Source: a bacterium
GTDB taxonomy: Bacteria; Bacillota; Clostridia; Lachnospirales; Lachnospiraceae
NCBI GenBank assembly: GCA_029012425.1
Contig: JAQXMB010000168.1
Span: 1 to 64,000 of the forward strand
Reading direction: 5' to 3'
Length of the DNA stretch: 64,000 nucleotides
Part shown: positions 1-64,000 of the stretch, piece after piece
Position numbering within the stretch: the stretch's first letter is position 1
How the letters are laid out: every line of letters starts with the position of its first letter
Notes under the pieces: model-generated
Told to the model about the DNA's origin: nothing
The model's input: the letters and a program-made list of their open reading frames with translations, nothing else
The model's database searches: none
Program-made: the position numbers and the translations under genes

Positions 1-136
1 ACTTCAGAGCCTGGCAGCTCGATTTCGTTTCACTTCATCTCGCTGAGGCTTCTCGCCTGCCTGACACATTCAAGAATTACCATGCTCAAACAAGTTTGGC
101 AGATAATTCTTAAATATATCAGCCATGCTCTGAAGT
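1..136. repeat. Long-range inverted repeat closing a ~136-nt segment (ACTTCAGAGCCTGGC 1-15 / GCCATGCTCTGAAGT 122-136, 14/15 complementary)
   Basis: Direct reading; a further internal pair AAGAATTA (72-79)/TAATTCTT (104-111). The window edge may truncate it. Confidence 0.5.
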
Positions 137-143
137 TAGCAAA

Positions 144-177
144 ATACAACTTGTAATGATGTGCATACAAGTTGTAT
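144..177. promoter_or_regulatory. Operator-like site: perfect 12-bp inverted repeat ATACAACTTGTA-N10-TACAAGTTGTAT, each arm containing ACAA(C/G)TTGT
   Basis: Exact inverted repeat just upstream of the araB-like gene; arm centres at 150 and 171 are 21 bp apart. Confidence 0.7.
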
Positions 178-224
178 GCTGATAACAGATTAATATTATT
201 ATTTTAATAAGGGGGTATTTCAAA

Positions 225-1820
225 ATGAGCAATGTAGCACAGGTAATTGAAGCAGGAAAAGCCGTACTTGGTATTGAGTTCGGTTCAACAAGAATTAAGG
301 CAGTTTTGGTTGACGATGCCAACAAGCCGATTGCATCAGGAGCGCATGACTGGGAGAATCAGTTGGTTGACGGTATCTGGACCTACAGTCTGGATGCAAT
401 CTGGGCAGGCTTACAGGATGCCTACAGCAAGCTAAAGGAAGATGTCAAGGCGCAGTATGGGGTGGATATCAAGAACCTTGCAGCAATCGGATTCTCCGCT
501 ATGATGCATGGTTACATGGCATTCGACAAGAATGACAATTTGCTTGTACCGTTCCGTACATGGCGTAATACCATCACGGAGCAGGCTTCCGAGGAGCTTA
601 CGAGCCTGTTACAGTTCCATATTCCTCAGAGATGGAGTGTTGCACACTTATATCAGGCAATCTTAAACGGCGAGGATCATGTGAAGGATATTACTTTCCA
701 GACCACATTGGCAGGTTACATTCACTGGCAGCTTTCCGGCGAAAAGGTTGTAGGAATCGGAGAGGCAGCAGGAATGTTTCCGATTGATTCAAAGACACGC
801 GATTACAATCAGTCAATGGTAGACAAGTTTGATGACAAGCTGGCAGAAAAAGGATTGTCATACAAGCTTCGTGAGATTTTCCCGAAGGTGCTCGTTGCAG
901 GAGAGAACGCCGGCAAGTTAACTGAGGAAGGTGCAAAGAAGTTGGATCCTTCCGGAATGCTTCAGGCCGGAATTCCGATGTGTCCTCCCGAGGGCGATGC
1001 AGGAACCGGTATGGTTGCTACCAATTCTGTAGCTGTTCGCACCGGTAATGTTTCAGCAGGAACCTCGGTATTTGCAATGGTAGTTCTCGAGGAGGACTTA
1101 AAGGCATTACATGAGGAGCTTGACATGGTTACCACGCCCGCAGGTGATGCGGTTGCAATGGTACACTGCAACAACTGCACTTCTGACTTAAATGCATGGG
1201 TGAACATTTTCAAGGAATTTGCAGAGAGCTTCGGCGTGGATGTAGACATGAACAAGCTGTTCGGAACACTTTATAACAAGGCATTAGAAGGTGACAAGGA
1301 CTGTGGCGGACTTCTTGCATACAACTACTTCTCCGGAGAGCATATCACCGGATTTAATGAGGGTCGTCCGTTATTCGCTCGCACGCCTGATGCAAAATTC
1401 AACCTTGCAAATTTCATGAGAGTCAATCTTTACACCTCACTTGGAGCACTCAAGGTTGGACTTGACATCCTCTTGAAGGAAGAAAATGTTAAGGTTGATT
1501 GTATCTATGGACATGGCGGACTGTTTAAGACCAAGGGTGTTGGTCAGGGAATTCTTGCGGCAGCAATGAACGCGCCGGTTGCAGTTATGGAGACCGCAGG
1601 CGAAGGCGGTGCATGGGGAATCGCACTTCTTGCTTCATATATGGTTCAGAAGGAAGCAACAGAAGGATTGGATGCATACTTGACCAACAAGGTATTTGCT
1701 GGTGAGACCGGAACAACGATGCAGCCGGATCCCGCAGATGTTGCAGGCTTTGATAAGTTTATTGAGCTTTACAAGGCCGGAATGCCGATTGAGGCAGCAG
1801 CAGTTGCTTCTATGAAATAG
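225..1820 (+). CDS. araB: FGGY-family carbohydrate kinase, probable L-ribulokinase
   Basis: N-term [19 protein letters not shown]-term [14 protein letters not shown] motif; GGGGG-type SD; adjacent to araA and araD. Confidence 0.85.
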
Positions 1821-1828
1821 AAAAAACG

Positions 1829-1880
1829 ATGTAACGGTTCAGATTTCATTGTGAAAAATCTTTGATCTGAATAGTTACAT
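1829..1880 (+). other. Intergenic hairpin between araB and araA (ATGTAAC-gg-TTCAGAT ... ATCTGAA-ta-GTTACAT)
   Basis: Two 7-bp helices separated by a 2x2 internal mismatch; no U-tract. Confidence 0.6.
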
Positions 1881-1917
1881 CTTATAAGAGAGATATTGAA
1901 ATCAGGAGGATATAGAA

Positions 1918-3414
1918 ATGTTAAAAACCAAAAGCTACAAATTCTGGTTTTGTACCGGATCACAGGATCTCTACGGAGATGAGTGCTTAAGCCATGTTGC
2001 AGAGCACTCAAAGATTATCGTTGAAAAACTCAACGCATCAGGCGTGCTTCCTTACGAAGTTGTATGGAAACCTACGCTGATTACCAACGAGTTAATCCGT
2101 AAGACCTTCAATGAGGCAAATATGGATGAGGAGTGTGCAGGTGTTATCACATGGATGCATACCTTCTCACCTGCGAAATCATGGATCATCGGATTACAGG
2201 AGTTCCGCAAGCCGCTGTTACACTTACATACACAGTTCAACGAGGAGATTCCTTACGATGAAATCGATATGGATTTCATGAATGAAAACCAGTCTGCACA
2301 CGGAGATCGCGAGTACGGACATATCGTTACCCGTATGGGCATTGAGCGCAAGGTAATCGTAGGACACTGGTCAGATGTAACCGTTCAGGAGCGTATGGCA
2401 AGCTGGATGCGCACAGCAGTCGGTGTCATCGAGAGCAGTCATATCCGTGTGATGAGAGTTGCAGATAATATGCGCAATGTTGCCGTAACGGAAGGCGATA
2501 AGGTGGAAGCGCAGCTCAAATTCGGCTGGGAGATTGATGCATATCCGGTAAATGAAATTGCAGAGTCAGTTGCAGCTGTATCAGCAGCTGATACAAACGC
2601 TCTGGTTGAAGAGTACTACAGCAAGTACGACATCTTATTAGAGGGTCGTGATCCCGAAGAGTTCAGAAAGCATGTCGCAGTTCAGGCTCAGATCGAGCTG
2701 GGATTCGAGCGTTTCCTGGATGAGAAAAACTATCACGCAATTGTCACACACTTCGGAGATCTCGGTGCGTTGCAGCAGCTTCCCGGACTTGCAATCCAAA
2801 GACTTATGGAAAAGGGTTACGGATTCGGAGCAGAAGGTGACTGGAAGGTAGCAGCAATGGTTCGCCTGATGAAGATTATGACAGAGGGTAAGAAGGATGC
2901 GAAGGGAACTTCCATGCTTGAGGATTATACCTACAATCTTGTAAAGGGCAAAGAAGGAATTCTTCAGGCACACATGCTTGAGATTTGCCCGAGTATCGCA
3001 GACGGTCCGATCAGTATCAAATGCCAGCCGCTTTCCATGGGTAACAGAGAAGATCCGGCAAGACTTGTATTTACTTCAAAGGAGGGTGCAGGTATTGCGA
3101 CATCACTCATCGATCTTGGAAACCGCTTCCGCTTAATTATTCAGGATGTTGATTGCAAGAAGGTAGAAAAGCCGATGCCGAAGCTTCCGGTAGCTACCAA
3201 CTTCTGGACACCCCAGCCCGATTTCTACACAGGAACCGAGGCGTGGATTCTTGCAGGTGGCGCACATCATACTGCATTTACCTATGATCTTACCGCAGAA
3301 CAGATGGGTGACTGGGCAGCAGCAATGGGTATTGAGGCTGTATACATTGACAAGAATACCAACATCAGAGACTTCAAGAAAGATCTGATGCTCGGAAGTG
3401 TCTTTTATAAATAA
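1918..3414 (+). CDS. araA: L-arabinose isomerase
   Basis: FWFCTGSQDLYGDE N-terminus, WMHTFSPAKSWI and HLHTQFNEEIP motifs; SD aggagg. Confidence 0.96.
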   Translation: MLKTKSYKFWFCTGSQDLYGDECLSHVAEHSKIIVEKLNASGVLPYEVVWKPTLITNELIRKTFNEANMDEECAGVITWMHTFSPAKSWIIGLQEFRKPLLHLHTQFNEEIPYDEIDMDFMNENQSAHGDREYGHIVTRMGIERKVIVGHWSDVTVQERMASWMRTAVGVIESSHIRVMRVADNMRNVAVTEGDKVEAQLKFGWEIDAYPVNEIAESVAAVSAADTNALVEEYYSKYDILLEGRDPEEFRKHVAVQAQIELGFERFLDEKNYHAIVTHFGDLGALQQLPGLAIQRLMEKGYGFGAEGDWKVAAMVRLMKIMTEGKKDAKGTSMLEDYTYNLVKGKEGILQAHMLEICPSIADGPISIKCQPLSMGNREDPARLVFTSKEGAGIATSLIDLGNRFRLIIQDVDCKKVEKPMPKLPVATNFWTPQPDFYTGTEAWILAGGAHHTAFTYDLTAEQMGDWAAAMGIEAVYIDKNTNIRDFKKDLMLGSVFYK

Positions 3415-3537
3415 AAGCCAATTGTGCAAAAATCGAAAGAATTAGCATAAAATTGTACGATTCTGACACTTTACAGTGGTTGTGAAAAGTTGCATACTGA
3501 TAATTGATGAAATATAAAAGAAAAGGAGAACAAAGCA

Positions 3538-4191
3538 ATGAAATTTTTTATTGATACAGCGAATGTAGAGGATATTCGTAAGGCAAATGACATGGGTGTT
3601 ATCTGTGGTGTTACAACCAACCCTTCACTGATCGCAAAAGAGGGTCGTGATTTCAATGAGGTAATCAAGGAGATTACGACAATCGTTGACGGACCGATCA
3701 GCGGTGAGGTTAAGGCTACTACTGTTGATGCAGAGGGCATGATTGCAGAGGGTCGTGAAATTGCCAAGATCCATCCCAATATGGTAGTTAAGATTCCTAT
3801 GACTGTTGAAGGTCTTAAGGCTACCAAGGTTCTTTCCGCTGAGGGAATCAAGACCAATGTTACATTGATCTTCTCTGCAAATCAGGCACTTTTAGCTGCA
3901 AGAGCAGGTGCTACCTATGTATCTCCCTTCCTTGGAAGATTGGATGACATCAGCCAGCCCGGTATCAACTTAATCGAGGATATCGTTCAGATTTTCGACA
4001 ACTACGGAATTGAGACAGAGATTATCGCTGCTTCTGTAAGAAATCCGATTCATGTAACCGATTGTGCACTTGCAGGTGCTGATATCGCAACTGTTCCTTA
4101 TGGCGTAATTGAGCAGATGACAAAGCATCCTTTGACCGATCAGGGTATTGAGAAATTCCAGAAGGATTACAAGGCAGTATTCGGAGAGTAA
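3538..4191 (+). CDS. Transaldolase / fructose-6-phosphate aldolase-like (short form)
   Basis: [40 protein letters not shown] motifs; 217 aa. Confidence 0.92.
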
Positions 4192-4230
4192 TCAGAACGG
4201 AAAGTACATAATTTAGAAGGAGAAAAAATC

Positions 4231-5067
4231 ATGAACAAGCTTGAACTTCAGAAAATGGCTGTTGAAGTTCGCAAAGGTATCATCGAGGGTGTTCATTCTG
4301 CAAAGGCCGGACACCCCGGTGGATCACTTTCAGCAGCAGATATTTTTACCTATCTTTATTTTGAGGAGATGAATATCGATCCGAAGAACCCGAAGAGTCC
4401 TGACCGTGACCGTTTTGTATTATCTAAGGGTCATACAGCTCCCGGATTATATTCTGCACTTGCACATCGCGGATATTTCCCGGTAGAGGATCTGCTTACA
4501 CTTCGTCATACCGGTTCATACCTGCAGGGACATCCGGATATGAAGCATATTCCCGGTGTTGATATGTCTTCCGGCTCACTTGGACAGGGACTTTCAACAG
4601 CTTGCGGTATGGCAATGGCAGCAAAGCTTAACAAGAAAGATTATCGTGTTTATTCTCTTTGCGGAGACGGTGAGATTCAGGAGGGACAGATTTGGGAGGC
4701 AGCAATGTTCGCAGGCTTCCGCAAGTTAGACAACCTGTGTGTTATCGTTGATAACAATAATCTTCAGATTGACGGTGCGATTGATGAAGTATGTTCACCG
4801 TATCCGATTGATAAGAAATTTGAAAGCTTCAATTTCCATGTAATCAATGTTGACGGAAATGATATGGATGCGTTGAAGGCTGCTTTTGATGAGGCAAAGG
4901 CAACCAAGGGAATGCCCACAGCAATCATTGCAAAGACTGTAAAGGGCAAGGGCGTTTCATTTATGGAGAATAATGCCGGATGGCATGGAAAAGCTCCGAA
5001 TGATGAGGAGTTTGAAATGGCCATGGAAGAATTAAGAAAGGCAGGTGAAGCATTGTGTCAGAAGTAA
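4231..5067 (+). CDS. Transketolase, N-terminal (TPP-binding) subunit
   Basis: AGHPGGSLSAADI, GHTAPGLYSALA, GDGEIQEGQIWEAA motifs; split form. Confidence 0.94.
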   Translation: MNKLELQKMAVEVRKGIIEGVHSAKAGHPGGSLSAADIFTYLYFEEMNIDPKNPKSPDRDRFVLSKGHTAPGLYSALAHRGYFPVEDLLTLRHTGSYLQGHPDMKHIPGVDMSSGSLGQGLSTACGMAMAAKLNKKDYRVYSLCGDGEIQEGQIWEAAMFAGFRKLDNLCVIVDNNNLQIDGAIDEVCSPYPIDKKFESFNFHVINVDGNDMDALKAAFDEAKATKGMPTAIIAKTVKGKGVSFMENNAGWHGKAPNDEEFEMAMEELRKAGEALCQK

Positions 5068-5996
5068 TTAAAATCGCAACAAGAGACAGCTACGGCAATG
5101 CTTTAGTTGAGCTCGGAAAAGAACATGAGAATTTAATCGTTCTCGATGCAGATCTTGCAGCAGCAACAAAGACTGGCGTTTTCAAAAAGGCTTTTCCTGA
5201 GCGCCATATTGACTGCGGAATTGCTGAGGCAAATATGACAGGTATTGCAGCAGGTATGTCTACTTGCGGAATGGTACCTTTTGTAAGTACATTTGCAATG
5301 TTTGCAGCCGGTCGTTCTTTTGAGCAGGTGCGTAATTCCATCGGATATCCGCACTTAAATGTAAAAATCGGTGCAACTCATGCCGGAATCTCAGTAGGTG
5401 AGGACGGAGCAACACATCAGTGTAATGAAGATATTGCATTGATGCGTGCAATTCCCGGAATGGTAGTTATCAATCCGAGTGATGATATTGAGGCAAAGGC
5501 AGCAGTTAAGGCTGCATATGAGTATGAGGGACCTGTTTACTTAAGATTTGGTCGTCTCGCAGTTCCGGTAATCAATGACAATGCTGATTATAAGTTTGAG
5601 ATTGGCAAGGGTGTTGAGCTGCGCGACGGTAAGGATTGCACAATCATTGCTACCGGACTTTGTGTATGTGAGGCGCTTGATGCGGCAGAGAAGCTTGCGG
5701 CAGAGGGAATCGATGCACAGGTCATCAACATTCATACCATCAAGCCGTTGGATGAGGAGCTTGTAATCGCAGCAGCGAAAAAGACCGGACGCATCTTCAC
5801 GGTTGAGGAGCATTCAATTATCGGTGGTCTCGGTGCAGCAGTCAGCGAGTGCTTAAGCGAGAAGTGCCCGACAAAGGTTACCCGCATCGGTGTGAATGAT
5901 GTATTTGGCGAATCGGGTCCTGCGAAGGAACTGTTACATAAGTATAAACTTGACGCTGATGGAATCGCTGAGAGAGTTTTGTCTGAGATGAAATAG
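5055..5996 (+). CDS. Transketolase, C-terminal subunit (GTG start)
   Basis: Pyr/C-terminal transketolase motifs; overlaps the preceding CDS by 13 nt. Confidence 0.94.
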
Positions 5997-6006
5997 GAGA
6001 GAACGC

Positions 6007-6699
6007 ATGTTAGAGCAGTTGAAAAAAGAGGTCTATGAAGCAAACATGGAGCTTCCCCGCAGAGGACTGATTACCTATACATGGGGCAATGTAAGCGGAA
6101 GAGACCGCGAGACCGGATACTTCGTGATCAAGCCCAGTGGCGTGGATTACGATGCGCTGACTCCGGACGATATGGTTGTTATGGATTTGGACGGAAACAA
6201 GATTGAAGGAAAGTATAAGCCTTCTTCTGATACAGCAACGCATATCGAATTATATAAAAAGTATGATGAGATTGGTGGTATTGTGCATACGCATTCACCT
6301 GAGGCGGTTGCATGGGCACAGGCCGGAAGAGATATCCCTCTGTATGGAACCACTCATGCGGATTACTTCCTCGGAGCGATTCCCTGTGCAAGAAACTTAA
6401 CCACCGAAGAAATCAATGATGCATATGAGAAGAATACAGGTGCTGTGATTATTGAGACCTTTGAGACACGAGGAATTCAGCCGATGTATACACCGGCAGT
6501 TCTCTGCCAGAACCATGGACCTTTTACATGGGGTAAGGATGCAGCGGAAGCTGTTCATAATGCGGTTGTACTCGAAGAGGTTGCAAAGATGGCGCGCAAT
6601 ACGGAGATGATTAATCCGAATGTGAAGCCTGCTCCCGACAGCATTAAAGAAAAGCATTTCTATCGTAAGCATGGCGAGAATGCCTACTATGGTCAGTAA
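6007..6699 (+). CDS. araD: L-ribulose-5-phosphate 4-epimerase
   Basis: [15 protein letters not shown], class II aldolase fold motifs, C-terminal HGENAYYGQ. Confidence 0.95.
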
Positions 6700-6742
6700 A
6701 CTGACCATAGTCAAAAAGGCTATTATGGACAGTAAACTGACT
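6682..6742 (+). repeat. Tandem 36-bp-period duplication spanning the araD stop codon, with a 12-bp perfect palindrome (ACTATGGTCAGT-aa-ACTGACCATAGT, 6686-6711)
   Basis: gcctactatggtcagtaaactgacc vs ggctattatggacagtaaactgact; period is a multiple of 3. Confidence 0.85.
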
Positions 6743-6774
6743 ACGAACAATATAACGATTAAGGAGAAGGGAAA

Positions 6775-7821
6775 ATGAGCAAAGCGAGCTTTGGAAAGAC
6801 TACCGATGGCAGAGAGGTTACCAAATATACCTTGAAGAATGCTGCCGGTATGGAGGTAGATTTAATTGATTTGGGTGCATCGATTGTCGCTGTCAGAGTT
6901 GCTGACAAAAACGGGGATGTAAAGGATGTCGTACTCGGATACGACACTCCTGCAGATTATCAGAATGTACGCGGTTATCTCGGAGCAGTCATCGGACGAA
7001 ACGGAAACCGTATTGACAAGGCAAAGTTTTCCATTGATGGTGTAGAGTATCAGTTGGAGGTAAATGATAACGAGAACAACCTTCACAGCGGAAAAGACGG
7101 CTTCCATGCAATGATCTGGAATGTTGCTGAGGCGGATGACTCGCATGTAAAGATGACTTTGGTAAGTCCGGACGGACATCAGGGCTTCCCCGGAAACATG
7201 GATGTATCCATCACCTATACGCTGACAGAGGATTGCGGATTAGAGCTTTCTTATCGCGCAACAACTGATAAGACAACAGTTGCAAACTTCACCAATCATG
7301 CATATTTCAATCTGGATGGTCATGAGAGCGGAAGCGCAGAGGATCAGGAGCTTGAGCTTTTGGCATCTTACTATACTCCTGTCATTGACAGCCAGGCAAT
7401 TCCGACCGGAGAGATTGCATCTGTATCTGATACTCCGATGGATTTCCGCAAGATGACCAGAATCGGTGACAGAATCAACGACGATTTCGAGCAGCTCGTA
7501 TTCGTTGGCGGATATGACCACAACTATGTGCTTGATAAAGCGGATGGAACGATGCAGCTTGCTGCAAGAGCAAGATCTGTCAAGTCAGGCATCCAGATGG
7601 ATGTTTACACCAACTGTGTGGGAATTCAGTTCTACGCCGGAAACTTTGTTGGCGGACAGACCGGTAAGGGTGGTGTTGAATATGGCAAGCGTCAGGGCTT
7701 CTGCCTTGAAACACAGTACTTCCCGAACTCAGTAAATGAGAAGAACTTTGAGCAGCCGTTCTTAAAGCCCGGCGAAGTATATGAGTCAACAACAAAATAT
7801 GTATTTTCTGTTGCTCAGTAA
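6775..7821 (+). CDS. galM: Aldose 1-epimerase (galactose mutarotase family)
   Basis: GRNGNRIDKAKFSIDG, NLHSGKDGFH, NFTNHAYFNLDGH motifs. Confidence 0.92.
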   Translation: MSKASFGKTTDGREVTKYTLKNAAGMEVDLIDLGASIVAVRVADKNGDVKDVVLGYDTPADYQNVRGYLGAVIGRNGNRIDKAKFSIDGVEYQLEVNDNENNLHSGKDGFHAMIWNVAEADDSHVKMTLVSPDGHQGFPGNMDVSITYTLTEDCGLELSYRATTDKTTVANFTNHAYFNLDGHESGSAEDQELELLASYYTPVIDSQAIPTGEIASVSDTPMDFRKMTRIGDRINDDFEQLVFVGGYDHNYVLDKADGTMQLAARARSVKSGIQMDVYTNCVGIQFYAGNFVGGQTGKGGVEYGKRQGFCLETQYFPNSVNEKNFEQPFLKPGEVYESTTKYVFSVAQ

Positions 7822-7837
7822 GTGATGTGTAAAAATA

Positions 7838-7876
7838 AAAGGACAGCTTTCTCTTTCGGGAAGCTGTCCTTTTTGT
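7838..7876 (+). terminator. Intrinsic terminator after galM
   Basis: AAAGGACAGCTT ... AAGCTGTCCTTTTTG. Confidence 0.85.
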
Positions 7877-7882
7877 TATAAT
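7874..7882 (+). promoter_or_regulatory. Extended -10 promoter TGTTATAAT immediately upstream of the histidine kinase ATG
   Basis: TG-N-TATAAT ending 6 nt before ATG 7889; no SD present. Confidence 0.6.
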
Positions 7883-7888
7883 GAGACT

Positions 7889-9370
7889 ATGAGTAAAGAA
7901 CGAAGACAAACATCATTAAAATCAAAGTTAATAATGCTTGTAACGATTGCGTTAGTTCCGTCGTTTGCACTGGCAATCAGTATTCTTTTGTCCATGTATA
8001 ATTACAGCAAAGCATATGATGAGATTATCAGTAACATGACGATCGCCAATAGCTACAACCTAAACTTTAAAGATGAATTGGATGAGAGTATTTATCGTCT
8101 GGTTGCCGGAAGTATTACACTTGAGAGCATTGAGGAAGATGATTCCGTAAGCAATCCGTATCAGCTCACGAGAGAGCTCCGTCGCGACTTTGAGGCGCTG
8201 GTTGCGATTACAACCGATCGTGAGAGTGAATTGTGGCTGCAGAGTCTGCTTCGAAATCTGGATACGCTTGAAAATCGTATTGATGATATCATGTATAACC
8301 TTGAGGAAGGCGGACATTACGATGAAAATATCGTGATGCTGGATAACAATATCTATATTCTGACTGAGCTGGTACAGGATGACATTCAGTACTATATTTA
8401 TTATCAGACGAAGAGTATCGAGCATTTAAAGGCGCAGCTGAATGTTCAGATGCATCAATTTATCATGGTATTTGCAATCATCGCGGCACTGATCCTTGCG
8501 CTTGTTTTGGGATTTTCGGCACAGATTGTATCGGGAATTACAGGACCGGTAGCGAGACTGGCTCAGGTGACACAGGAGGTGGCAAGCGGAAAGCTGTCTG
8601 CAAGGGCAAGCGCGGATGGGCCGACAGAGATTGCGGAACTGGCTGCTTCTGTAAATGATATGACCGCACATCTGGATGTTATGATGGATAAAATCAAAGA
8701 GGATGAGCGAAAAATGCGTCATGCAGAGCTTCGTCTTCTTCAGGAACAGATCAATCCGCACTTCTTATATAATACACTGGATACAATTATCTGGCTGATT
8801 GAGGGAAATTCTCCGGAGGAAGCTGTGGATATGGTTGTCTCGCTGTCACAGTTTTTCCGCTTAGTATTAAGTCATGGAAAAGAGTATATCTCGATTCGCG
8901 ATGAGGAGCAGCATATTCGAAGCTATCTGAAAATCCAGCAGGCGAGGTATCACGATATTTTGGAATACGAGATATCCATTGATCCGGAAATATATCCGTA
9001 TACGATACTGAAGCTGACACTTCAGCCGCTTGTGGAGAATGCGCTTTACCATGGAATCAAATACAAGCGGGCCATGGGTAAAATTACAGTCACAGGCCGG
9101 CTGGACAACAAACGAATTATTCTCACTGTCTCCGATAACGGCGTTGGTATGGATCAGGAAAAACTGACTCAGCTGTGCCGGGAGATCGAGCGTCCCTGCA
9201 AGGATACAGAGGGTGGTTTTGGTCTGGCGAATGTGAATGAGCGGATTCGTATGAATTTCGGATCCTACTATGGTATGGCAATCAGCTCGGTGCCGGGAGA
9301 GGGAACAACGGTTACTGTTGTGATCCCGGCAGTCCCGATTGAACAGGAAGGAGAGGTGCGTCATGAATAA
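7889..9370 (+). CDS. Membrane sensor histidine kinase (YesM/LytS-like, HAMP + His_kinase)
   Basis: HAMP region; LRLLQEQINPHFLYNTLDTIIWL; LQPLVENALYHG; C-terminal ATPase G-boxes. Confidence 0.93.
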   Translation: MSKERRQTSLKSKLIMLVTIALVPSFALAISILLSMYNYSKAYDEIISNMTIANSYNLNFKDELDESIYRLVAGSITLESIEEDDSVSNPYQLTRELRRDFEALVAITTDRESELWLQSLLRNLDTLENRIDDIMYNLEEGGHYDENIVMLDNNIYILTELVQDDIQYYIYYQTKSIEHLKAQLNVQMHQFIMVFAIIAALILALVLGFSAQIVSGITGPVARLAQVTQEVASGKLSARASADGPTEIAELAASVNDMTAHLDVMMDKIKEDERKMRHAELRLLQEQINPHFLYNTLDTIIWLIEGNSPEEAVDMVVSLSQFFRLVLSHGKEYISIRDEEQHIRSYLKIQQARYHDILEYEISIDPEIYPYTILKLTLQPLVENALYHGIKYKRAMGKITVTGRLDNKRIILTVSDNGVGMDQEKLTQLCREIERPCKDTEGGFGLANVNERIRMNFGSYYGMAISSVPGEGTTVTVVIPAVPIEQEGEVRHE

Positions 9371-10394
9371 AGATCGTATCATTGGGGCACTGCTTTTGCT
9401 CCTGATTGCAGTTGCCATGATATTTTTGACCATAAGTGGCGCGTTTGGGAAAAAAGAGCCAATGGTTGAGGAGATAAAAGAAGAACAGGAAGATGAAAAT
9501 CTGATTGTTGTTGGATTTTCGCAGGTCGGAAGCGAGTCGATATGGCGAACCACGCATACGCGCTCGTTACAGGAGGCGCTTTCAAAAGAAAATGGATTTT
9601 TCCTTCAGTACAGCAACGCGCGCCAAAAGCAGGAGAACCAGATTAAGGCAATCCGCGGATTTATATCACAGCGCGTAGACTATATTGTATTCTCGCCGGC
9701 AACAGAGGACGGATGGGAGACGGTTCTGACAGAGGCAAAGGATGCGGGAATTCCCGTAATTCTCGTGGATCGTAAGATTGCCGAGAGCGAGAGCGATTTG
9801 TATACGACCTGGGTTGGAAGCGATATGACTGCAGAGGGTCTACGCGCAGGGCAGTGGCTGGCGTATGAACAGGCGCGCAGAGGAAGAGCGGAGGCGGAGC
9901 TTAATATTGTCGTGTTAAAGGGTACGATTGATTCTACCTCCGAGCGCGGAAGAACAGCAGGATTTGAACAGATAGCAAAAAAACATGACAACTGGCATAT
10001 CCTGTGCAGTGAATCGGGAGATTTCACCACCTCAAAGGGAAAAGAGGTCATGGCCCAGCTTTTGAAGCGCTATCCGGATATTGATGTGGTTGTCAGTCAA
10101 AATGATGAGATGACATTCGGTGCGATGGAGGCCATTCGGGAGGCGGGCCTTGCGACGGGAATTCATGGTCGGATTACGATCATTTCATTTGACAGTGTTA
10201 AAGAAGCACTCGAACTTGTGGAAGAAGGAAGTATCAATTGCGATGTCGAGTGTAATCCGTTGCAGGGAGAGCTTGTTGCAGAGGTAATAAGAAAGCTTGA
10301 ACGCGGAGAAAAGGTAGAAAAAGAGTACTTCGTCGAGGAAAAAGTATTCACGAGAGCGAATGTGAAGGATTACCTGGATGAGCGACTTTATTAA
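9363..10394 (+). CDS. Membrane-anchored periplasmic sugar-binding protein (LacI/YtfQ-like fold)
   Basis: Single N-terminal TM, VVGFSQVGSESIWRTTHTRSLQEAL; start refined to ATG 9363, overlapping the HK stop. Confidence 0.88.
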   Translation: MNKDRIIGALLLLLIAVAMIFLTISGAFGKKEPMVEEIKEEQEDENLIVVGFSQVGSESIWRTTHTRSLQEALSKENGFFLQYSNARQKQENQIKAIRGFISQRVDYIVFSPATEDGWETVLTEAKDAGIPVILVDRKIAESESDLYTTWVGSDMTAEGLRAGQWLAYEQARRGRAEAELNIVVLKGTIDSTSERGRTAGFEQIAKKHDNWHILCSESGDFTTSKGKEVMAQLLKRYPDIDVVVSQNDEMTFGAMEAIREAGLATGIHGRITIISFDSVKEALELVEEGSINCDVECNPLQGELVAEVIRKLERGEKVEKEYFVEEKVFTRANVKDYLDERLY

Positions 10395-10408
10395 TTGGGA
10401 GAGATTGG

Positions 10409-12022
10409 ATGTTAAAAGTATTTTTGGTTGAGGATGAAAGCGTTGTCCGTGAGGCGCTGCGTGATAACATACCGTGGCAGCAGTATGGTTATCGTTTTGT
10501 GGGAGAAGCCGGAGATGGAGAGATGGCACTTCCGCTGATTCGAAAGACGATGCCTGATGTGCTGATTACGGACATAAAAATGCCGTTTATGGATGGCCTT
10601 GCGCTCAGTCATATGGTAAAGCAGGAATATCCGGATATGAAGATTATCATTATCAGCGGTTATGATGATTTCGATTATGCAAGGCAGGCGATTGCGGAGG
10701 GCGTGGAACAGTATCTGCTGAAACCGATTACGAGAAGCTCGTTGCAGAAAGCGCTCGCAGAGCTTCGCGAGAAGATTGAGGCAGAGCGTGAACAGAAAAA
10801 TTATATGAAGAAATTCCAAAGCGATATGCAGGAGTATGAGCAGTACTTTTTGCGGAATTTCTTTGAAAAAGTATTTGAAGGAAAACTTTCGGTACAGGAG
10901 ATATATGAACTTGCAGGAAAGCATAACCTGGATATTGAGGCACCTTGCTACAATTTAATGTTGCTTAGCGTGCAGGCACCTCCGAGAAGCGACAATATGC
11001 TTCAGCGTGCCGCCGATGACTGCAGGGAAGAATTGATGCGATACTTTTTGCGATTCCCGGAATGTATTGCGTTCCGCTGGAATGTAAGTACCTACGGAGT
11101 CATGATCAAAGGTGAACCGGAGAGTATTTCTGAGCGCACAAAAGTTCATATGGCGGAGATTGAACGAATCTGTACACAGACTTCCGACCTTGAATGGTAC
11201 GCTGCAGCAGGAGAGGCAGTCGAACGATTCAGTATGCTCGGAGAGTGTTACAGCAAACTGAATCATCGGTATGCATATCGCTATCTTGCTCCGGGTCGTC
11301 ATATTTTGACGGAGGATGCAGTTGCAATTGCATCGCAGGAGACAGAAACCGGAAGTCTTAGAAATATCGATATCAATAAAGTAGACCCGGAGATTATCCG
11401 TGGATTTTTAAATAACGGTCAGCAAAATGAAGTACAGGAGTTTGTCGAGAACTACATGGAGACGCTTGGGGATGCAATTCACTCGAGATTATTCCGGGAT
11501 TATCTGCTTCTTAATATCCAGTTTACAGTTCAGGCATATGTGGAAGGTCTGGGCTGCTCACAGCAGGAGTTTCTGACAAGTGTAGGAGCGGACCAGATTC
11601 ATGAGCTTGTGACAGATCATAAATCAATGGAAGAATATGTGAAGCGATTGTTCGTCAAGGCACTCTGCATAAGAGATGAGAAACAGAGCAGTCAGGGGAA
11701 AAAGGTATTGCGACAGGCGCTTGATTATATTGAAGCCAATTATACACAGCCGACACTCAGCTTGAATGAGGTTGCAGGTGCAATTGAGATGAGTCCCAAC
11801 TATTTTAGTGCCATGTTTTCACAGGAAATGAAACAGACCTTTGTGGAGTATGTTACCGCGCGCCGTATGGAACTTGCCAAAAAACTTTTGCAGGAAAATG
11901 AGCTTAGCGCAAGTGAGATTGCCGCCGCAGTCGGATATAAGGATTCACACTATTTCAGCTTTGTGTTCAAAAAGACACAGGGATGCTCTCCGAGAGAATA
12001 CCGCTCGGGAGCACAGCAATAA
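10409..12022 (+). CDS. Response regulator, REC + AraC-type HTH (YesN-like)
   Basis: REC domain (VLITDIKMPFMDGLAL), C-terminal double HTH (SPNYFSAMFSQEMKQTFVEYVTARR). Confidence 0.93.
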   Translation: MLKVFLVEDESVVREALRDNIPWQQYGYRFVGEAGDGEMALPLIRKTMPDVLITDIKMPFMDGLALSHMVKQEYPDMKIIIISGYDDFDYARQAIAEGVEQYLLKPITRSSLQKALAELREKIEAEREQKNYMKKFQSDMQEYEQYFLRNFFEKVFEGKLSVQEIYELAGKHNLDIEAPCYNLMLLSVQAPPRSDNMLQRAADDCREELMRYFLRFPECIAFRWNVSTYGVMIKGEPESISERTKVHMAEIERICTQTSDLEWYAAAGEAVERFSMLGECYSKLNHRYAYRYLAPGRHILTEDAVAIASQETETGSLRNIDINKVDPEIIRGFLNNGQQNEVQEFVENYMETLGDAIHSRLFRDYLLLNIQFTVQAYVEGLGCSQQEFLTSVGADQIHELVTDHKSMEEYVKRLFVKALCIRDEKQSSQGKKVLRQALDYIEANYTQPTLSLNEVAGAIEMSPNYFSAMFSQEMKQTFVEYVTARRMELAKKLLQENELSASEIAAAVGYKDSHYFSFVFKKTQGCSPREYRSGAQQ

Positions 12023-12034
12023 AAGCTGTGGAAG

Positions 12035-13117
12035 TCAGATACAGTCTGTTACACTATCGCGTTCAATAATCTCATAGCTGATTACATCCTGAGGAGGATG
12101 GATGCCTTGCAGTTTTGCAAGAAGAAGATGAACCGCAAGCCGGACCGGTGATAACTCTTTGCAGGAAAGAGAGGTAATTCCGGGGGACGAAAAATCGCAC
12201 AGATAACTGTTGTCGAAGCTGATAATGCTCAGATCGACGGGAACCTGTATACCGGAATATGAGAGTTCCTTGATGAGCCAGTAAGCAATTTCATCATTGT
12301 GACAAATAACAGCAGAGCAGGATGACAGATGCTGATGGATATAGTCCGTCAGAAATCTGGTGTCCTGCTTTTTTTCAAGTGCGAGAAGATCGTTGGTATC
12401 ATACCAAAGAATCGAATCATCGGAAAACGGAAGCTTCGCCTCGTTCATTGCAAGCGCATATCCAAGATATCTGTCATGACCTTCAACCGTGTCTGAAGAA
12501 AAAATGGCTCCGATGGACTGGTGATGGCGTGATAATAGGTAATTGGTTGCAAGCATCCCACCGGATATCTGGTCAATGCGGGCACACAGCTGCACGGGGA
12601 AATTTGAATAATTGTTTTGCAAAAAGATAACCGGAATCTGTTCAGAGAAAAAGCGCTGAAACAGATCCAGATTCGGGTTGGGCAAAGCGCTTTTTACCGG
12701 TTCGATAATGATTCCTCCGATTTGACGCGCCTGCAGCGTAAGAAGAATTCTTCGTTCGATGGCAATGCTGTAATTGGTGAGATACAATTCGCTGGAAAAA
12801 CCATACTTGTGAAGTTCAGCAGACAGAGTCGCATATTGACGGGCATATGTATATTCGCTGTCAGTTGGAAGAAGAACGACGATGATATTTTTGTCAGCAT
12901 CCGGTTGGAGTCCGGTAAGAAAAGAACCGCTGCCCTGACGGCGAACGATAAAACCAAGCTGTTCTAATTGCAGAAGCGATTGACGAATGGTCTGACGACT
13001 CGCATGAAAATGTTCACATAACTGTTGCTCGGTAGGCAGCTTATTGGTTCCGTCAATTGTGTATTGTTTCAGATTGTTTTTCAGTTCATTGGCAATTTGA
13101 AGATATTTGGGTGCCAT
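12035..13117 (-). CDS. araR: GntR-type HTH + LacI-type effector domain repressor (AraR-like)
   Basis: LPTEQQLCEHFHASRQTIRQSLLQLEQLGFIVRRQGSGSF wHTH followed by a periplasmic-binding-like domain; located in an arabinose locus. Confidence 0.85.
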   Translation of the reverse strand: MAPKYLQIANELKNNLKQYTIDGTNKLPTEQQLCEHFHASRQTIRQSLLQLEQLGFIVRRQGSGSFLTGLQPDADKNIIVVLLPTDSEYTYARQYATLSAELHKYGFSSELYLTNYSIAIERRILLTLQARQIGGIIIEPVKSALPNPNLDLFQRFFSEQIPVIFLQNNYSNFPVQLCARIDQISGGMLATNYLLSRHHQSIGAIFSSDTVEGHDRYLGYALAMNEAKLPFSDDSILWYDTNDLLALEKKQDTRFLTDYIHQHLSSCSAVICHNDEIAYWLIKELSYSGIQVPVDLSIISFDNSYLCDFSSPGITSLSCKELSPVRLAVHLLLAKLQGIHPPQDVISYEIIERDSVTDCI

Positions 13118-13355
13118 AATCTGCTCCTTTGGATAAAATTCTTACCATTTATTGGTGATTAATTAAGATTTATGTGATAAAACTTGAAAAATTTATTCAA
13201 ATTATTGCTATTTCATCATAGATTATTTAACTCTTTCGTGCACGATTGACCAACATGACGAAGAATTATCACAATGCATGCAGGAAACAAATCGGAAAAA
13301 AACTAACATTTTGAGATGAAAACGATAATAATTTAACCTAATAATAATAATAAAT

Positions 13356-13398
13356 AAATTTGTATTGGTTTTCAATGAAAAAAGACAAAATTTGTATT
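13356..13398. promoter_or_regulatory. Two direct copies of AAATTTGTATT (13356-13366, 13388-13398), 32 bp apart
   Basis: Exact 11-bp direct repeat upstream of the transporter promoter, about 3 helical turns apart. Confidence 0.55.
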
Positions 13399-13438
13399 AT
13401 TCAAATGCCCAAAAGCAAAAAAAGTAAAGATTTTCAAG

Positions 13439-13466
13439 TTGAATTTGAGGTGTACATTCGTATAAT
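13439..13466 (+). promoter_or_regulatory. SigA-type promoter TTGAAT-N16-TATAAT
   Basis: Hexamers at 13439-13444 and 13461-13466. Confidence 0.7.
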
Positions 13467-13541
13467 GAATCATGTAAGGACGAAGAAACAAATCGTCCAC
13501 AAAAAATCATTTTGTTCAAACTTAAAGGGAGGAAAACAGAA

Positions 13542-14606
13542 ATGAAAAAGAAAGTTTTAGCAAGCTTATTGACAGTAGCTATGGCAGGAACAATGTTAGT
13601 TGGATGCGGTAGCAAGGCAGACGCTCCGGCAGAGGCACCTGCAGCAGAGGCACCCGCAGCAGAGGAAGCTGAGGAGCCCGCAGCAGAGGAGCCTGCAGCA
13701 GAGGCACCCGCAGCAGAGGCTGGCGCATTAATCAAGGTTGGTATCATCAACAACGATCCGAACGAGTCAGGATATCGTACAGCTAATGATAAGGACTTGA
13801 AAGAGTTCTTCTGCGAGGCTAATGGATATGAGGCTTCTTTCGCATACAGCTTAAAGAACGATGAGCAGATCACAGCAGCTCAGAAGTTCATCCAGGACGG
13901 CGTTGACTACTTACTGTTATCAGCAGCTGATACCGCTGGTTGGGATTCAGTATTGCAGGACGCTCAGGATGCTGGTATCCGTGTAATCTTATTCGACCTT
14001 ACCATCTATGCAAACCCTGATTTATATGCAGCTTCTATCGTTTCAGATATGGATAAAGAGGGTGAGACCGCTGTTAACTGGTTAAAGAGCCAGAACCTTG
14101 ATGAAGTTAAGGTTATCCACCTTCAGGGTGTAATGGGATCTGCAGCTCAGAAGGGACGTTCCGGAGCATTAGACGCAGAAGTAGCAGCTAACGATTCTTG
14201 GAGCATTGTTACACAGCAGACTGCTGAGTGGAATGCAGAGAAGGCACAGCAGATTGTTCAGTCAGTTATCGATTCAGGCGAGAGCTTCAATGTAATCTAC
14301 GCTGAGAACGACGATATGGCTAAGGGTGCTGTAGCAGCTCTTGATAAGGCAAACATCTCTCACGGTGTTGGCAAAGATGTCATCGTTATGGGATTTGACT
14401 GCAATAAGTGGGCTCTTGAGGAGCTGTTAGCTCAGAACTGGAACTACGATGGACAGTGTAATCCTTTCCAGGCATCATACATTGATGGAATCATCAAGAC
14501 CATCGAGTCTGGTAGCGAGCCTGAACAGAAGGTTGTAGTTATGGATGAGAAGGGCTTTGACGCTGCTTCAATCACTCAGGCAGATGTTGATACCTACGGT
14601 ATCTAA
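13542..14606 (+). CDS. Sugar ABC transporter substrate-binding lipoprotein (YtfQ-like)
   Basis: Lipobox LVGCG, AEAPAAE-rich linker, periplasmic-binding fold; start refined to ATG 13542 with SD ggagg. Confidence 0.93.
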   Translation: MKKKVLASLLTVAMAGTMLVGCGSKADAPAEAPAAEAPAAEEAEEPAAEEPAAEAPAAEAGALIKVGIINNDPNESGYRTANDKDLKEFFCEANGYEASFAYSLKNDEQITAAQKFIQDGVDYLLLSAADTAGWDSVLQDAQDAGIRVILFDLTIYANPDLYAASIVSDMDKEGETAVNWLKSQNLDEVKVIHLQGVMGSAAQKGRSGALDAEVAANDSWSIVTQQTAEWNAEKAQQIVQSVIDSGESFNVIYAENDDMAKGAVAALDKANISHGVGKDVIVMGFDCNKWALEELLAQNWNYDGQCNPFQASYIDGIIKTIESGSEPEQKVVVMDEKGFDAASITQADVDTYGI

Positions 14607-14636
14607 TTTCTGACGAAGCTGGTTAATTGACTTTAG

Positions 14637-14687
14637 AGGGCGCGGTACAGCGTAAATGTTAAATATTACGTGTGCCGTGCCCTTTTT
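14637..14687 (+). terminator. Intra-operon terminator/attenuator between SBP and ATPase genes
   Basis: AGGGC-GCGG...CGTAA / TTACG...CCG-TGCCCT followed by TTTT. Confidence 0.75.
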
Positions 14688-14738
14688 GAGTACATAGGCA
14701 AGGAAAAAATAAGAATTCAAAAAGGAGTGAATGCACTG

Positions 14739-16262
14739 GTGAAAGAGAAATCTGTATTGGAAATGAGAGGAATCTGTAAAAGCTTCCCCGGCGTTCGCGC
14801 ATTATCAGATGTAGATTTTACCTTATGTGAGGGTGAAATCCACGCATTGATGGGCGAGAATGGTGCAGGAAAATCTACTTTGATCAAGGTTCTCACTGGC
14901 GTTTATGAGAAGGATGAAGGAGAGATTTTCTTAAAGGGAATGGATAAGGCGGCAGTAATTCGTTCGCCTCAGGATGCACAGGCACTTGGAATCAGCACCG
15001 TGTATCAGGAGATTACATTGTGTCCGAACCTGTCGGTAGCAGAAAATATGTACATAGGTCGTGGTGAAAGAAAGGGTGTCAGCTGGAAGAAGATGAATGA
15101 AGACGCTGAAAGTATTCTTCAGAAGCTTGACATTCCGGCGAAGGCAAACAGACAGCTTTCCAATTATTCCATCGCAATTCAGCAGATGGTTGCAATCGCC
15201 CGCGCAGTTGATATGGAATGTAAGGTATTAATCTTAGATGAGCCTACCTCATCGCTTGACGAGCAGGAGGTTGAGAAGCTTTTCGGATTAATGCGTGATC
15301 TTAAGAGCAAGGGAGTAGGTATTATCTTCGTAACACACTTCTTAGATCAGGTATATGAGGTGTGTGACAAGATTACGGTTCTTCGTGACGGAAAACTTGT
15401 CGGAGAATATGAGATTCAGGATCTTCCCCGTGTTCAACTCGTTTCAAAGATGCTTGGAAAAGAGTTAGATGATATGTCTGACATCAAGAATGAGAATGTT
15501 GCATACGAAGGACCCGGAGCAGGAGAAAAAGTATTCGAGGCTGAGGGACTCCAGAGTAACGCAGGCATTAAGCCGTTTGACTTCTATATTAAGAAAGGTG
15601 AGGTTAACGGATTTACCGGACTTCTCGGATCCGGACGAAGCGAGTGCGTGCGTGCAATCTTTGGTGCTGACCGTGTGATTGGCGGTACAGTTAAGAAGAA
15701 TGGTAAGACAATCAAGATTAAGAAGCCTATCGACGCAATGAAGCAGGGTATTGCTTACCTGCCGGAGGATCGTAAGGTGGATGGTATCATTGGAGATTTG
15801 TCTGTACGCGAGAACATAATTCTTGCAGCACAGGTACTCAAAGGATTCTTCCGTCCGTTCTCAAAAGCGGAACAATACAAATTTGCAGATGAGTATATCA
15901 AGCTGCTTGAGATAAAGACTGCATCGGCAGATACACCGATCAAATCATTGTCCGGTGGTAATCAGCAGAAGGTGATTCTTGCCAGATGGCTGCTTACCCA
16001 TCCGGAGTATCTGATTCTTGATGAGCCTACACGAGGTATTGATGTAGGAACAAAGATTGAAATTCAGAAATTAGTATTAAAGCTTGCATCAGAGGGTATG
16101 AGTGTTACCTTTATTTCCTCTGAGACAGATGAGATGCTGCGTACCTGTTCACGCCTCGTAGTCATGAGAGACCGCCGCGTAGTCGGAGAGCTGAATGAGG
16201 GTGACTTAACGCAGAACAAGATTATGAGTACCATTGCGGGAGGTGACAACGATGGAGAATAA
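14739..16262 (+). CDS. Sugar ABC transporter ATP-binding protein (two ABC domains, YtfR/MglA-like)
   Basis: [16 protein letters not shown], second ABC GLLGSGRSECVRAIFG, LSGGNQQKVILARWL; probable GTG start 14739. Confidence 0.95.
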   Translation: MKEKSVLEMRGICKSFPGVRALSDVDFTLCEGEIHALMGENGAGKSTLIKVLTGVYEKDEGEIFLKGMDKAAVIRSPQDAQALGISTVYQEITLCPNLSVAENMYIGRGERKGVSWKKMNEDAESILQKLDIPAKANRQLSNYSIAIQQMVAIARAVDMECKVLILDEPTSSLDEQEVEKLFGLMRDLKSKGVGIIFVTHFLDQVYEVCDKITVLRDGKLVGEYEIQDLPRVQLVSKMLGKELDDMSDIKNENVAYEGPGAGEKVFEAEGLQSNAGIKPFDFYIKKGEVNGFTGLLGSGRSECVRAIFGADRVIGGTVKKNGKTIKIKKPIDAMKQGIAYLPEDRKVDGIIGDLSVRENIILAAQVLKGFFRPFSKAEQYKFADEYIKLLEIKTASADTPIKSLSGGNQQKVILARWLLTHPEYLILDEPTRGIDVGTKIEIQKLVLKLASEGMSVTFISSETDEMLRTCSRLVVMRDRRVVGELNEGDLTQNKIMSTIAGGDNDGE

Positions 16263-17337
16263 GAAAACAAGCGTATCCGCTTTCTTTTCGGGATTAGTAA
16301 GAAAGCAGATTTTCATCCCGTTGGCAGCGCTGGTGATTCTGGCAGTGTTCAACTTGATCGCAGACCCTTCATTCTTCAAGATTACACTTGGTTATAACAG
16401 TGCAGGATCTCCGGTCCTTTCCGGATATTTAATGACCATCCTGGACTATGGTTCAGAGCTTGCAATTCTTGCAATTGGTATGACACTTGTAACTGCTGCT
16501 TCCGGTGGACAGGACATTTCCGTTGGTGCAACAATCGCAATCGCGGGATCTGTGATCCTTCGTGTGCTTTGCGGAACCAACTCAAGACCCGATGAGCTTC
16601 AGGCTCCCATCATCGTAGCATTTTTAGCAGCAGTAGTCGTATCTATGCTGTTTGGTGCATTCAATGGTGTGCTGGTTGCTTACTTTAAGATTCAGCCGAT
16701 GGTTGCGACTTTGATTCTGTTCACGGCAGGCCGTTCCATTGCAGCATGGATCAACAACAATGAGCTGCCGATCGTAAGCGATGTGAAATTTACATACTTC
16801 GGTGGATTTATTCCCGGTATTCCGATCCCGACACCGTTTTTCATCGCATTGGCATGTATTCTTATTATGGCACTGATTCTTAAGTTTACCAATCTTGGTC
16901 TGTACACACAGTCTGTTGGTATCAATGAGAGCTCATCAAGACTGAACGGTTTGAATCCGGAATTCATCAAGTTTTTATCATTCGTAATTCTCGGAGTTTG
17001 TGTAGCAGTTGCCGGATTGATTAAGGTCAGCCGTCTTTCATCAATCAACTATTCTGTTATCGCAAAGGATATCGAGATGGATGCAATTCTTGCAGTTGCA
17101 CTCGGTGGAAACGCTTTAGGTGGTGGTAAGTTCAATATGGCAGCTTCTATTCTTGGAGCATATGTTATCCAGTTCCTTACTACTACACTGTACAAGTTCA
17201 ATGTACAGTCAGATGCGCTTCCTGCATACAAGGCAGTTGTCGTTATTCTGCTTGTTGTAATGAGTGCTCCGGTTGTAAGAGAAAAATTCGCATCACTCGG
17301 AAAGAAAATGAAATCAAGTACAAAGGAGGTTCAGTAA
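16252..17337 (+). CDS. Sugar ABC transporter permease (YtfT/RbsC family)
   Basis: Polytopic; ISVGATIAIAG motif; start refined to ATG 16252 (MENKKTSV). Confidence 0.92.
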   Translation: MENKKTSVSAFFSGLVRKQIFIPLAALVILAVFNLIADPSFFKITLGYNSAGSPVLSGYLMTILDYGSELAILAIGMTLVTAASGGQDISVGATIAIAGSVILRVLCGTNSRPDELQAPIIVAFLAAVVVSMLFGAFNGVLVAYFKIQPMVATLILFTAGRSIAAWINNNELPIVSDVKFTYFGGFIPGIPIPTPFFIALACILIMALILKFTNLGLYTQSVGINESSSRLNGLNPEFIKFLSFVILGVCVAVAGLIKVSRLSSINYSVIAKDIEMDAILAVALGGNALGGGKFNMAASILGAYVIQFLTTTLYKFNVQSDALPAYKAVVVILLVVMSAPVVREKFASLGKKMKSSTKEVQ

Positions 17338-17338
17338 T

Positions 17339-18379
17339 ATGGCATCAGAAAAGAAAACTGCTGCAAAGGGCAGCTGGTTTAAAAATATCTCTGACACGAA
17401 CCTGCTTCTTACAATTACAATTGTAGTATTTTTCGCAATGTACATTGGAGCAATTGTGTTCCAGGGCGCAGGCTTCTTAAAGCCGCAGACCTTCTTTAAT
17501 ATTTTGAATGCAAATGCAGCTTTGATCATCACTGCTTGCGGAATGAGTCTGGTTATGATTACAGGCGGTATCGATATCTCTGTTGGTGGTGTGGTTGCAC
17601 TCGTCAGCATGAGCTGTGCAGTATTCCTTGATTTCCAGGGTGGAAATCCTTATGTTGCAATCCTTCTTGCGATTGCAATCGGATTGGCATTCGGTCTTGT
17701 ACAGGGATTTTTGGTAGCATATCTGGACATCCAGCCCTTTATCGTATCACTTGCAGGAATGTTCTTTGCCCGTGGTATGACAACGATTGTTCATACAAAC
17801 CCCTTCAATGTTGAGAACGAGGCATTTGTTGCTTTAAAGGGCACACGTGTCATCATCCCTGGAATGGGATCTGTTAACAAGCTTGGTAAATATGTCAATG
17901 CATATGTTGAGATCGGTGTGATTGTTGCACTTCTTGTAGTGATTCTGATGTTTATCATCCTCAAATGGACCAAGCTTGGCCGTGCGTTCTACGCAGTTGG
18001 TGGAAATACACAGAGTGCTTTGATGCTTGGTATCAATGTAAAGAGAACAAAGTTCCTTGCACATCTGATTTGTAGCTTACTTGCAGGTATCGGTGGATAT
18101 GTATACTTCCTTCATGTTGGTTCCGGTTCTGCTTCACACGCAAGCGGAATGGAGATGAACGCGATTGCATCTTCAATTATCGGTGGAACCATGCTGACCG
18201 GTGGTGTTGGTAATGTTATTGGTACATTATTCGGCGTTCTTTCACTGAGTACCATTCAGAATATCGTTGCTTCTGCCGGACTTGATCAGGCATGGTGGAC
18301 AGGAATTACAGTTGCAGCAATGCTTTGCATTTTCCTTGTTGTACAGAGTGTGATTATGGCCCGCAAGAAACGCGCTTAA
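17339..18379 (+). CDS. Sugar ABC transporter permease (YjfF/RbsC family)
   Basis: GGIDISVGGVVAL, AVGGNTQSALMLGINV motifs. Confidence 0.92.
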   Translation: MASEKKTAAKGSWFKNISDTNLLLTITIVVFFAMYIGAIVFQGAGFLKPQTFFNILNANAALIITACGMSLVMITGGIDISVGGVVALVSMSCAVFLDFQGGNPYVAILLAIAIGLAFGLVQGFLVAYLDIQPFIVSLAGMFFARGMTTIVHTNPFNVENEAFVALKGTRVIIPGMGSVNKLGKYVNAYVEIGVIVALLVVILMFIILKWTKLGRAFYAVGGNTQSALMLGINVKRTKFLAHLICSLLAGIGGYVYFLHVGSGSASHASGMEMNAIASSIIGGTMLTGGVGNVIGTLFGVLSLSTIQNIVASAGLDQAWWTGITVAAMLCIFLVVQSVIMARKKRA

Positions 18380-18392
18380 TTGAATTCTAATG

Positions 18393-18431
18393 AAAAGGTC
18401 TGATGCCATTGCGGTATCAGATCTTTTTTTT
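18393..18431 (+). terminator. Intrinsic terminator after ABC operon
   Basis: AAAAGGTCTGATGCC...GGTATCAGATCTTTTTTTT. Confidence 0.85.
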
Positions 18432-18578
18432 CGCAACGATGACCAAAAAACAATGAAATAATTGACGATTTTAAGTGTTTTGTACAAGAAATATTGTTAT
18501 GCATCCGAGTTTATGTTAATATAAAAATATATGCAGTTTTTGTATCTAATGGAAAAAACATGAAGGTAGGAGAGTGCT

Positions 18579-20348
18579 ATGGAGAAGGGAATGCAAAAAA
18601 AGAAATTACAAAAGAATAGGGAGGTTCGTGCAAAAAAGAACGCATCAGGAACGAAGCCTGCAGTTGGTATCAGATTAAAGATCAATTCTTTGATTTTAGG
18701 GATTATTATTGTCTTTTCGGCTTTGCTGATTGGTGTGACGGTGCGAATGCTTTCCTTTACCAACCAGTATAAGGGGCAGCTCGAAAATATCAGTAAGATC
18801 GCATATATTCAGGAGAATGCAGAAAGTATCGGAAAAAAGATTGTTAATTTCTGTAATTACGGCATGAATATTGAAGAAACCGGTTTTACACCTTTGGTTG
18901 AGAATATGGATCAGTATATTGATATCATTGGTAAGAACATTGGGATTGACAGCCACTATGCAATGAACCGTTCGCAGTATGAGATGTTATCCTCTGAAAT
19001 CGATAAGTTCGTGGAGCAGTACAATGCCATTGTGACAAAGTCCGGTGGTACAAGCTTTAGTGCGAAAGCGACAGAGGAGGCAAATGCACTTGGAAGTCAG
19101 TATATATACATAAGTGATGCCTGCTCGAAATTGATGAGCAGCGAAATTACACGAAGTGAGGATTTAGCAGCGTCAATTGAAGCGCAAAAGCAGGTGGTTC
19201 TTGCGATTATTATCATATTAATACTTGTTGTTATTGTTTCGACAACAATCATCGGAATGCTTGTTGCGCGAAGTATCACCAAGCCGCTTGTCAAGGTCAA
19301 TGAGCGCATTACAATTATGGCGGATGGTGATTTGTCAGTTCCGCAGTTGAAGGTTAAGGGCAGAGATGAAATCGGACAGCTTTCTCTTGCATTTAATAAA
19401 ATGAAGGAAGGGGTATCCGGAACGCTTCGTCAGGTTCTTGACAACACCTCGTTACTGAAGGAATCTCTCTATACGATGGTACAGAGTATGGAGGAGAATA
19501 CACAGGGAAGCAGCAGAATTGCAGAATCTGTAACCCAGATGCATTTCAAGCTTGAAAGTCAGAAAGAAGAAGTAAATCATATTGTTTCGGAAATTGAGCG
19601 CATGGAGAAGATCTCCAATAAGGTTGTAGTCGGAACGGAAAAGATTCGCGATAATTCAAAAGAGACGATTCGTTCGGCGGAGGATGGCGTGTATCAGCTG
19701 GATGCGTATGTGGCACAGATGCAGGAGATCAATGATTCCATTCAAAATGTTTCGGAGTTGTTTGTAAAATTTGGAGAGACTGCCCGGGATATGACCGCGG
19801 CACTTTCAACGATCACGGATATTGCCGCACAGACGAATCTGTTGTCTTTGAACGCTTCGATTGAAGCTGCAAGAGCAGGAGAGGCCGGAAGAGGATTTGC
19901 AGTTGTTGCGGATGAGATTCGTAAACTGGCAGATGATTCTTCACAGGCGGCTCAGCAGATTGGCAGCATGATTGAGCAGATTCAGTCGCAGTCTGAGATT
20001 ATGAACAAGAAGTTAGATGAAAGCATGGAGCTGCTTGCAAAGGGTAACGAAATGACCAGGGACACCCAGAACAGCTTCTCGACGATTCATCACGGAACAG
20101 AGGAAGTTGATGCAAATATCCGCGAGATTCTTGCCGGCCTGGAAGGCTTGACCGCAATGATCAACGAGACGGTTGACAGTGTTCTTTCCATCCAGAAGAT
20201 GGCAGATGAGAGTGTAACGGAAATGAACGAGATTAATGCGGTTGTCGCACAGGAGAGTGCAAATCTTGCTTCCGTAACGGATACATCGACCCAGCTTATG
20301 GGTATGACTGACGAATTGGAGAACAGAATAAATAACTTTAAACTGTAG
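18579..20348 (+). CDS. Methyl-accepting chemotaxis protein (transmembrane, HAMP)
   Basis: Two TMs, HAMP, hairpin tip [36 protein letters not shown]. Confidence 0.95.
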
Positions 20349-20372
20349 GAAATGATATTGCGAAAAAAAAGG

Positions 20373-20413
20373 AAAAGCATTAATATATTTAGGTATGTTA
20401 ATGCTTTTTATTA
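20373..20413 (+). terminator. Intrinsic terminator after MCP
   Basis: AAAAGCATTAA...TTAATGCTTTTTATT. Confidence 0.7.
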
Positions 20414-20439
20414 TGAAAATTAACGAGAGGAGGTAGAAC

Positions 20440-20964
20440 ATGAAAACACTGAAGGATTATGTCAGAACAATTCCTGACTTTCCCGAACCCGGTATCATGT
20501 TTCGAGATGTAACAAGCATTCTTGAGGATGCAGATGGTTTCAAGCTTGCGATTGATTCACTGTTAAAGCTGCTTGAAACTGTTGATTGTGATGTGATTGC
20601 AGGCGCAGAATCACGCGGGTTTATCTTTGGCGCACCGCTTGCATATGCACTTGGAAAGCCGTTCGTATTGATTCGAAAAAAAGGAAAGCTTCCCTGTAAA
20701 ACCGTGTCTATGGAATATGAATTAGAGTACGGAAGTGCAGAAATTGAGATGCATGAGGATTCCATTAAACCCGGACAGAGAGTCGTATTAGTTGATGACT
20801 TAATTGCAACAGGCGGTACCATTGAGGCAAGTGCCAAGCTGGTAGAGAAGCTTGGCGGTGAAGTGGTTAAGATTATTTTCTTAATGGAGCTTGCCGGCTT
20901 AAATGGTAAAGAACGCTTAAAGCAATACGATGTGGAAGCTGTAATTACCTATGAGGGAAAATAA
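20440..20964 (+). CDS. apt: Adenine phosphoribosyltransferase
   Basis: IPDFPEPGIMFRDVTSIL, GAESRGFIFGAPLA, VLVDDLIATGGTIEA. Confidence 0.96.
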   Translation: MKTLKDYVRTIPDFPEPGIMFRDVTSILEDADGFKLAIDSLLKLLETVDCDVIAGAESRGFIFGAPLAYALGKPFVLIRKKGKLPCKTVSMEYELEYGSAEIEMHEDSIKPGQRVVLVDDLIATGGTIEASAKLVEKLGGEVVKIIFLMELAGLNGKERLKQYDVEAVITYEGK

Positions 20965-20985
20965 GAAAGAGAGGAATGTTAGAAA

Positions 20986-22344
20986 ATGTTAGAAAAAATG
21001 TTCAAACTGAAGGCAAATCATACGGATGTCCGTACAGAAGTGATTGCCGGACTTACCACCTTCATGACAATGGCGTATATTCTTGCGGTTAACCCGAATA
21101 TGCTTGCGGCTACCGGAATGGATGCAACTGCGGTATTGATCGCGACCTGTCTGGCGTCATGTGTTGGTACATTGTGTATGGCATTCATGGCAAATTATCC
21201 GTTTGCACTTGCTCCCGGAATGGGACTGAACGCATATTTTGCATATACGGTATGTATCGGTATGGGATACGATTGGAGAGTTGCTTTGGCAGCAGTAGCT
21301 GTTGAAGGTATTATCTTCGTAGTTCTTTCGCTTACCAATGTTCGAGAGGCTATTTTCAATGCAATTCCCAAGACCTTAAAGAAGGGTGTCAGTGCCGGAA
21401 TCGGTCTTTTTATCGCATTCATCGGTCTTCAGGGTGCACATCTTGTTGTAAATAATGATTCAACACTTGTATCATATGTAAACTTTAAGGCAAACTTCAA
21501 TACCGAGGGAATCTGCGCAATTCTTGCATTGGTTGGATTGTTTATTACCGTAATCCTTTACGCAAAGAATGTGAAGGGGGCAATTTTGATCGGTATCGTT
21601 GCAACATGGGTACTTGGTATGATCTGTCAGGCAACCGGTCTTTATCAGGTAAACTTTGATACCGGATTTTACTCTTTGTATCCTTCCTTTGCAATTACAG
21701 ATTTCTCTGCGTTCGGTCAGACTTTTGGTCAGCTGTTTAAGGCGGATTTCTCAAATGTTGGAATTGCAAACTTTATCGTTGTTGTGCTTGCCTTCCTGTT
21801 TGTAGATATGTTTGATACGATTGGAACATTGGTTGGTGTAGCAACCAAGGCGAAGATGCTTGACAAGGATGATAAGCTTCCCCGTATTAAGAACGCGCTG
21901 TTAGCTGACGCGATTGCAACATTTGTAGGTGCAGTATTCGGAACCTCAACAACAACGACATATGTTGAGAGCTCTGCCGGTGTTGGTGCGGGCGCAAGAA
22001 CCGGTCTCAGCTCCGTTGTAACCGGTCTCATGTTCCTACTTGCAATCTTCTTTGCGCCTGTATTTACCGCAATTCCCGGATTTGCAACAGCTCCCGCATT
22101 GATTTTCGTTGGATTCCTTATGGTAACGACAGTTCTTGAGGTTGATTTCAGCGATCTCACCGAGAGTGTTCCCGCATATCTTTGCTTACTTGCTATGCCT
22201 TTGATGTACAGCATTTCTGAAGGTATCGCAGTTGGCGTAATCTCATATGTTGTAATCAATCTTTGCGCAGGAAAGGCAAAGAAAATCACTCCTCTGATGT
22301 ATGTGCTCGCAATCCTGTTTGTATGCAAATATATCTTCCTGTAA
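20986..22344 (+). CDS. NCS2 family nucleobase permease (guanine/hypoxanthine type)
   Basis: GLTTFMTMAYILAVNP, FAPGMGLNAYFAYTV-like, FGTSTTTTYVESSAGVGAGARTGL. Confidence 0.93.
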   Translation: MLEKMFKLKANHTDVRTEVIAGLTTFMTMAYILAVNPNMLAATGMDATAVLIATCLASCVGTLCMAFMANYPFALAPGMGLNAYFAYTVCIGMGYDWRVALAAVAVEGIIFVVLSLTNVREAIFNAIPKTLKKGVSAGIGLFIAFIGLQGAHLVVNNDSTLVSYVNFKANFNTEGICAILALVGLFITVILYAKNVKGAILIGIVATWVLGMICQATGLYQVNFDTGFYSLYPSFAITDFSAFGQTFGQLFKADFSNVGIANFIVVVLAFLFVDMFDTIGTLVGVATKAKMLDKDDKLPRIKNALLADAIATFVGAVFGTSTTTTYVESSAGVGAGARTGLSSVVTGLMFLLAIFFAPVFTAIPGFATAPALIFVGFLMVTTVLEVDFSDLTESVPAYLCLLAMPLMYSISEGIAVGVISYVVINLCAGKAKKITPLMYVLAILFVCKYIFL

Positions 22345-22378
22345 GAGATTAGAATAATTCCATATTTTCTTGCAACTT

Positions 22379-22420
22379 AAGTACCCATCTTTGCAACTTA
22401 GCGGATGGGTACTTTTCTTT
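22379..22420 (+). terminator. Intrinsic terminator
   Basis: AAGTACCCATC...GATGGGTACTTTTCTTTT. Confidence 0.85.
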
Positions 22421-22463
22421 TGGCAAAAATGCATCTAGAATGTAAAAAAAGGGGTGGAAAATC

Positions 22464-22901
22464 ATGAAGATACGCATTGAAAAGATAGAGAAAGAACAGC
22501 CGGAAGAAGTGGTTCTTCGTGTTCATGAGGTGAATGCCGATGTGCTTGCGATTGCCAATCAATTCGAGAAGGTGGGACATGGGCTTGTCGGTTACAAGAA
22601 CAATATGGTACATCCGTTGTTGTTTTCCGAAGTCTACTATTTTGAAGTAGTTGAAGGAAAAAGCTTTTTGTACTGCAACTCAGAGGTGTATGAGACCCCG
22701 CTTCGACTCTATGAGTTTCAGAAAATGACGCTTGGAAATATGTTTTTTCGAGCTTCGAAATCAATGGTAGTCAATGCGGATAAAATCGACCATATCGTTC
22801 CGTCTATGTACGGCAGATTTGAGGCAGTGCTCATCAATGGAGAGCGTGTCGTGGTAAACCGGAATTATGTGGATGATATGAAACGCATTTTTGGAATGTA
22901 G
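22464..22901 (+). CDS. LytTR-domain DNA-binding regulator
   Basis: YYFEVVEGKSFLYCNSEVYETPLRLYEF...FFRASKSMVVNADKIDHI; LytTR signature. Confidence 0.88.
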   Translation: MKIRIEKIEKEQPEEVVLRVHEVNADVLAIANQFEKVGHGLVGYKNNMVHPLLFSEVYYFEVVEGKSFLYCNSEVYETPLRLYEFQKMTLGNMFFRASKSMVVNADKIDHIVPSMYGRFEAVLINGERVVVNRNYVDDMKRIFGM

Positions 22902-22913
22902 GAGGCTTGAATC

Positions 22914-23360
22914 ATGGGAAAGGAAATAAAAAATATCTGGCGAAGATTTATTCAGCTGTACGGTTACGGCATGCTTGCAATGATACTGCTGGACAAAATT
23001 CTATATGGAGGAAACCACATTGATATCAGCACGGGAGCCATCATTTTTATTCCGCTTGCGTTCTATTCTGCGCTTACAAGTCTGATCTTTTATTCTAAAG
23101 GGGATTTGAGCAAGAAGGACTGGTGGTGTCGACAGAGTATCTGCATGGTACTCAATGAAGTCGGCGCATTGCTTGGAACATATCTTGCGGGGCTTTGGCG
23201 TGACCTGTTCGGAGGCTTGGTCGTAGCAGTCTGTGTATTAGTGATTGCGGCACTTATGCATGTTATTGAGTATCGCACGGACATTGCAACCGCAAAGCAG
23301 CTGAATGAGACAATAAGAAAAAGACGCATGGAGGCTTCAAATGAGAATTATTCAAACTAA
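22914..23360 (+). CDS. DUF3021-like four-TM membrane protein
   Basis: About 4 TM segments; typical neighbour of LytTR regulators. Confidence 0.75.
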   Translation: MGKEIKNIWRRFIQLYGYGMLAMILLDKILYGGNHIDISTGAIIFIPLAFYSALTSLIFYSKGDLSKKDWWCRQSICMVLNEVGALLGTYLAGLWRDLFGGLVVAVCVLVIAALMHVIEYRTDIATAKQLNETIRKRRMEASNENYSN

Positions 23361-24126
23361 ACTGGGCAGTTCAAACGGCGGATATCTCACCAGCTATCAG
23401 GCGGATGACTATCGATGCGATGGCGCATCGCAAAGACATCCGGCAGTGATTATCTGTCCGGGCGGAGGCTGGTTTACGCTCTCAGAACGGGAAGGCGAAC
23501 CGGTTGCAATGGAATTTTTACAAAGAGGATTTCAGCCGAATGTGTTGCACTACTCATTGGAGATTGAACAGGCGCTTTCCGATATGGATGAGGCCGTTGA
23601 TTATCTCAAAAATCACAGTGAAACGCTTGGCATTGATCCGGAACAGGTGATTCTTCTTGGATTCTCAGCCGGCGGGCAGTTGGCAGCACTTTATGGAAAC
23701 AGATACCTGACCGGAATAAAGGCAGTTGTGCTCTGTTATTCGCTATGCGATATAAAAACTGTTTTAAATTATGTAGAAGGCGATGAGATTACAGGACAAA
23801 ATAAAAATATACTAAAAACCGTTGTTACGGTTGTTGATGAGACAACAGATCCGATTCGGTATGTCAATGAAAATACCCCCCCGACATTTCTTTGGCATAC
23901 CGCTGACGATGAATTGCTGCCTGTCAGAAATACCATGAAATATGCAATTCGCTTATCGGAACAAAACATCCCGTTTGAGCTGCATATTTATGAGCATGGG
24001 GTACATGGAATCTCACTTGGGAAACCATCCACGGCAGCAAAAGAATCGGAAATAAATTCACATTGTGCACAGTGGTTTGAGGCGATGATGCATTGGTTTA
24101 CGGAAAGGAAGATTGTCCATGAATAA
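23341..24126 (+). CDS. Alpha/beta hydrolase (esterase-like)
   Basis: AVIICPGGGWFTLSEREGEPVA, LLGFSAGGQLAALY (GxSxG). Confidence 0.88.
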   Translation: MRIIQTKLGSSNGGYLTSYQADDYRCDGASQRHPAVIICPGGGWFTLSEREGEPVAMEFLQRGFQPNVLHYSLEIEQALSDMDEAVDYLKNHSETLGIDPEQVILLGFSAGGQLAALYGNRYLTGIKAVVLCYSLCDIKTVLNYVEGDEITGQNKNILKTVVTVVDETTDPIRYVNENTPPTFLWHTADDELLPVRNTMKYAIRLSEQNIPFELHIYEHGVHGISLGKPSTAAKESEINSHCAQWFEAMMHWFTERKIVHE

Positions 24127-25033
24127 GAAAAAGAGAAAAGGAATCGGAACACATTACGCAAAATGGGGATATATCTGTATCTTGCCATTTATTATCGGAT
24201 ATCTGCTTTTTTCGCTTGGCCCTCTTATCATGACAATCGGAAACAGCTTTTTCATCAACTATCGCGATGGATTGACGCAGATCGGGCCGATCTTTAACGG
24301 ACTTGGAAACTATGTGAAGCTTCTTAAAAACGCGGATATCTGGAAGTATCTGCTCAACACAATTATTTTGTGGCTAATGGGATTTGTTCCGCAGATTACG
24401 CTTTCACTTCTGCTTGCAAACTGGTTCGCCGATCCGCAGATGAGATTGAAGGGAAGTGGCTTTTTTAAGACGGTTATCTATATGCCGAATCTGATTATGG
24501 CATCAGCATTTGCGGCATTATTTTTTGGCCTTTTTGCTGCATGGGGACCGATCAATGGACTGCTGATGCAGCTTCATCTGACACAGGAACCATTTCTGTT
24601 TTTCTCTCATATATGGTCTACGAGAGGATTGATCGCGTTCTTAAGCTTTTTGATGTGGTTTGGCAATACGACGCTGCTTTTGCTTGCGGGAATCATGAAT
24701 ATCGATGTATCGCTCTATGAGGCTGCTCAGGTCGACGGTGCAAGCTCGGTGAATATCTTTTGGAAGATCACATTACCTATTCTGCGCCCGATACTCATAT
24801 ATGTGGCAATTACATCACTCATCGGTGGTCTTCAGTTGTTTGATGTACCGCAGATTATGACCTCCGGAACCGGAAACCCGTCGCGTTCGTGTACGACAAT
24901 GGTGATGTTTTTGAACAATCATCTCTTCAGTAAAAATTATGGTGTTGCGGGAGCGGTTTCCGTATTGATGTTCCTTGTGACCGGTGCATTCAGTCTGATT
25001 GTATATTTTACAACGAGAAAGGCAAAGGAGTAG
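24119..25033 (+). CDS. Carbohydrate ABC transporter permease (MalF/UgpA family)
   Basis: EAA loop YEAAQVDGASSVNIFWKITLPILRP; start refined to ATG 24119, overlapping the hydrolase stop. Confidence 0.92.
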   Translation: MNKKKRKGIGTHYAKWGYICILPFIIGYLLFSLGPLIMTIGNSFFINYRDGLTQIGPIFNGLGNYVKLLKNADIWKYLLNTIILWLMGFVPQITLSLLLANWFADPQMRLKGSGFFKTVIYMPNLIMASAFAALFFGLFAAWGPINGLLMQLHLTQEPFLFFSHIWSTRGLIAFLSFLMWFGNTTLLLLAGIMNIDVSLYEAAQVDGASSVNIFWKITLPILRPILIYVAITSLIGGLQLFDVPQIMTSGTGNPSRSCTTMVMFLNNHLFSKNYGVAGAVSVLMFLVTGAFSLIVYFTTRKAKE

Positions 25034-25036
25034 CGT

Positions 25037-25885
25037 ATGAGAGAAAAACATGGCTTAAATGTAAAAAAGAGAAGAATGATCGCATATGTGCTTCTTATCG
25101 CAATCGCGGTAATCTGTCTGTTCTGGCTGTATATTCTCGTTGTGAATGCAACCCGGACGGATGCAGAGATGAAGCGCGGATTTACAATGATACCGGCCGG
25201 CAATCTTTGGGTAAACTGGAAGAATCTGCTTGAAAGTCCGTTGCCTGTGATTCGGAGTATGTGTAACAGTCTGATTGTATCGACTTTTGCATCGGTGTTC
25301 AGCATCTATTTTGCAGCATTGGCAGCCTATGGATTTCATATGTATGAATTCCGGGGAAAACATGTGCTGATGACATTTGTTCTGATGATTATGATGGTTC
25401 CGACGCAGGTTAATACGCTTGGTTATCTGCAGCTCGTTAACCGCATGAATCTGGCAGATACATTTTTATCATTGATCTTGCCGCGACTTGCGGTCCCGGT
25501 GACCTTCTATTATGTGAAGCAGTATCTGGAAAGCATGTCCTTGCAATCACTTGTGGAGGCGGCAAGAATCGATGGCGCTGGGGAAATGCATATTTTTCAC
25601 AGGATGATCGTCCCGCTGATTCGTCCGGCGCTGGCGGTTCAGATTATTTTTGAGTTTGTTGCAAGCTGGAACAATTATTTTCTTCCGGCGTTGCTTCTCC
25701 ATTCCGATGATAAAAAGACGCTGCCGATTATCATCGGATTGCTTCGGAGTGCGAACTTTGTTGACCAGGATGAGGGACAGATTTATGTTTGCATTGCATT
25801 TGCAATTTTACCGGTGGTAGTGATATATCTGCTGCTTTCAAAAATGATTATTCAAGGCTTAACAGCAGGAGGAGATAAGGGCTGA
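25037..25885 (+). CDS. Carbohydrate ABC transporter permease (MalG/UgpE family)
   Basis: EAARIDGAGEMHIFHRMIVPLIRP EAA loop. Confidence 0.92.
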   Translation: MREKHGLNVKKRRMIAYVLLIAIAVICLFWLYILVVNATRTDAEMKRGFTMIPAGNLWVNWKNLLESPLPVIRSMCNSLIVSTFASVFSIYFAALAAYGFHMYEFRGKHVLMTFVLMIMMVPTQVNTLGYLQLVNRMNLADTFLSLILPRLAVPVTFYYVKQYLESMSLQSLVEAARIDGAGEMHIFHRMIVPLIRPALAVQIIFEFVASWNNYFLPALLLHSDDKKTLPIIIGLLRSANFVDQDEGQIYVCIAFAILPVVVIYLLLSKMIIQGLTAGGDKG

Positions 25886-27444
25886 TGAAACAGATGACTT
25901 TTGCGCAGTACAAGGATAAAGTGCTTGGCTGCTGGTGTGGAAAAAATATCGGAGGTGTGCTTGGAGCACCGTTTGAGTGTTTCAGGCAGATAAATGATGT
26001 AGATTTTTATGTGCAGGATTTGTCGCAGGGACCGCCGCCGAACGACGATTTGGATTTGCAGATTGTATGGCTGGCTGCGGTAGAAAAATACGGAAGAACT
26101 GTGAATGCTGCCATACTTGGAGAGTATTGGCTGTCTTACATTACACCGAATTGGGTAGAATACGGCATGGCAAAGGCGAATCTGCGAGCCGGACTCGTTC
26201 CCCCGTTATCGGGAACGGTTGATAATACATACGGCAACAGCTGTGGTTGCTTTATCCGCTCAGAGATATGGGCGTGTTTGGCACCCGGACATCCGAATCT
26301 GGCAGCGCGCTATGCATACGAGGATGCAATTGTAGACCACACGAATGAGGGAGTGCTCGGAGAAGTATTTTGTGCTGCGATGGAGAGCGCGGCCTTTGTG
26401 GAAAACAATCTTTGGCAGCTGATTGATATCGGGTTGTCATATATTCCGGAAAACAGTGCGATGGCACGCGCGATCAATGAGGCATGCGACTGCTATCGCG
26501 AGGGCGTGAGTGTTCGGGAAGCCAGAGAGCGCATCCATAACAGTGCGCCGGGCACATTCGGAATTCAGGGAATCAAGCTGTGCGAGATTAAGGAAAAGGA
26601 CAATGAGAACATGGCTCTCGGTGAGCCTGGATTCGATGCACCTGAGAATGTCGCCTATATGATTGCGGGGCTGCTCTACGGAGAGGGAGATTTCGGAAAG
26701 AGCCTGACAATCGCGAATTCATTTGGCGAGGACACGGACTGTATCTGCGCCACGCTCGGTGCGCTGTTCGGCATAATACATGGAGAAAAAGCTCTGCCGG
26801 AGAAGTGGAAGGCCCCGCTCGACGATAAAATCGCAACGCTTTGTATCAACAAGACGAGTAACGGAATCTGGGTGCCTGAGACAGCAACAGAATTAACAGA
26901 ACGCGTGATACGCACAATGCCGTCTTTCCTTGGGCAGGAACTGTGTGATATTTTTGCCGAGGGAGGTATGACGGTACTGGTGCAGGAAGGAGAAGCGCTT
27001 TACTGCGAAGACCCGAATGCATATATGTACCGCATGAATTCATTTGTGAAGAATGGGTATCTGACAGTCCGTGAGTTGAGTGAACTATCTCCGTATGTGG
27101 TGCGATATGATTTTCCGGCAATGCGTGTGTGTGTTGATTACGGGAAATCGGTACACTTCAAAAAGGGTGAAGCGCGAACCGTTAAGGTTACAGTGAGCAA
27201 CGCATTTTATCTGAATGAGATGCACTGGGTACAGATTCGGGCATATGCGCCGGACGGAGTGTCATTTGAGACCGGAAGCAGTGCGCTCCTTCCGTTAAAC
27301 AACTTAAGCGGTGTGTCGGTAGAAAAAGAATTTGTCATCCACACAGATGAATATGAAGAAGCACGACTAGAGATCGTGATTGACTGTAGTTTGACCGGGC
27401 GACATTCGAGTGGGCTTGTGAAAGTGGTTCTCTATAGAGAATAG
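25885..27444 (+). CDS. ADP-ribosylglycohydrolase (DraG-like) family protein with C-terminal beta-sandwich-like extension
   Basis: KDKVLGCWCGKNIGGVLGAPFE; PPNDDLDLQIVWL and NSFGEDTDCICATLGALFGIIHG metal-ligand motifs. Confidence 0.9.
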   Translation: MKQMTFAQYKDKVLGCWCGKNIGGVLGAPFECFRQINDVDFYVQDLSQGPPPNDDLDLQIVWLAAVEKYGRTVNAAILGEYWLSYITPNWVEYGMAKANLRAGLVPPLSGTVDNTYGNSCGCFIRSEIWACLAPGHPNLAARYAYEDAIVDHTNEGVLGEVFCAAMESAAFVENNLWQLIDIGLSYIPENSAMARAINEACDCYREGVSVREARERIHNSAPGTFGIQGIKLCEIKEKDNENMALGEPGFDAPENVAYMIAGLLYGEGDFGKSLTIANSFGEDTDCICATLGALFGIIHGEKALPEKWKAPLDDKIATLCINKTSNGIWVPETATELTERVIRTMPSFLGQELCDIFAEGGMTVLVQEGEALYCEDPNAYMYRMNSFVKNGYLTVRELSELSPYVVRYDFPAMRVCVDYGKSVHFKKGEARTVKVTVSNAFYLNEMHWVQIRAYAPDGVSFETGSSALLPLNNLSGVSVEKEFVIHTDEYEEARLEIVIDCSLTGRHSSGLVKVVLYRE

Positions 27445-27542
27445 ACAGGAAATTCAACGATTCAAAGAGCGATTCTTCATTTCGGAGATTGCTTCTCCTG
27501 CCCTGTAATCATATGATTTTGGTGAAGACAGGAGGGAATATT

Positions 27543-28334
27543 ATGAGACTCAATAAAGCGAGCATGACCGGTTTCACATTTTGTTTTATGGCCATTCTTT
27601 TTGGTGTTGCGACAAACGGAGGAATCAAAACAATTCCAAATTACCTGCATATTCCGTCGCTGATTGTCACCATGGGCGGAGCGGTATTTGCAACGATGAT
27701 TACCGCTGATTCTTTTGAAGATTTTGTAATTGGAGTGAAAGGACTTTCCAATGCGTTGACGCGCAGTATGACCAATGTGTCGGAAATAACAAACACGATA
27801 TACATTTTATCGGATCTCGCGCGAAAGGAAGGACTTCTCGCGTTGGAAGAACGGGCAGATCAGCTGAATGATCCATTTTTGCAAAAGGGAATCAGTCTTG
27901 TGGTTGACGGCTCGAGCCCGGATTTGACAAAAGATATTTTAGAGTCTGAGATGGAGCATCAATTGGAAAAAGCAAAAAAACAAATTCATTTCTGGCAGGA
28001 TTTAGGATCCTATGCACCGGCATGGGGAATGGTTGGAACCTTGATCGGACTCGTGAATATGATGAAATCGATGGGGGATAATCCGGCTGCAATCGGTGAG
28101 GGCATGTCACTGGCACTCATCACAACACTTTACGGCTCGATCATTGCAAACTGGATCTGTATCCCGATCGCAAGAAGACTGGAGAAGAAGAGTGAAGCCG
28201 AGTATCTGGCACAGGAGATCATGATCGAAGGCATTCTGTCGATTCAGGCGGGCGAAAATCCGCATATAATAAAACAAAAGCTGAAGGCAATCCTCTTAGA
28301 TGATAATTCCGGAAATGAAGAACTGGCAGCGTGA
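27543..28334 (+). CDS. motA: MotA/TolQ/ExbB-type proton channel, flagellar stator MotA
   Basis: GGAVFATMITADSFEDF, LGSYAPAWGMVGTLIGLVNMM, SLALITTLYGSIIANW; start refined to ATG 27543. Confidence 0.92.
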   Translation: MRLNKASMTGFTFCFMAILFGVATNGGIKTIPNYLHIPSLIVTMGGAVFATMITADSFEDFVIGVKGLSNALTRSMTNVSEITNTIYILSDLARKEGLLALEERADQLNDPFLQKGISLVVDGSSPDLTKDILESEMEHQLEKAKKQIHFWQDLGSYAPAWGMVGTLIGLVNMMKSMGDNPAAIGEGMSLALITTLYGSIIANWICIPIARRLEKKSEAEYLAQEIMIEGILSIQAGENPHIIKQKLKAILLDDNSGNEELAA

Positions 28335-28360
28335 TCTATTTCCGAATATTGAGGAGGGGT

Positions 28361-28484
28361 TCTGAACAGTTACCCCGAGAAAATAATAATTATAAAATCC
28401 TTACCAATATTTCATTTGAAGAACAGAAACCGATATAGTAAAATGGAAACTGTTCAGAGCGGATTTTCGATGGGGTCTGAACAG
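28361..28484. promoter_or_regulatory. Three TCTGAACAG elements (28361-28369 +, 28450-28458 inverted, 28476-28484 +) upstream of abfA
   Basis: Exact 9-bp matches; the last two form a hairpin and the first two are complementary over 11 bp. Confidence 0.65.
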
Positions 28485-28522
28485 ATATCAAATGATAACG
28501 ATTCATAGAGGAGAAGAGGATC

Positions 28523-30028
28523 ATGACAAAACTGGTAATCAACGAAAAAAAGACACTTGGCCATATTGAGCCTGAAGTGTACGGACATTTTTCGGAGCAC
28601 CTTGGAAGATGTATTTATGAAGGCATCTATGTCGGAGAGAACTCTGACATTCCGAATGAAAATGGTATGCGAAAGGATGTTGTTGAGGCTTTGAAGGAAC
28701 TGAAGGTTCCGATGCTTCGCTGGCCGGGAGGCTGCTTTGCCGATGAGTATCACTGGAAGGATGGAATCGGCCCGAAGGAATCCAGAAAGAAAATGATCAA
28801 CACGCATTGGGGCGGTGTTGTTGAAGACAATAGCTTTGGTACGCATGAGTATATGGAATTATGCCGTCAGCTTGGATGTAAGACCTATGTCAACGGCAAT
28901 CTCGGAAGCGGAACCGTGCAGGAAATGTCGGAATGGGTGGAGTATATGACCTTCAACGGTGTTTCACCGATGGCAGATCTTCGTGCAAAAAACGGTCATG
29001 AGGAGCCGTGGCATGTGGACTTTTTTGGCGTTGGCAATGAAAACTGGGGATGCGGAGGAAATATGACACCGCAGCATTATGCCAATGAGTATCGCCGTTA
29101 CCAGACCTATGTTCGTGACTATGATGAGAATTATCCGATAAAAAAGGTCTGCTGCGGAGCAAATGTGGATGATTACCATTGGACAGAGGAAGTAATGCGT
29201 ACGACATTCGACCACGCTGAAAAGTTCCATGGCTTTATGGATTATCTGTCTCTTCATCATTATACATTCCCGCATGGATGGGATCTCAAGGGAAGCGCAA
29301 CAGACTTTGATGAGGCAACCTGGTACAAGACCCTGACACAGACACTGTATATGGATGAGCTGATTACGAAGCATTCAACCATTATGGATCAATATGATCC
29401 TCAGAAGAAGATTGGTATGGCAGTGGATGAATGGGGTGCATGGTATACCTGTGAGCCCGGAACCAATCCCGGATTTTTATATCAGCAGAATACGGTGCGT
29501 GATTCGCTGATTGCCGGTATCACGCTGAACATCTTCAATAAGCACTGTGACCGTGTGAAGCTTGCAGCATTAGCACAGATGGTAAATGTTTTGCAGGCGG
29601 TGCTTCTCACGGAAGGCGAAAAGATGATCAAGACGCCGACCTATCATGTGATGCATATGTATCGCTATCACCAGGATGCGGATCTGCTTCAGTCACAGCT
29701 TGTGGATGACACAACAACAGGTATCGATGAGTGGATGGTTCCGAAGGTGACAGAGTCTGTGTCAAAGGATGCGGATGGTGTCATTACGATTACGCTCAAC
29801 AACCTGTCAGTGACTGACACAGAGCAGGTGGAGGTTTCATTTTTCGAGGACGGATACAAGGTGCAGGAGGCGCGCATTGTAACCGGAGAAGCTATGAATA
29901 CATACAATACCTTTGAGAATCCGGAAGCTGTTGTTGAAAAAGCGTTTGACGGAATTGAGCAGACGAACGGAAAACTGCTTGTATCGTTACCGGCACATTC
30001 CGTTGTTCTCCTTCGCGTAAAAAAATAA
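28523..30028 (+). CDS. abfA: Intracellular alpha-L-arabinofuranosidase, GH51
   Basis: LRWPGGCFADEYHWKDGIGP, VGNENWGCGGNMTP, DEWGAWY; no signal peptide. Confidence 0.95.
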   Translation: MTKLVINEKKTLGHIEPEVYGHFSEHLGRCIYEGIYVGENSDIPNENGMRKDVVEALKELKVPMLRWPGGCFADEYHWKDGIGPKESRKKMINTHWGGVVEDNSFGTHEYMELCRQLGCKTYVNGNLGSGTVQEMSEWVEYMTFNGVSPMADLRAKNGHEEPWHVDFFGVGNENWGCGGNMTPQHYANEYRRYQTYVRDYDENYPIKKVCCGANVDDYHWTEEVMRTTFDHAEKFHGFMDYLSLHHYTFPHGWDLKGSATDFDEATWYKTLTQTLYMDELITKHSTIMDQYDPQKKIGMAVDEWGAWYTCEPGTNPGFLYQQNTVRDSLIAGITLNIFNKHCDRVKLAALAQMVNVLQAVLLTEGEKMIKTPTYHVMHMYRYHQDADLLQSQLVDDTTTGIDEWMVPKVTESVSKDADGVITITLNNLSVTDTEQVEVSFFEDGYKVQEARIVTGEAMNTYNTFENPEAVVEKAFDGIEQTNGKLLVSLPAHSVVLLRVKK

Positions 30029-30273
30029 TGGATCGCCGAATTTGTAAAAAATGTCTGCTCCGGGAGATGACCGAGGCAGACATTTCTATGATAAAAACCT
30101 ATCAGGATGCGATTAAACCGATGGATCGTGTGACAGAAGAAGAATATGAACACCGCCTGCAATTGTGTAAAGCCTGTGAGCGGTTAAACGCCGGAACCTG
30201 CAATGCCTGTGGCTGCTATGTCGAACTGCGTGCAATAGCAAAAGCCGGGCACTGTCCGTACAAACGATGGTAG
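30028..30273 (+). CDS. Small cysteine-rich (CxxC) protein, DUF6171-like
   Basis: 81 aa; ICKKC, LCKACE, CNACGC, CPYKRW; ATG overlaps the abfA stop (TAATG). Confidence 0.75.
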   Translation: MDRRICKKCLLREMTEADISMIKTYQDAIKPMDRVTEEEYEHRLQLCKACERLNAGTCNACGCYVELRAIAKAGHCPYKRW

Positions 30274-30281
30274 AATTGCGG

Positions 30282-30310
30282 TTGACAAGGTATTTTTCCG
30301 CGATTAAAAT
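30282..30310 (+). promoter_or_regulatory. SigA-type promoter TTGACA-N17-TAAAAT upstream of GH5
   Basis: 30282-30287 and 30305-30310. Confidence 0.8.
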
Positions 30311-30343
30311 GGTAGTCGGATATAAAACAAATGAGGGGGAATC

Positions 30344-31375
30344 ATGAAGACTTTAGAAGGATATATCAAGGGAATCAATTTAGGCGGCTGGTTATCACAA
30401 TGTGTACACACCAAGGAGCACTATGATACTTTTCTTCAGGAAGAAGATGTGAAGCGTGCGAGTGAATTCGGCATCGATCATCTGCGTGTGCCGATTGATT
30501 ATGATCTGGTTGAGGATAAAGAGGGTAATTTCAAGGAGGACGGATTTGCTTATATTCAGAGGGCAATTGACTGGTGTAAGAAGTATAACCTGAAAATGAT
30601 CCTTGATTTGCACAAGACGGCCGGATATTCATTTGATGCCGGAGAGAAGGAAGATGGTTTTTTTGATAATGAAGAATATCAGGAACGCTTTTACCGTCGC
30701 TGGGAGGAGTTCGCAAGACGCTTTGCCTGCAACGAGCAGATGCTTGCCTTTGAATTGTTAAATGAGGTGACCAAGGAGAGCTACTGTAGTCTATGGAACC
30801 AAATCGCGGCTCAGTGTATCAGGCGTATTCGTAAAATCGCACCGACGATTAAGATTCTTGTCGGAGGATATAACAATAACAGCGTGCTTACGGTAAAATA
30901 CATGGATGCGCCGCAGGATGAGAATATTGTTTACAATTTCCATTGCTATGAGCCATTGATTTTTACGCATCAGGGTGCATATTGGATTGAGACGATGGAC
31001 AAGCAGTTTCGTATGAAGTTTGACAGCAAATTCGGATATTATAAGGAAGCAAGTAAACAATATCTGTTAGATGAACAGATTTGCTTTCCGAATAAAATCG
31101 ATGATGATGAGACGGTTGGCGAGAATTATTTTGAAATGCTGTTTGAGGAGGCAATTGCAACGGCAGAGGAACGAGATGTCGCACTATACTGTGGAGAATA
31201 CGGTGTGATCAATCTCGCATCGCCGGAAGATACGGTAAAATGGTATCGTGCGATTCACGCGGTGTTTGAGCGACATGGAATCGGGCGTGCTGCATGGAGC
31301 TATCAGGCGATGGATTTCGGACTTGTTGACGAACATCTGGATACCGTTCGGGAGGAACTTGCCAAGCTTCTGTAG
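30344..31375 (+). CDS. Glycoside hydrolase family 5 (cellulase-fold), cytoplasmic
   Basis: GINLGGWLSQ, LDLHKTAGYSF, AFELLNEVT, YCGEYGV; no signal peptide. Confidence 0.9.
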   Translation: MKTLEGYIKGINLGGWLSQCVHTKEHYDTFLQEEDVKRASEFGIDHLRVPIDYDLVEDKEGNFKEDGFAYIQRAIDWCKKYNLKMILDLHKTAGYSFDAGEKEDGFFDNEEYQERFYRRWEEFARRFACNEQMLAFELLNEVTKESYCSLWNQIAAQCIRRIRKIAPTIKILVGGYNNNSVLTVKYMDAPQDENIVYNFHCYEPLIFTHQGAYWIETMDKQFRMKFDSKFGYYKEASKQYLLDEQICFPNKIDDDETVGENYFEMLFEEAIATAEERDVALYCGEYGVINLASPEDTVKWYRAIHAVFERHGIGRAAWSYQAMDFGLVDEHLDTVREELAKLL

Positions 31376-31388
31376 AATCGGTTATAAT
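31359..31388 (+). promoter_or_regulatory. SigA-type promoter TTGCCA-N18-TATAAT overlapping the GH5 3' end
   Basis: 31359-31364 and 31383-31388. Confidence 0.65.
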
Positions 31389-31403
31389 ATGGAATAAGGA
31401 TTG

Positions 31404-31436
31404 AAAAGCAGGGACGATTCGTCCCTGCTTTTGTTA
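31404..31436 (+). terminator. Terminator/attenuator between GH5 and SBP gene
   Basis: AAAAGCAGGGAC-gattc-GTCCCTGCTTTTG. Confidence 0.85.
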
Positions 31437-31451
31437 CAAGGAGGAGTAGCA

Positions 31452-32537
31452 GTGAAACATTCCGCACGATATGTACATGCATCTGTTGCATTGGTGATTC
31501 TTATGGTAATCATAGTCATTGGCAGCTTTGCTTTTTTTCAGATAAAGACGAAGCAGCTCGCGCACAACACATCGGATGTTGGAGAAAAATACTATGACAG
31601 ACATTATGTGCTCATCACGGACGGAATGAATACGAAATTCTGGGAATCGGTATATGAAGGAGCAAAAGCTTACGGCGAGCAACACGGCTCATTTGTCGAA
31701 TTGCTTGGAGAAGCAACCGGAGAATCCTATGACTGTCAGGGGCTGCTGAAAAAAGCCATTGCTGAGAAGGTTGATGGAATCATTGTAATGCCGGATCAGG
31801 CATATGGCACCAGATGGCTGATTGACGAGGCTGTGGACCGGGGGATTCCGGTTGTTACGGTATATCAGGACAATACAGCCAGTAAGCGGATCAGCTATGT
31901 GGGAGTGAGCAACTATAATCTGGGAACCTTATACGGGAATCAGTTATGCTCCTGTGCGGAGAAGATTTTTTTCAAAAATTACAATCTTCCCGAGGACGAA
32001 AAGAAACATGAGGTCAATGCGCTGGTGCTTATGAGTGCGGATGCAGCCGACACGAGTGAGAGCATTCTCTTTTCCGGAATTCAGAATGCGGTAAAGAAAA
32101 ATGAAAAATATGCAAACCTCATTAACATTCAAACGCTTGCAATCGAAACGAGAGGAACTTTTTCGGCGGAGGAATCCATTCGTGATATTTTTATGAATAC
32201 GGCATCCCTGCCGGATATCATTGTTTGTCTGGATGAGTTGAAAACAACCTGTGCCTATCAGGCGCTTGTCGATTACAATAAAGTGGGACAAATGTATGAG
32301 ATTGGCTTCTATCAGTCGGATACCATTTTAAAGGCATTGCAGCGAAGGGCAATCACATCAACAATCACAATTGACACGAATCAGATGGGCGCGTACTGCG
32401 TAGAGGCATTGGACGAGTATTTAAGCGGCGGATATGTCAGTGATTACTACAGTGTAGATACTTCAGTCATCTATCCGGATAACGCAAATAAGTATATGGA
32501 GGAAGCGCACAATGAACAAGCGATGGAAGAACCTTAG
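31452..32537 (+). CDS. Membrane-anchored sugar-binding protein (LacI/PBP1 type)
   Basis: N-terminal TM, periplasmic-binding fold; GTG start 31452 with SD ggagg (the ORF track start at 31401 lies in the terminator). Confidence 0.87.
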   Translation: MKHSARYVHASVALVILMVIIVIGSFAFFQIKTKQLAHNTSDVGEKYYDRHYVLITDGMNTKFWESVYEGAKAYGEQHGSFVELLGEATGESYDCQGLLKKAIAEKVDGIIVMPDQAYGTRWLIDEAVDRGIPVVTVYQDNTASKRISYVGVSNYNLGTLYGNQLCSCAEKIFFKNYNLPEDEKKHEVNALVLMSADAADTSESILFSGIQNAVKKNEKYANLINIQTLAIETRGTFSAEESIRDIFMNTASLPDIIVCLDELKTTCAYQALVDYNKVGQMYEIGFYQSDTILKALQRRAITSTITIDTNQMGAYCVEALDEYLSGGYVSDYYSVDTSVIYPDNANKYMEEAHNEQAMEEP

Positions 32538-34014
32538 TATACAAAATAAACTGATGTTTGCATTTGTCATTACGATTATCTGTTTTGTCGGTCTGAATTT
32601 TTTTACATACTACAGCATCAATCTTGTTGTGAACCATATGAATAATGTCTACAGCTCCAATATGGAATTGAATGACCTGTTGGAAAATCTGGATCAGGTG
32701 CAGACCTATATGACGGAGTATCTGAAGACAAAAACAACGGATTCGCTCGAGGATTATTTCCGCAGCGAGCAGGAATACCGGCGAAAGCTGGAAGCGTTGA
32801 ATGACAAACCGACAGATAATCGTCGAAAACTGGCAGAAAAAAATATCAAAAACATGTCAGTACAGTATTTAGAGACTGTCGAGCGTGCGATTGAGGCAAA
32901 GCGTAAACGAAATGTCGAGCAGTACAGACTTTACTACGATAATTGTACAGAGCTGTATGACGGAATTACCGCCAGCATTACCGCTCTGAATAATCAGCAG
33001 TTTATTGAAAACTCAGCAAGATACAAGGAGTACTATCAGTTTGTTTCTGTCATGGAACACGGCTGTAATATTCTGCTTTTGATTATTGCGGCGTTTAACC
33101 TCATTCTTATCGTATTGCTGACAAGGAATATTGTCAGTCCCCTGCGAAGTCTTGCGCAAAAGGCAGATGTTGTGGCAACGGGAGACTTTGATACGGAACT
33201 GCTTCCGGTTGAATCGGGCGACGAAATCGGAATTGTGAGCAGTGCGTTCAACAAGATGATTGTCAGTATTCGCGAATATATTGAGCGGCTGAAACACAGC
33301 ATGGAGATTGAGCGGCAGATGAAAGAAAAGGAATTGCTGATGGAAGCGCATTTGAAGGATGCAAAGCTGAAATATCTTCAGGCGCAGATTAATCCGCATT
33401 TTCTGTTTAATACGCTCAACGCCGGTGCGCAGCTTGCCATGATGGAGGATGCGCAGAGGTCCTATGATTATATTCAAAACATGGCACAGTTTTTCCGCTA
33501 TAATATTAAGAAGGACAACGATGTCGTCTATGTGAAGGATGAGATTGAGCTGATCGATCATTATATGTACATATTAAATGTCCGTTTTTCCGGAGAATTG
33601 CTCTTTGAGAAGGAGATTGATGAACGGTTACTCAATCTGCGTATTCCGAGCATGATTCTGCAGCCGATTGTTGAAAACGCGGTAAACTATGGTGTGCGAA
33701 ATGTGCCATGGGAAAAAAGCATTAAACTGACCCTTCAAGAAGAAGGAGATGTGGCGTCTCTTTCCATCACAGATAATGGAATCGGAATGAGCGGAGAGCT
33801 TATTCATAAAATCATGACATCGCAGCTTGCGCCAAGCGATTTATCCGGCGATTCAAACGGTATCGGGCTTGACAATGTAATCGCGCGACTGTCTATTTTC
33901 TATAACAGAGAGGATGTATTTTGCATTCACAGTGACGGTGAAGACATGGGGACGACGGTCACAATTCGAATTCCGCTTAATGTGCGGGAAATGCCGGAGG
34001 TAGCAAATGTATAA
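32512..34014 (+). CDS. Sensor histidine kinase (YesM/LytS-like)
   Basis: HAMP; LKYLQAQINPHFLFNTLNAGAQLA; LQPIVENAVNYG. Confidence 0.94.
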   Translation: MNKRWKNLSIQNKLMFAFVITIICFVGLNFFTYYSINLVVNHMNNVYSSNMELNDLLENLDQVQTYMTEYLKTKTTDSLEDYFRSEQEYRRKLEALNDKPTDNRRKLAEKNIKNMSVQYLETVERAIEAKRKRNVEQYRLYYDNCTELYDGITASITALNNQQFIENSARYKEYYQFVSVMEHGCNILLLIIAAFNLILIVLLTRNIVSPLRSLAQKADVVATGDFDTELLPVESGDEIGIVSSAFNKMIVSIREYIERLKHSMEIERQMKEKELLMEAHLKDAKLKYLQAQINPHFLFNTLNAGAQLAMMEDAQRSYDYIQNMAQFFRYNIKKDNDVVYVKDEIELIDHYMYILNVRFSGELLFEKEIDERLLNLRIPSMILQPIVENAVNYGVRNVPWEKSIKLTLQEEGDVASLSITDNGIGMSGELIHKIMTSQLAPSDLSGDSNGIGLDNVIARLSIFYNREDVFCIHSDGEDMGTTVTIRIPLNVREMPEVANV

Positions 34015-35623
34015 GATTATGATTGCGGACGATGAGGGAATTGTCATTGATTCGCTGAAGTTTATTATCGAAAAAGAATTTAAAGATGAATGTGTGATCG
34101 AATCGGCGAAGACCGGCCGGAGTGTGATTGAACTGGCGGAGTGGTTTCGGCCGGATATTGCATTTATGGATATTCAGATGCCCGGAATTAACGGAATTGA
34201 TGTAATGCGTGAGATTCGTGAGAATAATTCCAGAACGATATTCGTTGTTGTCAGTGCGTATGATAAGTTTGATTATGCAAAAGAGGCAATCAATCTGGGT
34301 GTTATGGAGTACCTGAATAAGCCGATTGAAAAGTCGAGCATTGTAAGCGTCCTGAAAAAAGCGATGGCAAAAATTGACAGGGATCGCGAAAAACGAAGCA
34401 GTGATTTGATTATCCGCGAGAAGATGGAAGCGGTGGTACCGATTATTGAGAATGGCTTCATCTATAATCTGCTGTTTCAGGAAAATTTCACGGAGGATAT
34501 TGAAAATTATAAGACACTGATCGGCGTTACGGCAGAATATGGGTATATGGTCGTACTTGTATTTGGCGAGCGACAGGAAGGAAGTCATATGACAAATGCG
34601 GTTGGCGCCAGCATCCGAATGCAAAATTACTATGCAAAAATCCGCGATCTTGTCACGGAGTACTTCCCGAATATCATTATGGGAACGACCATGGCAAATA
34701 AGATTGCAATGCTTGTGCCCTGTGAGAAGGGAACCGTCTCCTATGAGGAACGCATTGAGATTATTGAACATACGAGAAAGCTGTGCAGAAAGCTGCAGGA
34801 AAAGACGGATGTAGCATTTCGTATAGGAATCGGTTCTGTGGAACCTATGGAAGATGCGATTGTTTCATATAATGAAGCACTGGCTGCACTCGTGCAGACC
34901 AGAGGAAGTGTTGCCCATGTCGAGGATGTGGGCTATGGCTGTGAGTATGAGGAAAACTATCCGATTGAATTGGAAAGACGATTGTTTGAAGCTGTCGACC
35001 ATGGAAAACCGGAGGAAGCGGTCATGACGGTGAACCGGTTTTTTGACTGGATGGAAGAAAACTATTCAGACTGTGTGATGGACATTAAACTGAAATCGCT
35101 GGAGTTTGTTTTGTGGGCAGAGCATATTGCCTATGAAAAGGGAGGAAATGTCTATGAGTTTCGTTCCCGTTCCGATTATCTCCCGAAATTATTGGACTAT
35201 TCGTCACTTGCACAGGTGAGAAGCTGGTTTGTGGACAAGGTGGCGGATGCCTGCCGAAAGGTATTGGCGAAGAAAGAAGGAAAAAGTGGCAGCAGTGTCA
35301 TAGAAAATGCAAAGCGATATATCAGAGACAACTTCAAAAAAGATATTTCCTTAGATGATGTTTCCAAGGAAGTTCAGATTAGTCCGTATTACTTTTCAAA
35401 GCTGTTCAAGGAGGAGACCGGGCAGAATTTTATCGAATATCTGACAAACGCCCGTATCGAAGAGGCAAAGCATCTGCTTCAGGAAACGGATATGAGTATG
35501 AAAGAAATCGGTGTGATGACGGGGTATTCCGATCCAAACTATTTTAGCCGTATTTTTAAAAAGACAATCGGCGTAACCCCCACGGAGTTCAAAGAGTCAA
35601 AAGGAGCGCATAGCGAAGGATGA
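34007..35623 (+). CDS. Response regulator, REC + AraC-type HTH (YesN-like)
   Basis: IAFMDIQMPGINGIDVM; C-terminal AraC HTH SPYYFSKLFKEETGQNFIEYL. Confidence 0.94.
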   Translation: MYKIMIADDEGIVIDSLKFIIEKEFKDECVIESAKTGRSVIELAEWFRPDIAFMDIQMPGINGIDVMREIRENNSRTIFVVVSAYDKFDYAKEAINLGVMEYLNKPIEKSSIVSVLKKAMAKIDRDREKRSSDLIIREKMEAVVPIIENGFIYNLLFQENFTEDIENYKTLIGVTAEYGYMVVLVFGERQEGSHMTNAVGASIRMQNYYAKIRDLVTEYFPNIIMGTTMANKIAMLVPCEKGTVSYEERIEIIEHTRKLCRKLQEKTDVAFRIGIGSVEPMEDAIVSYNEALAALVQTRGSVAHVEDVGYGCEYEENYPIELERRLFEAVDHGKPEEAVMTVNRFFDWMEENYSDCVMDIKLKSLEFVLWAEHIAYEKGGNVYEFRSRSDYLPKLLDYSSLAQVRSWFVDKVADACRKVLAKKEGKSGSSVIENAKRYIRDNFKKDISLDDVSKEVQISPYYFSKLFKEETGQNFIEYLTNARIEEAKHLLQETDMSMKEIGVMTGYSDPNYFSRIFKKTIGVTPTEFKESKGAHSEG

Positions 35624-36672
35624 AGAGAGGATACGCGATGAGAATAAGAAACCTGCGAAAACTTAGCCTGCTAATTGCAATGTTGTTTTTGCTTGCCGGT
35701 TGTGGGAAAAGCGAGGATGCCGATGTGCCCACAGAGCAGGATGAAAGTGAAATTCAGATCGGGGTGAGCTTTGACTCCTTTGTCATTGAGCGGTGGCTTA
35801 CCGACCGGGATGTATTTGTTGCAACTGCAAAGGAAGCCGGGGCACAGGTCAATGTACAGAATGCAAACGGCGATGTTGAGGAACAAATCAGTCATATTGA
35901 ATATTTCATCAAACAGAAGATGGATGTGATCGTCATTGTCGCGACGGACTGTAACCGGCTTTCCGATATCATCAGGGAAGCGAAATCACAGGGAATCAAG
36001 GTGATTGCCTATGATCGTCTGATTAACGATGCAGATGTTGATCTGTATATCTCCTTTGATAACCGGCGTGTGGGAGAGCTGATGGCAGAGGGGTTGCTGG
36101 AAGGTGAAGCACTCCACAAGGTGATTATGATCTGCGGTTCTCCAACGGATGCCAATGTTGCGGAAGTCGAGGAGGGATTTCGCCGTATAATGGAGGAGGC
36201 ACAGGTGGATATTATTGATACAACCTATGCCGATGGCTGGCGTGCAGAGCTTGCAGGCGAGTATGTGTATGAGAATATTGACAAGATTATGAAGGTGGAT
36301 GGAATCATGTGCGGTAATGATAATCTTGCGACAATGGCAGTACATGCACTTGCGGAGAAACAGCTGGCGGGAAAAATTCAGGTGGTCGGTCAGGACGGAG
36401 ACCTGGAGGCGTGTCAGCGGATTGTTGAGGGAACGCAGAAGATGACTGTTTATAAGCCGGTGCAAAAAGAGGCAATGGTTGCCGCAAATTATGCAATCTG
36501 CCTTGCAAAGGGCGATTTGCTCGAGGAATTAGAACATATGCAAAATGGAGCTTACTCGATTCCGTATGTGCTGCTGGAGCCGATAAGCGTTGATAGCAGT
36601 AACATTGACGATATTATTATTGGCGGGGGCGTGCATCTGGCGGATGATGTTTATTTGAATGTACCGCAATAG
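35620..36672 (+). CDS. Sugar-binding lipoprotein (ChvE/XylF-like)
   Basis: LLAGCG lipobox; GVSFDSFVIERWLTDRDVF, AYDRLINDADVDLYISFDN; overlaps RR by ATGA. Confidence 0.9.
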   Translation: MKRGYAMRIRNLRKLSLLIAMLFLLAGCGKSEDADVPTEQDESEIQIGVSFDSFVIERWLTDRDVFVATAKEAGAQVNVQNANGDVEEQISHIEYFIKQKMDVIVIVATDCNRLSDIIREAKSQGIKVIAYDRLINDADVDLYISFDNRRVGELMAEGLLEGEALHKVIMICGSPTDANVAEVEEGFRRIMEEAQVDIIDTTYADGWRAELAGEYVYENIDKIMKVDGIMCGNDNLATMAVHALAEKQLAGKIQVVGQDGDLEACQRIVEGTQKMTVYKPVQKEAMVAANYAICLAKGDLLEELEHMQNGAYSIPYVLLEPISVDSSNIDDIIIGGGVHLADDVYLNVPQ

Positions 36673-36709
36673 CGGAGATAGCGCAGAAAGTCAATAGCAC
36701 AGAATTGTG

Positions 36710-36752
36710 AAACACTAGCACGAATTTGAAATTGTGCTAGTGTTTATCTTTT
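36710..36752 (+). terminator. Intrinsic terminator
   Basis: AAACACTAGCAC...GTGCTAGTGTTTATCTTTT. Confidence 0.85.
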
Positions 36753-36819
36753 GCGCACAAAAGGTGCTTAAAAATTTGAAGATACTCATAAATTTGTCCT
36801 ATCGTATTTGTGTTATCTT

Positions 36820-36858
36820 ACTTGTGTAAACAAGTTCTGGCTCTTTCTTACATATAAT
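36820..36858 (+). promoter_or_regulatory. Palindrome ACTTGT-gtaa-ACAAGT (36820-36835) upstream of a TATAAT -10 (36853-36858) lacking a good -35
   Basis: Direct reading; arrangement typical of an activator-dependent promoter. Confidence 0.6.
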
Positions 36859-36892
36859 TAGAGCAGAAAAAAAATTAGGGAGGTATTTTCAC

Positions 36893-37969
36893 ATGAAAAG
36901 AAAAGTACTCAGCGTTTTACTTTGTGTAGCAATGGCTGCAACAATGTTAGTAGGATGCGGAAGCAAGAAAGCAGATGCCGGATCATCAGGCGGCGGATTA
37001 GTTGGTGTAGCAATGCCCACGAAAGATTTACAGCGTTGGAATCAGGATGGTTCTAACATGGAGAAAGAGTTGAAGGCAGCCGGTTATGATGTAGACCTTC
37101 AGTACGCTTCAAACGATGTAGCAACTCAGGTTTCTCAGATTGAGAACATGATTTCTAACGGATGTAAGATGTTAGTAATCGCTTCTATCGATGGTGAGTC
37201 TCTTGGAACAGTTCTTGCTCAGGCTAAGGACGCTAAGATTCCTGTAATCGCATATGACCGTTTGATCATGAAGTCAGATGCAGTTACATATTATGCAACA
37301 TTTGATAACTATATGGTTGGAACCAAGCAGGGCGAGTACATTGTTAAGGCATTGGATCTTGACAACGCAGCAGGACCGTTTAACTTAGAGATCTTCACCG
37401 GTGACCCTGGTGACAACAACGCCAGATTCTTCTATGGCGGAGCTATGGATGTACTTCAGAAATACATCGACGAAGGCAAGTTAATCGTTAAGTCCGGACA
37501 GGTTGATTTCGAGACAGTTGCTACAGCAAACTGGGATAGCGCTAAGGCTCAGGAGAGAATGGAGAACATCATTTCTTCTTATTATGCTGATGGAACACAG
37601 TTGGATGTAGTTCTTTGCTCAAACGACTCTACCGCATTTGGTGTTGAGAACGCTCTTGAAGCAAACTACACAGGCGCATGGCCGGTAATCACCGGACAGG
37701 ATTGCGATATCGCAAATGTTAAGAACATGATTGCCGGAAAGCAGTCAATGTCTATCTTCAAGGATACCCGTACATTAGCAACTCAGGTAGTAGCTATGGT
37801 TGACGCAGTTATGAAGGGCGGCGAGCCTCCGATTAACGATACAAAGAGCTATGACAATGGTACAGGAATCATTCCTTCATACCTTTGCGAGCCTGTATTC
37901 GCAGATGTTAACAACTACAAAGAGCTGTTAATCGATTCTGGATACTATACAGAGGATCAGTTGAAATAA
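36893..37969 (+). CDS. chvE: Multiple-sugar ABC transporter substrate-binding lipoprotein (ChvE-like)
   Basis: MLVGCG lipobox; GVAMPTKDLQRWNQDGSNMEKELK; ITGQDCDIANVKNMI. Confidence 0.93.
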   Translation: MKRKVLSVLLCVAMAATMLVGCGSKKADAGSSGGGLVGVAMPTKDLQRWNQDGSNMEKELKAAGYDVDLQYASNDVATQVSQIENMISNGCKMLVIASIDGESLGTVLAQAKDAKIPVIAYDRLIMKSDAVTYYATFDNYMVGTKQGEYIVKALDLDNAAGPFNLEIFTGDPGDNNARFFYGGAMDVLQKYIDEGKLIVKSGQVDFETVATANWDSAKAQERMENIISSYYADGTQLDVVLCSNDSTAFGVENALEANYTGAWPVITGQDCDIANVKNMIAGKQSMSIFKDTRTLATQVVAMVDAVMKGGEPPINDTKSYDNGTGIIPSYLCEPVFADVNNYKELLIDSGYYTEDQLK

Positions 37970-37990
37970 TCATCTATGATGAAATGATAG

Positions 37991-38015
37991 CAGGCGGGAA
38001 GATATTTCCCGCCTG
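37991..38015 (+). other. Intra-operon hairpin CAGGCGGGAA-gatat-TTCCCGCCTG (no U-tract)
   Basis: 10-bp perfect stem between chvE and ATPase genes. Confidence 0.8.
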
Positions 38016-38060
38016 TTAATAAGATAGCACATATTTTTTGATTTTTTGGGAGGGATACAA

Positions 38061-39605
38061 TTGGCGAACATATTATTGGAAATGAAAAATATCACCAAAA
38101 CATTCCCTGGCGTAAAAGCACTTGACAATGTGAATCTGAAGGTCGAAGAGGGCGAGATTCATGCATTGGTTGGTGAAAACGGCGCGGGTAAGTCGACCCT
38201 GATGAATGTACTGAGTGGAATCTATCCCTATGGTACCTATGAAGGTGATATCATTTATAATGGTGAGGTTTGTAAGTTCAACCACATCAAGGATAGTGAG
38301 GAACGCGGTATTGTTATTATCCATCAGGAGCTGGCGCTGATTCCTTATATGACCATTGGCGAAAACATGTTCCTTGGAAACGAGAAGAAAAAAGGAGCAG
38401 CTATCGACTGGCAGGAGACCTATGGTCAGGCAGATAAATATTTGAAAACAGTAGGCTTGAAGGAGTCTTCAAGAACATTGATTAAAGATATCGGTGTTGG
38501 AAAGCAACAGTTGGTAGAGATTGCCAAGGCATTGGCAAAAAATGCAAAGCTTCTTATTTTGGATGAGCCCACAGCATCCTTGAATGAGTCTGATTCGAAG
38601 GCGTTGTTGGATTTGATGCTTCAATTCAAAAAAGAAGGAATGACTTCGATTATTATATCTCATAAACTGAATGAGATTTCTTATGTGGCAGATAAGATTA
38701 CAGTTATTCGAGACGGAAGTACGATTGAGACATTGGATAAGAAGACCGATGACATCAATGAGGCTCGTATTATTCAGGGAATGGTAGGCCGCGAGCTTAC
38801 CGATCGTTTCCCGAAGCGTGAGAAGATGCCGGTTGGAGATGTGAGTCTTGAGGTGAAGAACTGGAATGTTTATCATCCACTGTATACAGAGCGCAAGGTT
38901 GTTGACGATGTCAGCATAAAGGTACACAGAGGTGAGGTTGTAGGTATCTCAGGTTTGATGGGAGCCGGCCGTACCGAGCTTGCAATGAGTATTTTTGGTA
39001 AGAGCTACGGAACCAATATCAGTGGTCAGCTCTTCCTGGATGGAAAAGAAGTAGTCTTAAAAAATGTACACGATGCAATCAAACATGGCATCGCGTATGT
39101 AACGGAAGACCGAAAAGGTAACGGTCTGATTTTGTCAAATCCGATTTCGATTAACACAACGCTTGCAAATATGGATGCAGTATCTACCAGAGGCAGGATT
39201 GACAAGGATAAGGAGTATGCGGTTGCTGTTGAATATAAGGAAAAACTGAGAACCAAATGCCCGACTGTTATGCAGAATGTAGGTAACCTGAGTGGTGGAA
39301 ATATGCAGAAGGTTTTGCTTGGAAAGTGGATGTTTACCGATGCAGACATCATGATTTTGGATGAACCCACCAGAGGTATTGATGTTGGAGCAAAGTATGA
39401 GATTTACTGCATTATCAATCAGCTTGTGGCTGAAGGAAAATCCGTTATCGTGATTTCTTCAGAGCTTCCGGAGATTCTTGGTATGTGTGACAGAATCTAT
39501 GTAATGAATGAAGGAAAAATGGTTGGAGAGCTGATGGCAGAGGAAGCTTCACAGGAGCGGATCATGTCAATGATCGTACAAACAGGCGAGAGCAAAGGGG
39601 AGTAA
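38061..39605 (+). CDS. gguA: Sugar ABC transporter ATP-binding protein (MmsA/GguA-like, two ABC domains)
   Basis: [34 protein letters not shown] start 38061 with SD gggagg. Confidence 0.93.
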
Positions 39606-39608
39606 ACT

Positions 39609-40781
39609 ATGAATAAGAATAATATTTTACAAATGGTAAAAAAGTATACAATGATCATTGTATTGGTCCTTGTTACACTGTTTTTTGCATGGCAGACAGG
39701 TGGTAAGATTCTCTTACCCCAGAATGTTAACAACTTGATTTTACAGAATGCATATGTATTCGTACTTGCAACCGGTATGTTGTTATGTATCTTAACCGGA
39801 GGTAACATTGACCTTTCTGTTGGTTCGGTTGTCTGCTTCGTCGGAGCAGTCGGAGCAACCCTGATGGAGAGTAAAAACATGAATGTCGGTCTTGCGATTG
39901 CTGTTATGGTTCTGATTGGTATTGCAATCGGTGCATGGCAGGGAGCATGGATTGCATTTGTACGCGTCCCGCCCTTTATCGTAACACTGGCAGGTATGCT
40001 TGTATTCCGTGGACTCAGTAATGTCGTATTAAATGGTCAGACCGTATCGTTAACATCAGAGGCCTTCGTTAAGCTTTTTGGTGGCGGAGCTGATTGTTAT
40101 GTTCCTGAGCTGTTTAATATCGGTGGTTTGAACGGAGCTTGTCTTGTTGCAGGAATCGCTGTTTGTATCATCTACATATTTGTTCAGATTAAAGATCGTG
40201 CAAGCCGAATGAAAAAGGGTTATGAGACAGAAAGTCTTACTAAGACAATTATTCGTACTGTATTAATCTGTCTGGTTGTAATTGCCTTTACCATTAAGCT
40301 TTCACAGCACAAGGGTATTCCTACCGCGTTAATCTGGGTAGCAGTTGTTATTTTGATTTATGGTTATATCACAGCAAATACAACAACCGGTCGTTACTTC
40401 TACGCAGTAGGTGGTAATGAGAAAGCAACAAAGCTTTCCGGAATTAATACAAACAAGGTTTACTTCCTTGCGTATACCAACATGGGATTGCTTTCTGCTC
40501 TGGCCGGAATGCTTACCATTGCTCGTATGACTTCTGCACAGCCGACTTACGGTCAGAACTACGAGATGGACGCCATCGGCTCCTGCTTTATCGGTGGTGC
40601 CTCTGCATACGGTGGAACCGGAACAGTTCCCGGAGTTATCGTCGGTGCGCTATTGATGGGTGTCATCAATCTTGGTATGTCAATCATGGGTGTAGATGCA
40701 AACTATCAGAAGGTCGTTAAAGGTCTTGTACTGCTCGGAGCAGTAATCTTCGATGTAGTAAACAAGAAGAACGACAGATAA
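39609..40781 (+). CDS. gguB: Sugar ABC transporter permease (GguB/MmsB-like)
   Basis: TGGNIDLSVGSVVCF; YAVGGNEKATKLSGI. Confidence 0.93.
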   Translation: MNKNNILQMVKKYTMIIVLVLVTLFFAWQTGGKILLPQNVNNLILQNAYVFVLATGMLLCILTGGNIDLSVGSVVCFVGAVGATLMESKNMNVGLAIAVMVLIGIAIGAWQGAWIAFVRVPPFIVTLAGMLVFRGLSNVVLNGQTVSLTSEAFVKLFGGGADCYVPELFNIGGLNGACLVAGIAVCIIYIFVQIKDRASRMKKGYETESLTKTIIRTVLICLVVIAFTIKLSQHKGIPTALIWVAVVILIYGYITANTTTGRYFYAVGGNEKATKLSGINTNKVYFLAYTNMGLLSALAGMLTIARMTSAQPTYGQNYEMDAIGSCFIGGASAYGGTGTVPGVIVGALLMGVINLGMSIMGVDANYQKVVKGLVLLGAVIFDVVNKKNDR

Positions 40782-40790
40782 GATATTTGA

Positions 40791-40832
40791 AAAAAACAGC
40801 GGGTGTGGCTGATTGCCACACCTGTTTTTTTT
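40791..40832 (+). terminator. Intrinsic terminator
   Basis: AAAACAGCGGGTGTGGC-tgatt-GCCACACCTGTTTTTTTT. Confidence 0.88.
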
Positions 40833-40865
40833 GGAAGAAAAAAGTAGTCACTATTGTAAAAAGTT

Positions 40866-42794
40866 GTGTTATACTGTTACGAGGGTATGCCGATAAAGAT
40901 GATATCAGCTACAAGAAAAAAGAAAGGCACAAATGATATGAAGTCTAGGCTTTGGATTCGAAGATTTTTTTTAATATGTTATGATGTCTGTGCGGTTGTG
41001 CTGGCGAGTATATTGGCGCTTGCAGTTCGTTTTGATTTTCGCTTTACACAGATTCCGAAGATATATTTAGATACGCTGTGGAATGAACTGATTTTTTCGG
41101 AGCTTCTGATGATTGCTGCATTTTCATTTTTTCGGATGTATTCGAGCTTGTGGAGCTATGCGGGAACAACAGAGATGATTTATGTCGTGTGTGCATGTGT
41201 GGTGGATGGCGTTGGCAATATGCTGATTTATCTGTTCACGGCAAAGGAGGCAGTTGGTTACCCGATGCCGCGAAGCTTCTATTTCCTCTACATAATGTTC
41301 ATCACTGCACTGACGATATTCGGAAGATATCTGTATCGTGCAGCCAGATCTGTGAAGGGACGACTTTCCAAAAGCGGAGAGGAGCGGCGCCGCGTTCTTT
41401 TGATCGGAGCCGGAGCAGCGGGAAGCTCGCTCATTAAGGAGATAAGCTCAAGTGCATTGATCAACAAACAGGTGATTGGAATTATCGATGATGCACCGGA
41501 AAAAAAAGGTACTTTTATTCATGGCGTGAAGGTTGTCGGAACAAGAGATGATATTGTTTCGATTGCGGAGACGCAGTATGTTGACGAAATCATTATTGCG
41601 CTTCCATCAGCAAGTGCCAAGGAAATAAAAGCAATTGTTGAGATCTGTAAGGAAACCGGATGTGAACTGAAGCGACTGCCCGGTATTTATCAGCTGGTAA
41701 ATGGTGAGGTGAGTGTCAGCAAGCTGAAGGATGTGGATGTGAACGATTTACTTGGAAGAGATCCGATTGAAGTAGATCTGGATTCGATTATGGACTATGT
41801 CTCAGGCAAGGTCGTGCTTATTACTGGTGGAGGAGGATCAATTGGTAGTGAGTTGTGCCGGCAAATCGCGATGCATCAGCCGAAACAGCTGGTAATTGTT
41901 GATATTTATGAGAATAATGCCTATGCAATTCAGCAGGAATTGATTCGAAGCTGCCCGGAACTGAATCTGGCAGTATGTATTGCATCAGTAAGAAATACAA
42001 AACGAATGGATGACATTTTTGCAACCTATCATCCGGATATTGTATATCACGCAGCTGCACATAAGCATGTGCCGCTGATGGAGGATTCCCCGAATGAGGC
42101 GGTGAAAAACAATGTACTCGGTACGCTCAAGGTTGTTCAGGCAGCAGACCGATACGGAGTAAAGAGATTCGTCATGATCTCAACCGATAAAGCTGTGAAT
42201 CCCACCAATATTATGGGTGCGACAAAGCGGCTCTGTGAAATGATCATTCAGACCTACAATAATCGCTCGAAAACGGAATTTGTGGCAGTACGATTTGGGA
42301 ATGTGCTTGGAAGCAATGGAAGTGTCATCCCGCTGTTTAAAAAGCAGATTGAGGAGGGTGGTCCGGTTACCGTTACTCACCCGGATATCATTCGCTATTT
42401 CATGACAATTCCGGAGGCAGTTTCTCTGGTACTTCAGGCAGGCGCCTATGCCAAGGGCGGTGAAATCTTTGTACTTGATATGGGTGAGCCGGTTAAGATA
42501 CTGGATCTTGCAAGGAATTTGATCCTTTTGTCGGGACATCGTCCGGATGAGGATATTCAAATTGTATTTACAGGATTAAGACCCGGTGAAAAACTCTATG
42601 AAGAGATGCTCATGGAGGAAGAAGGACTTCAAGATACGGCAAATAAGATGATTCATATTGGGAAGCCGATTGATTTTGATGAAGAGCATTTTTTGCAGCA
42701 GTTGGAAGAATTGAAGGAATATGTGGTGACAGAGCCGACAGATATCAAGCAGCGGGTGCAGGCGATCGTGCCCAGCTATTCTATTCATAACTAA
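40866..42794 (+). CDS. Membrane-anchored nucleotide-sugar epimerase/4,6-dehydratase (CapD/PglF family)
   Basis: 4 N-terminal TMs, VLLIGAGAAGSSL, VLITGGGGSIGSELCRQI; true start may be ATG 40938. Confidence 0.93.
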   Translation: MLYCYEGMPIKMISATRKKKGTNDMKSRLWIRRFFLICYDVCAVVLASILALAVRFDFRFTQIPKIYLDTLWNELIFSELLMIAAFSFFRMYSSLWSYAGTTEMIYVVCACVVDGVGNMLIYLFTAKEAVGYPMPRSFYFLYIMFITALTIFGRYLYRAARSVKGRLSKSGEERRRVLLIGAGAAGSSLIKEISSSALINKQVIGIIDDAPEKKGTFIHGVKVVGTRDDIVSIAETQYVDEIIIALPSASAKEIKAIVEICKETGCELKRLPGIYQLVNGEVSVSKLKDVDVNDLLGRDPIEVDLDSIMDYVSGKVVLITGGGGSIGSELCRQIAMHQPKQLVIVDIYENNAYAIQQELIRSCPELNLAVCIASVRNTKRMDDIFATYHPDIVYHAAAHKHVPLMEDSPNEAVKNNVLGTLKVVQAADRYGVKRFVMISTDKAVNPTNIMGATKRLCEMIIQTYNNRSKTEFVAVRFGNVLGSNGSVIPLFKKQIEEGGPVTVTHPDIIRYFMTIPEAVSLVLQAGAYAKGGEIFVLDMGEPVKILDLARNLILLSGHRPDEDIQIVFTGLRPGEKLYEEMLMEEEGLQDTANKMIHIGKPIDFDEEHFLQQLEELKEYVVTEPTDIKQRVQAIVPSYSIHN

Positions 42795-42796
42795 GA

Positions 42797-42846
42797 AAAA
42801 TCATACCCCGGTGGCAGTGCTCTGTTACCGGGGATTTGCTTTTCGC
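42797..42846 (+). terminator. Intrinsic terminator
   Basis: AAATCATACCCCGGT...ACCGGGGATTTGCTTTT. Confidence 0.8.
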
Positions 42847-42948
42847 ATGATTTGTCCGGATTATTTGATTCAGTATAGCGCAATTCATAGGAAATGTGCT
42901 ATACTTCTATTCATAAATGCACGATTGATAATGCAGAAAGAGGAATTT

Positions 42949-45081
42949 ATGAGAAAAAGATTTTTGGCAGCAACGCTGCTTATGACAGTACTTTTTACCG
43001 CTTTTTCCGGGAATGTCAGCTCTCTTCAGGCAGCACAGCTTCGCACGGAAGAGACTGATAAGTTGCTCGAGACCGCGGTAGAGGATATGAAGAATGGAAA
43101 CTATGCCAGCGGCGAGGCACTGGTGCTGGTTGATTCTATGCAGTATGGTGCACTTGTAAAAGAGGGTGCCTACCGAATAGATCCTGATATCACAATAGAA
43201 AAAGTAAATGATTTTGGAGAGGCACAGTCGGACAGCAAAAAGAGCAGCTATGTCGTGCATCTGACCTCTGATAAGTACAGCACGCAGCAATTGATGGAAA
43301 TTGCGCTGAAGCAATATAATGTACGCGCGGTAGCACCGAATCAATATCATGAGATACAGGAGGTAAATACCTCTGTTTATCAATGGTATTTGGATGGAAA
43401 TAATACAAGTAAAGGAATCAACTTTTCAAAACAAAAAGTGAGCCAACAGACAACGCCTGTAATTGCAGTGATTGATACGGGTGTGAATTACCGACACGAG
43501 GATTTAAAGGATATCATGTGGATCAATCCGTATCAGGACCGGTTACCGGGAGTATACGGATATGACTTTGGCGATAATGATGATGATCCGATGGATCAAT
43601 ACGGACACGGTAGTCATGTGGCCGGGATTGCAGCGGCAACACAGAAGAACGGCATCGGAATGGATGGAGTGGCCAAGGCGCAGATTATGGCGGTGAAGGC
43701 TACCGCGGGAACCGATGTAACATTGGCTGATTCGGCGATTTTGGCTTCGTTTCAGTATGTGTACAGTGCTTTGGAATTGGGAGTCAATATCCGTGCCGTC
43801 AATTGTTCATGGAACGGAAGCCCGGATACAAACGGCATTTTGAATGAGATTATTAACAAAATCGGAGAAAAAGGCGCACTTACCGTCTTTGCGGCAGGCA
43901 ATAGCAGCTGTAACTGGGATGGTGTGGCAAAAGAGAAACTGGTAACGCCGTATGATTTGGACAACCCCTATGTAGTAATTGTTGGTGCATCCAACAATAA
44001 AGACTGTCTGGCCAGATTTTCTGATTATGGAGCGACGAGTGTTGATCTGATGGCTCCGGGTACGAGCATTATCTCTGCAGGAGTTAAAAAATACTATTTC
44101 CCGGATGTGCTGGATTCCGATTCCAGAAAGCGGACATCGCTTTATTATAATCAGTGTATGAATGATTCGGAGAATATTCTTATTTCCGGACAAGATTTTG
44201 ATGACATTTACACCGCGCAACAGCTGGGAATTCCGACCAGTTATTCCGTGGATATTTCTTATCATCTGGATGGGGATAACCAATATATTAAGCTTGATGC
44301 GATTCTGGACAATCGACCGGATTACTTATCTGAGATAGCAGGCTCCATGTATGTGGATGTAACAGATTTAAATCTGGACCCCAACCGGAGTTACTATGTC
44401 AGCTTCTTGCAGGCGGTAGAGGTCGGCGATGATTTGTACTGGGAAAATATGAATATGCTCAGTAAGCCGGGAGAAAGCAGTCGTTTTGCTTTCAGTAACG
44501 GGCGTACATATTTCAGACTGGTTGGAATCAGTATCCAGGAAGGCGGATATCATCAAAAAGTAAGCTATTGCTTTGATAATCTGAGTATATCAATCGCTGA
44601 TCTGGCAGAGGAAGATCTCGTAGAGTATATGTCCATTGAGGGTACTTCCATGGCCGCACCGGTTGTTTCCGGTGCCGTGGCGACTCTGTCGGCTGCAAAT
44701 CCGGCTGCAAATGCAAAAACACTCAGAAAAATACTGACCGGCTGTGTGAGAAAGGTAGATGCACTTGGCGATAAGTGTATTACCGGTGGAATTATCGATT
44801 TAAGTAAACTGTATACACAGACAACGAAAGTTACGCTGAATAAAAGTACCGCAAGCATAAAGTACGGAAAAACGCTGACACTCAAGGCAAAGGTGACACC
44901 GAAATATGCGACAAATGCGAAGGTGAAGTGGACGAGCAGCAATACAAAATATGCAACCGTCTCAAGCAAAGGCGTTGTGAAGGTGAAGAAAGCGGGGATT
45001 GGGCATACCGTAAAAATCACGGCAACCACCACGGATGGAAGCAAGAAAAAAGCGATATGCAGGATTTCGATTAAGAAATAA
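42949..45081 (+). CDS. Secreted subtilisin-family (S8) serine protease with C-terminal Big_2 domain
   Basis: Signal peptide; AVIDTGVNYRHEDL, GHGSHVAGIAA, GTSMAAPVVSGAVA; C-terminal TSSNTKYATVSSKGVVKVKKAG. Confidence 0.93.
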   Translation: MRKRFLAATLLMTVLFTAFSGNVSSLQAAQLRTEETDKLLETAVEDMKNGNYASGEALVLVDSMQYGALVKEGAYRIDPDITIEKVNDFGEAQSDSKKSSYVVHLTSDKYSTQQLMEIALKQYNVRAVAPNQYHEIQEVNTSVYQWYLDGNNTSKGINFSKQKVSQQTTPVIAVIDTGVNYRHEDLKDIMWINPYQDRLPGVYGYDFGDNDDDPMDQYGHGSHVAGIAAATQKNGIGMDGVAKAQIMAVKATAGTDVTLADSAILASFQYVYSALELGVNIRAVNCSWNGSPDTNGILNEIINKIGEKGALTVFAAGNSSCNWDGVAKEKLVTPYDLDNPYVVIVGASNNKDCLARFSDYGATSVDLMAPGTSIISAGVKKYYFPDVLDSDSRKRTSLYYNQCMNDSENILISGQDFDDIYTAQQLGIPTSYSVDISYHLDGDNQYIKLDAILDNRPDYLSEIAGSMYVDVTDLNLDPNRSYYVSFLQAVEVGDDLYWENMNMLSKPGESSRFAFSNGRTYFRLVGISIQEGGYHQKVSYCFDNLSISIADLAEEDLVEYMSIEGTSMAAPVVSGAVATLSAANPAANAKTLRKILTGCVRKVDALGDKCITGGIIDLSKLYTQTTKVTLNKSTASIKYGKTLTLKAKVTPKYATNAKVKWTSSNTKYATVSSKGVVKVKKAGIGHTVKITATTTDGSKKKAICRISIKK

Positions 45082-45112
45082 AAAAATGAATTTGAAGTGA
45101 TTTGGAGGAGAA

Positions 45113-46339
45113 ATGAAAACAGTCATAAAACGAATGGCAGCAATTGCTGTTGCATGTGCAATTGTAATTGTGACACCTGTTGTGGCTATGGCAGAAGTAT
45201 CCACACAGACGACTTTTGTAAGACAGGATTCACCGATGCTTGGACAGGGTGGATATATTTACTATATCAGAACCAATGATGAAAATGCGATGTCTGAAAT
45301 ATATCGCAAAAATGTATCAACCGGAAAAGAGTCATTGGTTGTCTCGTGTGACAATGTGATAAACAAAATGCAAATCAGTGGTCAGAAGCTATACTATTCC
45401 TGTGCGGATGAGACAGAATTCGGATTTGATACATATTGTTGCGACTTAAACGGCACAAATGATGAGTTTTGCTGCGAGGGAACCATTGCATATGCAGACA
45501 GCGTGAATGTGTATGCAATTAAGCTTCTTGAGGATGGATCGAGCAAGCTGTATCAGAAAAATCTCCTGACCGGAAAACAGACATCCATCAAGACGGTTAA
45601 GAGTAACGAAGTGATTGAATTTGTTACGAATATCAATGGAGACAGTTACTATTATGTTTATCGTTCCGGCGATAGCAGACTGATTCTGTATCTGCTTGGT
45701 AACGGAAGAAAAAAGCCGGTAAAGGTTGCGATTGAGAAGAATTCCAAGAGCAATGAAGGAAATTACCTGATGGTTTCGGATGTGAAGAACATCAACAATG
45801 AACTGTACTACAATTACGGATGCTATCAGGGAAGCGGCGGCTTCTGGTGCGGTAATATCAAAAAGCTTACCGTAGACGGTGAGAAAAAGACCATCTGCAA
45901 GAATATCAATGATGACAGACTGCTTGTGGGAAACAATGAGTTGTATTATTCTTCACTCGCCGGAGACAATTATAAGTACAATCTGCAGACAGGAAAAAAG
46001 AGCAAATACTCACTTGCTTATGAGGCAAAAGTCAGCTATACCATCGTTGGTGACAAAACCTATATGGCTGATGTATCCGATAAGAATAAGATTCGTATCT
46101 CAAGATTCCGTTCGGGTACTGCCAGACAGACACTTACAAAAAATTTCATTTCCTTCGCGTTTAAGCAAAAATCACAGATCAACTACAGTGTAACTGTAAA
46201 ACCGGTTGGAATTTATAATATGATTTGCGTCACAGGAATTGATTTTAGCGACCAGAATTATGGTTGGAGAGGAAGACTTGACTCTATTGACTGGTATATT
46301 ACGGATCGCTCGGGCAAAGTGCTTGGAAACTTTCGCTAG
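45113..46339 (+). CDS. Secreted DUF5050-like (beta-propeller-like) protein
   Basis: Signal peptide; repeated IYYIRTND / LYYSC.. strand motifs. Confidence 0.6.
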   Translation: MKTVIKRMAAIAVACAIVIVTPVVAMAEVSTQTTFVRQDSPMLGQGGYIYYIRTNDENAMSEIYRKNVSTGKESLVVSCDNVINKMQISGQKLYYSCADETEFGFDTYCCDLNGTNDEFCCEGTIAYADSVNVYAIKLLEDGSSKLYQKNLLTGKQTSIKTVKSNEVIEFVTNINGDSYYYVYRSGDSRLILYLLGNGRKKPVKVAIEKNSKSNEGNYLMVSDVKNINNELYYNYGCYQGSGGFWCGNIKKLTVDGEKKTICKNINDDRLLVGNNELYYSSLAGDNYKYNLQTGKKSKYSLAYEAKVSYTIVGDKTYMADVSDKNKIRISRFRSGTARQTLTKNFISFAFKQKSQINYSVTVKPVGIYNMICVTGIDFSDQNYGWRGRLDSIDWYITDRSGKVLGNFR

Positions 46340-46349
46340 ATGAGGAGGC

Positions 46350-47246
46350 ATGGAAAAAATGACAGATTATGAATCGCTTGTGCAAGAAGCAGAAATGCTG
46401 TTAGAGAGAAACAAAAAAGGGATGACGAAGGAACAGACCGATGAAATGCTTGGCATGCTTCATGAATTGAAGTTTATTGTTCCTGTTAATTTCATTAAAG
46501 ATGAAGCATTTGAAAAAATGCAAAAGGAGATGAAAGAGAGCGGAAAACCTGTTGCGCTATCAAGAGATACCAAAACGGTTCCCGTTCTGATTCAAAATCC
46601 TGATAAGGAACAGTTTTTAGCTGCTTTTACACAGCAGTCGCAGATTCCGGAACACATGTCATATAACGGTCTGATTGAGATGAACCTGGATGCATGTGTA
46701 AAGTATGTGCAGGCATCCAACAGCGCCATTCATGGAGTTGCCGTAAACCCGTTTTCTCATAACTTTCTCTTGAAGCTGCGCAAACAAAAACAGGTGACCG
46801 AGGAACAGTTCCATATGCTTGCCAGAAAAAATGTGGAGTTTGTGCTTTTACCGCATGATGTTTATACCAGAGATAAGGCATTCTATGACAGCATAGATGC
46901 GCAGTTGCTTTATCAGATGTTCCGCGGACAGTATCAGGATAAGCTGCCACTTGCCTACGAGCAGGATGACTTTGATGTGATGCAGCTTGGAATCCGCCCG
47001 GATATGGATATGATTCACATTTCCATGCCTACAAAAAAAATGGTGGCAGGAAGCTGTGAACGAATCTATATCACATGGGATAAAAACGACAACAGACCGG
47101 GATACTATATGATTGTTCGCGGCGCAGAAAAAGGAAGCAGGGATCTGGTTTACATTGCAGCCAATGGCGAGACAAAGAAACTGATGGATGCTCCGGTTGA
47201 GAGTATGGAGATGCAGCTGATTTTGGATTTGGAGGATGAGAGATAA
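46350..47246 (+). CDS. SseB-like protein
   Basis: SseB-type layout (VPVLIQNPDKEQFLAAFT; central IHGVAVNPFSHNFLL). Confidence 0.65.
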   Translation: MEKMTDYESLVQEAEMLLERNKKGMTKEQTDEMLGMLHELKFIVPVNFIKDEAFEKMQKEMKESGKPVALSRDTKTVPVLIQNPDKEQFLAAFTQQSQIPEHMSYNGLIEMNLDACVKYVQASNSAIHGVAVNPFSHNFLLKLRKQKQVTEEQFHMLARKNVEFVLLPHDVYTRDKAFYDSIDAQLLYQMFRGQYQDKLPLAYEQDDFDVMQLGIRPDMDMIHISMPTKKMVAGSCERIYITWDKNDNRPGYYMIVRGAEKGSRDLVYIAANGETKKLMDAPVESMEMQLILDLEDER

Positions 47247-47249
47247 CTG

Positions 47250-47822
47250 ATGGGTGGAGTAATATGGTTGGCAGTGATTGCCTACATTGTATTTAGATGT
47301 CTGAAGAACTCGGCAAATAATAATAAGCGGATTGCGGCAAATAAACCGCCGATGACAAACCGGTCGTCACAGCCTGTGCAGATGAAACGCCCGGTGCAAT
47401 CGACACCGTCTGCGCGTCCGAAACAGAAAAGCGCGATGACAGCTCCTGCATCACAACCGCGCAGAACCGCTGCAAAGCCTCAGAATAATTCCATTCTTGA
47501 GAAAGCAAAGCAGCACGCAGAAAGCCAGTTTAATGATGATGCGGTTCGTTCGCGAAAACCAACGGATCTGACAAGCGTTCCGCTCGGAGAGGAAATTGTT
47601 GCGGATAAGGCAAGGAATGCCCATATTCATAGTGAACATAACCACGAATCACACAATGACGAGCTTCGTAATCAGCATGGAATCGACGATTTTGACACTT
47701 ATCATTTAATGGATGAAGTGCAGGACCTGATTGTGAAAGGATATAGCGGGGACTTGCAGTTTGAACGCGATTTTGTTGCAGAGGGAATGGATATGCTTGG
47801 TCGCATGACGCTTGGCGAGTAA
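47250..47822 (+). CDS. Hypothetical protein with N-terminal TM anchor
   Basis: TM then basic/Pro-rich linker and His-rich segment HIHSEHNHESHNDE; SD and tight spacing. Confidence 0.7.
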   Translation: MGGVIWLAVIAYIVFRCLKNSANNNKRIAANKPPMTNRSSQPVQMKRPVQSTPSARPKQKSAMTAPASQPRRTAAKPQNNSILEKAKQHAESQFNDDAVRSRKPTDLTSVPLGEEIVADKARNAHIHSEHNHESHNDELRNQHGIDDFDTYHLMDEVQDLIVKGYSGDLQFERDFVAEGMDMLGRMTLGE

Positions 47823-47845
47823 CGGGCAGATAATGGGAGAGAAAG

Positions 47846-48100
47846 ATGGAACAGAATTTGACACCGGAAGAAAAACCGGAAAAATATGAGGAATTGATGG
47901 CATTTCTGGATGCGGAAACATATGCCGAGAAGCTTGAGATTCTCACAAAGCTTCAGTTTGAAATCAATGATTATCTGATTGATACCATGGCAGTGGCGAT
48001 GGATGTTGTAATACCGGAGGGTGATATCGATGACCGGTACCGACAGCTTCGCGCCTGCATCATGGCACATCAGAAATATGAAGTGAACAGATTTCGCTGA
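47846..48100 (+). CDS. Small hypothetical acidic protein
   Basis: 84 aa, SD gggagag upstream. Confidence 0.65.
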   Translation: MEQNLTPEEKPEKYEELMAFLDAETYAEKLEILTKLQFEINDYLIDTMAVAMDVVIPEGDIDDRYRQLRACIMAHQKYEVNRFR

Positions 48101-48544
48101 TTAGCGTTTGCTCATCGTGCTGTTGTGGTATTTGGTATCATAGGTGACATCGCACCCGAGCCAGTCAGGCGCGATAAAATCGTGCGCCTCCTTGGCGGTT
48201 TCAAATTCTACTTCTGCGAGAATGAGAGGAGCCAAATCACCTTCAAAGACATCGAGTTCAACAGTTAATCGTTCGTCGAGAGGGATGAGATAGCGTTTTT
48301 TTATGATTAATCGACCCTCAATCTTGGGGCGAAGTGTCTCATAGGCTTCTTTGGTGAGAGGAAGATTGTATTCCTCACGCTCCAGGAGCCCACGGGATTT
48401 GTAAGTTAGAATATAGGCGTCATTCTCTTTTCGGATGCGAACAACAGGATCGGTGCAAAGATAACCTTGTTCAATGCATTTTACACTGTATTGATCTAAA
48501 TGTTCCGGGAGTTTTTTCGGAAGAAATTTGCGTTCAATTTCCAT
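48101..48544 (-). CDS. CYTH-domain protein (triphosphate tunnel metalloenzyme)
   Basis: MEIERKFLPKKLPEHL N-terminus, RIRKENDAYILTYKSRG; start refined to 48544. Confidence 0.9.
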   Translation of the reverse strand: MEIERKFLPKKLPEHLDQYSVKCIEQGYLCTDPVVRIRKENDAYILTYKSRGLLEREEYNLPLTKEAYETLRPKIEGRLIIKKRYLIPLDERLTVELDVFEGDLAPLILAEVEFETAKEAHDFIAPDWLGCDVTYDTKYHNSTMSKR

Positions 48545-48672
48545 GAGAATACCTCGCTTTCTATCTATCGTAATCACCGATATCTATTGCAACTATAGAA
48601 GATTTCTATCAGACTGTCAATTTTTTGCCGTATTTATGCGGTTATATAACACATATAAGGGGGGAAATTAAT

Positions 48673-49236
48673 ATGAAAAAAATTGCAATGCTTATTGCTT
48701 CGGGATACGAAGAAGTGGAGATGCTTGCAGTTGTTGATGTACTTCGTCGTGCCGGAATGGTTTGTGACATTGTATCGACAACGAAGGAAAAGCTTGTGAC
48801 GAGTTCACATCATGTTACAGTACAGGCAGATTTATTATTTGAGGAAGCGGATTTCGGCAGCTACGATGCGCTTGTTATTCCCGGAGGACTTCCCGGAACG
48901 ACCAATCTTGCAGCGCATGCGGGAACAAGGGAGCAGCTTCTCAAGGCTTATGAGGCAGGCAAGCTTGTCGCAGCAATCTGCGCAGCACCGACTGTATTGG
49001 GCGGAATCGGTATTTTGCAGGGTGTTCATGCCACCTGTTATCCCGGACATGAAGGGGACTTGAACGGCGCGATTTATGAGGTGAAGCCGGTAGTTGTTGA
49101 AGGCAATATCATTACAAGCCGCGGAATGGGTACGGCAATAGAGTTTGGTCTTACAATTGTTGAATACTTTACAGACAAGAAAACGGCAGATGCGCTTGCA
49201 AAAAAAATTATCTACACACGACTGCAGTTTTTGTGA
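48673..49236 (+). CDS. DJ-1/PfpI family protein
   Basis: MLIASGYEEVEMLAVVDVLRRAG, VAAICAAPTVLGG. Confidence 0.94.
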   Translation: MKKIAMLIASGYEEVEMLAVVDVLRRAGMVCDIVSTTKEKLVTSSHHVTVQADLLFEEADFGSYDALVIPGGLPGTTNLAAHAGTREQLLKAYEAGKLVAAICAAPTVLGGIGILQGVHATCYPGHEGDLNGAIYEVKPVVVEGNIITSRGMGTAIEFGLTIVEYFTDKKTADALAKKIIYTRLQFL

Positions 49237-49357
49237 GGTATTCGATTGGTTGAGCTGTACGGGTAAAAATGAAGATAGAACACGATAAGCGTGCACTTGC
49301 CGGGGAGGTAAGCGTGAAACGGGCATCAAAAATATAATAGGAAAGAAGGGCATAACT

Positions 49358-50764
49358 ATGCGTAAGAAAATCGATGTCAAGATGTTACATTCACTGTCTA
49401 AGATGGAAAAAACAGATTATTCTTCTGTTCCTGAATTGGAAGGAATTCATCGTCGATTACATGTTGGACGGGATGCGTTTGCAGGAATCTATGAGATGAA
49501 TGTTGATGCGGTTGCAAAAATCAGTGCGCTTGATTTGGAAATCAAGTTCTATACACAACAGCTGATGAATATTGCAGGAAGTGTCGCTGAGGCAACAAGA
49601 AGTATTCATGAAGCTGCAAAAGATTCAACAGATGTTGCGGGAATTGTTGCGGAACGGCATGAGGATCTGACCGGAACCATCATCAATGTGTCAGAAGAAT
49701 CCAATAATGTCTATCAGAAAATTGATACAAGTCAGCAGGGCTTAACTGCAATTCGCAAGCTCTCCGAAAATACAATTGAGATTTCTGAAAAGATGCACAC
49801 AGATATGAATCAGCTGGCTGATATCATCAACAGTATGAATGAGGTTATCAGTTCGATTAATGCAATTTCTTCCCAGACGAATCTGTTGTCGTTGAATGCT
49901 TCAATTGAGGCGGCAAGAGCCGGTGACGCAGGAAGAGGCTTTGCAGTCGTAGCGGATGAGATTCGTTCCCTCGCGGATGAGACGAAGAATCTGACGGAGA
50001 ATATGGGGGACTTTGTTGTGCGTGTTCAGCAGGCTGCAGAGGAGAGCGCACGCAGTGTGGAAAATGCCATTGCATCATTGGAAGAAGTGAATACGAGAAT
50101 TAATGAAGTATGGGCGCTTAACGAAGAAAATCAGGCGCACATGGCAGGCATCACGAACAGTATCAGCAATCTGGCTGCTGTCAGCGAAGAGATCAGCAGT
50201 TCGATGAACGAAATCGAAGTGAAGGCATCGGATATTGAGAATGCATGCGAAGTGCTTAAAAATGATACAGAAGGGCTGCATGAAATCGGGAATAATTGTG
50301 TGGAGGCAATTAATCCATTGCCCGGAATTGAGCAAGGCGTCGATCAGGTGCTTGCAAAGATGGGTAAAATGTCAAGCGATGCATTTTATGCACTGACCAA
50401 TGCAGAGCTTGCCGCTTACATAAAAGGAGCAATCGATGCACATATAGCATGGGTTGAGAGGCTTGGAAGCATTATTGAAGATCGAATGATTATTCCTTTC
50501 CAGGTAGATGATACGAAGTGTAAGTTTGGCCACTTTTTCTATTCGGTTGATCCGCAGGAGCCCGCACGCAAGGCATTCTGGAAGGAAATCGGGCAGAAGC
50601 ATAAACGCTTGCATGAGATGGGAGCGCAGGTCATCTCAGCGATGTTCGATGAAAATTATGACCGTGCGAACCAGATTTATGCAGATGCCGAGAAATTGTC
50701 TAAGGAGCTGATCGGTCAGCTGGAGCAGATGATTGCTTTGATTCCTGAGGACAGTGCTTCCTAA
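49358..50764 (+). CDS. Soluble methyl-accepting chemotaxis protein with C-terminal CZB-like zinc-binding domain
   Basis: MCP tip [32 protein letters not shown]-terminal HIAWVERL...CKFGHFFYS...HKRLHEMG; no TM. Confidence 0.9.
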   Translation: MRKKIDVKMLHSLSKMEKTDYSSVPELEGIHRRLHVGRDAFAGIYEMNVDAVAKISALDLEIKFYTQQLMNIAGSVAEATRSIHEAAKDSTDVAGIVAERHEDLTGTIINVSEESNNVYQKIDTSQQGLTAIRKLSENTIEISEKMHTDMNQLADIINSMNEVISSINAISSQTNLLSLNASIEAARAGDAGRGFAVVADEIRSLADETKNLTENMGDFVVRVQQAAEESARSVENAIASLEEVNTRINEVWALNEENQAHMAGITNSISNLAAVSEEISSSMNEIEVKASDIENACEVLKNDTEGLHEIGNNCVEAINPLPGIEQGVDQVLAKMGKMSSDAFYALTNAELAAYIKGAIDAHIAWVERLGSIIEDRMIIPFQVDDTKCKFGHFFYSVDPQEPARKAFWKEIGQKHKRLHEMGAQVISAMFDENYDRANQIYADAEKLSKELIGQLEQMIALIPEDSAS

Positions 50765-50780
50765 TCTTTTTGGAGACAAT

Positions 50781-50826
50781 ATCTACCCGGGCAGCTACCA
50801 TATGTGGCTCCCGGGTAGATTTTTGC
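50781..50826 (+). terminator. Intrinsic terminator
   Basis: ATCTACCCGGG...CCCGGGTAGATTTTTG. Confidence 0.88.
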
Positions 50827-50924
50827 GAAGGGGCAGAATCCTGAAGTATTTGGAAGTGTGGATAGATATATTTTACGGATTTGCTCATATACATAGAATA
50901 AATAAAGCCTCATTTGGAGCAAAA

Positions 50925-51728
50925 ATGAAAAAATCCATGCAATTTCCGTCGCAGCCTCCTTATGTACATACAACAAAAATCAAACTGGCAGCGCTGATTC
51001 TCTGTGTCTGTGTCGTGCTGACCGGTGCCCTGTTCTATCTTCCGAGTGTCGTAAATGTCTCAACGAGCGTGAACGGCCGAGACTTGCCAATCTACTGTGT
51101 GAAAACCGATAAGCCACAGATTGCTCTGACCTTTGACGCAGCGTGGGGAAACGAGGATACGCAGCAGATCTTATCAATTCTGGAAAAACACAATGTAAAA
51201 GCCACGATTTTTATGACCGGTGGCTGGGTGAAATCCTATCCAGATGATGTGAAAGCAATTCTCGCAGCCGGACACGATATCGGAAATCACAGTGAAAATC
51301 ATAAAAACATGAGCAAGCTTAGCACAGAACAAATGCGCGCAGAATTGATGGATGTGCATGAGAGGGTAAAAGAGCTTACCGGATACGAAATGATCCTGTT
51401 TCGACCACCCTATGGTGACTATTCCAATGAGGTAATCCAGACAGCAACCGCTTTAGGCTACTATAGCATCCAGTGGGATGTGGACAGCTTGGATTGGAAG
51501 GATTACGGCGTGGATTCCATCGTGGATACCGTGTGCAACCACAAGCATCTGGGTAACGGCTCCATCATTCTGTGCCACAACGGAGCCAAGTACACCGCGC
51601 AGGCACTCGATACACTCATCACTACATTAAAAGATAAAGGATACGAGTTCGTGAAAGTATCTGATTTGATTTGTAAGGGCGATTTTACAATGGATGTCGA
51701 GGGTCGGCAGATTCCGGACGGAAATTAA
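50925..51728 (+). CDS. Polysaccharide deacetylase (CE4, NodB domain)
   Basis: IALTFDAAWGNEDTQQIL, HDIGNHSENHKNMSKLS, RPPYGDYSNEV; start refined to ATG 50925. Confidence 0.93.
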   Translation: MKKSMQFPSQPPYVHTTKIKLAALILCVCVVLTGALFYLPSVVNVSTSVNGRDLPIYCVKTDKPQIALTFDAAWGNEDTQQILSILEKHNVKATIFMTGGWVKSYPDDVKAILAAGHDIGNHSENHKNMSKLSTEQMRAELMDVHERVKELTGYEMILFRPPYGDYSNEVIQTATALGYYSIQWDVDSLDWKDYGVDSIVDTVCNHKHLGNGSIILCHNGAKYTAQALDTLITTLKDKGYEFVKVSDLICKGDFTMDVEGRQIPDGN

Positions 51729-51756
51729 TCGCAATCATTGAATTCATTATTGTACG

Positions 51757-51788
51757 AAAAAAGACCTTGCGTGAGCAGGGTCTTTTCT
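51757..51788. terminator. Bidirectional intrinsic terminator
   Basis: AAAAAGACCTTGC-gtga-GCAGGGTCTTTTC. Confidence 0.8.
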
Positions 51789-51791
51789 GCA

Positions 51792-51956
51792 TTACTCCCA
51801 TACACTTGGACTAAATTTGTTTTTCTTTATTCCCCATACAATTACGCCAATCGTTGCAAGTGTCAAAACTACGCATGTAAAAGCTGTACCTTCGATACCG
51901 AATCCAACATATTCTTTCCTTTCGCACCTTCTTTTATGGATTATACATACAATCAT
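51792..51956 (-). CDS. Possible small single-TM protein (54 aa, below ORF-track cutoff)
   Basis: Reads MIVCIIHKRRCERKEYVGFGIEGTAFTCVVLTLATIGVIVWGIKKNKFSPSVWE; ends just before the bidirectional terminator; no clear SD. Confidence 0.35.
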   Translation of the reverse strand: MIVCIIHKRRCERKEYVGFGIEGTAFTCVVLTLATIGVIVWGIKKNKFSPSVWE

Positions 51957-52090
51957 ATATCATTTTTGAAGAATAGTAAAATGTTAATATATAATAACGC
52001 ATATGATTTTCGCCCGGAGCACTTTATTTTTTCTGCAATCAACCGATAGATAATAATAGAAAACGAGAAGTCTATCCTGGAGGATTTGAT

Positions 52091-52642
52091 ATGAGTATGA
52101 CAGTCAGCGCAGCATATGTGCTTCGAAATGCATATAGTGGAAATACAGATTACCGTGTTGGCAGCTTTCGAAGCCACAGTAACAACCACGATGTGGTGAA
52201 AGCCGACCGCCGTGCAATGGTGCGAGTGTTAGATCGATTCGAATCGCTTGATTACGATTCGAAAGAGCAGGAAGATACACAGACGATTTATAACACGGTA
52301 ACAACCTATCTGGATATTTACAATAATACGATAAAGTCGGCCAAGGCATCGACCTCAAAGGAGATTCGAAGCAGTGCAGATGAGATGAAGCAGCTGACAC
52401 GAGCGTACAGTGCCAAGCTCGAGAAAATCGGTGTTACCATCAAGGCGGACGGAACGGTGAAGGTTGATAAATCTGAACTGAAAAAAGCGACAACCGGACA
52501 GGTTGCAAATATTTTTTCAAGTAAAAGCGATTATGGAAATGACATGAAAACGATTATGAAAAAGCTGCAGGGGAGAGTCAATCGCCATGTGCCTGATTTG
52601 CAGTCGGCAGATGGGACAAGTAGCTTGAATTTGCTTGTGTAA
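52091..52642 (+). CDS. Hypothetical protein with FliD-C-like tail
   Basis: C-term IKADGTVKVDKSELKKATTGQVANIFSSKSDYGNDMKTIMKKL; SD cctggagg. Confidence 0.7.
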   Translation: MSMTVSAAYVLRNAYSGNTDYRVGSFRSHSNNHDVVKADRRAMVRVLDRFESLDYDSKEQEDTQTIYNTVTTYLDIYNNTIKSAKASTSKEIRSSADEMKQLTRAYSAKLEKIGVTIKADGTVKVDKSELKKATTGQVANIFSSKSDYGNDMKTIMKKLQGRVNRHVPDLQSADGTSSLNLLV

Positions 52643-52696
52643 AAGGATATAATCAACTATATTACTGATGATTATGTATCGTAGGAGATTTGTGAT

Positions 52697-54739
52697 ATGA
52701 AGCGAAAAATAATTACAGTGCTGACAGCACTGTTTGCAATAACAGCGGCTGCACTTCCGGTTATTACGGATATGCCGGAGCGTGTCTATGCAGCAGCTGC
52801 GAATTCGAATGATGAAAAGGATTCAAATAATGACGGCGTGACGGATAACGGATTTGTTTATACCGTGAATGCAGGCAACACGGCAACCATCACCGGATAT
52901 CGCGGAACAGCGACTGCGCTTACCATTCCGCTTACAATTGCCGATAGCGGTACCAATAAGTATGATGTAACAGAAATCGCAAGCTATGCATTTGCGGGAA
53001 ATGCCGGCCTGACATCCGTCACCACACAGGGTGGAGGCACTACAACCGGAACGGGCAGCAACACACAGACACCGCCGGCAGGGATGCAGCGCATTGGTGC
53101 GATGGCGTTCTTCGGATGCCCGTCGCTTTCAACAGTCACGATTTCGGCAACCGTTACAAGTATTGAGAATCAGGCATTCAGTGATTGCCCGGCACTTACC
53201 GCAATTAATGTAACAGCAGGCAACAGACGCTATATTTCTAACGATGGAGTGCTTTACGAATATGTTGGATACAATCAGGGAGCAGTTGGCAATTACAATA
53301 CCTATACGCTGTTACAGTATCCGTCCGGAAAAGTAAGTAATGCGTATACAGCCCCGACTACAATCGCAAACCGTTTGACCGTAATTGGAAAAGGTGCATT
53401 TGCAGGAGCGCAATCGCTTGCAACCATCAATCTGCCGGAAGCGGTTGAACAGATTGATGCATCTGCATTCCAGAATTGCAGTGCCCTTACTACGATTTCA
53501 ATTCCTACAAAAGTAACACAGATTGCGAGCCATACATTCAGCGGATGCAGTTCGCTTGAGTCTGTAGTTATTCCGGATACGGTGAAGTCAATTGGAGAAT
53601 ATGCTTTCCAGAATTGTTATGCGCTTTCAAGTGTGAAGTTTCCACAGGATATTGTAACCATAGCATCCGGTTGCTTTTATGGATGCAGTGCACTTTCTGA
53701 GGTGACAATTCCGAATAAAGTAACTTCTATCGGCGCATCATCGTTTGCATATTGCAGCGGACTGGTAAAAATAACAATTCCGGCCAGTGTCACATCAATC
53801 GGTTCCAATGCTTTTCTTGGGGTGAATGGACTTACCATTTACTGCCACAGCGGTTCACAGGCTGCCTCTTATGCATCGAGCAACCGAATCGGAAGTGTAA
53901 TGACCTATACCGTTCGATTTCTCTCGGATACCGGTAATCTGATCTCATCACAGGAAATTGTTTACGGTTCGGGAGCAACTGCACCTTCCATGCCGGAAAG
54001 ACCCGGATACAAGCTGACATGGAGTTCTGCATTTGATAATGTAACAAGTGATTTGTCGGTGAATGCAATCTGGACGCGTGTCTATAAAGTGACATTTGTT
54101 GATAAATATAATAATAAAACTGTAACCAAGGAAGTGGAAGCGGGAAAAAATGCAACGGCACCGAGTTGGAGTATGAGTGGTTATACACTTGTTTGGGATA
54201 AGTCATTATCCAATGTGCTGAGCGATCGGACAATCAACGCATCATGGCGAGATCCGGCAACCGGATTTGTCGTGAACGGTGATACCAAAAAGCCGGCAAA
54301 AAAGAGTTCCACACTCACAAAAGGCTATGCGACCTATAAGGTGACAAGTGCAGATGTTCAGAATCCGAAGGTTCGGTTTGTGGGATATACCAATACAGAG
54401 GCTACCAGTATTTCGATTCCTGCGACGGTGACAATCAGTGGTGTGAAGTATAAGGTGACGAGCATTGGAAGCAGTGCACTAAAGGGAAGAACGAAGCTTA
54501 CATCCGTAACAATTGGCAGTAATGTGGCAGCAATCGGAAGCAATGCATTTTACAAATGTAAAAATTTAGCCAAGATAACGGTTAAATCAAAGAGCATCAG
54601 CCGCGTAGGCAGTAAAGCATTTTACGGAATCAAGAATCGCGCAACAATATATGCGTATCGTTCGAAGCTGACGACATATCAGAAGCTGATAAAAAATTCA
54701 AAGATTAATACAACCATTCAGCTGAAAGCGATTTCGTGA
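52697..54739 (+). CDS. Secreted BspA-like leucine-rich-repeat protein with InlB-type B-repeats
   Basis: Signal peptide; LRR_5 repeats (AFQNCSALTTISIPTKVTQIASHTFSGCSSL); TVRFLSDTGN...GYKLTWSSAFDNVTSDLSVNAIW. Confidence 0.9.
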   Translation: MKRKIITVLTALFAITAAALPVITDMPERVYAAAANSNDEKDSNNDGVTDNGFVYTVNAGNTATITGYRGTATALTIPLTIADSGTNKYDVTEIASYAFAGNAGLTSVTTQGGGTTTGTGSNTQTPPAGMQRIGAMAFFGCPSLSTVTISATVTSIENQAFSDCPALTAINVTAGNRRYISNDGVLYEYVGYNQGAVGNYNTYTLLQYPSGKVSNAYTAPTTIANRLTVIGKGAFAGAQSLATINLPEAVEQIDASAFQNCSALTTISIPTKVTQIASHTFSGCSSLESVVIPDTVKSIGEYAFQNCYALSSVKFPQDIVTIASGCFYGCSALSEVTIPNKVTSIGASSFAYCSGLVKITIPASVTSIGSNAFLGVNGLTIYCHSGSQAASYASSNRIGSVMTYTVRFLSDTGNLISSQEIVYGSGATAPSMPERPGYKLTWSSAFDNVTSDLSVNAIWTRVYKVTFVDKYNNKTVTKEVEAGKNATAPSWSMSGYTLVWDKSLSNVLSDRTINASWRDPATGFVVNGDTKKPAKKSSTLTKGYATYKVTSADVQNPKVRFVGYTNTEATSISIPATVTISGVKYKVTSIGSSALKGRTKLTSVTIGSNVAAIGSNAFYKCKNLAKITVKSKSISRVGSKAFYGIKNRATIYAYRSKLTTYQKLIKNSKINTTIQLKAIS

Positions 54740-54800
54740 ATGGGCGATTTGCAGTATTGGATAATAATGAAAGTAAGACACTTGGGAGGGGAGGATATTC

Positions 54801-56621
54801 ATGGACGATCGAGGCCTAAGAATAATAAAAACAGTGCGTATTCTCACTTTGCCGATACTTTGTCTGATCTGGCTGTGTATGCCATTTACAACCAAGGAAG
54901 TCCGGGCTTTTAGCGGGATTGTAGTCGGGGAGGAGAATACAGCCAGCGGTATGGAGAGTGGTAAGACTCCGCTGGATGCGGACACACAGATTCAACTGCT
55001 CTATGAGGTTCGCGAGACTGCCGGCGGAACAAGTGAAATCTATATCAGCGGATTTATGTTTTCCGGTGCAGGACTTATTGAGCGTACGCTTGTGTTGCCG
55101 GAACAGATTACGCATAAAGGAACGACATACGATGTAGTTGGCGTAGCTGCGAATGCGTTTCGTAATTTTTCTTATCTGAAATCCGTCAGTTTTCCGAGCT
55201 CGTATCGAAGCATCGGATCAGAAGCATTCTATGGATGTACGAACCTTGCACAGGGAACTTTGAATTTCAATAGTGGTATGCAGGAGATTCATGACCATGC
55301 ATTTTATGGATGCTCATCCATCCAGTCGGTGAACATCCCGGCGTCCGTTACCCTGATTGGAACCGGTGCATTTGCGAACTGTGAGAATCTGAAAGAAATC
55401 AATGTTGAGAGCGGAAATTCAAATTACTGCTCGGTGGCAGGCGTGCTGTTTTCAAAAAATCTGACACAGCTGCTTCAGTGCCCGGCAGCGCTCTCATTTA
55501 ACAACTCAGCGTATGGAAACTATGTGATTGATAATTCTGTACGCCAAATATACAGTGAGGCATTTTCGGGTTGTATCAACTTACGACAGATTACTGATAT
55601 GGGAAATTCCCTTGCGACAATCGGTGAGAAAGCCTTTTACGGGTGCAGTAATCTTGTGGAGTTGCATATTCCCGAGACGGTAACGCGTATCGGAGAGAAC
55701 GCGTTTACGGGATGTAGTCCGTCGCTTGTGATTTACTGCATGAAATCCTCGACGGGTGCAGCGGAAAATTATGCAAAGAGTCATGGTATTACAGCATATG
55801 TTACCTGTACAGTTTCATTTTATGATGATGGCAAACTGATCGATACCCAAAAGATTCTGCAGGGACAGTCGGCGACTGCGCCGGTGATTGCAGAACGCAC
55901 CGGCTATACCTTGACATGGGATAAAGATTTTACAAATGTGCAGCAGAATTTGTCGGTGTATGCACAGTGGAAGAAAAACTACACAGTTACATTTAAGGAT
56001 AGCTTTTCCGGACAGGTATCACAGGTGACGACATATTATGGAGGTACGGTGAAACCGCCGACATGGACGCGTACCGGATATGTGCTGGGATGGGATAAGA
56101 CGGATTACAATTATGTAACAAAGGATACCACGGTGAATGCCGTGTGGATGGTATCCATGACTGATACACCTATTAAGGAGCAAAAACCTAAGGTTGGCGA
56201 TACCCGTACAATTAACAATCTTACTTATCAGGTGACCCGTACAACTTCGGGGGATCAGAGAGTGAAGATCGTCGCATGCACCAAGCCGTCTTTAAGCAAG
56301 GTTGTAATACCGGATAAGATTACATTTGGCGGAGTAACCTTTAAGGTGACGAACATTGGTGCCAATGCTTTTCGCGCAATGCCCAAATTAACGACACTTG
56401 AAATTGGTAAAAATGTGGTTACAATTAAGAAGACAGCATTTTATAACTGTTCAAAGCTAAAGACGATCACCATACATTCGAAGAAGCTTGGCAGTGTGGA
56501 TGCAAAGGCGTTTAGCAAGATCTATGCGAAAGCAAAAATCAATGTACCGAATTCGTATATCAAGAAATATAAGACGCTATTACTTGATGGTGGATTGAGC
56601 ACATACGCAAAAGTTTATTAA
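54801..56621 (+). CDS. Secreted BspA-like leucine-rich-repeat protein with InlB-type B-repeats
   Basis: Same domain order as the upstream gene; HAFYGCSSIQSVNIPASVTLIGTGAFANC; GYTLTWDKDFTNVQQNLSVYAQW. Confidence 0.9.
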   Translation: MDDRGLRIIKTVRILTLPILCLIWLCMPFTTKEVRAFSGIVVGEENTASGMESGKTPLDADTQIQLLYEVRETAGGTSEIYISGFMFSGAGLIERTLVLPEQITHKGTTYDVVGVAANAFRNFSYLKSVSFPSSYRSIGSEAFYGCTNLAQGTLNFNSGMQEIHDHAFYGCSSIQSVNIPASVTLIGTGAFANCENLKEINVESGNSNYCSVAGVLFSKNLTQLLQCPAALSFNNSAYGNYVIDNSVRQIYSEAFSGCINLRQITDMGNSLATIGEKAFYGCSNLVELHIPETVTRIGENAFTGCSPSLVIYCMKSSTGAAENYAKSHGITAYVTCTVSFYDDGKLIDTQKILQGQSATAPVIAERTGYTLTWDKDFTNVQQNLSVYAQWKKNYTVTFKDSFSGQVSQVTTYYGGTVKPPTWTRTGYVLGWDKTDYNYVTKDTTVNAVWMVSMTDTPIKEQKPKVGDTRTINNLTYQVTRTTSGDQRVKIVACTKPSLSKVVIPDKITFGGVTFKVTNIGANAFRAMPKLTTLEIGKNVVTIKKTAFYNCSKLKTITIHSKKLGSVDAKAFSKIYAKAKINVPNSYIKKYKTLLLDGGLSTYAKVY

Positions 56622-56636
56622 AAAGGAGAAACGAAT

Positions 56637-56765
56637 ATGAGTGTTTTGATGCTTTTTGGCGGTATTTTACTTGTAGTGATTCTTGCTGTTGTGGTAGTTG
56701 TGGCAGCTGTATCCGGCGCAACAGCCGCAGTCGTGGCAGATGAGGAAGATGGAGAAGACGAATAA
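56637..56765 (+). CDS. Small 42-aa single-TM protein with acidic tail
   Basis: MSVLMLFGGILLVVILAVVVVVAAVSGATAAVVADEEDGEDE; SD aaaggag; stop overlaps next ATG (TAATG). Confidence 0.7.
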   Translation: MSVLMLFGGILLVVILAVVVVVAAVSGATAAVVADEEDGEDE

Positions 56766-57172
56766 TGGACATAAGAGAAAAAGAGAAGCGTAAGCTTGCG
56801 AAATTTTTGCTTGTCAGTTCCAACACAGGACGAATGTCATATCTGATTCGGGGACTTGTCGGCGGCTATCTCGTGTATCTGATTTATGAGATGTTTGTAG
56901 AAAACAAAAAGGCCGGCAATGTGCCTTCGGCATTTATTTTGATTGCCGCAGCGGTTATGCTGATTGCGGGCATCTATTTTACCTGTAGTGCGATTTACGC
57001 ATTGGTGAATGGAATCTATGAAGAAAATCTTGTAGAAGAGGAAACCGAGGAGACAACAGAAGAGATTGCGGTTGAAACTCATGCAGAAGAAATAAACAAG
57101 GCCTCTGCCGGTGAACATACACGGACAGAGGCGTTGGATGACGAATCACAAGCTGTGACGGATACCGAGTAG
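56765..57172 (+). CDS. Two-TM hypothetical protein with acidic C-terminus
   Basis: 135 aa, two hydrophobic segments, Glu-rich tail; coupled to the 42-aa ORF. Confidence 0.75.
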   Translation: MDIREKEKRKLAKFLLVSSNTGRMSYLIRGLVGGYLVYLIYEMFVENKKAGNVPSAFILIAAAVMLIAGIYFTCSAIYALVNGIYEENLVEEETEETTEEIAVETHAEEINKASAGEHTRTEALDDESQAVTDTE

Positions 57173-57194
57173 CGGTACCTCAGGCGGCAAATAA

Positions 57195-57233
57195 GAGCGG
57201 GTGTGCATCCTATACAGGGATGCCCATCCGCTC
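57195..57233 (-). terminator. Hairpin overlapping the cheC 3' end
   Basis: On the minus strand GAGCGGaTGGGCATCC...GGATGCaCACCCGCTC then TTATTT; the left arm is the last codons of cheC. Confidence 0.6.
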
Positions 57234-57833
57234 AAATAATTTGTGAAGAGAATCCATCTGAAGTATAAGAATCATGCTGCTTTTGATTTCAGTTCCGGCA
57301 ATATACAGGTTCTCATCGATATAGATGACCTTCTGACCGATGGAATCAAAACGGGATGAAACTTCTTCCAGAACATGCTCAACAGTATCAACATACTCAT
57401 TGGGCGGTGTAATGTTAATGAAAAGACCGGTCAAGGATGCCAGCGAATTCACATAAGTAGCTGTTGTAATATTGCTTGTCTCTTTGACTGCGGACAAATC
57501 CATGAAATCAATATCGTCAAGCGTGTTAATCTGTTTCGGATAAAAGGCGTTGATAATACGGGATACAAACTGGCGCTGAACAACATGAAGCATAACGCCC
57601 TCGATATCGCCTTCGAGACCAAGTGCAAGTCCGACAACACGGCGATTTTTTCCACCAAGATATTGTGATACGTTTTCGTAGTTTACAAGACTGATGGAAG
57701 GTACCTCGATATCAACCGTTGTGTTAAGCATGGATGCAAGGGAGGTAGCGGCATTACCCGAACCAATATTTCCAATTTCGCGTAACGCATCTAAATGCAT
57801 CGAATCTAATTCCGGTATATTATTGAATGCCAT
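57210..57833 (-). CDS. cheC: Chemotaxis protein CheC (CheY-P phosphatase family)
   Basis: LREIGNIGSGNAATSLASML and VKETSNITTATYVNSLASLTG twin motifs. Confidence 0.88.
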   Translation of the reverse strand: MAFNNIPELDSMHLDALREIGNIGSGNAATSLASMLNTTVDIEVPSISLVNYENVSQYLGGKNRRVVGLALGLEGDIEGVMLHVVQRQFVSRIINAFYPKQINTLDDIDFMDLSAVKETSNITTATYVNSLASLTGLFINITPPNEYVDTVEHVLEEVSSRFDSIGQKVIYIDENLYIAGTEIKSSMILILQMDSLHKLFERMGIPV

Positions 57834-57877
57834 ATCATTTCTCCTAAGTTATGTTTGGATAACCACTATCATGGACT

Positions 57878-57907
57878 AGTATAGCACATGATTTCTGCCC
57901 TTGACAA
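57878..57907 (-). promoter_or_regulatory. Minus-strand promoter TTGTCA-N18-TATACT for cheC
   Basis: -35 at 57907-57902, -10 at 57883-57878 on the minus strand. Confidence 0.65.
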
Positions 57908-57929
57908 CTGTCAAAAATGCATTTAACAT
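57901..57929 (+). promoter_or_regulatory. Plus-strand promoter TTGACA-N17-TAACAT for valS
   Basis: Hexamers at 57901-57906 and 57924-57929. Confidence 0.75.
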
Positions 57930-58017
57930 ACCATTGGGTACTAATATCCAAAAATGGGGAATTGGTACAAATGAAAACAGACACCGATATCCATGAAAAA
58001 AAGGAAGGAAAACAGAT

Positions 58018-60672
58018 ATGAGTAAGGAACTTGCAAAAACCTATGATCCCAAGGGAATTGAAGACAGAATTTATAAAAATTGGGAGGAAAAAGGATATTT
58101 TCATGCTAAGGTAGATCGTTCGAAGAAACCCTTTACGATTGTAATGCCGCCTCCGAATATTACGGGACAGCTGCATATGGGTCACGCACTTGATAACACC
58201 ATGCAGGATATTTTGATTCGATATAAAAAGATGCAGGGCTTTAATACCTTATGGCAGCCCGGAACTGACCATGCGGCAATTGCGACAGAGGTTAAGGTAA
58301 TCGAATCGCTCAAAGCCAAGGGCATTGACAAAAATGACCTTGGAAGAGAGGGATTTCTCGAGAAAGCATGGGAGTGGAAAGAAGAATACGGCGGACGCAT
58401 TATCAGGCAGCTGAAAAAGCTTGGATCTGCTGCTGATTGGGAGCGTGAGCGTTTTACGATGGACGAAGGATGCTCAGCGGCTGTCGAGGAAGTATTTGTA
58501 AAATTATATCAGAAAGGTTACATATACAAAGGAAACCGTATTATCAACTGGTGTCCGGTATGTAAGACCTCAATTTCTGATGCGGAAGTAGAGCATGTGG
58601 ATCAGAAGGGATTCTTCTGGCATATTAATTATCCGATCGTTGGTGAGGAAGGAAGATTTCTTGAGATCGCAACCACTCGTCCCGAGACAATGTTTGGAGA
58701 TACTGCGGTAGCAGTAAATCCGAAGGATGAGCGCTACCGGGATTTGATTGGAAAGACATTGCTGCTTCCGATTGTAAACAAAGAAATCCCGATTGTTGCG
58801 GATGAATATGTAGATATGGAATTCGGTACCGGCTGCGTGAAGATCACACCGGCACATGATCCGAATGACTTTGAAGTTGGCAAGCGTCACAATTTAGAGC
58901 TTATTAATGTGATGAATGACGATGCAACCATGAATGCCAATGCCGGAAAGTACGAAGGAATGGATCGCTATGAGTGTCGTGAGGCACTTGTGAACGAACT
59001 GAAAGAGCTGGGTCTTCTTGTTGGAATCAAAGAGCATGAGCATGCTGTCGGAACCCATGACCGTTGTAAGACAACGGTTGAGCCGATGGCAAAACAGCAG
59101 TGGTTTGTTGCGATGGAAGAGATGGCAAAACCTGCGTTAGAAGCAATTCATAATGGACAGCTGAAGTTCGTTCCGGAGCGTTTCGATAAGATTTATACAC
59201 ATTGGTTAGAGGGAATCCGCGATTGGTGTATTTCCCGTCAGCTTTGGTGGGGACATCGGATTCCGGCGTACTATTGCCCGGAATGTGGTGAGATGATCGT
59301 AGCGAAGTCCACAGACGCACCGCACAGCTGTCCGAAGTGTGGATGTGATCATATGGAGCAGGATCCGGATACACTGGATACATGGTTCTCTTCTGCTTTG
59401 TGGCCGTTCTCAACGCTTGGCTGGCCGGAGAAGACGGAAGATATGGACTACTTCTATCCGACGGATGTGTTGATCACGGGATATGATATTATCTTCTTCT
59501 GGGTTATTCGTATGGTATTCTCCGGATATGAGCAGACCGGAAAGGCACCGTTCCATACGGTTTTAATCCATGGACTGGTCCGTGATTCACAGGGCCGCAA
59601 GATGAGTAAATCACTTGGAAACGGTATTGATCCGCTTGAGGTAATTGATAAGTACGGTGCAGATGCACTTCGCCTGACACTGATCACAGGTAATGCTCCC
59701 GGAAATGATATGCGTTTCTACTGGGAGCGTGTAGAGAACTCAAGAAATATTGCCAATAAGGTATGGAATGCATCACGATATATTATGATGAATCTTGAGG
59801 GCAAGGAGCTGACCGCACCGGATATATCAGAACTTGCAATTGAGGATAAGTGGGTGATCTCAAGTCTTAATCGGGTTGCAGGTGATCTGACTGCCAATAT
59901 GGAAAAGTTCGAGCTTGGTATTGCGGTTCAGAAGGTATATGACTTTATCTGGGACGAGTTCTGTGACTGGTATATTGAAATTGTAAAACCTCGTATCTAC
60001 AAATACGATGAGAACAAGGCAAGTGCCAATGCTGCACTTTGGACATTAAAGATAGTACTTGGTGATGCGCTGAAGCTGTTGCATCCGTTTATGCCATTTA
60101 TCACGGAAGAAATATATACAACACTCTATCCCGAGGCTGAGTCCATTATGCTTGCACAGTGGCCGAACTTCACAGAAGAGAATTGCCATGAAAAAGAGGA
60201 GGAGATGATTGGACATCTCAAGGAGCTTGTTCGCGAGGTTCGTAATGTTCGTACCCAGATGGAAGTACCGCCTTCAAGAAAAGCAAAACTTTTTGTAACA
60301 TCAGATTCGGAGAAGCTTCGTGAAACCTTTGAAATCTGTAAGAATGCATATCAGATTCTCGCAAGTGCCAGTGAGATTACCGTACAGGCTGATAAGACCG
60401 GCATCGGTGATGATGCTGTATCGGCGGTTATTCCCGGGGCTGTTGTCTATATGCCGCTGGAAGATCTGGTTGATTTTGAGAAAGAGAAAGAGCGTCTTCT
60501 GAAAGAAAAGGATCGTTTGGAGAAAGAGCTTGATCGTTCGCGCAAGATGCTTGGTAATGAAAAATTCGTAAGTAAGGCACCTGCGGCAAAGATTCAGGAG
60601 GAGAAAGATAAGCAGGCAAAATACGAGCAGATGATGGAGCAGGTGTTACAGCGCTTAAGTCAGATGAAATAG
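58018..60672 (+). CDS. valS: Valine--tRNA ligase
   Basis: PPPNITGQLHMGHALDNTMQD (HIGH), GRKMSKSLGNGIDP (KMSKS), C-terminal coiled coil. Confidence 0.98.
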   Translation: MSKELAKTYDPKGIEDRIYKNWEEKGYFHAKVDRSKKPFTIVMPPPNITGQLHMGHALDNTMQDILIRYKKMQGFNTLWQPGTDHAAIATEVKVIESLKAKGIDKNDLGREGFLEKAWEWKEEYGGRIIRQLKKLGSAADWERERFTMDEGCSAAVEEVFVKLYQKGYIYKGNRIINWCPVCKTSISDAEVEHVDQKGFFWHINYPIVGEEGRFLEIATTRPETMFGDTAVAVNPKDERYRDLIGKTLLLPIVNKEIPIVADEYVDMEFGTGCVKITPAHDPNDFEVGKRHNLELINVMNDDATMNANAGKYEGMDRYECREALVNELKELGLLVGIKEHEHAVGTHDRCKTTVEPMAKQQWFVAMEEMAKPALEAIHNGQLKFVPERFDKIYTHWLEGIRDWCISRQLWWGHRIPAYYCPECGEMIVAKSTDAPHSCPKCGCDHMEQDPDTLDTWFSSALWPFSTLGWPEKTEDMDYFYPTDVLITGYDIIFFWVIRMVFSGYEQTGKAPFHTVLIHGLVRDSQGRKMSKSLGNGIDPLEVIDKYGADALRLTLITGNAPGNDMRFYWERVENSRNIANKVWNASRYIMMNLEGKELTAPDISELAIEDKWVISSLNRVAGDLTANMEKFELGIAVQKVYDFIWDEFCDWYIEIVKPRIYKYDENKASANAALWTLKIVLGDALKLLHPFMPFITEEIYTTLYPEAESIMLAQWPNFTEENCHEKEEEMIGHLKELVREVRNVRTQMEVPPSRKAKLFVTSDSEKLRETFEICKNAYQILASASEITVQADKTGIGDDAVSAVIPGAVVYMPLEDLVDFEKEKERLLKEKDRLEKELDRSRKMLGNEKFVSKAPAAKIQEEKDKQAKYEQMMEQVLQRLSQMK

Positions 60673-60710
60673 CAGAATATGCATAAATGAAATAGTTGAA
60701 TATGCATAAA
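60664..60710 (+). repeat. Tandem 23-bp duplication at the valS 3' end (atgaaatagcagaatatgcataa / atgaaatagttgaatatgcataa)
   Basis: 21/23 identity, contains the valS stop codon. Confidence 0.85.
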
Positions 60711-60726
60711 ATATTTGCAAAAGAAT

Positions 60727-60772
60727 AACGATTATCGTATACTGTTGATAACAGTATACGATGGTCGTTTTA
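60727..60772 (+). terminator. Intrinsic terminator after valS
   Basis: AACGA..ATCGTATACTGT-tgata-ACAGTATACGAT..TCGTTTTAT. Confidence 0.8.
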
Positions 60773-60805
60773 TATTATTATGCGATATTGAGAGGAGGTG
60801 GGAAG

Positions 60806-62197
60806 ATGTCACTTGGTATGCCCTTTGTCAGAAAAAGTCAAGATCTGATGGAAGCTTACATGATGGTGCCTTCCTGCAATCCTGATGAAAATTATACGGT
60901 CGATTATTTGAATGAAATATTGACAAGCGTATATGATATTAAGCTTGGCGTGATTCAGACCGCGTTAGAGAAGATCGTTGAGTCGAGACTGTTTGACAGA
61001 GAAGTGCTTGTTGCGAAGGGCGAGCTTCCGAAAGATGGAAAAGACGGATATTACGAGTTTCTTTTTAATCGTACATTTTCCCAGCAACCGATTGTTTTGG
61101 AGGATGGCTCTGTCGATTATCGTAATATAAAAATGATAGAGGTTGTTGAAGCCGGTCAGGATATTGCAATCTATCATCCGCCGACACAGGGGACGAATGG
61201 GTATAATCTTGGCGCTCAGTTTCAGAATGCAAAACGGGGAGTAGAGCTTCCGCCGCTTCGGGGTACGGGGTTTGAATGTTTGGACGATGGCGTTACTTAT
61301 CGTGCAACTGTCAGTGGTAAGATTACTGAAATAAATAATCGTGTTAATATTTTCCCCGTTCATGAGTTATTTGGTGATGTGGATCTGAGCACAGGTAATA
61401 TTGAGTTTAATGGCGATGTTATTATCCATGGAAATGTGCTCGACGGTATGTCGGTTCGTGCGACCGGAACGATTACTGTTGATAAGCTTGTTGAAGCAGC
61501 TTATATCGAAGGTCGAAAAGGTGTTATTTTGCACGGTGGTGTTTTGGGCAAGAACAACGCAACGATTTGTTCCAAGGGAAACATCACAGCACAGTTTTTT
61601 GAGTATGCCCGTGTTGAGTGTGAAGGCAATATTGAAGCGGAGTCCTTTATGGATAGCAGAGTTTATTGTGGCGGACATATTCATGTATCCGGAAAGAAAG
61701 GCTGTATTATTGGCGGTGAGACCCATGCGGTATGTGGTATTTCTGCAACCCAGATTGGAAATGAAGCAGGAACCAATACAACGGTAACGGTTGGTGTTCA
61801 TCCGGAGGTCTATGCAAAAAATGCAGCACTTCAGGCTGCAATCGATGAGAATACCGGATATCTTGAAAAGATTGAGGAAGGACTATTACAGTTTGAGCAG
61901 GCAATGCGTACGAAGGGAACATCCTTCAGAAATGACCCGAGACGAATGACGCTTGTCAAAGAGAAAGTTCGTCTGACCGCACTTATTGCAGGACACCGGG
62001 AGGAGATGGCTAAAAATCAAAAGATTATCGAGGCATCGACGAGCGCGTGTGTGGAAGCAATCCGCATGATTTATCCGGGTGTACGAATTGGAGTCGATGA
62101 ACAGTCCATTCAGGTAAAGGAAGAACAGCAATCCGTAGAATTCCGTAAGTACATGGGACGAATCGGAATGTTCGGAATCGGCTATACCGTGGCGTAG
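60806..62197 (+). CDS. FapA/DUF342 family protein
   Basis: DIAIYHPPTQGTNGYNLGAQF, IEFNGDVIIHGNVLDGMSVRATGTITVDKLVEAA; start refined to ATG 60806. Confidence 0.88.
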   Translation: MSLGMPFVRKSQDLMEAYMMVPSCNPDENYTVDYLNEILTSVYDIKLGVIQTALEKIVESRLFDREVLVAKGELPKDGKDGYYEFLFNRTFSQQPIVLEDGSVDYRNIKMIEVVEAGQDIAIYHPPTQGTNGYNLGAQFQNAKRGVELPPLRGTGFECLDDGVTYRATVSGKITEINNRVNIFPVHELFGDVDLSTGNIEFNGDVIIHGNVLDGMSVRATGTITVDKLVEAAYIEGRKGVILHGGVLGKNNATICSKGNITAQFFEYARVECEGNIEAESFMDSRVYCGGHIHVSGKKGCIIGGETHAVCGISATQIGNEAGTNTTVTVGVHPEVYAKNAALQAAIDENTGYLEKIEEGLLQFEQAMRTKGTSFRNDPRRMTLVKEKVRLTALIAGHREEMAKNQKIIEASTSACVEAIRMIYPGVRIGVDEQSIQVKEEQQSVEFRKYMGRIGMFGIGYTVA

Positions 62198-62260
62198 CTG
62201 TCGGACTGTGTAACAATCTGCGATAAAATCTTAAAATGATAGGGCTTAGACCCTTGCGTA

Positions 62261-62311
62261 AAACCATCACTGTGGTATATGATAAGTCGTGACCAAAGTG
62301 ATGGTTTTTTT
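62261..62311 (+). terminator. Terminator/attenuator ending at the SD of the 47-aa ORF
   Basis: AAACCATCACT...AGTGATGGTTT-TTTT directly followed by GGAGG. Confidence 0.75.
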
Positions 62312-62324
62312 GGAGGAATATGAA

Positions 62325-62468
62325 ATGATTAATTTTGAAGAAGAACTGAAGCATTTTCAGCCAAGCGATGAAATCGAGGATGCTGAAAACGCAATTTATG
62401 AGCATGATATCACCGATATGACCGACATCATGCAGCAAATGATGAGTGAACTTAAGAGGACGAGATAA
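62325..62468 (+). CDS. Small acidic protein (47 aa), below ORF-track cutoff
   Basis: MINFEEELKHFQPSDEIEDAENAIYEHDITDMTDIMQQMMSELKRTR; SD ggagg. Confidence 0.7.
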   Translation: MINFEEELKHFQPSDEIEDAENAIYEHDITDMTDIMQQMMSELKRTR

Positions 62469-62472
62469 ATAA

Positions 62473-63855
62473 ATGGAATGTTATAACTGTGGAATCATTA
62501 TTGGACGGGAAAAAGTTTGCCCGAACTGCGGAGTGGATCTGAGAAAATATCGCCAGTTTGTCGGCATTTCCAATTACCTGTATAATCAGGCACTGGCTCA
62601 GGCGAAGGAACGCGATCTGTCCGGAGCGGCTTCTTCTCTCCGACTCAGTTTGCAATATAATAAAGTAAATACAAATGCCAGAAATCTGCTTGGCCTTATC
62701 TACTATGAGATGGGTGAGGGTGTGGCAGCAGTACGCGAGTGGCTGATCAGCAAAGGCTATCAGGCACAGGAAAACCGGGCATCTGAGTATTTGGAAGAGA
62801 CAAAGAAGAATCCGGCGGAAAAGGAACGGATTAATCAGCTGGCACGAAAGTATAATCAGGTTGTGCATTACTGTAATCAGGACAGTCTGGATCTTGCAGT
62901 GATTCAGTTGAAGAAAATATTGGCAGACAACCCGAAACTGATAAAAGGATGGCAGCTTTTAGCGCTCATTCAGATGCATGAGGGGAATCCGGAAGCAGCA
63001 AGAAAATCCCTTCGTAAGGCGGAAGCGATTGATAATGGAAGTCCGCTTACGGCCAGGTATATGAAAGAAGCCGTAACGATGATGAATGAAAACGGCGGCA
63101 GAAAGAAGAAAAAATCGCAGGCGGTTGCATATCAGAATGGCAATGATACGATTATTCAGCCCAAATTTCGCGGGGATATCGGATTTTGGGGAATGGCAGC
63201 CAATCTTTTGGTTGGTGTCGCGATTGGAGTGGCAATTACCTGGTATCTGGTGGTTCCGGGTATCCGAAAAACAGCTGTTTCAGAAGCTGCTGTTGCGGTA
63301 GCTGAAGCGAATAATACCATTGCAGATAAGAATCAGATGATTAAATCGCTTGAAGAGCAGATCGGGGCTTTATCCGGAGATGTGGAAAACATGGAGACAC
63401 TATCGAAGGAGCAGGGCGATGTAGCGAAAGCAAATGAGCAGTTGCTGTTAGCTTATGATGCTTACAATAATGAGGATATTTCTCTGGCGGGAGATACATT
63501 GGAAGGTGTGGATGCGTCGCTCCTTTCCAGAAAAAGTAAAGCGATTATGGAACAGCTGAGAGAGAAGATCAATCAGCAGTATGTGACGCAGGCTTATGAG
63601 GCCGGAATGGCAGCTTACAACAGCAATGATAATGAAAAAGCAATTGAACAGCTGAACAAGGTTGTTGCGATGGATGAGACATATGATGAAGGAAATGCGC
63701 TGTATAATCTGGCACAGGCGTATCGCAAAGCGCAGGAGTGGGATGCAGCGGTGCTCTATTATTCAAAGGTTGTGGAGCTGTTCCCGGGCAACTCTTTGGC
63801 ATATAATGCAAACCGTTATCTGTCTCAGATTAATCGGATGCCGGAAATGCAATAA
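62473..63855 (+). CDS. TPR-repeat protein with N-terminal zinc ribbon and one internal TM
   Basis: MECYNCGIIIGREKVCPNCGVDL; NLLVGVAIGVAITWYLVVPG TM; TPR-like helical repeats. Confidence 0.85.
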   Translation: MECYNCGIIIGREKVCPNCGVDLRKYRQFVGISNYLYNQALAQAKERDLSGAASSLRLSLQYNKVNTNARNLLGLIYYEMGEGVAAVREWLISKGYQAQENRASEYLEETKKNPAEKERINQLARKYNQVVHYCNQDSLDLAVIQLKKILADNPKLIKGWQLLALIQMHEGNPEAARKSLRKAEAIDNGSPLTARYMKEAVTMMNENGGRKKKKSQAVAYQNGNDTIIQPKFRGDIGFWGMAANLLVGVAIGVAITWYLVVPGIRKTAVSEAAVAVAEANNTIADKNQMIKSLEEQIGALSGDVENMETLSKEQGDVAKANEQLLLAYDAYNNEDISLAGDTLEGVDASLLSRKSKAIMEQLREKINQQYVTQAYEAGMAAYNSNDNEKAIEQLNKVVAMDETYDEGNALYNLAQAYRKAQEWDAAVLYYSKVVELFPGNSLAYNANRYLSQINRMPEMQ

Positions 63856-63876
63856 CTATATACGATGATTTTTACG

Positions 63877-63910
63877 AAAGACACAATGTGTAATTACATT
63901 GTGTCTTTTT
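63877..63910 (+). terminator. Intrinsic terminator
   Basis: AAAGACACAATGT...ACATTGTGTCTTTTT. Confidence 0.88.
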
Positions 63911-63948
63911 GCGTCAGAACAAGAAAATCAAAGAAGTGGAGGAAAAAA

Positions 63949-64000
63949 ATGGATTTCTTGTATGAATCGAAAAAAGGAAAATTAAGAATTTTTGCGCCAG
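63949..64000 (+). CDS. Partial CDS truncated by window end
   Basis: SD ggagg then MDFLYESKKGKLRIFAP... Confidence 0.55.
   Translation, partial: MDFLYESKKGKLRIFAP

Follow-up and report, generated by a model that had tools for sequence, protein, structure and literature searches.

A four-gene sugar-sensor cassette of Lachnospiraceae with two dissimilar sugar-binding proteins, the kinase-partner protein being substituted at the canonical ligand sites

Described sugar sensors and the layout of the locus

The closest described relative of the locus is the three-component system XylFII-LytS-YesN from Clostridium beijerinckii (PDB entries 5xsj, 5xss and 5xsd). Its membrane-anchored sugar-binding protein (SBP), LytS-type kinase and YesN-type regulator all have counterparts in our cassette, and both are encoded beside a CUT2 sugar transporter. 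In XylFII the ligand sites (N, Y, W, D103, R, S, D and Q) are intact, while the corresponding SBP1 of our cassette has lost them. To our knowledge, the sensor unit of C. beijerinckii has no extra SBP, so that SBP2 is an added part. Judged by homology, the components thus appear to be those of XylFII-LytS-YesN except for the SBP1 pocket and the added SBP2. The nearest solved structures to SBP1 and to the kinase domain are those of GanP/GanS from Geobacillus stearothermophilus (6gq0, 6swj); the ligand of GanP is glucose/galactose and its sites are intact, whereas those of SBP1 are substituted.

The order SBP-HK-RR-SBP is also found in LevQRST from Streptococcus mutans (operon levTSRQ). In this system both SBPs are needed for full activity, LevQ (fourth gene) being essential for activation while LevT (first gene) exerts a negative signal via its transmembrane part (PMC3043104). 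By layout and published description, levTSRQ may be taken as one studied precedent for a four-gene arrangement. However, our kinase is not LevS-like, having two transmembrane segments and a HAMP domain where LevS has about 5 predicted segments, and LevQRST targets a PTS with no ABC transporter nearby, whereas our cassette adjoins ChvE-GguAB. A split into sensing and transport SBPs is already known from CuaDSR of Ruminiclostridium cellulolyticum, where CuaD senses and CuaA transports (PMC10384115). Separate proteins are encoded in our locus as well, but CuaDSR has a single sensing SBP, a cellobiose-specific lipoprotein (PMC10384115), and our sensor unit encodes two SBPs. No kinase-partner SBP without a pocket beside a second, pocket-bearing SBP was found in the literature searched, which lay outside the original C. 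beijerinckii papers.

The window (the whole stretch of DNA analysed, 64,000 nucleotides) contains the genes SBP1-HK-RR-SBP2 in this order (Table 1), and the order, ORFs and overlaps of the initial annotation could be confirmed: SBP1 and HK overlap by 26 nt (32512-32537), HK and RR by 8 nt (34007-34014), and the ATGA at 35620 is common to the RR stop and the SBP2 start. An alternative SBP2 start, the ATG at 35638, lies six codons further in. The ribosome site before it is the better one (AGAGAGGA, spacing 6 nt), and this ATG agrees with the N-termini of orthologues, which makes it more likely the true start than 35620; the RR-SBP2 junction may then be a 14-nt gap instead of the ATGA overlap. 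Pfam assigns Peripla_BP_4 to both SBPs (94 bits for SBP1, 181 bits for SBP2), HAMP, His_kinase and HATPase_c to HK, and Response_reg, GGDEF_2 and AraC HTH to RR.

Table 1. Features of the sensor cassette and of the adjoining transporter operon.
Feature	Position	Strand	Description
Promoter-like hexamers, GH5 gene end	31359..31388	+	TTGCCA-18-TATAAT; consensus match only, 11/12
Terminator-like hairpin before SBP1	31404..31432	+	-25.4 kcal/mol, z -6.7
SBP1	31452..32537	+	membrane-anchored, XylFII/GanP-like; substituted ligand sites Y138, L206, D261, Y287, I307
HK	32512..34014	+	LytS-like helical sensor, HAMP, His_kinase (INPHFLFN, H296), HATPase_c
RR, YesN-type	34007..35623	+	receiver (D55), GGDEF_2-like, AraC HTH
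SBP2	35620..36672 (start more likely 35638)	+	XylF-like lipoprotein, complete pocket
SBP2 pocket residues			R58 W59 D132 R133 D177 N179 W207 N233 D234 D259 K279
Intrinsic terminator of sensor operon	36710..36745	+	14-pair stem
Predicted RR operator	36767..36806	+	direct repeat AAATTTG at 36772 and 36793, 21 bp apart
TATAAT, probable -10 of chvE-gguAB promoter	36853..36858	+	read from sequence; no good -35
ChvE, transport SBP	36893..37969	+	NCBIfam ChvE 485.5 bits, cut-off 460
GguA ATPase, exact start uncertain	38046..39605	+	NCBIfam GguA 841.5 bits, cut-off 810
GguB permease	39609..40781	+	NCBIfam GguB 488.9 bits, cut-off 450

The hexamers at the end of the GH5 gene are a possible promoter of the sensor operon. 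The hairpin between these hexamers and the SBP1 start could terminate the GH5 unit or serve the sensor operon as an attenuator in its leader. Directly upstream of the cassette, Pfam detects an arabinofuranosidase and the GH5 protein. Further away, the region 225-6699 is a pentose pathway block (FGGY sugar kinase, L-arabinose isomerase, transaldolase and a split transketolase), and at 25037-27444 a gene for an ABC sugar-type permease shares one base with the ADP-ribosylglycohydrolase-family gene that comes after it.

Pockets of the two sugar-binding proteins and the sensor kinase

SBP1, a Peripla_BP_4 protein encoded ahead of HK and RR, has an N-terminal helix (residues 3-39 in the model) and no lipobox, as expected for a membrane-anchored protein of the XylFII-LytS-YesN kind. 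GanP (6gq0) and XylFII (5xsj, 5xss) are its nearest solved structures; of the related PDB entries, 6gq0 represents GanP, while AraP is 6sw4. The SBP1 model superposes on 5xsj with a TM score of 0.83 by target length, where the models were built from 4-sequence alignments, the pLDDT of SBP1 is fair (81) and open and closed forms are not told apart. By its sequence relationships we place SBP1 with XylFII and GanP among the SBPs of three-component systems.

The ligand sites of SBP1 were located by alignment to E. coli RbsB and not on a ligand-bound structure; we take the sugar contacts of RbsB to include D89, R141, N190, D215 and Q235. XylFII and GanP keep D, R, D and Q in this alignment, whereas SBP1 of the window has Y138, L206, Y287 and I307 at these positions. 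Aligning SBP1 pairwise with GanP and with XylFII in HMMER gives the same substitutions, so that the sugar-binding residues of a kinase-partner SBP are missing. In cassettes of three genes, without SBP2, all four canonical sites are kept in 9 of 14 SBP1 proteins. In cassettes of four genes this holds for 0 of 104, and none of the sites is kept in 83 of these, including the window. Sites 89, 141 and 235 even vary more than the median column of four-gene SBP1. The idea of the initial annotation that one kinase could read two sugars was to be given up if one SBP lacked ligand residues; SBP1 lacks the canonical ones, not only in the window but as a rule across four-gene cassettes, and the idea is not supported.

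The D89 site corresponds to D103 of XylFII, the residue mutated to alanine by the crystallographers (entry title of 5xsd). That alanine could be natural at this site in XylFII was ruled out, as 5xsd is the engineered D103A variant and the wild type has D. Decay of an SBP2 duplicate was also ruled out as the origin of SBP1, since no cassette lacks SBP1 and its subfamily is a different one (XylFII/GanP). The conservation of W16 and F/Y15 in four-gene SBP1 indicates that selection still acts on the fold and on part of the cleft. Facing positions across the cleft form hydrophobic-hydrophobic pairs in 45 of 104 proteins and acidic-basic pairs in 31 of 104; this matching is suggestive only, the acid-base pair being the ancestral state too. 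The window has another sensory cassette at 7889-12022, with the order HK-SBP-RR. Its SBP, unlike SBP1 of the second cassette, keeps D89, R141, N190 and D215, with C in place of Q235.

SBP2 has a lipobox (LLAGC), and a simple, unrefined lipobox pattern matched 65 of the 104 SBP2 proteins. It had been described as a ChvE/XylF-like lipoprotein, and of this description the lipoprotein and the XylF part hold while the likeness to ChvE does not: the NCBIfam score is 267.5 bits for xylF and 153 for ChvE, and the best PDB matches are XylF proteins (4ywh and 3m9w, E 1e-65 or better). XylF is the nearest NCBIfam model, yet the score stays under its equivalog cut-off of 389.55 bits. All 11 XylF-type pocket residues are present in the window. 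The 103 sequences counted as complete keep every one of these positions; across all 104 sequences, one of which lacks most positions and another the first two, 10 of the 11 are invariant wherever present, and the eleventh is N or D. When SBP2 and transport SBPs are placed in one tree, 42 of 45 SBP2 sequences form one clade (support 99) apart from transport XylF; the other three, from Bacilli, stand beside transport XylF, and a single SBP2 clade is not rejected (p-AU 0.59). SBP2 thus falls in the XylF part of the tree and has all pocket residues, but differs from transport XylF in not being encoded with its own xylGH and in lacking Q136, T222 and other letters that are fixed there. It appears to be derived from the transport protein XylF. 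Family and pocket point to a pentose as ligand, most likely xylose; given the pentose-rich neighbourhood, with sugar kinase, L-arabinose isomerase, transaldolase and transketolase genes at 225-5996, another pentose is possible.

HK has the LytS-type extracellular sensor, HAMP domain and PF06580 kinase of the XylFII-LytS-YesN kind, and RR is a matching YesN-type regulator with receiver and AraC HTH. A broad profile of the HK family matches LytSN, the LytS sensor domain crystallised with XylFII, with E 1e-16; the match of a Lachnospiraceae-only profile is weak but colinear (E 0.004). For the kinase domain, the GanS/GanP entries are nearest among the solved structures considered here, and the structure model of the kinase is uncertain overall (pTM 0.42). 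The similarity to LytSN suggests that SBP1 is probably still seated on the kinase as XylFII is. One locus (L127, 6020-7978, genome G201) encodes a LytS-type sensor and HAMP domain fused directly to the GGDEF_2-AraC part, with kinase and receiver missing, and this fusion, which would be a kinase-less membrane transcription factor, sits between SBP1 and SBP2. As both SBPs are retained although kinase and receiver are gone, the fusion supports a site of action at the sensor domain for both of them.

Distribution of the cassette and the transporter operon

Among 120 sampled Lachnospiraceae genomes, about a quarter have relatives of SBP2 (about 45-57% identity), with the gene order SBP1-HK-RR-SBP2 wherever the contig is long enough. 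The cassette set was assembled from SBP1 and HK profile searches of class and phylum samples, together with the earlier loci and the window; a scan of genome contigs with SBP2 alone yielded 6 loci. The Bacillota sample contains 119 cassettes with an SBP gene upstream of HK: 104 have four genes, 14 have three and one is at a contig edge. With the same order in 104 related cassettes, including the window, the arrangement is not due to chance. Divergent four-gene copies of one family (f168, L202-L209) have no CUT2 transporter downstream; two of them are near each other in genomes G655 and G839.

The initial annotation had placed SBP2 in the sensor operon, and the distances bear this out. The gap between RR and SBP2 has a median of -1 nt and is within 40 nt in 95 of 103 cases, while SBP2 and the transport SBP are separated by a median of 180 nt. 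In three-gene cassettes the distance from RR to the transport SBP (161-209 nt) is much like the latter. In 23 cassettes without a CUT2 transporter downstream, the unit ends with SBP2; the next genes sampled there are unrelated (e.g. starch synthase, DUF72, NYN) or the transporter is upstream, as in seven cassettes that have kept SBP2 (among them L056 and L141). It is also retained beside transport SBPs of the ChvE type, the XylF type and another type. Because SBP2 abuts RR even where the transporter is upstream or absent, it appears to go with the sensor and not with the transporter.

All three transporter proteins are above their NCBIfam cut-offs, and the nearest solved structure to the transport SBP ChvE is 4ys6. 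The proposal that ChvE-GguAB lies behind a terminator, with a promoter of its own, was borne out by the hairpin and the probable -10 box. A second permease gene follows GguB in ten of the other loci.

A 40-bp operator motif was trained on the sequences that precede the transporters of relatives, with the window left out. Wider motif searches had first returned the ribosome site alone, and the start regions were therefore trimmed. In this motif, approximate copies of AAAAATGTGCAGA and ACAAATTATTCCAG stand as a direct repeat some 20-21 bp apart. In the window it scores 16.3 at the predicted operator, the next best site in the 64 kb scoring 9.8. It is present in 37 of 60 transporter regions, most of them training regions, and in 0 of 60 shuffled ones. 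Where the transporter is upstream of the cassette (L056, L141), the motif is found before that transporter. A search for autoregulation found the motif (score at least 10) upstream of SBP1 in 0 of 116 regions. AraC-type regulators commonly bind direct repeats of this kind, and on these grounds RR is likely to control chvE-gguAB.

Proposed reading: a sensing SBP beside an adaptor SBP

Two SBPs of different subgroups are coupled to one HK-RR pair, as had been noted before. We consider it rather probable that together they make up a four-component sensor for a pentose, with its origin in systems of the XylFII-LytS-YesN kind. SBP2, a lipoprotein paralogue of XylF with a full pocket, would bind the sugar outside the cell. 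SBP1, which has the SBP fold without the canonical sugar residues, would stay on the kinase as adaptor or co-receptor, and the sugar-loaded SBP2 would act on the assembly of SBP1 and HK. HK would then phosphorylate RR, which would bind the direct repeat and switch on chvE-gguA-gguB. As SBP1 has no pocket left, SBP2 is the most likely point of entry for the sugar signal. This reading is supported by the conserved four-gene unit, the pocket loss in SBP1, the pocket retention in SBP2 and the operator footprint. The identity of the ligand, the contacts (SBP1-SBP2, SBP2-HK) and the direction of the response are what we infer from these. The data suggest that the sugar-tasting job has moved from SBP1 to SBP2.

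On the HK tree, SBP2 presence requires 3 changes and an intact R/D/Q in SBP1 requires 4, with 3 independent pairs. The association thus rests on few evolutionary events: it goes back to one or two deep events, after which the states were long retained, exceptions apart. A Fisher test of SBP2 presence against R/D/Q (p 4e-8) was set aside as it ignores relatedness, which on the tree leaves 3-4 changes. Three cassettes from Bacilli (L058, L196, L197) combine SBP2 with an SBP1 in which D89 is lost but R, D and Q are still present. Conversely, L125 has a substituted SBP1, with no SBP2 anywhere in its genome, and four divergent three-gene cassettes also have changed SBP1 sites. Firmer evidence than the association appears to come from the lasting constraint on the SBP2 pocket where the SBP1 pocket has none.

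An SBP1 that holds the kinase off until sugar-loaded SBP2 relieves or overrides it would resemble S. mutans, where the first-gene product LevT is negative and the fourth-gene product LevQ essential (PMC3043104). LevS, with its roughly 5 membrane segments, is a different kinase, and we regard this version as somewhat unlikely, though the analogy makes antagonism between the two SBPs possible. A less likely version has SBP1 bind another ligand in a remodelled pocket, SBP2 a pentose, and one kinase integrate both. SBP1 does keep the aromatic pair F63/W64, position 190 is D, N or S in most sequences, and in some clades new letters have become conserved, for example EKGS (E..K/R..G..S/A). However, in the group of the window L, I, Y and V stand in place of the polar contacts (LIYI, YIYI, MLYV), which is unfit for a sugar; sites 89, 141 and 235 are, as mentioned, more variable than the median column, and the substitutes differ between clades. 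The two-sugar idea is thus disfavoured by the sequences.

Several SBPs serving one ABC permease are a known arrangement, and with its descent from transport XylF and its full pocket SBP2 might be a second substrate donor that is only a neighbour of a sensor SBP1-HK-RR working alone. We consider this quite improbable, as SBP2 is coupled to RR and, in the window, separated from the transporter by a terminator. Moreover, it follows the sensor and persists beside transporters of quite different kinds, which bring an SBP themselves, and SBP1 would be left without a plausible sugar site. Returning to the preferred reading of SBP2 as sensor and SBP1 as adaptor, a bolder form of it can be put forward tentatively: SBP1 would be ligand-blind, its cleft possibly packed shut, and would serve as a permanent membrane-tethered dock for a signalling of SBP on SBP that would be in wide use in Bacillota.

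Three-component sugar sensing has so far been explained by a ligand that closes the kinase-seated SBP. In about a hundred sampled cassettes this protein is apparently unable to bind its sugar, and the ability would lie in another protein. Annotation pipelines probably call both SBP1 and SBP2 plain sugar ABC transporter SBPs. The four-gene cassette is common in gut Lachnospiraceae, and our reading would change the protein chosen for ligand assays and biosensors. It would also offer a clear case of a receptor role shifting between paralogues.
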